Positions 1-38,096 of a DNA stretch of 38,096 nucleotides are shown in pieces (position 1 is the first letter of the stretch; the number at the start of each line of letters is the position of its first letter). Below the pieces are notes generated by a model, which ran no database searches, had not been told where the DNA came from, and was given only the letters and a program-made list of their open reading frames with translations. The stretch is from an uncultured Alphaproteobacteria bacterium (GTDB taxonomy: Bacteria; Pseudomonadota; Alphaproteobacteria; HIMB59; GCA-002718135), in contig CABXSY010000014.1 in NCBI GenBank assembly GCA_902514875.1, positions 1 to 38,096 on the forward strand, in the 5' to 3' direction. Made by a program: the position numbers and the translations under genes.

Positions 1-224
1 TTGATTAATTTTGTTGAAATTTTTTTAGAATTTATAAATTCCAAAACTGATCTGCTTAAACTAGTTTTACTAATTGCTGTAAGAAAAGAGACATCAAAAT
101 ATTTTTTGTCAATATAGTTACAAAAATTTAGCGTATCACCAGCAAATGATTGCTGAAAAATATTATTCTTAGTATTGGCAATTTCAATCATACATTCGCC
201 AACTGAGCAAATTTTTGTTTTCAT
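1..224 (-). CDS. kdgK: 2-keto-3-deoxygluconate kinase (PfkB family), N-terminal part only
   Basis: This is the first 74 codons of a gene that runs off the left edge. The ATG (complement of 222-224) opens a frame without stops to base 1. The protein begins MKTKICSVGECMIEIA, followed by FAGDTLNF at about residues 27-34. Both blocks match the start of KdgK, whose GECMIEL and GGDTLN segments form the substrate side of the PfkB fold. KdgK phosphorylates 2-keto-3-deoxygluconate at C6 to give KDPG for the Entner-Doudoroff aldolase. It is the last visible gene of the minus-strand sugar operon, 8 bp after the mutarotase stop. The nearby UxuA makes exactly its substrate. The ATP-binding C-terminal half is outside the window, so integrity cannot be judged. 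Confidence 0.85.
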   Translation of the reverse strand, partial: MKTKICSVGECMIEIANTKNNIFQQSFAGDTLNFCNYIDKKYFDVSFLTAISKTSLSRSVLEFINSKKISTKLI

Positions 225-232
225 AATTAATT

Positions 233-556
233 TTAGTCGTGATGAAAAACTTCTTCCATACTAGACCACCATTCTCCCTTTTTTCTATTTGGGTCAGGAA
301 TTTGACATGGTCCACAAACACTCCACCACTCTTGAACTTTAGGGTCTGAGGCCATTAGCTTATTATCTCTATCAAGATTGTCTCCATGATATTCAACATA
401 TCCAAAAAGAGTATTTTTATGTAAATATATAGAGTAATTCTTAAAATTAAGTTCTGTTATATTTTTTAAGACTTCAGGCCAAACATTTGCATGAAGTTTT
501 TTATATTCTTCTATTTTTTCCTCTTTAATTCCAAGAGTCATACCTAATCTAATCAT
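233..556 (-). CDS. L-rhamnose/L-fucose mutarotase family protein
   Basis: A 107-residue protein of the L-rhamnose mutarotase family (PF05336; E. coli RhaM is about 104 aa). These enzymes interconvert alpha and beta anomers of 6-deoxy sugars. Seen in the sequence are the HANVWPEV block with the family catalytic histidine at His22, NYSIYLH at 40-46, and paired Trp77-Trp78 near the C-terminus, all of which line the sugar pocket in RhaM. The start codon directly abuts the fucosidase stop codon, so the two are probably translationally coupled. With fucosidase, fuconate dehydratase and a lactonase upstream, L-fucose (FucM-like use of this fold) is a likelier substrate than rhamnose. Substrate is inferred from context. 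Confidence 0.88.
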   Translation of the reverse strand: MIRLGMTLGIKEEKIEEYKKLHANVWPEVLKNITELNFKNYSIYLHKNTLFGYVEYHGDNLDRDNKLMASDPKVQEWWSVCGPCQIPDPNRKKGEWWSSMEEVFHHD

Positions 557-2020
557 TTATAAATAATCCTTTCTTGTTATTTTAAAACTGTATGCATGCT
601 CGCATGGTTTATTATCTGGTCTTGTTATATGGAGTCCATCTCTAGTCTGTCTCCATTCTACTTTATCAGTACTGCCTAATAATTCTACCCTTTCAATTTC
701 ATTATCAAAAAGTTTATATATACTTTCTATAGTAAAATCTTTGCTAGGCCATCCTAATGCAGTTGCATACAAAAAATTATCTTTTGTAGTGAACCGAAAA
801 TCTTTAGCAGTATAAATTAGTTTTGCTCGATTATCTGAAAAAGGTCCTGCTTCATTCATTTTAGTTGGGCCCTCTCCATATTGATCCCATGTTTCTGTTT
901 CAAATATTGCTTCTCCATTTACATCAAGCCATTTTCCAATACCCTCTAAAAGATTTTTATCTTCTTCTGGAATTGTTCCATCAGGTTTTGGTCCAATATT
1001 TAAAAGCATGTATCCATTTTTACTAACATTATCTATTAAGTAGTGAACTAAATCAGTCGTAGTTTTATATTTTGAATTCTTCATATAAGCCCAAGCACTT
1101 CCATCGTGGACTGTGGTATCAGTAATCCAATCATAGTGGGTTAATTCTGACTCTCTTCCTAGTTCAAGATCTAATAATCCAGAACCGGGGGGGAGATCAT
1201 GCCATTTATAAGATACAACTACTTCATTACCCCACTCAGCTTCTTTGTTATAATAATATGAAAGAAAATCTTTTTTATACTTTTCGTGAATAAATCTAAT
1301 TCCAAAATCAAACCATACATAGTCTGGTTTATAATTGTCTACTACTTCTTTTAATCTATTTAACCATCTATCATGAAAAGCTTTACTAGGCTTGTCTTGA
1401 TGTTCATTTGTTCTACCCCAATGATCCGGATATACAGCCTGATTTCCTATTAAATCTAAATTGTGAGGTTCACCATATAAACTTTCATATTCCTTTTTAG
1501 ATGTATCAAAATCATTGTTCCAATGTGGGAAAAAAAACCAGTTTTCAGCATGATGCATTGCTACCATATATTTCATCCCTTTATTTCTAATTGCTTTTTC
1601 AAGCTCTCTAACAATATCTCTTTTGGGCCCCATCTTGGATGCACACCATTCAGTATCAGAACAATTCCACATTGGAAAACCATCATGATGCTCTGCTACT
1701 GGTCCAGCAAATTGTGCTCCAGATCGATAATACAAATCTGCCCACTCTTCTGCATTAAATTTTTCAGCTGTAAACATTGGTATAAAATCTTTGTATCCAA
1801 ATTTAGATGGATGACCATAATGTTTACAATGATAATCAAACTGAGGACTAGGCGGTCTATACATCCAATAAGGATACCAGGTTACATTGGGTCCAGCAGC
1901 TGGAACAGAATAGATTCCCCAATGGGCATAAATTCCAAACTTAGCTTTTTTAAACCAGTTTGGTGTTTGATGTTGTTTTATTGATGACCAAGTTGGCTCA
2001 AAATAATTTTTTTTCATCAC
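557..2020 (-). CDS. Alpha-L-fucosidase, GH29, apparently cytoplasmic
   Basis: A 487-residue glycoside hydrolase family 29 enzyme that releases L-fucose from fucosylated glycans. Family motifs seen: KFGIYAHWGIYSVP at about 27-40, AEHHDGFPMW at 109-118, and WFDFG at 236-240, where Asp238 sits at the catalytic nucleophile position. LLNIGPKPDG follows later, before the end of the barrel. The N-terminus (MMKKNYFEPTW) has no hydrophobic signal segment, whereas many GH29 enzymes are secreted. The substrate would therefore be cleaved in the cytoplasm after uptake. It is the third gene from the visible 3' end of the sugar operon, between the lactonase and the mutarotase. ATG at codon 2 is an alternative start. 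Its acid/base residue was not identified by eye. Confidence 0.92.
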   Translation of the reverse strand: MMKKNYFEPTWSSIKQHQTPNWFKKAKFGIYAHWGIYSVPAAGPNVTWYPYWMYRPPSPQFDYHCKHYGHPSKFGYKDFIPMFTAEKFNAEEWADLYYRSGAQFAGPVAEHHDGFPMWNCSDTEWCASKMGPKRDIVRELEKAIRNKGMKYMVAMHHAENWFFFPHWNNDFDTSKKEYESLYGEPHNLDLIGNQAVYPDHWGRTNEHQDKPSKAFHDRWLNRLKEVVDNYKPDYVWFDFGIRFIHEKYKKDFLSYYYNKEAEWGNEVVVSYKWHDLPPGSGLLDLELGRESELTHYDWITDTTVHDGSAWAYMKNSKYKTTTDLVHYLIDNVSKNGYMLLNIGPKPDGTIPEEDKNLLEGIGKWLDVNGEAIFETETWDQYGEGPTKMNEAGPFSDNRAKLIYTAKDFRFTTKDNFLYATALGWPSKDFTIESIYKLFDNEIERVELLGSTDKVEWRQTRDGLHITRPDNKPCEHAYSFKITRKDYL

Positions 2021-2048
2021 CTAATTAAATTTAAAATTATATAATCTT

Positions 2049-2873
2049 TTAAAGACTATAAAATTGAGTTGCATTTTGAGAGAATATTTTATTTTTTTCG
2101 TCTTCAGAAAAAGAATTGCAATAATTCATTGCTAAATCAAACCAATTTGAATAATTATCTGCCATTGTTAAAACAGGCCAATCACTACCCCACATTAATT
2201 TATCAGATCCAAAAGTGTTAAGAATAAAATCAATATAAGGATCAAGCTGTTCTTTTGTATAATCTGGACCAACTTCTGTAAGAACTCCAGAGAATTTACA
2301 AAATACATTACTTGCTTTTGATAGTTCAGTCATATCCTTTTTCCATTGATCAATTTCAGACTTAGTAATCACAGGCTTCGCAATATGATCAATAACTATA
2401 GGAAGGAAATCATATTTTTTTACAAATTGTAGAAGATGTTGAAGATGATTTGGTCTAACTAAAGCATCAAAAGTTAAATTTTTTGTATTTATATATTTTA
2501 TATTTTCTTTTAGGTGATCATTTAACATCCAAGCATCATCTTGGATATCATGAATCATAGGCCTAAAACCTTTTAAAAGTGTACTCTCACAAAGTTTATC
2601 AATATCATCTTTTGCATTGTTGCTATCTAAATCAACCCAGCCCACCACACCTGCTATAAATTCGTATTTTGAGGCTAAACCTAATGTAAATTCTGTTTCA
2701 GCAACAGTATCAGCAGCTTGGACAATTACTGTTTTAGTAATATTTTTTTGTTTTATAAGCGGCTCAAGATCTTCTGGAAAAAAATCTTTATATAACACTT
2801 TCATATCTGGAGTCATCCAAGAGTAATCTCCTCTCGAAAGTTTCCAAAAATGTTGATGACTATCTACGTACAT
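2049..2873 (-). CDS. Amidohydrolase-family sugar lactonase (probable L-fuconolactonase)
   Basis: A 274-residue TIM-barrel metal hydrolase of the Amidohydro_2 group (PF04909, COG3618), which includes L-fucono-1,5-lactonase and L-rhamnono-lactonase. It opens with DSHQHFW, giving the metal-binding His6 and His8. Other family landmarks are FRPMIHD at 103-109, IDHIAKP at 161-167 and MWGSDWPV at 227-234, with Asp231 the expected catalytic aspartate. In the pathway it would hydrolyse the lactone made by the aldo/keto reductase to L-fuconate, the substrate of the dehydratase encoded immediately upstream. The start ATG abuts the dehydratase stop with no spacer. Exact lactone specificity is inferred from neighbours. 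Confidence 0.85.
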   Translation of the reverse strand: MYVDSHQHFWKLSRGDYSWMTPDMKVLYKDFFPEDLEPLIKQKNITKTVIVQAADTVAETEFTLGLASKYEFIAGVVGWVDLDSNNAKDDIDKLCESTLLKGFRPMIHDIQDDAWMLNDHLKENIKYINTKNLTFDALVRPNHLQHLLQFVKKYDFLPIVIDHIAKPVITKSEIDQWKKDMTELSKASNVFCKFSGVLTEVGPDYTKEQLDPYIDFILNTFGSDKLMWGSDWPVLTMADNYSNWFDLAMNYCNSFSEDEKNKIFSQNATQFYSL

Positions 2874-4169
2874 TTATTTCCAATAAGTACCATTATTATA
2901 ATCAAATTCATTAAGAGAACTATCCTTAATTTTTACAGAATATCCTGGATTTGTAGGAGTAACATATCCACCATCTTTAATTATTGCTGGATTTTCAAAA
3001 TGTTCAGAACAGCTTTCTGCATATTCACTTAATAATAAATCATGATTAGATATTATAAACTTATTAATTAGATTAAGATGCTGAACATATTCACATAAAC
3101 CAACACCACCTGCATGAGGAATCACAGGGGTATTAAACTTACTAGCTATTAAAAGAACTGGTAAAATTTCATTTATACTCGCAATTCTACAACTATCAAT
3201 TTGGCAATAATCTAAAGATTTGTTTTCTATAAATTGTTTAAACATAACTTTATTTTGTATCATTTCTCCTGTTGCAAGATTAACGTCAGGATGTGCATTT
3301 TTAATTTTTTTAAAACCTAATACATCATCAGGGTTGGTTGGTTCTTCATAAAATAAAATATCAAATTGTTTTAATTTTCCAATATTTTCGATAGTCTCAT
3401 TTACACTCCAGATTTGATTGGAATCTACCATTAATTTATTTTCATGACCTATTAAGTCTCTTACTAATTTACAGCGATGGATATCCCTTTCTATATCTTG
3501 ACCAACTTTCATTTTGAAATGAGTCCAACCCTTACTTAAATTTTCTTCAACAAGTTTCTTCATTTTTTCATCTGAATACCCTAACCAACCAGCTGCAGTT
3601 GTGTATGCAGGAAAAATGGTAGTGTTTAATTCGTCTAAATTTGAAGGCAAGTTTAGTTTTTTCTGATCAATTATTTTAGCCGCCTCATCTTTAGTAATTA
3701 CATCATCAATATATGAAAATGATAGTTTATCTAATAAATCTCTAGTTTTTAATTCAATTATATATCTCCAAAGTGGTTTTTTATGAAATTTAGAAATTAA
3801 ATCCCATATTGCATTAAAAAAAGCTGCAGCTGCAAGATGTGTTACACCTTTTTGTGGCCCCACCCATCTTAATTGACTGTGGTTTGTAATTTTTTCCCAT
3901 ATGGATGCGATATCCTTTTCTATTTCTTCAATATTTTTTCCAATAATAAATTCTTTAAAATATTCTATGACGGTACAACAAAGATCATTACCTTTTCCGA
4001 TAGTAAAGGTTAATCCAATACCAGTTAGATCTTTTTGATCAGTAAATATTGTGACATAAGTTGCAGAGTAGTCACAATCAACATGGACAGCATCAGTTCC
4101 CAAATTGTCTTTCGATGTTGGAAAACGAATATCCTGAGTTTTAATATCAATTATTTTCATATTGGACAT
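2874..4169 (-). CDS. fucD: L-fuconate dehydratase (enolase superfamily)
   Basis: A 431-residue member of the mandelate racemase/enolase superfamily that dehydrates L-fuconate to 2-keto-3-deoxy-L-fuconate. The active-site set is complete and closely matches the numbering known for Xanthomonas FucD: FKMKVG with Lys219 and Lys221, metal ligands Asp249 (MVDSNQIW), Glu275 (FYEEP) and Glu302 (ATGEMIQ), and catalytic His352 (PHAGGVGLCEYVQH). The length fits the family (about 430-440 aa). The upstream reductase gene ends at 4157, so the ATG used here overlaps it by 13 bp. A second ATG at codon 4 (4160) would give the ATGA overlap common in this window and is an equally good start. L-galactonate or D-arabinonate could be extra substrates. 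Confidence 0.92.
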   Translation of the reverse strand: MSNMKIIDIKTQDIRFPTSKDNLGTDAVHVDCDYSATYVTIFTDQKDLTGIGLTFTIGKGNDLCCTVIEYFKEFIIGKNIEEIEKDIASIWEKITNHSQLRWVGPQKGVTHLAAAAFFNAIWDLISKFHKKPLWRYIIELKTRDLLDKLSFSYIDDVITKDEAAKIIDQKKLNLPSNLDELNTTIFPAYTTAAGWLGYSDEKMKKLVEENLSKGWTHFKMKVGQDIERDIHRCKLVRDLIGHENKLMVDSNQIWSVNETIENIGKLKQFDILFYEEPTNPDDVLGFKKIKNAHPDVNLATGEMIQNKVMFKQFIENKSLDYCQIDSCRIASINEILPVLLIASKFNTPVIPHAGGVGLCEYVQHLNLINKFIISNHDLLLSEYAESCSEHFENPAIIKDGGYVTPTNPGYSVKIKDSSLNEFDYNNGTYWK

Positions 4170-5158
4170 CTTTCATCAATTAGTTTTTCATTAATTAAAT
4201 CTTTCCACAAATCTTCTGGGATAGGAAAATTTAAAAAATCTAAGTTTTGCTGAACTTGATCAAGTCTATCCATGCCTAATATCATGGAAGTAACAAGTTT
4301 ATTTGTATAACAAAATTGGATTGCCGCTGCTGGAACAGGCACATCATACTTTTTACAAATATTTGCTATTTTTAAGTATCGTTGTTTAACTTCTTCTGGA
4401 ATTTTATCATAAAAATAAGTAATGTTTTCACCTACACCTTTAGCTAAAATTCCTGAATTAAAAATTCCTGCAAGAATAATTCCTATATTATTTTTTTCTG
4501 CAATAGGGAAAAAATCATTAAGAGCGTTTTGATCCAATAACGAATATCTACCCGCAAGAACCATACAATCAAAATCGCCTGCATTTGCAAATCTTGCACA
4601 TATATCAGAGTCATTTACTCCCACTCCAATAGCCTTAATTACTTTTTCTTCTTTTAGTTTTTGAACAGCTTTATATGCGCCATCCATTGCTAATTTAAAA
4701 TAATGATCAACCTCGTCACCAAAATTAAATCGGTCCACATCATGAATTAAGCAAATATCTATTTTTGAAACAGCTAATCTTAATAATGATTGCTCAAATG
4801 CTCTCATGACTCCGTCATAAGAATAATCGAGATTAGGAGAAAAATTCAAACTTCCTGCAAATCTTCCTCTATCTATATTATCTTTTTTTGCTGGTGTAAG
4901 ATATCTACCAACTTTAGTTGATAAAAAATAACTATCTTCATCTACAGTTTTTAAAAAATTTCCTAATCTATGCTCACTTAAACCATAACCATACAAAGGT
5001 GATGTGTCATAAATATTGATTCCTTTTTCATAGCTTTTTTCAAGTATGTCATAGCAATTTCGCTCATCTAGATTTTCAAATAAATTACCTAAAGGTGCTC
5101 CACCAAAACCAATGGCTGTTAAGTTTATATCAGTTTTTCCAAGCTGTCTTTTATTCAT
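4157..5158 (-). CDS. Aldo/keto reductase, probable L-fucose/L-galactose dehydrogenase
   Basis: A 333-residue aldo/keto reductase (PF00248). The catalytic tetrad is visible: Asp51 and Tyr56 in YDTSPLYGYG, Lys82 in STKVGR and His139 in LIHD. The sequence resembles the D-threo-aldose/L-fucose 1-dehydrogenase and pyridoxal 4-dehydrogenase branch, which starts with GKT..N....GFGGAPLGNLF. It would oxidise the sugar at C1 to the 1,5-lactone with NAD(P)+, the first step before lactonase and dehydratase. It lies between the transporter ATPase (8-bp overlap upstream) and fucD. Known relatives accept L-fucose, L-galactose and D-arabinose, so the exact sugar is open. Confidence 0.87.
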   Translation of the reverse strand: MNKRQLGKTDINLTAIGFGGAPLGNLFENLDERNCYDILEKSYEKGINIYDTSPLYGYGLSEHRLGNFLKTVDEDSYFLSTKVGRYLTPAKKDNIDRGRFAGSLNFSPNLDYSYDGVMRAFEQSLLRLAVSKIDICLIHDVDRFNFGDEVDHYFKLAMDGAYKAVQKLKEEKVIKAIGVGVNDSDICARFANAGDFDCMVLAGRYSLLDQNALNDFFPIAEKNNIGIILAGIFNSGILAKGVGENITYFYDKIPEEVKQRYLKIANICKKYDVPVPAAAIQFCYTNKLVTSMILGMDRLDQVQQNLDFLNFPIPEDLWKDLINEKLIDERCPI

Positions 5159-6659
5159 GAATATTTCCCATAATCGATGAACTCATTTCTTCATAGTTAT
5201 GAGTATTGATAGTTTCACCAACTACCTTAAAATCTTTCATTGTTATAATTCTATCTGCTAAGCTAATCATTTCAGGCATATCACTTGTTATTAAAATAAT
5301 AGAAGTTCCTTTTAATGATAAATCTATAATTAATTCGTGTAAATAAGATTTAGTTTTTATATCAATACCAACTGTAGGTTCATCAATAAATAATATATCA
5401 GTTCCAGAAGCTAGCCATTTAGCTACACTAATTTTTTGCTGATTACCTCCAGATAAATTAGAAACGATTTGTTGATATGAAGGTGTTTTTACTTCAAGTT
5501 GTTTCACATATGGATCTACTTTATTGTAAACTATTTGATCATTTAAAAATGAAAGTATTTTTTTCAAATTTGACCAGACTGTTATTCCTGCATTAGATAA
5601 AACATCATGCATTAAAATTAATCCTTCTTTTTTTCTATCTTCACTTATGTATCCAATTTTAAATTTTTCTAATGCATCTTTTGGAGATTTGATTTTTATT
5701 TCTTTATTATTAAGTAAAATTTGACCAGAATTTATTTTTTCCAATCCTAAAACACATTTTAAAAGTTCTGTTCTTCCAGCTCCAACTAAGCCATACAAAC
5801 CAAGAATTTCGCCCTTTTTAAGATTTAAATTGATGTCTTTATGACCTAAATCAGTGTTTATGGATTGTAAATTTAATAAATTTTTATCATCAAAGTTTAC
5901 TGTTTTTTTTGAATTAATTATTTGCTCATCCCTACCAATCATTAATTTTACTAATTGTTGTCTATTTAAATTTGTAATTTGTTCTGACTCACATGCATTT
6001 TTACCATCTCTTAAAACAGTGACTTCATCACAGATCTCAAAGACTTCTTCAAGTTTATGACTTACAAAAACAATACTTACATCTTGTTCCGCAACTAGTC
6101 TCTTAAGTAATACAAACAAGTTTTTTGTATCCTGAGGTGATAATGATGAAGTTGGCTCATCTAATAATAATATTTTTGATTCTAATGAAAGAGCTTTTGC
6201 TATTTCGCATAATTGCATTTTTGCCACAGTTAAATCTGAAACTATTGTGTTTGGATCAATATCTAATTCCATAATATCAAGCCATTTTTTTGATTCTTTA
6301 GCAACTGCGTTATAATCTATTAAACCTAAATTATTTTTAGGTAGGTTAGTTAGCATTAAATTTTCACCAACTGAAAATCTTCTGATTAGATTTCTTTCTT
6401 GGTGAACAACTGAAATTCCTGAATTCATTGCTTCATTAGGTGAATTAAAAGATTGTACTTTATTGTTCAAAAATAGTTCACCTTCATTTTGATTGTAAAC
6501 ACCTGTAATTATTTTAATTAATGTAGATTTACCTGCGCCATTTTCACCAAGTAAAGCATGGATTGATTTTTTTTTAAGTCTAAAGTTTGCATTATCTAAT
6601 GCTTTAACACCAGGAAAATTTTTTGTGATTTTTTTGAGCTCCAGTATATTATCACTCAT
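5151..6659 (-). CDS. Sugar ABC importer ATPase, RbsA/MglA type (two ABC domains)
   Basis: A 502-residue fused double ATPase that drives monosaccharide import. Domain 1 has Walker A GENGAGKST at 38-46, a degenerate signature (LTVAKMQ, as is usual for RbsA-like proteins) and Walker B LLLDEPTSSLS. Domain 2 has the atypical Walker A GLVGAGRTE, a canonical signature NLSGGNQQK and Walker B LFIDEPTVGID. One canonical and one degenerate half is the normal CUT2 arrangement. It overlaps the next upstream permease gene by 8 bp and the downstream reductase by 8 bp, so it is in the middle of the operon. Substrate from context: L-fucose or a similar sugar. Confidence 0.93.
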   Translation of the reverse strand: MSDNILELKKITKNFPGVKALDNANFRLKKKSIHALLGENGAGKSTLIKIITGVYNQNEGELFLNNKVQSFNSPNEAMNSGISVVHQERNLIRRFSVGENLMLTNLPKNNLGLIDYNAVAKESKKWLDIMELDIDPNTIVSDLTVAKMQLCEIAKALSLESKILLLDEPTSSLSPQDTKNLFVLLKRLVAEQDVSIVFVSHKLEEVFEICDEVTVLRDGKNACESEQITNLNRQQLVKLMIGRDEQIINSKKTVNFDDKNLLNLQSINTDLGHKDINLNLKKGEILGLYGLVGAGRTELLKCVLGLEKINSGQILLNNKEIKIKSPKDALEKFKIGYISEDRKKEGLILMHDVLSNAGITVWSNLKKILSFLNDQIVYNKVDPYVKQLEVKTPSYQQIVSNLSGGNQQKISVAKWLASGTDILFIDEPTVGIDIKTKSYLHELIIDLSLKGTSIILITSDMPEMISLADRIITMKDFKVVGETINTHNYEEMSSSIMGNIHE

Positions 6660-7620
6660 AAGAAAACACCTTTGTTCTTCTTTCTTCTCTATACTCTCTA
6701 TATCTATTTATAAAGACAGCTAATAAAATCATAAAACCTAAAAATATTTGTACAAAAAAAGGATCAATTTTAAAAATTACTAATGCTTGTGAAATTATTG
6801 AAACTAGAATGACTCCAAAAGCAGTAGCTATAACATCAACTTTCCCACCAGCTAAAATTGCACCTCCAATAACAGGAGCAGCAAAAGATGGTAATAACCA
6901 TGAGTCACCAATATTAGGTGTTCCAAGTTGTAATCGACAAACTACTAACATTCCACCTATCGCAGCTAAAAGACCTGAAATAACGTGAGCATAAATAACA
7001 ATTTTTGTTGAAGATATCCCTATTAGCTCAGATGATTGAACATTATTTCCATAAGCTAACATATATCTTCCAAGTGATGTTCTATTCATTAAAATCCACA
7101 TCAAAATTGTTATAACTATTGGAATTATTACTAAATATGGAATTGGTCCAAGAATTTTAGCGTTTCCAAAAAATTTAACAGCATCAGGAATTTCATAAAA
7201 GGGTTGTGCTTCTGTTATACCTAAATTCATTCCTTTAAAAATATAAAGTGTTGCCAGTGTAATAATAAAAGCAGAAATTCCTGTCTTAACAGTTATATAT
7301 CCATTAATAAAACCACAAGCTAATCCTATTAATAATCCAATTAACATAGCAGGTAATATAGACATGGAATAAACTTCCATTAAACCGGTAAAGGAAATAG
7401 CAACTAAGCCGCCAATAGCACCAACAGACAAATTCATTTGACCAATAGCAATTATTATCATTTGAGACATTGCAACAACTAGCATAAGACTTACACTAAG
7501 CATTAAAACATATAAATTAAATGGAGAGATAAATGCTGGCTTAAAAAATGAAATTAAAATTGAACCAAGTATTATAACTAAGCCAAGTCCAAACCAATCT
7601 TTTTTAAGTAGATTACTCAT
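6652..7620 (-). CDS. Sugar ABC importer permease, RbsC type (1)
   Basis: A 322-residue hydrophobic protein of the BPD_transp_2 family (PF02653) with about eight to ten membrane helices. Family landmarks are INLSVGA-like QMNLSVGAIGGLVA near the first third, and KTGISAFIITLATLYIFKG in the middle, which corresponds to the TG.PSFIVTLGT stretch of RbsC. A cytoplasmic basic tail (RYREYREERRTK) ends the protein. It overlaps the second permease by 4 bp (ATGA). The two permeases are different enough in sequence to suggest a heterodimeric channel rather than a recent duplication. Confidence 0.92.
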   Translation of the reverse strand: MSNLLKKDWFGLGLVIILGSILISFFKPAFISPFNLYVLMLSVSLMLVVAMSQMIIIAIGQMNLSVGAIGGLVAISFTGLMEVYSMSILPAMLIGLLIGLACGFINGYITVKTGISAFIITLATLYIFKGMNLGITEAQPFYEIPDAVKFFGNAKILGPIPYLVIIPIVITILMWILMNRTSLGRYMLAYGNNVQSSELIGISSTKIVIYAHVISGLLAAIGGMLVVCRLQLGTPNIGDSWLLPSFAAPVIGGAILAGGKVDVIATAFGVILVSIISQALVIFKIDPFFVQIFLGFMILLAVFINRYREYREERRTKVFSYE

Positions 7621-8603
7621 GACACAATTGAATTTTTAACTGTGAAATATTCTCTCGCTCTGTCTAATAAAACTGCTCCTAATAATATCATTCCAAGAAA
7701 AAATCTTACCCAAAACTCACCAACATCAATAAGATATAATCCATTATTAATTAAGGTAACAAGTATAGCTCCAAGCATAGTTCCAAAAACTGTTACTTTT
7801 CCTCCAGATAAAAGTGTTCCTCCTAAAACTGGCGCTAAAAATGCTGGTAATAACCAATCGAAACCTAAATGACCTGCCATAGAAGGAATTGCAGCACCTA
7901 TTCTTGCAGTTAACATAATTCCTGCTAAAGCTGCTAAAAATCCCGACAACATATGACAATAAATAAACATCCTATCAACTGAAATACCTGATAGCTCTGC
8001 TGCATCAGGATTTGCTCCAGCTGCAATTAGTTTTCTGCCGATATCAGTAAATTTAAATACATAATAAAGAATAAAACAAGTTAAAACACTTATAATCAAA
8101 AGTGGCGAAATATATTTATTAAAAAGTTTTAAACTTCCAAAATCTGTAAAAATTTCAGGTAGTTTTCTAAATGCTTCTGCTTCTGTTAAAAGAGTCATAA
8201 AACCAAAATAAATACTCATAGTTGCCAAAGTAACTATAAAACTATGAACACCTGTTCTCACAGTTACAAAACCATTTATCCAACCTAAGAATGACCCAAA
8301 AGCTAAAACTAAAATTATGGAAATTGGAATAGGTATTCCCATACTTTCCATGCACCAACCACCAAACATTGCAGCTGAAACTCCTAGCGCACCTAAAGAT
8401 AAATTTAATCCACCAGTTAAAATGACAACCATCATTGCAAGGCCTATCATAATATCTAATGCTACTACTCTAGATAATGCGTAAATATTAAATCTTGATG
8501 TAAAACCATCAGTAGAGAAAGAAAAAATGCAAATAAAAAAAATTACAAGACACAACAAACCAAACTGATTTGTTTTTACAAAATTAGGTATTTTGAAATT
8601 CAT
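7617..8603 (-). CDS. Sugar ABC importer permease, RbsC type (2)
   Basis: A 328-residue paralogue of the adjacent permease (PF02653), with about eight to ten membrane helices. It carries the same landmarks: GGLNLSLGALGVSAAMFGG, VRTGVHSFIVTLATMSIYFG and APVLGGTLLSGG. It is expected to form the membrane channel together with the neighbouring permease. The gene starts just downstream of a strong terminator-like hairpin that separates it from the binding-protein gene, so its transcript level is likely lower than that of the binding protein. Directed by the same operon promoter upstream of 9669. Confidence 0.92.
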   Translation of the reverse strand: MNFKIPNFVKTNQFGLLCLVIFFICIFSFSTDGFTSRFNIYALSRVVALDIMIGLAMMVVILTGGLNLSLGALGVSAAMFGGWCMESMGIPIPISIILVLAFGSFLGWINGFVTVRTGVHSFIVTLATMSIYFGFMTLLTEAEAFRKLPEIFTDFGSLKLFNKYISPLLIISVLTCFILYYVFKFTDIGRKLIAAGANPDAAELSGISVDRMFIYCHMLSGFLAALAGIMLTARIGAAIPSMAGHLGFDWLLPAFLAPVLGGTLLSGGKVTVFGTMLGAILVTLINNGLYLIDVGEFWVRFFLGMILLGAVLLDRAREYFTVKNSIVS

Positions 8604-8605
8604 AG

Positions 8606-8628
8606 AAAAAAGGGGGCATTAAGCCCCC
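8606..8628 (-). terminator. Hairpin plus T-tract after binding-protein gene (attenuating terminator)
   Basis: Read on the minus strand, a 6-bp all-GC stem GGGGGC / GCCCCC (8628-8623 with 8617-8612) encloses a 5-nt loop and is followed directly by six T (8611-8606). That is a textbook factor-independent terminator, and the GC-only stem stands out in this AT-rich DNA. It lies between the binding-protein stop and the first permease ATG, inside the operon. It most likely terminates part of the transcripts and stabilises the binding-protein mRNA. Confidence 0.85.
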
Positions 8629-8640
8629 CTATTAATTTTT

Positions 8641-9669
8641 TTAACTTGGGCAGTTTAAGTAAGTGCTATCAAATGTTTCAAGAATTTCTAATGAAATTCC
8701 TCTCATAGCCATTACGTAAGTATCAACATCACTGATGTCTACAAATACTGTTCCAGAGTCAATAAATTGATCAGTTTGTGCAGTAGATTTCCAAGGTGCA
8801 TCTGATTTAAATTCACATCCTTGTCTAACTTTATCCATTACATAAGAACCAATGTATCCTTGACCATATGGATTTTGCAACATTGTTCCATGTACAAAAC
8901 CATCTTTAATAGCTTTTAAAACTACTTCATCATGATCAATTCCAACCATTTTAATTCTTTTGTCACCCATGTTAGTTAAAGCTTGAGCGGCTACAACAGC
9001 TGGAACCCATGCTGTAGTAACAATACCGTCAACTTCACCACCTTGAGCTGCCATAAAAGCATTGATTTTTTCATCAGCTGGTTCGTAAGCATCGATATCT
9101 GCAATTACTTGGATAATTTCAACTCCACCACCTGCTTCTGAAACAGCTTGTTCAACAGCATTAATTCTTAATGTTGTGTTAGGATCAACTAGGAAACCAG
9201 TGAAGTGGGCAATTTTACCTTTTCCACCAAGTGCCTTGATTAATTCTTTTGTTCCAAGATAAGCTGAGTGACCTGTATCAGTTCCAAAGCAAAACTTAGC
9301 TTGAGTTGGCTGTTCTACACAACCTGCTAAAGCAGCAGTAGGTACACCAGCATCATCAAGTTCACCTAAAATTTTGTTTGTTCCAACTGCATCACCAGGG
9401 AACACAAGAACTGCGTTGTAACCTTGACCAACTAAACTTTCAATTAACTCGTTTTGTTGACTAAGATCCCACTCTGCAGGGACTCTGTAATCTGCTTTGC
9501 CTAATCCAAAATCTTTTACAGCGTCTAATCCAGCTTGTTCCCACGCAGCAAAATAAGGGTGTGGGCCACCTGGAACTAGAGCAACTTTAGTAACACCATG
9601 ACCGCCTGCAAAAACAGTTGATGATATTAAAGCTGAAAAAGAAATTATAAATATTAAAAATTTTTTCAT
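8641..9669 (-). CDS. Periplasmic sugar-binding protein of RbsABC-type importer
   Basis: A 342-residue type-I periplasmic binding protein (Peripla_BP_4). The Sec signal is residues 1-21: MKK, then a hydrophobic stretch ending SSTVFA before GGHG. The mature part starts TKVALVPGGPHPYFAAWEQ, the usual first strand and hinge of sugar-binding proteins. Four cysteines (two in the region AALAGCVEQ..KFCFGTD and two near the C-terminus) could form disulfides. Codon use is less AT-biased than its neighbours, as expected for a highly expressed gene. A perfect AGGAGG Shine-Dalgarno (9674-9679) lies 4 nt before the ATG. It is the first gene of the operon running to the left edge. Substrate is inferred (L-fucose or similar). 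Confidence 0.93.
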   Translation of the reverse strand: MKKFLIFIISFSALISSTVFAGGHGVTKVALVPGGPHPYFAAWEQAGLDAVKDFGLGKADYRVPAEWDLSQQNELIESLVGQGYNAVLVFPGDAVGTNKILGELDDAGVPTAALAGCVEQPTQAKFCFGTDTGHSAYLGTKELIKALGGKGKIAHFTGFLVDPNTTLRINAVEQAVSEAGGGVEIIQVIADIDAYEPADEKINAFMAAQGGEVDGIVTTAWVPAVVAAQALTNMGDKRIKMVGIDHDEVVLKAIKDGFVHGTMLQNPYGQGYIGSYVMDKVRQGCEFKSDAPWKSTAQTDQFIDSGTVFVDISDVDTYVMAMRGISLEILETFDSTYLNCPS

Positions 9670-9770
9670 TAATCCTCCTAAAATTGTGCATTTAAGCAGA
9701 TTTAAAACCTAAAGCAACAAAAAATAAATAAAGTATTTATTTATTATTATATTAATTATACTATTGTTTA
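9670..9770. promoter_or_regulatory. Divergent intergenic region between sugar operon and uxuA
   Basis: This 101-bp spacer must carry the promoter of the minus-strand sugar operon and that of uxuA. On the plus strand a -10-like TATACT (9757-9762) lies only 8 nt before the uxuA ATG. A perfect 9-bp inverted repeat, AAATAAATA with 3-nt spacer and TATTTATTT (9722-9742), could be an operator, but it is pure A/T and may be chance. No convincing -35 box was found on either strand. Confidence 0.4.
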
Positions 9771-10958
9771 ATGCTGTACTCATTTAGATGGTTTGGTGAT
9801 AATGATCCCTCAAAATTAGATCAAATTCGCCAGATAGGAGTTGAAGGAATTGTATCATCACTAGCACAAATAAAATATGGTGAAAAATGGAGCTCAATTG
9901 AAATCAAGAAAAGAAAAAAATTTATTGAAAGTTTCAAAATTAGTAAAAATAAAAAATTAACTTGGAGTGTTGTTGAAAGTCTTCCTGTTCATAATGATAT
10001 AAAAAAAAGATCTGGAAAATATAGATATTACATTGATCAATATAAAGAATCTTTGGTTAATTTAGGAAAGAATAATATAAAAAATATTTGTTACAATTTT
10101 ATGCCATTGATTGATTGGGTGAGAACAGATTTAAATTATCAACTACCAAATGGAGCATTTGCCCTAAAATATAATCATCTTCATGTCTGCGCATTTGAAA
10201 ATTTTATTTTGAAATCAAAAACAGCTAAAAAGAGGTATTCATCCAAAGATATACATACTTCAAAAAAAATATTACAAAAAATGAATTCTAGTGATTTAAA
10301 AAAACTTAAGATGTCTTTACTTGGAGGGTTAGCTGCAAACGATAGAAAATATACAATTAAAGATTTAAATTATGAGATTGATCAATTTGCAGAATTAAAT
10401 CATAGTGATTTACAAAATAATTTAAAAGATTTTATAGAAGAGATTTATCCCATCATAAAAAAATATAATATTCATTACAATATTCACCCAGATGATCCTC
10501 CGTATAATGTTTATGGATTACCAAGAATTGTCTCAAATGAGAAAGATATTAATTTTATTGTGAATATAAAAAAAGATACAAATATAGGTTTAACTTTTTG
10601 TACAGGATCACTTGGTGTTAATAAAAAAAATAATTTAGTCAATATAATCAAAAAATATGGTTCTTATATAAATTTTATTCATTTAAGAAATATAAGACAC
10701 ATTCCAAAATCTCTCGATTTTTATGAAGATGACCACCTTAATGGAAGCCTGGACATGGTGTCTATTATCAAAGCAATATTAAAAGAAGAAAATAAAAGAA
10801 AAAAAAATAATCATCCTATTAAACAAATTCCTATGAGGCCTGATCATGGACATACAATACTTCATGACCAATTTAATTCAGTAATACCTGGATATTCATT
10901 ATTAGGAAGAATGAAAGGGCTAGATCAGCTTAAAGGTGTGATAAAAGCTATAAATTAA
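9771..10958 (+). CDS. uxuA: D-mannonate dehydratase
   Basis: A 395-residue protein (E. coli UxuA is 394 aa) that dehydrates D-mannonate to 2-keto-3-deoxy-D-gluconate. The hallmark segments of the family are present: FRWFGDNDPSKL at 5-16, LTWSVVESLPVH at 63-74, CYNFMPLIDWVRTDL at 107-121, then HPDDPP, FCTGSLGV, HLRNIRH and the C-terminal MRPDHGH. Several of these His, Cys and Asp residues bind the catalytic metal. No Shine-Dalgarno is visible and a -10-like box is only 8 nt upstream, so the transcript may have almost no leader. It faces away from the sugar operon. Its last 11 bp overlap the oppositely oriented Ldh-family gene. Confidence 0.95.
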   Translation: MLYSFRWFGDNDPSKLDQIRQIGVEGIVSSLAQIKYGEKWSSIEIKKRKKFIESFKISKNKKLTWSVVESLPVHNDIKKRSGKYRYYIDQYKESLVNLGKNNIKNICYNFMPLIDWVRTDLNYQLPNGAFALKYNHLHVCAFENFILKSKTAKKRYSSKDIHTSKKILQKMNSSDLKKLKMSLLGGLAANDRKYTIKDLNYEIDQFAELNHSDLQNNLKDFIEEIYPIIKKYNIHYNIHPDDPPYNVYGLPRIVSNEKDINFIVNIKKDTNIGLTFCTGSLGVNKKNNLVNIIKKYGSYINFIHLRNIRHIPKSLDFYEDDHLNGSLDMVSIIKAILKEENKRKKNNHPIKQIPMRPDHGHTILHDQFNSVIPGYSLLGRMKGLDQLKGVIKAIN

Positions 10959-11997
10959 TTTTTACCTTATATTTATCAGCTAAAAATAAAAAATCAGTTT
11001 TTAATTCTTTGTCAATTGGAATGCCTGATTTTAATCTTTTTTTAGAAGTGATTTTTTCTTTTTCACCTGGATATAAAATTGGATTATTATTTTTTTTTGA
11101 CTTTTGTTTTTTTAGATCGTCCATATAGTTTTTCATACCCTTAAAATATTGTTTTTTTGTAGTAAAAGCATTTAGTGAAATGGCGATTAAGAAATGTCCT
11201 AATTTTCTTGGTGTAGAAAAATCTGGTCCAATCATTGATAATAAACGGTATCCATGGGCCATACCTATAAGCGGCCCGCACATTATTTCTACGGAAGAAG
11301 ATAATCCAAAACCCTTATATCCATATTCCTTACCTCCAAGTGGAGCCAAAGAAACAGCGTTGTAAGGATTAGTTGTGTAGTTGCCTGATTTATCAAGTGC
11401 AATCTCAGAATTTAATTTAGTAGAATTTGCTCTAGCTCTCATAACTTTATTCCATGCAATCGAAGTTGAAGAAAAATCTGCATGTAAAAAGTCTTTTTTA
11501 TTTATTGGTGTTGTAAATGAATAAGGGTTAGTTCCATGAAATGGACTTTTTCCATTATAAGGAATGGCAAATGCATCGGAGTGTGTAAATGAAAAACCAA
11601 CACATTCATTTTGTGCAATATCCATAGAATATACACCTGCAGCACCATAGTGTGAGGAGTTAATTATGCCAATTGAAGCAATTCCATTCGTCTTTGCCAT
11701 GGATGATACTATTGCTGATGCCTTTAAAGCTGCAACATGCCCTAAACCATCATCAGCATCATAGACAGCTACACCTCTGTTTTTTTTTATCAGTTTCATT
11801 TTAGGTTTTGCTTTTATTCTTCCGTTCTCAATACATTTTACATAATGAGAAAATAATCTAATACCGTGACTATCGACACCTCTGATTGAAGATTCTAAAA
11901 GGGATTTTATAAGTAAATGTCTATCATTTTTTGGAACACATAGTTTTAACAAAATACTATCGAAAAATTTATTTATTTTGTTAGGTAAAATTTTCAT
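10948..11997 (-). CDS. Ldh2/MDH2-family NAD(P)-dependent 2-hydroxyacid dehydrogenase
   Basis: A 349-residue member of PF02615 (malate/L-lactate/ureidoglycolate/sulfolactate dehydrogenases). Seen: SSIRGVDSHGIRLFSHYV at about 37-54 with the family His44, ASIGIINSSHYGAAG in the middle, and KGFGLSSSVEIMCG later. The family is not Rossmann-like and oxidises or reduces 2-hydroxyacids. Its known members include ComC, the (R)-sulfolactate dehydrogenase, as well as enzymes acting on sugar-derived 2-oxoacids. It is 1 bp downstream of uxuB on the same strand, which points to a sugar acid, but comDE in this window keeps sulfolactate possible. The substrate cannot be chosen from sequence alone. Confidence 0.85.
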   Translation of the reverse strand: MKILPNKINKFFDSILLKLCVPKNDRHLLIKSLLESSIRGVDSHGIRLFSHYVKCIENGRIKAKPKMKLIKKNRGVAVYDADDGLGHVAALKASAIVSSMAKTNGIASIGIINSSHYGAAGVYSMDIAQNECVGFSFTHSDAFAIPYNGKSPFHGTNPYSFTTPINKKDFLHADFSSTSIAWNKVMRARANSTKLNSEIALDKSGNYTTNPYNAVSLAPLGGKEYGYKGFGLSSSVEIMCGPLIGMAHGYRLLSMIGPDFSTPRKLGHFLIAISLNAFTTKKQYFKGMKNYMDDLKKQKSKKNNNPILYPGEKEKITSKKRLKSGIPIDKELKTDFLFLADKYKVKINL

Positions 11998-11998
11998 C

Positions 11999-13429
11999 CT
12001 ATGAAATTATTTCTTTTAATAATAATTTTAAAGGATTTTCTTTCATTAAATTTATATTTTTTTTGACAGCTGTTAACATTTCTTCTCTTTTACTTACCGA
12101 AAGATTAAAAATATTTTTATTATTAATAATTTCTTCAAAAAAATTATCCTTACTATATTTGTAAACACTGTAAAAGTATTCTTTGTTCGCATCATCAAGT
12201 CTATTTTGATCTTCTTCAATAATTTGAAATAAGAAAAATAACCAGCAGGAAATAATAAAAGAAATATATTTAGTTTCGCCTTTGTTGTTATTATAAGTAT
12301 CAAGTATTCTGATGGGTATTTTTAAAGATCCATCCATAGCAATTCTTAATAATTTATCTTCTATGAAAGTATTTTTAAATCTCTCCAATATTTTTATTTT
12401 ATATTCTTTAATATTAAAGTTATCTTTGGTCTCTAAAGTAGGTAATACTTCCTTATCTAGAAAATTAAAGATGAAATTATAAATATTTTCATCTTCAATT
12501 GCTTCATGAACATAAGTATATCCACACAAATGCCCAATATATGCTAATGCTGAATGAGAAGCATTAAGAATTTTAAGTTTAATATTTTCATAAAATTTTA
12601 CGTCATCGACAAACTTAATTTTATTATTTGCTAAAATATTTTTTAGTTCATTATTTTTTGATTGAATGTACCAATCTCTATAAGGTTCTGTAACAACAAT
12701 TGCATTATCAATATAGGGTAAGTTAAAAAATTCAGATTTTTTATTATTATTTGGTACAATTCCATCAACCATAGACAATGGAAATTCAATATTTTCTTTA
12801 AACCAATCTAAACACTCAGGATTTTTTTTTTCTATAAATTCCTTGATTAAATTTTGTAAAATTTTTCCATTTTCAGATAAATTATCACAACTAAGTACAA
12901 TCAATTTTTTCTTATTTTGCTTATATCGTTCTATTATTCCAAAACCTAAATGGCCTATCATAGTAGATAAATCTTTATCCTCTAGATCATTTTTGATTTC
13001 ACTAGAAAAATTTAATTTTTTATTTTTATCAAAATGATATCCCTTTTCTGTAACAGTAATTGTAATAAGTTTAATGTTTTCAGATACAATTAATTTTCTA
13101 ATTTCGTTCTTGTGCTTTAAACCAAATAAAACTTTTTTAATTGGATTTAAAATATCAACTTTTTTGTAATTATTTGATACCCTTACCAGAGAATACAAGT
13201 AATCTTGCACTTGCATTTTATTATTGGTTTCTTCAGACCTTAAATTGACTCCAATTATGGAAATATTTTTATTATTTTTTAATATTTCATGAATATACAG
13301 AGCTTGGTGGGCTCTATGAAAATTACCAGTGCCAAAATGGAGTATGCAATCTTGATTATTGTTAATATTATAGGTTGGAAAAGATTGTTCTTTTAAAAGA
13401 TTTCTGTTTATATCCTTATTTAATTGCAT
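11999..13429 (-). CDS. uxuB: Mannitol dehydrogenase family, probable fructuronate reductase
   Basis: A 476-residue polyol-specific long-chain dehydrogenase (N-terminal PF01232, C-terminal PF08125). Motifs: CILHFGTGNFHRAHQALY at 28-45, which is the nucleotide-binding loop, TVTEKGYH at 125-132, SCDNLSENG at 180-188, and the catalytic Lys284, Asn289 and His292 in KLKILNASHSALAYIG. The spacing Lys+5 Asn, +8 His matches Pseudomonas mannitol dehydrogenase. UxuB and mannitol/arabinitol dehydrogenases look alike. The neighbouring uxuA, whose substrate UxuB produces (D-fructuronate + NADH to D-mannonate), favours UxuB. It is divergent from the SDR gene with only 30 bp between the start codons. Confidence 0.85.
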   Translation of the reverse strand: MQLNKDINRNLLKEQSFPTYNINNNQDCILHFGTGNFHRAHQALYIHEILKNNKNISIIGVNLRSEETNNKMQVQDYLYSLVRVSNNYKKVDILNPIKKVLFGLKHKNEIRKLIVSENIKLITITVTEKGYHFDKNKKLNFSSEIKNDLEDKDLSTMIGHLGFGIIERYKQNKKKLIVLSCDNLSENGKILQNLIKEFIEKKNPECLDWFKENIEFPLSMVDGIVPNNNKKSEFFNLPYIDNAIVVTEPYRDWYIQSKNNELKNILANNKIKFVDDVKFYENIKLKILNASHSALAYIGHLCGYTYVHEAIEDENIYNFIFNFLDKEVLPTLETKDNFNIKEYKIKILERFKNTFIEDKLLRIAMDGSLKIPIRILDTYNNNKGETKYISFIISCWLFFLFQIIEEDQNRLDDANKEYFYSVYKYSKDNFFEEIINNKNIFNLSVSKREEMLTAVKKNINLMKENPLKLLLKEIIS

Positions 13430-13459
13430 ATTAATATCTAAAATATACTTAAACAGAAG

Positions 13460-14212
13460 ATGATCAACAAAATATATAAAAGTGCTCTAATAACAGGTGC
13501 ATCAAGCGGTATTGGATTAGAAACACTTAAAAGATTTTTAAATGAAAATGTAAAAGTTTATGCTCTTGATAAAAACGTTTCAATATTAGAGAAATTGAAA
13601 AAAAAACATAAATTTGAAATCATACAAATTGATCTCTTTGATACAGATCAAATTTATCAAAAACTCACCAAACTAAAAGTTGATGTTATAGTTTGTAATG
13701 CAGGTATTGGCAGAGGAGCTGAAGGTATATTAAAAGCATCAAGACAAGATATTGAATTATCTACTAGATTAAATGTTGAGTCTTATCTTCATACTTTAAA
13801 AGCTATTGTTCCAGGAATGATAAAAAGAAGAAAGGGACATGTAGTTTTAATGGGATCTCTTGCAGGTCTATACCCGCAAATGAGCACTGTTTATGGTGGT
13901 CAAAAAGGTGCTATCCATAGAATTGCACAGAGCTTAAGAATTGAACTTAGCGGTTCCAGGGTTAAAGTTTCTGAAATATGTCCTGGCAGAACTAAAACAA
14001 ATTTTGGTAAAGCCGCATTTGCAGATAAAAATAAAGCTAAAAAATTTATGTCTGGTTTTACTCTTCTCGAACCAAGAGATATTGCTGATGCTATAATGTT
14101 TGCTTTAAGTGTTAGATGGCGAAGCAATATTAGCACTATTGAAATTTCTGGCACAGAACAATCCCCAGGCGGAGTCCCGATTATTCCAGTAAAAGACCCA
14201 ATACTTTCATAA
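13460..14212 (+). CDS. Short-chain dehydrogenase/reductase, YdfG-like
   Basis: A 250-residue classical SDR. The cofactor loop is TGASSGIG at 12-19, CNAG is at 79-82, and the catalytic Ser133, Tyr145 and Lys149 lie in GSLAG and VYGGQKGA. The second half (RIELSGSRVKVSEICPG, then NFGKAAF and a C-terminal IEISGTEQ) resembles YdfG-type 3-hydroxyacid/serine dehydrogenases. That group also contains the sulfoacetaldehyde reductase IsfD. It has no Shine-Dalgarno and a TATACT box (13444-13449) 10 nt before the ATG. The substrate may be a hydroxyacid in the uronate cluster, a keto-deoxy sugar acid such as 2-keto-3-deoxy-L-fuconate, or sulfoacetaldehyde. None can be confirmed here. Confidence 0.85.
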   Translation: MINKIYKSALITGASSGIGLETLKRFLNENVKVYALDKNVSILEKLKKKHKFEIIQIDLFDTDQIYQKLTKLKVDVIVCNAGIGRGAEGILKASRQDIELSTRLNVESYLHTLKAIVPGMIKRRKGHVVLMGSLAGLYPQMSTVYGGQKGAIHRIAQSLRIELSGSRVKVSEICPGRTKTNFGKAAFADKNKAKKFMSGFTLLEPRDIADAIMFALSVRWRSNISTIEISGTEQSPGGVPIIPVKDPILS

Positions 14213-14253
14213 ATTAATTAAATATTTATGATTTTAATATAATAAAATTAATT

Positions 14254-15357
14254 ATGGAAAAACCTATTAGATATGGTGTTATTGGTATTGGAGGCATGGG
14301 AGGAAATCATGCTAAAAAATTACAAGAAAATAAAATAGAAAATTCTATCTTAGCTGCTGTTGCTGATTCAAATGTAGAATACAAAAATAAATATGAAAAT
14401 ATTCCTTTTTTTGAAAATACTGATCATTTTTTTGATAATAAAATTATAGATGCGGCAATCATTGCTACACCTCATAAATCGCATATTAATCTAGCAAAAA
14501 AAGCTCTAGAAAATAATGTTAATGTTATAATTGAAAAACCCTTAGCAATAACAAGTAAAAAGTGTCGAGAATTTATTAATATTTCTCAAAATTATAAAGC
14601 ATATTTTACTGTAATGCTGAATCAAAGAACTAATCCTGTTTATGTTAAAATAAAAGAATTAATTAATAGAAATGAATTAGGTAAAGTTCACCGTTTTCAA
14701 TGGACAATAACTAATTGGTTTAGAACAAACTATTATTATCAAACATCTAACTGGAGAGCTAAATGGGAAAGTGAAGGTGGAGGTGTTTTAATAAATCAGA
14801 GTATTCACCAACTTGATTTGTGTCAGTGGTTATTTGGTATGCCTGATAGTGTATATACAGATTTAGGGTTAGGTCGCTTTCATTCAATAGAGGTTGAGGA
14901 TGAGGTAACCTCAATCTTTAAATATTCAAATGGATTAAAAGGAGTATTTATTACAACAACAGGTGAAGCTCCTGGTGTAAACAGATTGGAAATTGCGTCA
15001 GATAAGGGTTTAATTACAATTCAAGATAATAATGTTACATGGGAAAAAATAGATTCATCTACTGATTTTATTAATAACTCTAAAACACTATTTGACATGC
15101 CTAAATCAGAAAAAATTAATTTTAATTTTAAGGCAGATGTGGATCAACATGTTGAACATCAAAGACTTATTCAAAACTTTACAAATTTTCTTTTAGGAAA
15201 AGAAAATCTTTATGTGAATGGAAAAGATGGTTTAAATTCGGTTGAATTAATTAATGCAATGGTTCTATCGGGATTAGAGGAAAAAAAAATTAATCTTCCT
15301 CTAGATGAGAATACATATGAGCAAAAATTAAAAGAAATGATAAGTAAGTCAAAATGA
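14254..15357 (+). CDS. Gfo/Idh/MocA-family sugar oxidoreductase (1)
   Basis: A 367-residue two-domain NAD(P)-dependent oxidoreductase (PF01408 then PF02894/PF22725). The Rossmann glycine motif is GIGGMG at 11-16, EKP with the catalytic lysine follows the fifth strand at about 94-96, and GGGVLINQSIHQLDL holds the catalytic Asp/His pair. Relatives oxidise or epimerise sugars, inositols and sugar acids, and some act in glycoside cleavage via 3-keto intermediates. Its stop overlaps the start of the isomerase/epimerase gene (ATGA), so the two form a unit. A TATAAT box (14238-14243) lies 10 nt before the ATG, with no Shine-Dalgarno. Confidence 0.88.
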   Translation: MEKPIRYGVIGIGGMGGNHAKKLQENKIENSILAAVADSNVEYKNKYENIPFFENTDHFFDNKIIDAAIIATPHKSHINLAKKALENNVNVIIEKPLAITSKKCREFINISQNYKAYFTVMLNQRTNPVYVKIKELINRNELGKVHRFQWTITNWFRTNYYYQTSNWRAKWESEGGGVLINQSIHQLDLCQWLFGMPDSVYTDLGLGRFHSIEVEDEVTSIFKYSNGLKGVFITTTGEAPGVNRLEIASDKGLITIQDNNVTWEKIDSSTDFINNSKTLFDMPKSEKINFNFKADVDQHVEHQRLIQNFTNFLLGKENLYVNGKDGLNSVELINAMVLSGLEEKKINLPLDENTYEQKLKEMISKSK

Positions 15358-16124
15358 AAATTAATCAAATTGCTGTAACACTTTATACTGTTAGAGATTT
15401 TTGCCAAAATGAAAAAGATTTATTTGAAAGTTTAAAAAAAATCAAAACTATTGGATATAGTAGCGTTCAAATCAGTGGTGTTGGTTTAATTGATCCTAAA
15501 ACAATTAAAAGAATGTGTGAAGATTTGAGTTTAGTTATATGCGCTACACATGAACCAAATGAACAAATTATAAACAATACCGATGAAGTTATTAATAAGC
15601 TAAATATTTTTAATTGTGAATATTCAGCTCTTCCTTATCCATTAAATTTAGATATGAAAAACTTAAAAGAAATAGATAAATTCATCAAAAATATAAATAT
15701 CGCTGGCTCCAAGTTTCATGAAGAAGGAAAGGTATTATGCTACCATAATCATGCTCTTGAATTCCAGAAAATTAACAATGAAATAATTTTAGATAGAATT
15801 TATGAAAATACAGATAGTAAATTCATACAAGGAGAGCCAGATATTTATTGGATACAAAAGGGTGGTCAAGATCCATTAATGTGGTGCAAAAAATTAGAAC
15901 AACGAATGCCTTTATTACACTTAAAAGATTTTATTATGATAAATGATCAAGAAAGTTTTTTTGCAGAAGTTGGCTTAGGTAATTTAGATATCAAAAATAT
16001 TGTAAAAACATCAACTGACTCAGGTTGTAAATGGTTTATTGTTGAGCAAGATGAATGTAGTGGTGATCCTTTTGATTCACTTCGGATTAGCTTTAATAAT
16101 TTAGTAAAATATGCAGTTACTTAG
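15354..16124 (+). CDS. Sugar phosphate isomerase/epimerase-like TIM-barrel protein
   Basis: A 256-residue xylose-isomerase-like TIM barrel (PF01261, COG1082). Typical metal-site segments are present: ATHEPNE, CYHNHALEF, GEPDIYWIQKGGQDP, LLHLKDF and FIVEQDEC near the C-terminus. The family includes inosose dehydratase/isomerase and 3-keto-glycoside hydrolase-type enzymes. It frequently pairs with Gfo/Idh/MocA oxidoreductases, as it does here with a 4-bp overlap. An attractive role is processing a 3-keto sugar made by the partner, but that is inference. The 3' end overlaps the convergent uronate isomerase-like gene by 8 bp. Confidence 0.87.
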   Translation: MKINQIAVTLYTVRDFCQNEKDLFESLKKIKTIGYSSVQISGVGLIDPKTIKRMCEDLSLVICATHEPNEQIINNTDEVINKLNIFNCEYSALPYPLNLDMKNLKEIDKFIKNINIAGSKFHEEGKVLCYHNHALEFQKINNEIILDRIYENTDSKFIQGEPDIYWIQKGGQDPLMWCKKLEQRMPLLHLKDFIMINDQESFFAEVGLGNLDIKNIVKTSTDSGCKWFIVEQDECSGDPFDSLRISFNNLVKYAVT

Positions 16125-17331
16125 CAAAAAAACTTTTTGCATTTTGATCTAATAAATTATTTATATCTCTTTCTATTACAAATTTTGATAACTCAAAATT
16201 TTTCTTTGAGAGATCTATATAATATTCATATAGAATCTCATGCAAAATATTTTTGAAATGAGACCATTTATAAATTAATTGATCGGTAACCCTTGCATCA
16301 GAGTGTTGAGGTATAAATGAAAGACCTAGCATATCAATCCTCATTTTTAGGATAAATTTTATAATACTTGGTTGGTTCATAAACCACCAAAAACCAAAGA
16401 TTTTTAAATTAGGATGTTTACGAGCTAAGACAGTTAATTCGTGCTGATCATTTAAAGATAAACAAGTTACAAGAAATTTATTTTTTGGGAAAGAATTACA
16501 TAATTTACTTAGTTCTTTGAGATTGATATCACCAATCCCATCTCCAGCTAAACCAAAACTAGTATTTACAGCTCGTTTAACACCTAACATTAAAGACAAT
16601 GGGATTTTCTTTTCATTTAACCATGACAAAATTAATTTCCAAAGAGGATCATTTAAAATTTCTTTAAAATTATCTGAGTTTGCTGAAATAGCTGCATATA
16701 CTGGATTTGAAATTAAAAAACAGCTATCTAAATAATTAATTACAATATCATTTTGATTTTGATTTTTCTTAGTTTGATTTTTTGCAACATCAATTGCCTG
16801 GGAATTATTAATGATTAAATCATCTAGTCTTAAAGATGATTGAAATATATTTCTATCCCAGTCATTATTTTTATATAAATTCCACTCATCATTATCAAAT
16901 GGATTATTTGTCATTACTAGAGAAGAAACATTTGATAATTGTAAAATTTTATTATCTGTAAGAGATTTTTTTTCATATTCATTGTTTAATTCTTCAAAAG
17001 TTTTATTATTATAATTAATATCTAATTTTTGAAGTACAGTTAGCACACCCTTACGTGCCTCAGAAATTGGAGTTCTATTTTGAAATAGCTCTTCCCAGAT
17101 AAGTTTTGCTTTATTTATTTCATCCAGAGAGTAAAATTTATCTGCACTTATATTTGCATTGGTTAATAATTCTGCAATTAAGTAATGATAGTTTAATAAA
17201 TTAATAAAACCAGAAAGAGAATGACTTTTAAAGACAGATGGAAATAAATGCGTATGAATATCAAAAATTTTTGTATTATTAATGACGTCTTCTAAAGTAT
17301 TGGATAGTTCCTGATTAGACATATTTATCAC
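16117..17331 (-). CDS. Divergent uronate isomerase (UxaC-like, amidohydrolase superfamily)
   Basis: A 404-residue protein with weak overall but clear local resemblance to glucuronate isomerase. The N-terminal metal motif is IFDIHTHLFP with His26 and His28. GVKRAVNTSFGLAGDGIG at 250-267 matches the R..N......G.D.G region, FGFWWFMNQP lies at 312-321, and QHSDAR at 342-347 holds the catalytic-type Asp345. E. coli UxaC is longer (about 470 aa). It would convert D-glucuronate to D-fructuronate for UxuB. The start is GTG at 17331 in a GTGA overlap with the preceding gene; an ATG at codon 4 (17322) is an alternative. It ends the minus-strand importer operon. Confidence 0.72.
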   Translation of the reverse strand: MINMSNQELSNTLEDVINNTKIFDIHTHLFPSVFKSHSLSGFINLLNYHYLIAELLTNANISADKFYSLDEINKAKLIWEELFQNRTPISEARKGVLTVLQKLDINYNNKTFEELNNEYEKKSLTDNKILQLSNVSSLVMTNNPFDNDEWNLYKNNDWDRNIFQSSLRLDDLIINNSQAIDVAKNQTKKNQNQNDIVINYLDSCFLISNPVYAAISANSDNFKEILNDPLWKLILSWLNEKKIPLSLMLGVKRAVNTSFGLAGDGIGDINLKELSKLCNSFPKNKFLVTCLSLNDQHELTVLARKHPNLKIFGFWWFMNQPSIIKFILKMRIDMLGLSFIPQHSDARVTDQLIYKWSHFKNILHEILYEYYIDLSKKNFELSKFVIERDINNLLDQNAKSFFAK

Positions 17332-18347
17332 TTTATATTACCAAGCCTATTCGCATTTTTTTGAGCTTTTATTGCCAATTCCATAACTTTTAAACAATGT
17401 GATTGATCCATTGCGGTACTTGTTCTATTTACAACATCACCCATTAATCTCTCAAAATATGTTAGGGGTTCTTTAGAAGCATTTTTGTATTCATATTTTT
17501 TATTATTAACTAAAAAAAGGTGATCTGTACCCTCTCTACCAACTAGATCGACATACTTTCTTAATTCAATGTATCCTTTTGTGCCTAAAATAGTCAATCT
17601 ACCATCACCCCAATTAGGCAAAGCATCAGGTGTGTACCAGTCTACCCTTATGTAACCTCTCCCCTTATCTCCATGGATTAGTATTTCACCAAAATCTTCA
17701 AACTTATTATGTTCTGGATTTGAAAAATTACCTGTTGAAGAATTTATAATTTCTACATTTTTAGATCCAGTAAAAAATAAAAACTGATCTATTTGATGTG
17801 AAGCAATATCACATAAAATACCACCATATTGATCATAATCAAAAAACCAATCAGGTCTAGTTTGAATATTTAATCGGTGAGGTCCCATTCCAATTGTTTG
17901 AACAACATCTCCAATTTCACCTGCTTGAATTAAATCATAGGCAATTTGAACTGAAGGCACTTCAAATCTTTCAGAAAAATCTATTGAAAAAATTTTTCCT
18001 GTTTTTTTTGTAGTATTTTCAATTTCTTTAAGTTGTTCTAAAGTTGTACAACCAGGTTTATCTAACATTACATCTTTTCCAGCATTCATACACTCAATAG
18101 CTAAAGCTGCTCTTTTAACTGGAATGTCAGCTATTAATACTAATTCAATTTCTTTATTTGCTAATAAATCCTCTTTATTTGTAAAGCGGGGTATATCAGG
18201 ATGTTTTTCATTAAAATCTTTTGTAATATTGTTATCTGTTTCATTCCACCAACCAACACACTCGCATCCCAAATTTAACATGCCATTTAATTGTCCAAAA
18301 ATGTGTCTATGCTCAACACCCATTGCAGCTACTTTAATTTTTCTCAT
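17328..18347 (-). CDS. Gfo/Idh/MocA-family sugar oxidoreductase (2), atypical
   Basis: A 339-residue member of the family with two departures from the usual motifs. The nucleotide loop reads AAMGVEHRHIFG instead of G.G..G, and the EKP motif is DKP (MLDKPG). The second-domain motif ILCDIASHQIDQFLFF keeps the Asp and His. The C-terminal part continues with strand segments typical of the family (GDKGRGYIRVDWY, LTILGTKGYIEL). It lies between another Gfo/Idh/MocA gene (11-bp gap upstream) and the UxaC-like gene (GTGA overlap downstream). This suggests that it acts on the same imported sugar or uronide. Substrate unknown. Confidence 0.85.
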   Translation of the reverse strand: MRKIKVAAMGVEHRHIFGQLNGMLNLGCECVGWWNETDNNITKDFNEKHPDIPRFTNKEDLLANKEIELVLIADIPVKRAALAIECMNAGKDVMLDKPGCTTLEQLKEIENTTKKTGKIFSIDFSERFEVPSVQIAYDLIQAGEIGDVVQTIGMGPHRLNIQTRPDWFFDYDQYGGILCDIASHQIDQFLFFTGSKNVEIINSSTGNFSNPEHNKFEDFGEILIHGDKGRGYIRVDWYTPDALPNWGDGRLTILGTKGYIELRKYVDLVGREGTDHLFLVNNKKYEYKNASKEPLTYFERLMGDVVNRTSTAMDQSHCLKVMELAIKAQKNANRLGNIK

Positions 18348-18358
18348 AATTAAATATT

Positions 18359-19387
18359 TTACTCCATTGTAATTAGTTTATTTTTATTAGATGATTCTAT
18401 CATTGCATCAATTAGATAATGTACCTTCAATGCTTCTTTTCCAGTAATTTCAAATTTTTCATTTGTGCTAATTGATTTTGCAAAATTATGTATAAGATCT
18501 TTATGCCAATCAAATGGAAAAGCCATAGGATCAGCACTGCCACCAGTTCCAGACTCCTCTCCATACTCTTCTTTCTCACCATTCCTCCAATTAATAATTA
18601 GTGTCCCCGCTTCAAGTTTGACTGTTGCATTTTCACAATGAAGAACAATTGACTCTGACGAGCCTGGAAAAACACTTGTTGAAGCGAATACAGATGCAAT
18701 TAGGCTATTTTTAAATTTAATACCTCCAGTTACAAAATTTTCTGACTCCATTTTATGAAACTTTGTAGTTTCTGCCATTACCATCACCTCTTTAACATCT
18801 CCTAAAAGACTAATGGCAAGATCAAGTGTATGAATAGCTTGGCTTATAAGAACTCCTCCACCATCTCTCTTGTATGTTCCTCTACCTGGTTCATCATAAT
18901 ATGACTGTTCTCTCCACCATGGAATATTGATTTGAGCTGAAAAAATTTGACCAAATTTATTATCATTTATTAATGATTTTAATTTAATTGAGGATTTTCT
19001 AAATCTATGTTGAAAAACTATACCGAGGCTAACTTTATTATTTTCACAAATTGAAATTATTTTTTTTGCATTTTCTAAAGTTCGTTCAATTGGTTTTTCC
19101 ATTAAGATATGTTTTCCATGTTTGCTAAATTGCTCAACTAGTTCTAAACGTTGATTTGGAGGGGTGATGATATCAACCATCTCAACTTTAGGATTATTAT
19201 AAATACTATCAATATCTTGAAATGTATCAAAATTAAAATTTTTAGAAAAATTTTCTCTTTTATCTTTATTTCTTGAAAAAACTCCAACTACATTAATATC
19301 ATCTTTTAATTCATTTAAAGCCAAAGCATGGGGTTTGGCGGCCATACCCGTACCAATAATAGCAAGTCCAATTTTTTTTGAACTCAT
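18359..19387 (-). CDS. Gfo/Idh/MocA-family sugar oxidoreductase (3)
   Basis: A 342-residue oxidoreductase with the family glycine loop IIGTGMAAKPH near residues 11-20, a canonical EKP motif (HILMEKPIER) and the GGGVLISQAIHTLDL catalytic segment. The start ATG shares one base with the stop of the MalK-type ATPase gene (TAATG), so translation is coupled to the transporter. The sequence is closer to oxidoreductase 1 (both have GGGVLI.QAIH/SIH) than to its immediate neighbour, oxidoreductase 2. It likely oxidises the carbohydrate brought in by the transporter; the substrate is unknown. Confidence 0.88.
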   Translation of the reverse strand: MSSKKIGLAIIGTGMAAKPHALALNELKDDINVVGVFSRNKDKRENFSKNFNFDTFQDIDSIYNNPKVEMVDIITPPNQRLELVEQFSKHGKHILMEKPIERTLENAKKIISICENNKVSLGIVFQHRFRKSSIKLKSLINDNKFGQIFSAQINIPWWREQSYYDEPGRGTYKRDGGGVLISQAIHTLDLAISLLGDVKEVMVMAETTKFHKMESENFVTGGIKFKNSLIASVFASTSVFPGSSESIVLHCENATVKLEAGTLIINWRNGEKEEYGEESGTGGSADPMAFPFDWHKDLIHNFAKSISTNEKFEITGKEALKVHYLIDAMIESSNKNKLITME

Positions 19388-20469
19388 TAATTATTTTTTT
19401 TTGATACAGACATTCCATTTTCTTCAAAAAGATGAACTGAATCTCTTTTAAAACGAAGATATAATTCTTCTCCCTTATTTATTTTATATTGACCGGTATG
19501 GTGAACAATTAATTGTTTTATTCCTTCACCCTGACAATAAAAATAAGTTTCACTTCCCAGTTGTTCAGTAAAATTAACATGTACTTTCAAATCTGAATTT
19601 TGCTGTTCGCAAACTTCTATATGTTCAGGCCTTATCCCAAGAGAATAAGGTGTATTATTTTGTAAATTTTTATGATTTGTTTGTAAATTCAATGCATCTG
19701 AAACTAAATTAAATGAACCAGATTTATCAATTGCTTTAACTTTTATAAAATTCATTTTTGGAGATCCAATGAAACCAGCTACAAAAATATCGCTGGGATT
19801 ATTATATAAATCAAGAGGTGCTCCTGCTTGTGCAACATAACCATTATTTAAAACTACTATTTGATCAGCCAATGTCATTGCTTCAACTTGATCATGTGTA
19901 ACATAAATCATTGTACCACCAATTTTTTCATGAAGTGCTGATAATTCTTTTCTCATTGTTACTCTTAACTCAGCGTCAAGATTAGATAAGGGTTCATCAA
20001 ACAAAAATGCTTTTGGATCTCTAACTATTGCTCTGCCAATAGCTACTCTTTGTCTTTGGCCACCAGAAAGTGCTTTTGGTTTTCTTTGAAGATACTCTTC
20101 AATTTGTAAAAGTTTAGCAGCACTATTAACTTTTTCTTCAATTGTTTTTTTATCAATTTTTAGATTTTCCAATGCAAAAGCCATGTTTTTAAAAACAGAC
20201 ATATGAGGATACAAGGCATATGATTGAAAAACCATAGCCAAACCTCTTTCTGAAGCCGGTATATTGCTTACTTCATTTCCGTCGATTAAAATTTCTCCTG
20301 ATGTAATTCTTTCTAATCCAGCAATAATTCTTAATAATGTTGACTTACCACATCCAGAGGGGCCAACTAAAACTAGAAATTTACCACTTTCAACTTTCAA
20401 ATCTACTCCGTGGATTACTTCTGTTTGATCATAACTTTTAAAAATATCTTTTAATATAATTTCAGTCAT
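19387..20469 (-). CDS. Sugar ABC importer ATPase, MalK/UgpC/AglK type
   Basis: A 360-residue CUT1-family ATPase. Walker A GPSGCGKST at 36-44, Q-loop Gln82 in VFQSYALYPHM, signature LSGGQRQR at 134-141 and Walker B FLFDEP at 155-160 are intact. Residues from about 240 form the C-terminal OB/TOBE regulatory domain (SLGIRPEHI, LRFKRDSVHLF). It powers import through the two permeases encoded upstream. Unusually, the gene is separated from them by a hydroxyacid dehydrogenase gene, with which it overlaps by 4 bp (ATGA). Confidence 0.94.
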   Translation of the reverse strand: MTEIILKDIFKSYDQTEVIHGVDLKVESGKFLVLVGPSGCGKSTLLRIIAGLERITSGEILIDGNEVSNIPASERGLAMVFQSYALYPHMSVFKNMAFALENLKIDKKTIEEKVNSAAKLLQIEEYLQRKPKALSGGQRQRVAIGRAIVRDPKAFLFDEPLSNLDAELRVTMRKELSALHEKIGGTMIYVTHDQVEAMTLADQIVVLNNGYVAQAGAPLDLYNNPSDIFVAGFIGSPKMNFIKVKAIDKSGSFNLVSDALNLQTNHKNLQNNTPYSLGIRPEHIEVCEQQNSDLKVHVNFTEQLGSETYFYCQGEGIKQLIVHHTGQYKINKGEELYLRFKRDSVHLFEENGMSVSKKNN

Positions 20470-21479
20470 CTATCTCTTCTCATTATTGCTTTATCTGGGT
20501 CAGCGTGTTGTAAGTGTATAGGTGGCATCCCATTCAATATTTTTTTTATATCATTCATCATCATATCTCTTATATTTTTATATGAGTAATCTAAAGCACC
20601 TGCAACATGTGAAGTAAATAAAATATTAGATTTTTTTCTATAAGCTGAATCTACTGGTACAGGCTCGACTGGATATACGTCTATAGCTGCTCTAAAATAT
20701 TCATTTTCAGCAAGTTCAATAAATTCGTCAAAATCAACCACCTCTGCTCTACTGACTAGAATTACTGAACTATTTTTTTTAATTAATTTTAATTTATCTT
20801 TACTGATAAAGCCTTCATTTTCAGTGGTAACTCCAGCTAGTATAAATATAAATTTATTGTTAGATAATAAATCATCAATAGATACAGGGATTACACCCTG
20901 ACTTTCTAGGTATTCATTAGATAACCATGGATCAAATACTGAAATTTTACAGTTAAATGGTTTTAACAAAGGAAGTAAACTTTTTGCTAAATTTCCAAAA
21001 CCAATTAATCCAACATTTGAATTAAAAAGTGTGTAAGCAAATTTATTTTCTTTGATTCCATATTGCTCTTCAGAACTAAGAAATTTTTTGTAAACTCCCA
21101 AAACATTTCTAGAAAGTGAGATTGCATAACCTATACAAGCTTCAGCAACGGCAGGAGCCATGGCAGGTGCAGCTGATAAAACATAAATACCCCTTTTATG
21201 TGCTTCATGATAATCAATATTAGGCTCCCAATTTGCTTTGACATTAATAATGGCTTTAATTTTTTTTGATTTATCTAAACGTTCTTTTGGCATTGCAGTC
21301 TGACCAACTAATATTTCAATTTCTTCAATATTTTTTTCTACAAGTTCATCAGGAGCTCGGCTGCCAAAGTGATAGACTAAATTAGATATTTTTTCTAATT
21401 CAGTCTTAAAATCATTGGTAAAAACCATTTCTTCATTTCTTGGATAAGGATCAAAAAAAATTAGAGGTTTATCTTGCAT
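20466..21479 (-). CDS. D-2-hydroxyacid dehydrogenase inside the importer operon
   Basis: A 337-residue protein (2-Hacid_dh, PF00389/PF02826). The NAD loop GLIGFGNLA is at 157-165 and the catalytic triad is Arg244 (LVSRAE), Glu272 (DVYPVEP) and His291 (SHVAGA). The open frame extends upstream to 21590, but the ATG at 21479 is chosen. It gives a one-base TAATG overlap with the permease stop, removes a 37-residue tail unlike the family and starts MQDKPLIFFDPYPR as expected for a first strand. The position between the permease and ATPase genes implies that it acts on a product of the imported compound, for example a 2-keto sugar acid or glyoxylate/hydroxypyruvate. Substrate unknown. Confidence 0.88.
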   Translation of the reverse strand: MQDKPLIFFDPYPRNEEMVFTNDFKTELEKISNLVYHFGSRAPDELVEKNIEEIEILVGQTAMPKERLDKSKKIKAIINVKANWEPNIDYHEAHKRGIYVLSAAPAMAPAVAEACIGYAISLSRNVLGVYKKFLSSEEQYGIKENKFAYTLFNSNVGLIGFGNLAKSLLPLLKPFNCKISVFDPWLSNEYLESQGVIPVSIDDLLSNNKFIFILAGVTTENEGFISKDKLKLIKKNSSVILVSRAEVVDFDEFIELAENEYFRAAIDVYPVEPVPVDSAYRKKSNILFTSHVAGALDYSYKNIRDMMMNDIKKILNGMPPIHLQHADPDKAIMRRDR

Positions 21480-22543
21480 TACTTCATACCTGTGCTTGCT
21501 ATTCCTGTTGTTATAAATTTTTGTAAGTAAGCAAATATAATTGCTATAGGTAATAAAGTTACCATAGTCATTGATAATACATAATTCCACTGACTAGTTA
21601 ATTCTCCATGAAATGCATTTAATCCAATTTGTAATGTATAAACTTCACTTTTTGATAAAACTATTAAAGGCCATAAGAAATCATTCCATCTCCACATTAT
21701 TGAAAAAATTGCCAAGACTGCAATAGCTGGTATAGACAAAGGTAACACAACTCGCCAATAAATTGCCCATTCACTTGCATGATCCATTCTTGCTGCCTCT
21801 ATAAGCTCTCTTGGCAATGTAAGCATATATTGACGAAGTAAAAAAACCCCTGTTGGTGTTGCAGCACCTGGTAGAATTACACCCCATAATGAATTAATCA
21901 TTCCAAAGTTTGCAACAACGTAAAAAACTGGAACCAAAATTATGGTTAGTGGAATTAGTAATGTACCTATAACAAAAACGAGTGCAAAATTTTTTCCTCT
22001 AAACTCATAGATAGAAAGTGCGTATGCTGCCATTGAATTTATTATCAAAGTTATTATTGTTGCAACAACAGTAATGAAAGTTGAATTTTTGAAATAAAGT
22101 AAAAAATCATATTTTCTTAAAGGATCAACATAGTTTTCCCACTGAATTTTAAATTCTCTAATTTTTTCTCTTTTATCAATTGGCACTTTTACTGTTTCTC
22201 CTGGGTTTAGAGGGTCAACCATTTTAGCATTAATTCCAATTCTTTTAATTTGTGCTAACTGCTTTACTGACCCATCTTCTTGAGTCACATTAAAAATTGG
22301 TAAAGGTTTATCGTATCCTTCAACATCAACTTGAATTTGTGAAAGTGGTAAAATTGTTGGGGGATATTCTTGTATACCCGCTAATGTTTTTAATGAAGAT
22401 AATCCTAACCAAACAACAGGACCAAACATCAGAAGAACACCTAAAAATAAATAAAAATAAGAAAAATAATCTGTCCAATGATATTTATTTTTATATCTTT
22501 TTTTTGTAGCAATTTTTATTATTCTTGAAGCTGTTTCAGACAT
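21479..22543 (-). CDS. Sugar ABC importer permease, MalG/AglG type with periplasmic insert
   Basis: A 354-residue CUT1 permease (BPD_transp_1), longer than the usual 275-300. The first helix (about 25-48) is followed by an insert of roughly 75 polar residues (EYPPTILPLSQIQVDVEGYD to the region of IQWENYV). The NST start of the second helix and five further helices come next. The EAA loop AARMDHASEWAIYWRVVLP, which docks the ATPase, is intact. Long inserts of this kind occur in the AglG alpha-glucoside branch, so an oligosaccharide or glycoside substrate is possible. It lies 1 bp downstream of the MalF-type gene, and its stop overlaps the dehydrogenase start. Confidence 0.92.
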   Translation of the reverse strand: MSETASRIIKIATKKRYKNKYHWTDYFSYFYLFLGVLLMFGPVVWLGLSSLKTLAGIQEYPPTILPLSQIQVDVEGYDKPLPIFNVTQEDGSVKQLAQIKRIGINAKMVDPLNPGETVKVPIDKREKIREFKIQWENYVDPLRKYDFLLYFKNSTFITVVATIITLIINSMAAYALSIYEFRGKNFALVFVIGTLLIPLTIILVPVFYVVANFGMINSLWGVILPGAATPTGVFLLRQYMLTLPRELIEAARMDHASEWAIYWRVVLPLSIPAIAVLAIFSIMWRWNDFLWPLIVLSKSEVYTLQIGLNAFHGELTSQWNYVLSMTMVTLLPIAIIFAYLQKFITTGIASTGMK

Positions 22544-22544
22544 G

Positions 22545-23576
22545 TTAAATTTCTTGATGTTTACTTTCTTTGTTTCGACTAAAATATAATTGCATAAGTG
22601 TTAAAAATAAAAGTACCACACCAAGAACCATAGATGCAGCCGCAGCAAGACCAAAATTTTGGACAGATCCAGATGAAGCAAATCCTGTGGTAAAAATATA
22701 TTGAACAATCAATGATGTAGATGTTCCAGGCCCTCCACCAGTTAAGACATAAATTTCATCGAATGTTTGAACACCTTTTATTGAAGCAAGAATAAATACA
22801 ACTAATAAATTTGGCATTAGAAGAGGTAGAGTTATTCGAAAGAAAATTCTTTCTCGGCTAGTTCCATCCATTTCGGCTGCCTCATATAAATTTGGAGGTA
22901 TTGCTTGAAGACCTGCTAGAACAATCAAAGTGTAAAAGCCCATATGGGCCCATATTGATACAAAGATTACTGATGCCATAGCCCACGATGGATCAGTTAA
23001 AAATGATACTTTGTCTCCACCATAAGACTCAATAATAGCATTGAAAGCTCCATTTTTTAGTAATATCCATTGCCAAATCAAACCAACAACAACTGGGGAT
23101 AATAAAACAGGGAAAAAAAATACTGATCTAAAAAAACCTCTGCCAATAATTTTCTTATTCAATATCACAGCAGTCAAGACCGAAAAGAAAATCATTAAGC
23201 CAACTTGAAAAACAACAAAAAATATAGTGTTATAAACTCCTCTCCAAAAAAAATCTTCTGTACATGTATTTGGGTTTAAGTAACTCTCACAATCAAATAA
23301 CTGATCATATTGTTTTGTTGTAGGAAGTTCTCTCTCAGCAAATAATAGTTCATCACCAGATGATAGTGAAAAGAAAAAGTTTGCAACAAGAGGCATTATT
23401 ACAAATAATCCAAAAAAAATTAAATTTGGAAGCAAAAAAATATATGGCATATTTCTTACACCAATAATTTTTTGAATTGGCCACATGATTAAATCAATTG
23501 CATGCATTAAAAATGCAAAAGGAATGTTTAAAATTCTAAGGAAAAAATTTTTTGTTTGATTGCTAATATTTTCCAT
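22545..23576 (-). CDS. Sugar ABC importer permease, MalF/AglF type
   Basis: A 343-residue CUT1 permease with about seven hydrophobic segments. An amphipathic N-terminal region precedes the IFLLPNLIFFGLFVIMPL helix. A periplasmic loop contains two Cys (CESYLNPNTC) that may form a disulfide. The EAA loop AAEMDGTSRERIFFRITLP contacts the ATPase. It should pair with the MalG-type permease downstream. A strong terminator-like hairpin separates it from the binding-protein gene, so the permeases are probably expressed at a lower level. Confidence 0.92.
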   Translation of the reverse strand: MENISNQTKNFFLRILNIPFAFLMHAIDLIMWPIQKIIGVRNMPYIFLLPNLIFFGLFVIMPLVANFFFSLSSGDELLFAERELPTTKQYDQLFDCESYLNPNTCTEDFFWRGVYNTIFFVVFQVGLMIFFSVLTAVILNKKIIGRGFFRSVFFFPVLLSPVVVGLIWQWILLKNGAFNAIIESYGGDKVSFLTDPSWAMASVIFVSIWAHMGFYTLIVLAGLQAIPPNLYEAAEMDGTSRERIFFRITLPLLMPNLLVVFILASIKGVQTFDEIYVLTGGGPGTSTSLIVQYIFTTGFASSGSVQNFGLAAAASMVLGVVLLFLTLMQLYFSRNKESKHQEI

Positions 23577-23588
23577 TAAATAATTTCG

Positions 23589-23617
23589 AAAAAAAGCTGC
23601 TCAAAAAGAGCAGCTTT
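23589..23617 (-). terminator. Hairpin plus T-tract after second binding-protein gene
   Basis: On the minus strand a perfect 10-bp stem AAAGCTGCTC / GAGCAGCTTT (23617-23608 with 23602-23593) encloses a 5-nt T loop and runs into seven T (23595-23589, sharing three bases with the stem foot). It has the form of an intrinsic terminator but lies inside the operon, 24 bp after the binding-protein stop and 12 bp before the permease start. It is placed the same way as the hairpin at 8606-8628. Confidence 0.88.
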
Positions 23618-23641
23618 ATATTTTTATTATTTTGGATGTAA

Positions 23642-24922
23642 TTATCCGCCGTATTTTTCTTTAAGTTGTTTTTCAACATCTTCATCCATACGCTCCCAAG
23701 CTTCATCCATTGTCATTTCACCAACAATAGCTTGTCCAAGTCTTGAGATAATTGCATTAAACATTATACGGTTGTCAACATGTGCCTGAAGATCAAAAGC
23801 GACTTGATCAATAGTTGGCACTGCACCAGCAAAAGTGTTTAAGGCATGTTTAGCATTTGGATCATCAGTTTGATAGTCAACTTGTAGATCTAGGTGTCCA
23901 GGAATAGCAAGAACTTGACCAATAAAACTACTTAGTTGTTCTTTACTAGAAAGATAATCCATTACCTTTCCTACAGCAGGATTAGCATTGAATGCTAATA
24001 GTGCATTTCCACCTGGCATTCCAGTACATGCAGCAGGACCACATGGAGCTGGTACAGCCCACCAATCAAAATCATCTCCAACTTCATTTGCGAATCTTCC
24101 AATTTGCCATGAACCACTCATCATGAAAACTACCTCAGCAGCATTCCACCAATCGTTTGGAGCATGATACTTAGATCCTGAAACTGATCCCCAAAGATCT
24201 TTACTCATTGTACCTGCTTGGTGCCAATCATAAAGCATTTGAGTCATAGCCTTTAATCCATCATCAACTAATTTTGGATCGCCACTTGCATCAAAATATT
24301 TCGCACCCATAGAGATTGCTGGGCCTGATACACGGTGACCTGATCTATCCCAAGCCATTGGAATAGGAGTACCTGTTTTTTCTGCTACCTCAATTGAAAC
24401 TGCTGCCCATTCTTCCCAAGTTGCACCAGGGCCTAATAGATCTACACCAGCTTGTTCAAATAAAGTTTTATTTACATATGGACCTGTAACAGTCATCGTA
24501 GAATGAAAACCATGAATTGAAGTAGTATCTCCAGGCTTACGATACCAATTTAAAAAAGGACCGAAGCTTTTTTCATAGTAACTTGGATCAGCTACGTAAG
24601 GTGTAATATCAGCATAATATTTATTTAATCCACCAAGATCAGTAACACGAGCAATGTCCGGACCTTCTCCAGCAGCAAGCTGAATAGGTAAAGTGTTCAT
24701 TATTGCATCGTAAGGTACAATATCTAAAATTACATTTATATCTGGATTAGCTGCATTAAACTCATCAATTTGTGCTGCAATTGGCACATTTTCTTTATCT
24801 CCATCACCATACCACATAATACGTACATCTGTGGCAGCAAAAGAAACTGCAGAAATTAAAGTTAATGAGAATGAAACTAAAGCTACAGATATTGCTTTTA
24901 AAATAAACTTAATGTTCATCAT
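23642..24922 (-). CDS. Periplasmic sugar-binding protein of MalEFGK/Agl-type importer
   Basis: A 426-residue family-1 extracellular solute-binding protein (PF01547/PF13416). A Sec signal peptide covers about residues 1-29, with a likely cut after VSFA before ATDVRIMWYGDG. The mature protein is rich in Trp, Asp and Gly. It has the IDEFNAANPDINV and AAGEGPDIARV segments typical of UgpB/MalE-like proteins. Codon use is less AT-rich than nearby genes, consistent with high expression. GGAGG (24927-24931) lies 4 nt before the first ATG, the same spacing as in the other binding-protein gene, so that start is preferred over the second ATG at 24919. Substrate unknown; neighbours suggest a glycoside or uronide. 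Confidence 0.93.
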   Translation of the reverse strand: MMNIKFILKAISVALVSFSLTLISAVSFAATDVRIMWYGDGDKENVPIAAQIDEFNAANPDINVILDIVPYDAIMNTLPIQLAAGEGPDIARVTDLGGLNKYYADITPYVADPSYYEKSFGPFLNWYRKPGDTTSIHGFHSTMTVTGPYVNKTLFEQAGVDLLGPGATWEEWAAVSIEVAEKTGTPIPMAWDRSGHRVSGPAISMGAKYFDASGDPKLVDDGLKAMTQMLYDWHQAGTMSKDLWGSVSGSKYHAPNDWWNAAEVVFMMSGSWQIGRFANEVGDDFDWWAVPAPCGPAACTGMPGGNALLAFNANPAVGKVMDYLSSKEQLSSFIGQVLAIPGHLDLQVDYQTDDPNAKHALNTFAGAVPTIDQVAFDLQAHVDNRIMFNAIISRLGQAIVGEMTMDEAWERMDEDVEKQLKEKYGG

Positions 24923-25057
24923 TTATCCTCCAATTTTTTTCAGACTTAAACATATTAAATTATTATATACAAGTAATAAAAACCTAGAAATAATGGCGAA
25001 TTTTTAAATTAAATAATAATATTTGCTAAAAAAATATTATAAACATATCAAGATTCA
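24923..25057. promoter_or_regulatory. Divergent intergenic region with candidate promoter for importer operon
   Basis: This 135-bp spacer separates the importer operon (minus) from the isomerase-like gene (plus). On the minus strand a perfect TATAAT (24967-24962) lies 39 nt before the binding-protein ATG, with a poor -35 (TTTCTA at 17-bp spacing). On the plus strand a TATTAT (25035-25040) lies 17 nt before the ATG at 25058, without a Shine-Dalgarno. The DNA is so A/T-rich that chance matches are likely. No clear operator was found. Confidence 0.4.
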
Positions 25058-26431
25058 ATGATTGGTTATTTAGCATTAGCAAGAGATACATTTGATATAA
25101 GTTATGCTTTAGATAATAAAAAGTGTTTTGAAAAATATATAGATATCTTAAATATTAAATACTCACCTTTTAATGAATTAATAACAAATGATGAAACAGG
25201 AAAAAAAGCTATTAGTTATTTTAAAAAACTAAATTGTACCAAATATATAATTGCTCAAACAACTTTCACTGATGCGAAATTTATAACAAGTTTTGCTAAA
25301 ACATTTAATAAACCAATACATTTAATAAGTTTTAAAGAGCCAAGAACAGGTAAGCGATTAAGATTGAACTCTTTATGTGGTGTAAATCTTGCCATGCATT
25401 CTCTAATCAAATTAAAATATAAGCCAGAATTTTCAATATTTATTAATAATAAATTATTCGAAATGGAAAGAATTAATAATTTTATAGAGAATAAAAAAAT
25501 TTTAAAGAATAATAGATTAAAAAAAATAACAAGTTCTAAAAAAGAAAATAACAAAATTTTTTCAAAGACAAAGAATTTAGGAATTGTTGGCAAAAGACCA
25601 GATGGTTTTTATACCTGCGATTATGATAATAAAGAAATAGAAAAAAAGTTAAATTATAATGTTAAGAAAATTAAATTAGAAACTTTATTTAATATTTCTA
25701 AAAATGTTAGCACTAAAGATATTACAAAAACTAAAAATCAAATAAAAAAAGATTTGAAATCAGTCTCAAAGTTGAATGCAAATGAGTTAAATAAAAGTAT
25801 TTCAATATTTCATGGACTAGAAAAAATAAAAAATGACAATAAAATTGATACTTTTGCAATTAAGTGCTGGCCTGAAATGTTTACTCAATTTGGATGCGCA
25901 TCATGTGGTCCAATGGCTATGATGAATGAAAAAGGTGTTAGTAGCGCATGTGAAGCTGATGTATTAGGAAGTATAAGTTGTGATATTTTAAATAAGATAA
26001 ATAATAAACCTTCACTTTTAGTAGATGTTGTTGATTGTGATCCCAAAACCGATACTTTAGTTTTTTGGCATTGTGGATTAGCTCCAATTAGTATGGCAAA
26101 AAAAAATACTGCAAGTGCAACTGTACATTCTAATAGAAGGAAAGCATTGCTACATGATTTTGCATTTAGACCTGGCAAAATAACAATATTTAGAGTTTCA
26201 AAATCAGAAAATAAACTAAAATTTATTATTATGAAGGGTGAAGTTTTAGATAAAAAAAATTCATTTTCAGGTACTTCGGGTGTTGTTAAATTGCAAAAAA
26301 ATACCTATCAAAAATTAGTTAGGTTATTTACGTCTGGTATCGAACATCATTTAGCATTCACATATGGAGATGTATATTCAGAAATAAAAAAATTAAGTGC
26401 GCAATTAAATATTCCAATTTACACAGCATGA
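25058..26431 (+). CDS. L-fucose/L-arabinose isomerase-like protein
   Basis: A 457-residue protein of the FucI/AraA-like fold (COG2407). The C-terminal half is well conserved: KCWPEM at 269-274, FGCASCGPMAMMNE at 278-291, ACEADVLG at 297-304, VDVVDCDP at 322-329, FWHCGLAP at 336-343 and HHLAFTYGD at 430-438. Glu299/Asp301 and His430 or His431 are candidates for the metal site. The N-terminal part matches only loosely, and residues 135-245 are a Lys/Asn-rich stretch. The family isomerises aldoses and ketoses; a relative serves as sulfoquinovose isomerase in the sulfo-transaldolase pathway, as I recall. It overlaps the next oxidoreductase gene by 4 bp. Substrate open. Confidence 0.78.
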   Translation: MIGYLALARDTFDISYALDNKKCFEKYIDILNIKYSPFNELITNDETGKKAISYFKKLNCTKYIIAQTTFTDAKFITSFAKTFNKPIHLISFKEPRTGKRLRLNSLCGVNLAMHSLIKLKYKPEFSIFINNKLFEMERINNFIENKKILKNNRLKKITSSKKENNKIFSKTKNLGIVGKRPDGFYTCDYDNKEIEKKLNYNVKKIKLETLFNISKNVSTKDITKTKNQIKKDLKSVSKLNANELNKSISIFHGLEKIKNDNKIDTFAIKCWPEMFTQFGCASCGPMAMMNEKGVSSACEADVLGSISCDILNKINNKPSLLVDVVDCDPKTDTLVFWHCGLAPISMAKKNTASATVHSNRRKALLHDFAFRPGKITIFRVSKSENKLKFIIMKGEVLDKKNSFSGTSGVVKLQKNTYQKLVRLFTSGIEHHLAFTYGDVYSEIKKLSAQLNIPIYTA

Positions 26432-27516
26432 AAACGAAAATTAAGTATGGAATTATTGGAAGTGGACTAATGGGTTGTGAACATATTTCAAATATTAATC
26501 TTATTGATTCAGCTGAAGTAGTTGCAATCTCTGACAGTAATGAAAATTCAATAAATAAAGCTAAAAATCTAATTCCTAATGATATTAAAATCTATTCAAA
26601 TAATACTGAAATTTTTAAAAATAATGAAGTAGATGCTTTTATTATTTCAACTCCAAATTTTACCCATCATGATATTATTAAAGAAGCATTAAAAACAAAA
26701 AAACATTTATTAATTGAAAAACCATTATGTACAAAATTAGAAGATTGTCTTGAAATAAAAAAATTATCAACTTCGTATCCATCAGTAATATGGGTGGCGA
26801 TGGAGTATAGGTACATGCCACCCGTCCAAAAAATGATCCAAGAGCTTTATAGTGATAGAATTGGTAAGCTTAAAATGCTTTCAATTCGTGAACATAGATT
26901 TCCATTTCTCAAAAAAGTAGATGATTGGAATAGATTCCAAATAAACACCGGTGGAACATTAGTAGAAAAATGCTGTCATTTTTTTGATTTAATGCGCCTA
27001 ATTACAAATAGTGAAGTTACACAAGTATATGCAAGTGGTGACCAAAGTGTAAATCATCTTAATGAAAATTATAATGGAAAAGTTCCTGATATATTAGACA
27101 ATGCATTCGTAATTTTAGATTTTAAAAATGGAGTAAGAAGTTCTTTAGAACTTTGTATGTTTGCAGAAAATTCAGAAATGCAGGAAGAGCTATGTGTTGT
27201 TGGAGATAAGGGTAAAATAGAAACAGGCGTTCCAGCTGATGCCTCTGGAAAAAATTCTTCAGAACTTAGAATTGGTTTAAGAGACTCTGAAAATGCAATT
27301 AAAAAAATAGTTGAGGTGGATAAAAAAATCTTATCAGCTGGGCAACATCATGGATCAACTTATTATCAACATTTAGAATTTATTAAATCAATTAATAATA
27401 ATTTAAAGCCACAAGTATCTATAAACGATGGTCTTCATGCAGTCGCTATTGGAGAAGCAGCAGAAAAATCAATAAAGGAAAATCGTTTGGTTAAGATGAG
27501 TGAATTTAATCTTTAA
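26428..27516 (+). CDS. Gfo/Idh/MocA-family sugar oxidoreductase (4)
   Basis: A 362-residue oxidoreductase with GSGLMG at 11-16, IEKPLCTK for the catalytic lysine, and GGTLVEKCCHFFDLMRLI in the second domain. That form of the active-site helix is typical of a distinct MviM/inositol-dehydrogenase-like subgroup and differs from the other five paralogues in this window. It is co-transcribed with the isomerase-like gene (ATGA overlap), so it probably works on the same sugar. Its last 11 bp overlap the convergent SlcC-like dehydrogenase gene, which leaves no room for a separate terminator. Confidence 0.88.
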   Translation: MKTKIKYGIIGSGLMGCEHISNINLIDSAEVVAISDSNENSINKAKNLIPNDIKIYSNNTEIFKNNEVDAFIISTPNFTHHDIIKEALKTKKHLLIEKPLCTKLEDCLEIKKLSTSYPSVIWVAMEYRYMPPVQKMIQELYSDRIGKLKMLSIREHRFPFLKKVDDWNRFQINTGGTLVEKCCHFFDLMRLITNSEVTQVYASGDQSVNHLNENYNGKVPDILDNAFVILDFKNGVRSSLELCMFAENSEMQEELCVVGDKGKIETGVPADASGKNSSELRIGLRDSENAIKKIVEVDKKILSAGQHHGSTYYQHLEFIKSINNNLKPQVSINDGLHAVAIGEAAEKSIKENRLVKMSEFNL

Positions 27517-28441
27517 AATTTTCAAAAAATTTATTTGTTTTATCAATTATAAAGTTACTTACTCTCACGTTTGACTCCACAGTTACACCTGCGATATGAG
27601 GTGTTAAGATGCAATTCATATCATTTGTAATATTGTTATAAAATGCTTCATTTACTGGTTCATTCTCAAAAACATCTAATGCGAAACCAGAGATATATTT
27701 ATTTTTATAAGCATCAATTAAGTCTTTTTCATTTATGACGCCACCCCTAGAAGAATTAATTATAATTGGTTGTTTTTTCATTCTAATAAAAGCTTGTCTG
27801 TCAAATAGATACTTTGTTTCATTATTTAATGGGACATGAATAGAAATTATATCGGACAAATTAAGAATTTCATCGAATGATACTTTCTTAACATTATCTG
27901 CCTCCATTTGTTTCGAAGTTATAAAAGGATCATATGCAATACAGGTAACATCAAAAACATTTACAAGATTTAAAACTTTTTTTGAAATATCCCCAAAACC
28001 TATTAAGCCGAGAATCTTTCCTTTTAGTTCTTTTGTAACAATTGTTGTTCTGGGCCATTTTCCTTGAAGAGTTTGTTCATTGATAATTTGAGTTTTTTTT
28101 AATAATGTAAGCGAAGAATTCACAACGTATTCAGCTACAGAATCAGAATTCATACCTGTTGCTGGCTGAACAATTATATTATTTCTTTTGCAGTATTCCG
28201 TATCTATATTATCAAGACCAACACCTAATCTTCCTATAAACTTTAAATTAGATGCATTTGTTAAAATATCCTTATCTAAAATTGTTTTGTTCCTTACAAT
28301 AATGCCATCAAATTTCTGAATTTCTTTCTCCAAAAAATCTTTATTTTGCCAGGCATCTTTTTTATAAATCACATCAAATTCTTTATTTATATTTTGTAAT
28401 GAATGTGAATCTATAAATTCTGTAATTAAAATGTTTGTCAT
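27506..28441 (-). CDS. D-2-hydroxyacid dehydrogenase, SlcC/phosphoglycerate-dehydrogenase-like
   Basis: A 311-residue NAD-dependent dehydrogenase. It has LIGFGDIS at 146-153 as cofactor loop and a complete triad: Arg232 (NSSRGG), Glu261 (DVFENEP) and His282 (TPHIAG). VVRNKT at 49-54, GRLGVGLDNID at 70-80 and PATGMNSDSVAEYV at 93-106 are features of the compact PGDH-like group, which includes (S)-sulfolactate dehydrogenase SlcC (about 310 aa). It is the last gene after comD, comE and the YihV-like kinase, with a 4-bp overlap. If the module handles sulfonates, it would oxidise sulfolactate to sulfopyruvate, the substrate of ComDE. A phosphoglycerate or sugar-acid role is the alternative. Confidence 0.83.
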   Translation of the reverse strand: MTNILITEFIDSHSLQNINKEFDVIYKKDAWQNKDFLEKEIQKFDGIIVRNKTILDKDILTNASNLKFIGRLGVGLDNIDTEYCKRNNIIVQPATGMNSDSVAEYVVNSSLTLLKKTQIINEQTLQGKWPRTTIVTKELKGKILGLIGFGDISKKVLNLVNVFDVTCIAYDPFITSKQMEADNVKKVSFDEILNLSDIISIHVPLNNETKYLFDRQAFIRMKKQPIIINSSRGGVINEKDLIDAYKNKYISGFALDVFENEPVNEAFYNNITNDMNCILTPHIAGVTVESNVRVSNFIIDKTNKFFENFKD

Positions 28442-29346
28442 TTAATTTTTCTAATTTTTAATTTTTTTAAAAATTTATTTACGTTGTTTAAATTTGGTAT
28501 TGAATATATCCCCCCAGCTTTCATACATTTTAATGTTGCAGTTGCTGCTGCTAATTGAATACTTTGAGAATTTGATTTATTTAATGATAGAGCTGTTGCA
28601 AAAGCACCATGAAAAACATCACCTGCACAATTTGTTTCAATTGTTTTTACCCGTGGAACATTACAATGATATAATGAGTTATTTTCAACCCAATAAACAC
28701 CTTTTGATCCCATAGTAACTGCAACAAATTTATTTGTTTCATTGAATATTTGAAAAAGAGCTTTTTGCATATTGATATTCTTTTTATAATTTTTCAAACC
28801 CTCTTCAGAAAATATAGGGTGAGAAGCATTGTTAACGATTTTAGAAATTTTATTTGAATTTTTAAAATTATCTAGATCAGCAACACATTTAATATTTTTT
28901 TTATTAGTATTAATAGCAATATTAGAGGCCATATCTAACCATCTCATATCTATTGAATAAATATCCTTTTTTCTAAAATTTAATTTGGGTATGTTGTTAT
29001 AATCAAGTAATTTTGGATCATTGTAAGCTGCTAGTAATCTTTCACCTTTTGTATCTTCAATTACAAAGCTTTGCGAAGACTGACATTTTTTTATAAATAT
29101 TGATTTGCTGAAATTAATAGAAAATTTTTTTAATTCTTTTTTTAAGAAGGTTGAAGAATCATCATCTCCAAATTTTCCAATGAATTTTGATTCAGAGCCC
29201 AATATTTTTGCAGTGAATGCTGATACTGCTGCTGACCCGCCTAATCTTTTATCAATACCTCTAGATAAAACTTTAATTGGTTTTTTTGGAAATTTATCTA
29301 TCCTACTTATGTAATCTGTAAATATTGATCCTGCGCAAATGATCAT
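28438..29346 (-). CDS. PfkB-family sugar kinase resembling sulfofructose kinase YihV
   Basis: A 302-residue ribokinase-family protein. It has GGSAAVSAFTAKILG near 36-50, IGKFGDDDSS at 56-65, SSQSFVIEDTKGER at 90-103, and an anion-hole motif CAGDVFHGAFATAL with catalytic Asp near the C-terminus; Asn-Cys replaces the usual Thr-Gly before AGD. Compared by memory with E. coli YihV, several stretches align without gaps (SSQS...DTKGER, RW.D.A, FSE.GL, VT.GS.G..W.EN, ALKC..GG...IP). Lys25 and Arg135 match the sulfonate contacts Lys27 and Arg138 of YihV, but Asn109 is Ala107. A kinase for a sulfosugar or another ketose (phosphate) is possible. It lies between comE and the SlcC-like gene. Confidence 0.82.
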   Translation of the reverse strand: MIICAGSIFTDYISRIDKFPKKPIKVLSRGIDKRLGGSAAVSAFTAKILGSESKFIGKFGDDDSSTFLKKELKKFSINFSKSIFIKKCQSSQSFVIEDTKGERLLAAYNDPKLLDYNNIPKLNFRKKDIYSIDMRWLDMASNIAINTNKKNIKCVADLDNFKNSNKISKIVNNASHPIFSEEGLKNYKKNINMQKALFQIFNETNKFVAVTMGSKGVYWVENNSLYHCNVPRVKTIETNCAGDVFHGAFATALSLNKSNSQSIQLAAATATLKCMKAGGIYSIPNLNNVNKFLKKLKIRKIK

Positions 29347-29355
29347 AAATATTAA

Positions 29356-29925
29356 TTAAAGGTATTTAACTATACCGATAAACTTTCTAAACCTATCTCT
29401 TATAGTTATAGGATTGAGTGGAATAGGATCAATTTTAACATTCCCAGAATTGATCTTTGAAATTATTACATATGAATTATCTTTATCATCAATGGCTTTG
29501 TTCAATTGATTAACTGTTTCCTCACCAGAACATTCAACCACATTTTTGCAGCCAGCTCCTAATGCAACATCCTTTAAGGAAGTTTTCTCATCAGTAAATG
29601 TTCGTTGATCTCCTGTTGATCCATAAGAGCCATTATCAATTATCAATAAAGTATAGTTTGATGGCGCTCTATTGCCTATTGTTGCTAGGGTATTCATATT
29701 CATTAAAACTGATCCATCACCATCTATACTAATTACGTGTTTATTTTGTGATAGTGACAAGCCTAAACCAATAGAAGATGATAAGCCCATACTGCCTAAC
29801 ATATAAAAAAAATTTGGTTGATCACTAATTTTATATAATTCTTGAGATGGAAGACCTATATTACAAATAACTAAGTTATCTTTCAGAATATTTTGTACCT
29901 TATATAATAAATCAAAACGGTTCAT
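29356..29925 (-). CDS. comE: Sulfopyruvate decarboxylase-type ThDP enzyme, beta subunit
   Basis: A 189-residue protein carrying the diphosphate-binding half of a ThDP enzyme. It shows IDGDGSVLMNMNTLATI at 67-83 (GDGS at 69-72) and LIIDNGSYGSTGDQ at 94-107, the Asn/Gly end of the ThDP-Mg motif. The NGSYGSTGDQ form is typical of ComE; phosphonopyruvate decarboxylases usually read NGAHDSVGGQ. It needs the alpha subunit encoded just upstream (4-bp overlap) to make a complete site. Together they would decarboxylate sulfopyruvate to sulfoacetaldehyde. In methanogens the same reaction serves coenzyme M synthesis, but here a catabolic role is expected. A related 3-substituted pyruvate is not excluded. 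Confidence 0.85.
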   Translation of the reverse strand: MNRFDLLYKVQNILKDNLVICNIGLPSQELYKISDQPNFFYMLGSMGLSSSIGLGLSLSQNKHVISIDGDGSVLMNMNTLATIGNRAPSNYTLLIIDNGSYGSTGDQRTFTDEKTSLKDVALGAGCKNVVECSGEETVNQLNKAIDDKDNSYVIISKINSGNVKIDPIPLNPITIRDRFRKFIGIVKYL

Positions 29926-30422
29926 GTATCATCTTTCATTAAATTGAAATCACATAAAATAGCTACTGGTGATTCAACAACTTTGGCATGTTTGCTAAAT
30001 GTTGGAATTTTATCTAATTCTTTTTCAGAAGAGCAATGCAACATAGGGATTCTTAACGTTTGTAAAATATCTTCAGTTATTTTAGCCATTCCACCTTGCG
30101 CTCCTACTGGCTCTCCTGGTGTGCCCCTATAACTAATTAGAAAAACAACAGGCATTTGATATAGTTGTAATAAAGAAACAATTGCATTCACTGAATTTCC
30201 AATTCCTGTATTCTGCATCATAATACACGGGAATTTATTACCTAAGTAAGCTCCAGCACAGATACCCATACCTTCTTCCTCTCTTGGTACAGCCGAATAA
30301 TAAACATTCTTATCATTTTCAAGAATATTAATCATGTTAGCTAATAACTTACATGGAACACTTAAATAAAAATCTACTCCACCTTTTTTTAAATTATCGA
30401 TGATTTTTTTACTGATTTTCAT
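29922..30422 (-). CDS. comD: Sulfopyruvate decarboxylase-type ThDP enzyme, alpha subunit
   Basis: A 166-residue protein that is the pyrimidine-binding half of the two-subunit enzyme. The glutamate cluster PREEEGMGICAGAYLG at 46-61 holds the ThDP-activating Glu. MQNTGIGNSVNAIVSLLQL at 69-87 and SYRGTPGEPVGAQGGMAK at 97-114 are strongly ComD-like. Splitting the ThDP enzyme into D and E subunits is typical of sulfopyruvate decarboxylase, though a fused form also exists. It is preceded by a 46-bp spacer after the aldose epimerase gene, containing a TATAAT about 25 nt before the ATG on the minus strand. A promoter for this four-gene module may therefore lie there. No xsc or suyAB gene is in the window. 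Confidence 0.86.
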   Translation of the reverse strand: MKISKKIIDNLKKGGVDFYLSVPCKLLANMINILENDKNVYYSAVPREEEGMGICAGAYLGNKFPCIMMQNTGIGNSVNAIVSLLQLYQMPVVFLISYRGTPGEPVGAQGGMAKITEDILQTLRIPMLHCSSEKELDKIPTFSKHAKVVESPVAILCDFNLMKDDT

Positions 30423-30468
30423 TTGTGCGGATGTCTATAGATATAAAATTATAAAACAATAAATTTAT

Positions 30469-31521
30469 TTATTTAAAATCATTTCTTAATTTTATTTTTG
30501 TATTTGAATTGTATGTTTCACCTACTTTTAATATAGTTGATGGAAATTTTGGTTGATTAATAGCATCAGGAAAAATTTGCGTCTCTAAACACATACCGTA
30601 TTGTAATCCATAATTTCGATTATGTTTGCCATCATATGAGTCTTTCATCATATTTCCAGTATAAAATTGTATTCCAGGTTGATCAGTTGAGTATTCAACT
30701 CCCATACCAGTAATTTTACTGTAGATAAAAGCTATAGATTTATCAATAGAATGATCTTTGAGAACATAATTGTGATCGATACCACTACTTTCTAAAAATG
30801 AATTATTTATTTCAAATGAGTTATTAAGATCATATTTTGTATTAACTACATCGAATAATTTACCAGTAGGAATTGACCCCTCATCAGTTTCACAAATTTG
30901 ATTTGATGATATTCTAACAACATGATCAGTAATATTTTTATAATTATCTTTATGACCATGAAAATTCCAATAATTATGATTAGTCATATTAACAATAGTA
31001 TCTTGATCAGAAGTAGCATTAAATGAAATTAGTATTTCGTTATTGTTATTAAGCTCGTAACTAGTTTTACAATTTAAGTTGCCTGGATAATTTTCTTCTA
31101 AATGTTTAGAGTGGTAAGTGAGCTCTACTTTTATACTTTCACTTGTTTTTTTAATATCAGCTATTTTCCAAATCTTTTTATTAAAACCTACCTTTCCGCC
31201 ATGAAGATGATCAGGTTCGGTATTAGAATATAAATTATATTCTTCCCCATTAAGAGTAAATTTACTTTGCCCTATTCTATTACAAACTCTTCCAATAATT
31301 GAATTGAAATAGCCATGAGCTTCCAGGCAATCATCTAAATTACCATAACCTAATAATACATCCTCTGTTTCAGAAACATTCGAAGAAGTTGGAATACAAA
31401 CTTCACTCATATAGCCACCATACGTATAAAAACTAAAACTGTAATTATTTGAGTTAATAATATTGACTATGTCAATATCTAAACCTTTATCATTTTGAAG
31501 TTTGTTAATTTTATATTCCAT
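30469..31521 (-). CDS. galM: Aldose 1-epimerase (galactose mutarotase family)
   Basis: A 350-residue protein of PF01263 that interconverts aldose anomers. Family motifs: GRVCNRIGQSKFTLNGEEY at 77-95, DHLHGGKVGFNKKIW at 104-118 with His107, MTNHNYWNFHG at 179-189 with catalytic His182, and CLETQIFPDAINQP at 311-324 with catalytic Glu313. There is no signal peptide, so it acts in the cytoplasm. The start ATG shares one base with the EamA transporter stop (TAATG). It would supply the correct anomer of an imported hexose to the nearby dehydrogenases; the specific sugar is unknown. Confidence 0.92.
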   Translation of the reverse strand: MEYKINKLQNDKGLDIDIVNIINSNNYSFSFYTYGGYMSEVCIPTSSNVSETEDVLLGYGNLDDCLEAHGYFNSIIGRVCNRIGQSKFTLNGEEYNLYSNTEPDHLHGGKVGFNKKIWKIADIKKTSESIKVELTYHSKHLEENYPGNLNCKTSYELNNNNEILISFNATSDQDTIVNMTNHNYWNFHGHKDNYKNITDHVVRISSNQICETDEGSIPTGKLFDVVNTKYDLNNSFEINNSFLESSGIDHNYVLKDHSIDKSIAFIYSKITGMGVEYSTDQPGIQFYTGNMMKDSYDGKHNRNYGLQYGMCLETQIFPDAINQPKFPSTILKVGETYNSNTKIKLRNDFK

Positions 31522-32420
31522 TATGTTTTCCTTAATCTTTGAAAATTATTTTTTCTTTGTTGAAGATAAATGATTAATCCACCTAAAACTATGAAAAAAG
31601 CACCTGGGAAGAGCTGATCAACTGGCCATTCTGCAAAAAATATCCAACCTAAAATAAGTGCAAAAAATATTTCGATATAATCAAATGGCATAATTTTACT
31701 AAGTTCTGCTTTTCTAGCACCATATATTAATAATAAAGTTCCAGATCCTCCTGCAATTCCCATTACACAAATTATTAAGAAATCATTTATACTTTTGAAA
31801 TTTTCCCACATACCAAAAAATATGACTAACATACATGCAACTATGATTGTCCCTGTTTGACCATACAAGTTGATCAGTGGTGAAGGAACATGATACTCAA
31901 AACTTAAGGATGTTACCCTTGCTAATGAATATCCAAAAGCAGCAAGGATAGGAAGTAATAACATATAATTAAAGTCTGAAGACCAAGGTTGCATAATTAA
32001 AACTATACCTACAAAACCAGAAATTACTGCACTCATTTTGAACCAGCCAAATTTTTCGCCTAATAAAGGAATAGCAAGGAGGGTAACCATCATTGGCCCA
32101 GTGTATTCCATGGTAGCGACTAAAGCAAAAGGTAGGTAGGCATAAGAAGTATAGAGACACAATTGAGCCAGTGCTACAAATACTCCGCGGAATAATCCTA
32201 ATTTCCATTGCGTTATTTTTATTTGTCTACCGTTTCGATGCCAATCATGTGAAAAATATAAAGCAATAACACATGGGATCATTCCAAATAAATTTCTAAA
32301 AACAGAAAGTTGAGCTGCTGGATATTCGTTTCGTAAAAACTTTATCGCAATCCCCATACAATCTAATAAAAACAAACCTGTGAGTGATAGGATAACAGCT
32401 AAAAATAAATTATTTTTCAT
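31521..32420 (-). CDS. EamA/DMT-family transporter
   Basis: A 299-residue membrane protein with about ten hydrophobic helices in two EamA repeats (PF00892). The first repeat contains LSVFRNLFGMIPCVIALY, with the conserved arginine, and YTGPMMVTLLAIPLLGEK. The second ends with the paired DYIEIFFALILGWIFFAEWP and FFIVLGGLIIYLQQRK. Such proteins export or import small metabolites such as amino acids, nucleotide bases or sugar acids. It is wedged between the aldose epimerase and a Gfo/Idh/MocA gene, so release or uptake of a sugar-derived product is a reasonable guess. Substrate cannot be read from sequence. Confidence 0.88.
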   Translation of the reverse strand: MKNNLFLAVILSLTGLFLLDCMGIAIKFLRNEYPAAQLSVFRNLFGMIPCVIALYFSHDWHRNGRQIKITQWKLGLFRGVFVALAQLCLYTSYAYLPFALVATMEYTGPMMVTLLAIPLLGEKFGWFKMSAVISGFVGIVLIMQPWSSDFNYMLLLPILAAFGYSLARVTSLSFEYHVPSPLINLYGQTGTIIVACMLVIFFGMWENFKSINDFLIICVMGIAGGSGTLLLIYGARKAELSKIMPFDYIEIFFALILGWIFFAEWPVDQLFPGAFFIVLGGLIIYLQQRKNNFQRLRKT

Positions 32421-32433
32421 TAATCATAATCTA

Positions 32434-33492
32434 TTATTCTAAATTAACTTCTTTTCCTATTTCTTGACTTTTATAAATTCCATCTAAGATTTTCATTACC
32501 TGAAGAGAGTGTTCAGCAGGAACAGTAACTGGTTGATCATTTACAACAAACTCTGCAAACTCGATACATTCTTTAGCATGAGGTTCAATAGTGTCTTTTA
32601 AATTTCCTTCAATTTTTTTAGTTATGTGAGTTTGAGAATTGATATCATTTTTTATAATCTCACAATTAGGCCAATGCAAACCAGCATCTCTTCCATATAA
32701 CCATACCTGCATATCTTCTATTTTATCTTCTGGTAGTTTATGATGCAGCATCCATGATACTTCAAGCATTAAGGTTGCACCATTTTTAAACCTAACAAAT
32801 GCAGCTGCAAAATCTTCAACGTTCATTACTTCCTTATCGTACTCTCCATTATAACTAAAAGAAGTTGGTTGTTTGGCTAATTCTGTTTTTGACACACCCG
32901 TCACGGAAAGTGGTTCTGGATTGTTCATAAACCAAAGAGTTAAATCTAATACGTGCACCCCTATATCAATACAAGGTCCTCCTCCTGAATTTTCTTTTTT
33001 CAAAAAACCAAGTGAGACTGGTAAAAAATTTCTTCTAAGCATCCAAGAGCGAGCATGGTATATTGAACCGATTAATTTAGATTGATCCTTTATTGATTGA
33101 GAATCTTTCCTAAATCTAAAGTGTTGAGCACACATTAATTTTTTCTTCGTTTTATCTCTTACTTCAATCATTTTTTTTATTTGTGAGGCATTTGGAGCTA
33201 AAGGTTTTTCACATAAAACATCTTTGCCAGCTTGCATTGCTTTAATTGCTAAATCACAATGATAGTTGTTGGGTGCACAAATATCTATCACATCTATATC
33301 TGGATCATTAATCATATCTAAGGGATCAAGATATAATTTTTTTATTTGATTTGTATTACCCCAATGTTCGAGAATTGATTTATTTATATCAGAACCTGCT
33401 ATTAATTCAGCATGTTCTGACATATCCCAACCAGGGACATGTAGCTTTGCAATACCGCCAACACCTATGATGCCAACTTTTATTTTACTCAT
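32434..33492 (-). CDS. Gfo/Idh/MocA-family sugar oxidoreductase (5)
   Basis: A 352-residue oxidoreductase with GVGGIAKLH at 10-18, the motif CEKPLAPN for the catalytic lysine and GGGPCIDIGVHVLDLTLWFM carrying the Asp and His. The sequence VTGVSKTELAKQPTSF and a long loop before EDFAAAFVRFKNGATL fit the group found with plant-sugar ABC systems. It is 13 bp upstream of the EamA gene and about 18 bp downstream of the next oxidoreductase, in the operon led by the Dpp-type transporter. Probable substrate is a sugar or glycoside imported by that transporter. Confidence 0.88.
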   Translation of the reverse strand: MSKIKVGIIGVGGIAKLHVPGWDMSEHAELIAGSDINKSILEHWGNTNQIKKLYLDPLDMINDPDIDVIDICAPNNYHCDLAIKAMQAGKDVLCEKPLAPNASQIKKMIEVRDKTKKKLMCAQHFRFRKDSQSIKDQSKLIGSIYHARSWMLRRNFLPVSLGFLKKENSGGGPCIDIGVHVLDLTLWFMNNPEPLSVTGVSKTELAKQPTSFSYNGEYDKEVMNVEDFAAAFVRFKNGATLMLEVSWMLHHKLPEDKIEDMQVWLYGRDAGLHWPNCEIIKNDINSQTHITKKIEGNLKDTIEPHAKECIEFAEFVVNDQPVTVPAEHSLQVMKILDGIYKSQEIGKEVNLE

Positions 33493-33510
33493 ATCTATAT
33501 TTTTTTTTAT

Positions 33511-34500
33511 TTAGATATTTATCCATTTTTTTTCTTTTTCTGATTGGTAAATTGATTCCATGATACTGCTTCTCAATGCAGCTTCCGAAGGAGTTACTAA
33601 GTTTTTTGTATTGTTATTAATTAATGAATTAAGAAATAAATCAAATGCATGAGGCAATCTTTCTGGTAAGTTTTCTTCTATTCTTTCTGTTTTTTTACCA
33701 TCCTTATTTTCGTTTATAATTAATTGCTCATTCGTTGTTCTTGCATGAGCTTTTGTTCCACTTACAAAAATACTATATGGCTGCGCTATATCTATCCATC
33801 CAGCAGCAATACTAGCTATCAATCCACTTTTAAATTTTATTAATGCTTCTCCACTCTCTTCACAACCTGGATATTGATTATATACTTTCGTAAAGGTTGC
33901 ACTTACTGACTCAACATCAGAAAAAAACCACAAAAGAAGATCTAAAACATGTGTTCCTAAATCACCAAAAGCCCCAACACCTGCAACTTTAGGGTCTGTC
34001 ATCCACTGATAGTTTTTGAAAATATCCCTCATAATACCATCGTGACAATTAACGAGTCGAATTCTTGAAATATCACCAAAATAATTTGCAGTAATTAATG
34101 CTTTAAGCTTTATATAAATAGGATTGCTTCTCATAAAATAGCCAGTTTGGAAAATAATTTTTGACGACTCAATTAAATTTGCCATTTCAAAGGAGTCTTT
34201 TTTTCCTATCCCCAAAGGTTTTTCTATAAAACAATGTTTTTTATTCTCGGTAATTTTTTTAACTAATTCATAGTGCAAATTAGTTTCTGAACATACAATA
34301 ACACCATCTAAATTAGGTTCTTTCAATAAATCAATATAGTTATTGTAATTCTTACATTTTAGTTTTTCAGAATCACTTTTAGACCTGTTCTTATCTTTAT
34401 CCCAAACACCAATGCAATTAATCTGATTGTTTGAATTTACCCTAGAGATAAAATTTGGCGTATGAATATGTGAGGTTCCAATAAAAGCAATATTTTTCAT
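33511..34500 (-). CDS. Gfo/Idh/MocA-family sugar oxidoreductase (6), atypical loop
   Basis: A 329-residue family member whose first-strand loop is AFIGTSHIHTPNF instead of a G.G..G motif. This resembles the His-rich loop of oxidoreductase 2 (GVEHRHIFG). EKPLGIG and GAFGDLGTHVLDLLLWFF (catalytic Asp and His) are standard. It follows the Dpp-type ATPase gene after 10 bp. The changed loop suggests either a different cofactor position or a non-oxidative role such as C-O bond cleavage, as known for some members, but this is speculative. Confidence 0.86.
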   Translation of the reverse strand: MKNIAFIGTSHIHTPNFISRVNSNNQINCIGVWDKDKNRSKSDSEKLKCKNYNNYIDLLKEPNLDGVIVCSETNLHYELVKKITENKKHCFIEKPLGIGKKDSFEMANLIESSKIIFQTGYFMRSNPIYIKLKALITANYFGDISRIRLVNCHDGIMRDIFKNYQWMTDPKVAGVGAFGDLGTHVLDLLLWFFSDVESVSATFTKVYNQYPGCEESGEALIKFKSGLIASIAAGWIDIAQPYSIFVSGTKAHARTTNEQLIINENKDGKKTERIEENLPERLPHAFDLFLNSLINNNTKNLVTPSEAALRSSIMESIYQSEKEKKWINI

Positions 34501-34510
34501 AATAATTTAA

Positions 34511-35503
34511 TTAATTACAATTTACGCAACATTGATCAACCCAGTGTCCTGGCTCAACCTCTATTAAACCCATCTCGGTATTACCATTTCTACAATTATC
34601 ACATGGATTAGGACATCTTGTTCTAAAGACACAACCTGAAGGAGGATTTAAAGCACTTGGTATTTCACCTTTTAGTTCTATAGCTTTTGATTTATTTTCT
34701 GGATCTATTGATGGAATAGATGAAAGTAATGCTTTTGTGTATGAGTGTTTAGGGTTTTTAAATAATTTTCTTGATGGAGCCATCTCAACTATATGCCCTA
34801 AGTACATTACAGCAACAATATCACATACATGAGCAACTACACTTAAGTCGTGGCTTATAAATAAATATGTAAGATTAAGTTCATTTTGAAGTTGTTTTAA
34901 AAGATTTAATATATCTGCTTGTATGGATACATCTAATGCGGCAACACTTTCATCTGCAACAATAAATTTAGGATTACTGACTAAGGCTCTTGCTATTGAA
35001 ATACGTTGTCTTTGACCACCAGAAAAAGCATGGGGAAATCTTCTTAAATGCTCTAGATTTAATCTGCATTTTGATGCTATATCTCTAACCCTATCATCAG
35101 TTTCTTGCCTTGAATTTGTTATTCTCATAACTTCTAAAGGTTCAGCAATAATATCTCTTACTGTCATCCTTGGACTTAAAGCTGCATAAGGATCTTGGAA
35201 AATTAATTGTGCTTTCTTTCTATATTCTTTTAAATCTTGTTTGTTTATATTTGTTAAATCATAATCTGTTTCATCATCATGAAAAATAACATTTCCTGAA
35301 CTAATTTTGTTAGCACCAAGTATTGCTCTTCCTAATGTTGTTTTACCGGATCCTGATTCACCTACTAATCCAAAAAATGATCCTTTTTTAATTTTTATAT
35401 TAATATTGTTTACAGCATGTATTTTTTGTTTTTTAGAAATAAAGTTCTCTTGATAATCAAAATCAACTGAAACATTATTTACTGATATTAAATTCTCACT
35501 CAT
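34511..35503 (-). CDS. Dpp/Opp-type ABC importer ATPase (DppF/OppF-like)
   Basis: A 330-residue ATPase. Walker A GESGSGKTT lies at 48-56, the signature reads FSGGQRQRISIARAL and Walker B is VADESVAALD; Ser replaces the usual Pro. The C-terminal oligo_HPY region ends in a Cys-rich tail (CVFRTRCPNPCDNC and QCCVNCN). Tails of this kind hold an iron-sulfur cluster in some Dpp systems. An in-frame TTG at 35515 extends the frame, but the ATG at 35503, two bases after the preceding stop, is the more natural start. The last codons lie in a 112-bp stretch identical to the end of the neighbouring ATPase gene. Confidence 0.92.
   Translation of the reverse strand: MSENLISVNNVSVDFDYQENFISKKQKIHAVNNINIKIKKGSFFGLVGESGSGKTTLGRAILGANKISSGNVIFHDDETDYDLTNINKQDLKEYRKKAQLIFQDPYAALSPRMTVRDIIAEPLEVMRITNSRQETDDRVRDIASKCRLNLEHLRRFPHAFSGGQRQRISIARALVSNPKFIVADESVAALDVSIQADILNLLKQLQNELNLTYLFISHDLSVVAHVCDIVAVMYLGHIVEMAPSRKLFKNPKHSYTKALLSSIPSIDPENKSKAIELKGEIPSALNPPSGCVFRTRCPNPCDNCRNGNTEMGLIEVEPGHWVDQCCVNCN
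34527..34638. repeat. 112-bp perfect direct repeat, copy 1 (3' end of dppF-like gene)
   Basis: These 112 bases are identical to 35522-35633, at an offset of 995. They encode the Cys-rich C-terminal tail (from CVFRTRCPNPCDNC to the VDQCC segment). Divergence starts abruptly on both sides, which points to recent gene conversion or a duplicated module and not slow common ancestry. Confidence 0.97.
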
Positions 35504-35505
35504 AA

Positions 35506-36486
35506 CTAACCACAATTAATACAACATTGATCAACCCAGTGTCCTGGCTCAACCTCTATTAAACCCATCTCGGTATTACCATTTCTACAATTATCACATG
35601 GATTAGGACATCTTGTTCTAAAGACACAACCTGTTGGTCTATCTAATGGACTAGGTATATTACCTGGTATTGGTCTAAGCGGCTCATCTAAATTATTTAT
35701 ATCAGGAAGAGCCTCGAGTAATCCTTTGGTATATGGATGTTTTGGATTTTTAAGAATTTCATTTACAGGACCTTTTTCTACCACACTACCTAAATACATC
35801 ACTGCAACATGATCAGCTACTTGGGCAATAACACCTAGGTCATGAGTTATAAAAATTACACCCATTTGGTACTCTTTTATAATATCTTTAATCAAATTGA
35901 TTACTTGTGCTTGAATTGTAACATCTAATGCTGTTGTTGGTTCATCTGCTAATAATAGTTTAGGCATTGTTGATAATGCCATTGCTATCATAGCTCTTTG
36001 CCTCATTCCTCCAGATAATTCAAATGCGTATTGATTAAACCTTTTCTCTGCATCAGCTATGCCTACTCTTTTAAGCATATTTATAGATATTGATTTTGCC
36101 TCATCTTTATTAATATTTTTATGTATTAGTAATTGCTCAACCATTTGATTCCCAATTTTTATAGCTGGCGCAAAACTTGCCATAGGTTCTTGAAAAATCA
36201 TTGAAACTTTACCACCTCTAATTTTTTTTAAATCTTGTTTAGAAGTGAATTTAAGAACATTTTCATTATCCAAAATTATTTCTGCATCTTCGTTATATAA
36301 AGTATTTCCTGAATTTAATTGCATGATTGATTTTGCAGTAACAGATTTTCCAGATCCAGACTCACCAACAATTCCAAGAACTTCCCCTTGATCAATTGAT
36401 ATGGATATATTTTCTACAGCTGTTATTTGACCTTCATCAGTATCAAATTTAACATCCAAATTTTTAACTTCTAACAAATGACTCAT
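35506..36486 (-). CDS. Dpp/Opp-type ABC importer ATPase (DppD/OppD-like)
   Basis: A 326-residue ATPase with Walker A GESGSGKSV at 41-49, EPMASFAPAIKIGNQ after the Q-loop, the signature ELSGGMRQRAMIAMAL and Walker B LLADEPTTALDVTIQAQ. These DppD hallmarks separate it from the DppF-like protein. It ends in the same Cys-rich tail (CVFRTRCPNPCDNC, QCCINCG). It overlaps the permease gene upstream by 4 bp (ATGA). Together the two ATPases drive a peptide/oligosaccharide importer. In this sugar neighbourhood an oligosaccharide is a plausible substrate. Confidence 0.93.
   Translation of the reverse strand: MSHLLEVKNLDVKFDTDEGQITAVENISISIDQGEVLGIVGESGSGKSVTAKSIMQLNSGNTLYNEDAEIILDNENVLKFTSKQDLKKIRGGKVSMIFQEPMASFAPAIKIGNQMVEQLLIHKNINKDEAKSISINMLKRVGIADAEKRFNQYAFELSGGMRQRAMIAMALSTMPKLLLADEPTTALDVTIQAQVINLIKDIIKEYQMGVIFITHDLGVIAQVADHVAVMYLGSVVEKGPVNEILKNPKHPYTKGLLEALPDINNLDEPLRPIPGNIPSPLDRPTGCVFRTRCPNPCDNCRNGNTEMGLIEVEPGHWVDQCCINCG
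35522..35633. repeat. 112-bp perfect direct repeat, copy 2 (3' end of dppD-like gene)
   Basis: Second copy of the repeat at 34527-34638, with no mismatch over 112 bp. The few codons before the stop (INCG against VNCN) and the sequence upstream (from the PTGCV/PSGCV position) already differ. Confidence 0.97.
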
Positions 36487-37646
36487 TTATTTATCTTATG
36501 TGGATCAGCAGCATCCCTTAATCCATCTCCAACGTAGACAAAAGTAAGTATTAAAACTACTAGAAAAAAAACAGGTATAAAATACCATTGATAATTCAGA
36601 AGTACATCTGCTTTTGTTGCATTTTGTAAAAGTACTCCTAGAGAATTAACGGGCTCTCTTAAACCTAATCCAATAAAACTAAGAGCAGTTTCAGATAGCA
36701 ACATATATGGAAAACTAATTACTAAATCTACAATTATGTAGCTAGTGAAGCTTGGTAGCAAATGCCTCGCAATAATATGTGTTGAAGATGCTCCACATAA
36801 TTTTGCAGCTAATATATACTCCTGACTTCTTTCACTTAGTAAATGAGTTCTTACTCTTCTTGCTAATGTTGGCCATGAAATCAATCCTAACAAACAAGAA
36901 ATAAAGAAAAATCGAAGTTCTGAGCTCCATTCTAATGGGGCAAATGCAGCAAGACACATAAATAAAGGTATTGGAGGTACCGTTCTAATTGCATCTGTAA
37001 ACATTTGGAGTAAACTATCTATCCAGCCTCCATAATATCCGGAAATACCTCCAATAATTAATGACAAAACAAATGATATAAATACACCAAGAGTTCCTAC
37101 TGCAAGTGAAACATAAATTGCACTAAGTGTTCTACTAAATAAATCTTTACCTGCCTTGTCAGTACCAAAAAGATGAATACCACCTTCGTCTACTCCAAAT
37201 AAATGAGTATTAAATATAAATCCAGGAATTTTAAAATCTAACATTTTCCCTGGAAGGTTAATGTTAAAATCAAATACTTTGTATTCCCAACCTTTTACAA
37301 AAAAATAAACATATCTTCTTTTTTCAGTATCAGTTTTGTAGACCCATCTAAAATTTGTATCTGCACCCCTATATTTTGTTAATGTGTGAAGAAACGGTCT
37401 TGATGAAAATCCATTTTCATCCCAGAACATAGGTATTTGAGGGGCGCCATTTTCGTAATCTTTATCACGTCCGTTAATAGTCGGATCATAAGGTGATAAG
37501 AAGTCTGAAAATAAACTACATATTATCATAAAGAGTAATATTGAACCTGCAATCATGGCAGATTTATTTCCAAAAAAACGAGTTCTAACTAACTGCATTT
37601 GAGTAGCCGTATAGTAAGCTTCCTTTTTACTTGAACTAACCTCCAC
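36483..37646 (-). CDS. Dpp/Opp-type ABC importer permease (DppC-like) with enlarged periplasmic loop
   Basis: A 387-residue permease (OppC_N then BPD_transp_1); typical DppC is about 300. After the first helix (about 32-50) comes an extended region of roughly 110 residues rich in aromatic and charged residues (DKDYENGAPQIPMFW, KGWEYKVFDFNI). HLFGTDKAGKDLFSR and five helices follow. The EAA loop AAKLCGASSTHIIARHLLP is intact. The start is GTG at 37646, supported by AAGGAG (37653-37658) 6 nt upstream. It overlaps the DppB-like stop by 11 bp. The large loop recalls sugar-importing Opp systems, but I cannot fix the substrate. Confidence 0.9.
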   Translation of the reverse strand: MEVSSSKKEAYYTATQMQLVRTRFFGNKSAMIAGSILLFMIICSLFSDFLSPYDPTINGRDKDYENGAPQIPMFWDENGFSSRPFLHTLTKYRGADTNFRWVYKTDTEKRRYVYFFVKGWEYKVFDFNINLPGKMLDFKIPGFIFNTHLFGVDEGGIHLFGTDKAGKDLFSRTLSAIYVSLAVGTLGVFISFVLSLIIGGISGYYGGWIDSLLQMFTDAIRTVPPIPLFMCLAAFAPLEWSSELRFFFISCLLGLISWPTLARRVRTHLLSERSQEYILAAKLCGASSTHIIARHLLPSFTSYIIVDLVISFPYMLLSETALSFIGLGLREPVNSLGVLLQNATKADVLLNYQWYFIPVFFLVVLILTFVYVGDGLRDAADPHKINK

Positions 37647-38096
37647 CCATAACTCCTTTTCTTATTCTTGGATCCATAATTGCTAAAATTATATCTGTTA
37701 TAAAATTAACAAAAACTATTGTCGCTGTAAGTAAAAAAATTATTGCACCTGCTAATTGTTGGTCATTAGATCTAGCTAGAGCTTCTATTAATAGTGCTCC
37801 TGCTTCAGTTAAAATTAGTATTAGAGCAACTATTGGAAGTGCGCTAAAAATTCTATTTAAGTCAAAACCAATTGAATTTATTACAGGACCTAATGAATGC
37901 TTAGCTGGATATCGCCACAGTAAACTCATTCCTGATACACCTCTTGCTCTTGCAGCCATTACATATAGCTTATCATTTTCATCTAACATCAGAGCTCTCA
38001 CTGTTTGAAGTGCAAAAGCAGTTGCATTCCAACCTAATACGAAAATAGGTAACCATGCTCTGCTTAGAAAATCCATTAATTTTGCTGACGACCAGG
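37636..38096 (-). CDS. Dpp/Opp-type ABC importer permease (DppB-like), C-terminal part
   Basis: The reading frame stays open to the right edge, so the visible 153 codons are the C-terminal half of a permease of about 320-340 residues. The codons before the internal Met at 38076 (WSSAKL) are also in frame, which argues against that Met being the true start. Visible are SRAWLPIFVLGWNATAF, the EAA-type loop (MAARARGVSGMSLLWRYPAK) that contacts an ATPase, and two C-terminal helices ending in MDPRIRKGVMGGG, the usual DppB end. The periplasmic binding-protein gene of this transporter, if linked, would lie beyond the window. Confidence 0.9.
   Translation of the reverse strand, partial: WSSAKLMDFLSRAWLPIFVLGWNATAFALQTVRALMLDENDKLYVMAARARGVSGMSLLWRYPAKHSLGPVINSIGFDLNRIFSALPIVALILILTEAGALLIEALARSNDQQLAGAIIFLLTATIVFVNFITDIILAIMDPRIRKGVMGGG
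37653..37658 (-). promoter_or_regulatory. Shine-Dalgarno AAGGAG fixing the GTG start of the dppC-like gene
   Basis: AAGGAG on the minus strand lies 6 nt before the GTG at 37646 and inside the end of the upstream permease gene. The only ATG nearby is in the upstream permease frame, so this site decides the start. Confidence 0.65.

Follow-up and report, generated by a model that had tools for sequence, protein, structure and literature searches.

The stretch of DNA analysed here (the window, 38,096 nucleotides from an uncultured alphaproteobacterium) carries an operon that would convert L-fucose to 2-keto-3-deoxy-L-fuconate (KDF) and that ends in a gene for a KdgK-like kinase. The preliminary description argued that KdgK phosphorylates a C6 hydroxyl, which KDF does not have, and this chemistry is sound; it thus raises the question of what becomes of the KDF and what the kinase acts upon. 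From gene content and order, KDF-dehydrogenase signature residues and co-occurrence across relatives, we infer enzyme activities, co-regulation and flux. The reading that we hold with considerable confidence is that two known pathways share one operon, where KDF would be finished by enzymes encoded on another contig of the same genome (C32), while KdgK and the adjacent Eda would act on 2-keto-3-deoxy-D-gluconate (KDG) and not on KDF.

The fucose operon and its last genes

The operon is real, as window open reading frames and profile searches place the previously named reductase, lactonase, FucD and KdgK genes on the minus strand where they had been reported. It opens with an ABC sugar transporter, labelled by inspection: a periplasmic sugar-binding protein (8641–9669, no NCBIfam match at 1e-10), followed, in an order conserved in relatives, by two permeases (7617–8603 and 6652–7620) and an ATPase (5151–6659). 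Next come an aldo-keto reductase (AKR; 4157–5158; PF00248, 140.8 bits), presumably an L-fucose/L-galactose 1-dehydrogenase, and the enolase-superfamily L-fuconate dehydratase FucD (2874–4169), whose closest solved structures over its full length are L-fuconate dehydratases at 399–422 bits (4a35, human ENOSF1, 421.6 bits; 4ip4; 1yey, 398.7 bits), the next unrelated structure scoring 119.5. For the amidohydrolase at 2049–2873, L-fucono-1,5-lactonase is the best family by far (NF052480, 220.5 bits, short of the curated cut-off of 400; PDB 4dlf, 131 bits). Two genes that had gone unnamed lie between lactonase and kinase: a GH29 alpha-L-fucosidase (557–2020; PF01120, 320 bits; PF16757, 41 bits) and a RhaM-family, presumed L-fucose, mutarotase (233–556; PF05336, 113 bits; TIGR02625, 47.6 bits, below its cut-off of 99.6). 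Together, AKR oxidation, delactonization and FucD dehydration would carry L-fucose to KDF entirely within the operon.

The kinase gene starts 8 bases past the mutarotase gene in the same direction, and only its first 74 residues fall in the window (3–224, minus strand; PfkB family; NF052444, 43.8 bits, E 2e-11, curated cut-off 400 missed) as contig C14 begins at window base 1. Contig C40 of this genome opens with the other end of the gene (C40:1–234), which encodes the 77 C-terminal residues including the GAGD motif; eda comes next, and then a speB-like gene that is divergent. The GAGDG motif of KDG kinases is found in this C40 part and in the relatives' kinases, and the best PDB match of a full-length relative (L039) is Escherichia coli KdgK (3lhx, 132.9 bits). 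Full-length kinases from this position in relatives score about 180–203 bits on NF052444, and none of 101 genomes reaches its cut-off of 400 (one of 14 control genomes does); because of this shortfall we call the kinase KdgK-like. The downstream gene, on C40 and in relatives, encodes a KDPG aldolase (PF01081, 112.5 bits against a gathering score of 27.8; TIGR01182, 128.8 bits, below 156) and not a KDF enzyme. Aligned to 1eua, it has both the E of EVTLR and the K of KFFPA, which we take to have their KDPG aldolase roles. That both KdgK and Eda miss NCBIfam equivalog or subfamily cut-offs counts against our explanation.

Might the kinase instead have changed its regiochemistry, such that KDF is phosphorylated at C4 or C5? 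We consider this third alternative of the preliminary description highly improbable: operon position is its one argument, and set against it are the E. coli KdgK match, the enzymes that KDF already has of its own (see below) and a 13-kinase alignment in which the fucose-operon kinases are collinear with that of a genome without fucose genes here (G060), with the blocks AGDTLNF, YWRD.SA, GITLS and SGAGDG.NAAY in common. Literature searches combining KDF with kinase, or fucose with 2-dehydro-3-deoxygluconokinase, gave no report of a KDF-acting kinase among the matches listed, one on the residues that set the substrate of KDG kinases yielded no usable result, and PMC10308909 does not mention fucose.

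A proposed second locus for KDF

No KDF dehydrogenase or hydrolase is encoded within the fucose operon, read to include its continuation on C40. Their absence had been noted from the visible genes, with the proposal to look for such enzymes, or an aldolase, beyond base 1; directly after kdgK lies eda and not the dehydrogenase and hydrolase pair. A short-chain dehydrogenase (SDR) elsewhere in the window (13460–14212) was rejected as a KDF dehydrogenase as it does not have the arginine cluster of these enzymes.

Elsewhere in the genome, on contig C32, lies an SDR gene (3058–3795) whose product has the complete type-1 signature: the Arg148-Thr183-Arg192-Arg214 cluster (R-T-R-R), Trp252 and the Ser-Tyr-Lys triad, as in the KDF dehydrogenase (KDFDH) of Herbaspirillum huttiense (PMC11199699). 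Overlapping it is an FAH-family hydrolase (C32:3783–4643) with L-2,4-diketo-3-deoxyrhamnonate hydrolase as best PDB match (8gsr, 298 bits; next, 197), although a homologue in relative locus L067 misses the curated cut-off of NF053535 (385.5 bits against 500). Next comes the first part of a gene of the FMN L-lactate dehydrogenase type (C32:4694–4876), an arrangement also seen in relatives. Across 20 such loci, all 19 SDRs that adjoin the FAH gene, the present one included, have the full type-1 signature. The pair is thus predicted to be a type-1 KDF 4-dehydrogenase and a 2,4-diketo-3-deoxy-acid hydrolase, which would oxidize KDF at C4 and hydrolyse the product to pyruvate and L-lactate by the known non-phosphorylating route. 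The earlier view that the fate of KDF is unclear accordingly does not hold: a standard set of enzymes, encoded at another place in this genome, is predicted to finish the product of the fucose genes.

This FAH subfamily occurs in 29 of the 35 genomes with a FucD of the window's type (FucD-A), and the six that show none are likely incomplete. The SDR–FAH locus is also found in at least one genome without a close FucD (G027), and may serve other acids too. In four relative loci (L053, L055, L057 and L058) an SDR gene follows the lactonase gene; it was considered as a replacement for kdgK-eda and rejected, as it proved to be inserted, all four loci continuing into GH29-RhaM-KdgK-Eda further downstream, and the three inserted SDRs that were checked have no arginine cluster.

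The probable partners of KdgK and Eda

Divergent from the operon, on the plus strand, lies a gene for the D-mannonate dehydratase UxuA (9771–10958; PF03786, 338.8 bits), which exceeds the TIGR00695 equivalog cut-off (396.4 against 199.55 bits) and is the proposed source of KDG. On the minus strand are a UxuB-like mannitol dehydrogenase family protein (11999–13429; PF01232/PF08125), scoring below cut-offs as D-arabinitol 4-dehydrogenase (NF043014, 244 bits), fructuronate reductase (192) and tagaturonate reductase (181), and a uronate-isomerase-like amidohydrolase (16117–17331) that gave no match in a Pfam profile search and is closest in the PDB to the uronate isomerase BH0493 (2q08/2pnk, 289.6 bits, E 3e-85). 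These three could lead from hexuronates to KDG, which KdgK would phosphorylate and Eda then cleave.

We compared the corresponding genome slot across 76 relatives, assigning slot classes by hand from gene-order readings (open reading frames of at least 80 residues, or 70 in some slot and locus readings, overlapping frames being dropped in all but one reading); eight slots cut by contig ends and three that were too short were excluded from the association count, and one genome with no SpeB match (G088) was left uncounted. The RhaM-KdgK-Eda end was intact in 17 of the 24 FucD-A loci first read (beyond an insertion in four, contig-cut in one, absent in two), and because so many share it, the pattern is not chance. 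All 24 slots with window-type uxuA have kdgK-eda, including two without this fucD (G002 and G060, the latter with uxuB-like and uxuA genes divergent from kdgK-eda and no fucose genes between), while neither of the two with fucD-A and no uxuA has it (G029, G036); these decisive discordant genomes, two of each kind, are few and related, and the counts are not independent. UxuA is not always so paired, since a second type (46% identical) occupies 26 slots, none with kdgK-eda, and 24 of those 26 genomes have no KDPG-aldolase match at all in a PF01081 search. One further slot (G052) reads AKR-kdgK-eda with no uxuA. FucD relatives beyond this genus, in a scan of named genomes, stand in other gene contexts that have no bearing on KdgK.

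Given the co-occurrence with uxuA and the UxuB-like and uronate-isomerase-like proteins of the window, KdgK and Eda most likely complete hexuronate catabolism, and the first alternative of the preliminary description, that the kinase serves the UxuA product, emerges as the best-supported reading. It is unlikely that they instead phosphorylate and split keto-deoxy acids of C6- or C5-hydroxylated analogues, such as L-galactose and D-arabinose, also taken in by the operon. Such a role would suit the L-galactose dehydrogenase (7smi, 109.7 bits) that is the best PDB match of the AKR, the placement and direction of kdgK-eda, and the FucD of Xanthomonas campestris, which reportedly also takes L-galactonate and D-arabinonate; it sits poorly with the G002, G060, G029 and G036 slots, and cleavage of the L-galactonate product would presumably yield L-glyceraldehyde 3-phosphate, a poor metabolite. 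KDFDH, moreover, itself accepts L-2-keto-3-deoxygalactonate (PMC11199699, Table 1). L-galactose may yet be a minor additional substrate of the operon. A mixed scheme appears rather unlikely too, in which KDF leaves by the remote dehydrogenase and hydrolase while analogues from a promiscuous AKR, lactonase and FucD leave by KdgK-Eda, which would also serve UxuA. We give little credence to an aldol route in which Eda, or a DHDPS-family aldolase elsewhere, splits unphosphorylated KDF to pyruvate and L-lactaldehyde: this is a known KDF route (route 1, PMC11199699), Eda stands at the operon end, and the genome has four DHDPS-family and two HpcH-family matches, but those genes are on other contigs than the fucose operon, Eda tracks uxuA and not fucD, and the complete pair of the non-phosphorylating route (route 3) is present.

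Relation to known pathways

Our preferred reading, with hexuronate and fucose pathways side by side, removes a false gap from the fucose pathway of an abundant group of ocean bacteria and warns that a shared operon need not be a single pathway, as this one would hold two sugar-acid pathways with the last fucose steps elsewhere. Fucose and uronic acids co-occur in algal polysaccharides, and if the two sets of genes are co-regulated, these sugars would be used together.

AEGEAN169 bacteria are already known to have a conserved operon for fucose like this one: in main-text excerpts of PMC11366302, that of Ca. Indicimonas has, like the window operon, a single GH29 gene and is assigned to the non-phosphorylating pathway, with the KDF dehydrogenase step named, whereas kdgK and eda, present in the window operon, go unmentioned in these excerpts. 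The AKR-type dehydrogenase, fuconolactonase, FucD, type-1 KDF 4-dehydrogenase and FAH hydrolase encoded here are those of route 3 in X. campestris and H. huttiense, and the same products, pyruvate and L-lactate, would be expected; in contrast to route 3, the window genome splits the genes over two loci, with the KDF dehydrogenase and hydrolase outside the operon. Similarly, uronate-isomerase-like, UxuB-like, UxuA, KdgK-like and Eda-like proteins, matching the uxaC-uxuB-uxuA-kdgK-eda series of the hexuronate pathway, are all encoded around this locus, although the isomerase belongs to the BH0493 type and, in this genome, the genes for the transporter and for fucose breakdown stand between uxuA and kdgK-eda.

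The fucose operon and its interrupted kinase

The fucose operon occupies the minus strand between 9669 and 3, with closely spaced or overlapping genes in the order sugar ABC transporter (labelled by inspection), aldo-keto reductase, L-fuconate dehydratase (FucD), fuconolactonase, GH29 alpha-L-fucosidase, RhaM-family mutarotase and KdgK-like PfkB kinase. The reductase, lactonase, FucD and kdgK of the preliminary description are thus all present in one operon, the kinase being cut at base 3, where its first 74 residues are followed by the end of contig C14, the whole of which forms the window. The closest solved relative of the reductase is L-galactose dehydrogenase, a sequence match that fits L-fucose and L-galactose equally, and the kinase, aldolase and lactonase all missed their NCBIfam cut-offs.

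In the same draft genome (1.27 Mb, 54 contigs, 78% complete), a PfkB search found a C-terminal kinase fragment opening contig C40; next come a KDPG aldolase gene (eda) and a divergent agmatinase-like gene, named speB by inspection. Because relatives' loci run RhaM-KdgK-Eda against speB, C14 and C40 almost certainly adjoin at their left ends, the central part of kdgK being lost between them. Similar assembly breaks, inside or close to kdgK, recur in the drafts of several relatives (contigs C19/C1 in genome G090, C4/C10 in G039). Among the first set of relatives' loci read that carry the window-type FucD (FucD-A), 17 of 24 keep this arrangement intact, three of them (L043, L059, L060) with GH29 missing; four bear a cassette inserted after the lactonase, all with GH29-RhaM-KdgK-Eda farther on; one is cut, and two lack the kinase and aldolase at that place. 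Insertions between lactonase and GH29 occur in five relatives (L053, L055, L057, L058, L207), the cassette comprising an SDR, a fatty-acid-hydroxylase-like protein and a GntR regulator (in L058 also BKACE and a second SDR), together with an apparent ABC sugar transporter; families were checked in L207 only.

A probable dehydrogenase-hydrolase pair for KDF

The preliminary description suggested looking past base 1 for the enzymes that would process 2-keto-3-deoxy-L-fuconate (KDF); there an aldolase gene does lie beside kdgK on C40, but the predicted dehydrogenase/hydrolase pair is instead on contig C32. The fate of KDF need therefore no longer be called unclear, as the same genome encodes an SDR with the KDF dehydrogenase signature (C32:3058-3795) and, overlapping it, an FAH-family hydrolase (C32:3783-4643). 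An FMN lactate-dehydrogenase-type gene (LldD; C32:4694-4876), inside which the contig ends, is complete in relatives, where it follows the pair. The closest solved relatives of the SDR are human BDH2 (2ag5, 290 bits) and the H. huttiense L-KDF 4-dehydrogenase (231 bits), and it carries the Ser-Tyr-Lys triad, the full type-1 signature of Arg148, Thr183, Arg192 and Arg214, and Trp252, the contact to the C6 methyl (PMC11199699). Among solved structures the hydrolase is closest to L-2,4-diketo-3-deoxyrhamnonate hydrolase (298 bits), whose substrate is described as the same intermediate as 2,4-diketo-3-deoxy-L-fuconate (PMC11199699).

The FAH family occurs in 82 of the 101 genomes of the genus, this one included, and its ~1e-70 subfamily in 29 of the 35 FucD-A genomes, the other six being drafts of 53-84% completeness. 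The SDR immediately precedes FAH in 19 of 20 fetched regions; ORF calling left the pair unresolved in the remaining one, on a 4-kb contig (L097). FucD-A (at least 72% identical to the window's) is found in 35 of 101 genomes and a second FucD type (50-53% identical) in 43, with both together in G080 only, a fragment of FucD-A in G014, and neither type in 23. An SDR directly follows the second-type FucD in 16/16 loci read, and an FAH-sized gene comes next in the 15/15 not cut by a contig end (families checked on L067). FucD-A genomes keep SDR-FAH-LldD-ferredoxin with the same right-hand neighbours, without FucD there, and we infer that both FucD types supply a common set of downstream enzymes. 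Genome G027, the source of one of the 20 fetched regions, has the SDR-FAH-LldD locus (contig C2, L091) yet no close FucD, so the pair may also act on other keto-deoxy acids. For the H. huttiense enzyme, L-2-keto-3-deoxygalactonate is a further substrate and D-KDG a weak one (PMC11199699, Table 1).

kdgK-eda and the hexuronate pathway

The window is predicted to encode the rest of a hexuronate pathway: its UxuA scores above the curated cut-off, a mannitol-dehydrogenase-family protein is related to fructuronate reductase, and a uronate-isomerase-like protein (16117-17331), for which no Pfam match was found, has uronate isomerase BH0493 as its closest solved relative (290 bits). Use of KDG, the UxuA product, calls for both a kinase and a KDPG aldolase, and, judged by sequence, these are the genes found in kdgK-eda. 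Elsewhere in the window, 25058-26431 encodes a fucose-isomerase C-terminal domain whose best NCBIfam match is sulfoquinovose isomerase (287 bits, below the cut-off of 700).

That KdgK serves the UxuA product, previously raised as one alternative, is supported by the single chromosomal slot marked by the speB-like gene, found in 76 of 101 genomes (gene orders classed by hand; G007, G075, G086 and G087 read as two overlapping or adjacent pieces). Wherever window-type uxuA could be read through to speB, kdgK-eda is present (24/24 slots), including two without window-type fucD (G002, G060). The pair is found in 0/26 slots with a second-type uxuA and in 0/2 with window-type fucD and no uxuA (G029, G036); one slot with kdgK-eda and no uxuA (G052) is a true exception. 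Twelve slots lack uxuA, fucD-A and kdgK-eda, eight (this genome's among them) are cut but hold kdgK and/or eda, and three are too short. Over the 65 read-through slots, kdgK-eda thus accompanies window-type uxuA in 24/24 cases versus 1/41 without it (Fisher p 6e-17, which ignores relatedness and so overstates the evidence). The plainest case is G060, where a UxuB-like gene and uxuA stand divergent to kdgK-eda and speB comes next, no fucose gene intervening. G036 has another kinase-aldolase pair elsewhere, beside a distant UxuA relative (L196). Counting against the reading, besides G052 and the sub-cut-off scores of kinase and aldolase, the 26 second-type-uxuA slots lack kdgK-eda, and no KDPG aldolase match was found anywhere in 24 of those 26 genomes.

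The UxuA of the second-type slots (loci L199-L206 and L215-L242) shares only ~46% identity with that of the window. In relatives the slot to the left of the speB-like gene is a variable sugar-degradation island, with a GH31 hydrolase in L199, GH29 in other relatives, and a sulfatase and a sulfatase-modifying-type protein in L206.

Comparison with known fucose pathways

Among the matches listed, at least 28 near-full-length FucD proteins are 94-98% identical (L099-L125, L129); they come from single-cell genomes of marine bacteria, submitted under uncultured Alphaproteobacteria except for one match under Pelagibacteraceae bacterium AG-337-I02. We take the bacterial group to be AEGEAN169 (HIMB59-related), partly on the ground of PMC11366302, passages of which describe in Ca. 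Indicimonas a conserved GH29 fucose operon of the non-phosphorylating pathway. An assignment of kdgK-eda to hexuronates was not found in main-text passages of that paper or in the literature searched on a fucose/KDF kinase. Both the pathway and its setting are already known, and the present result adds a small clarification.
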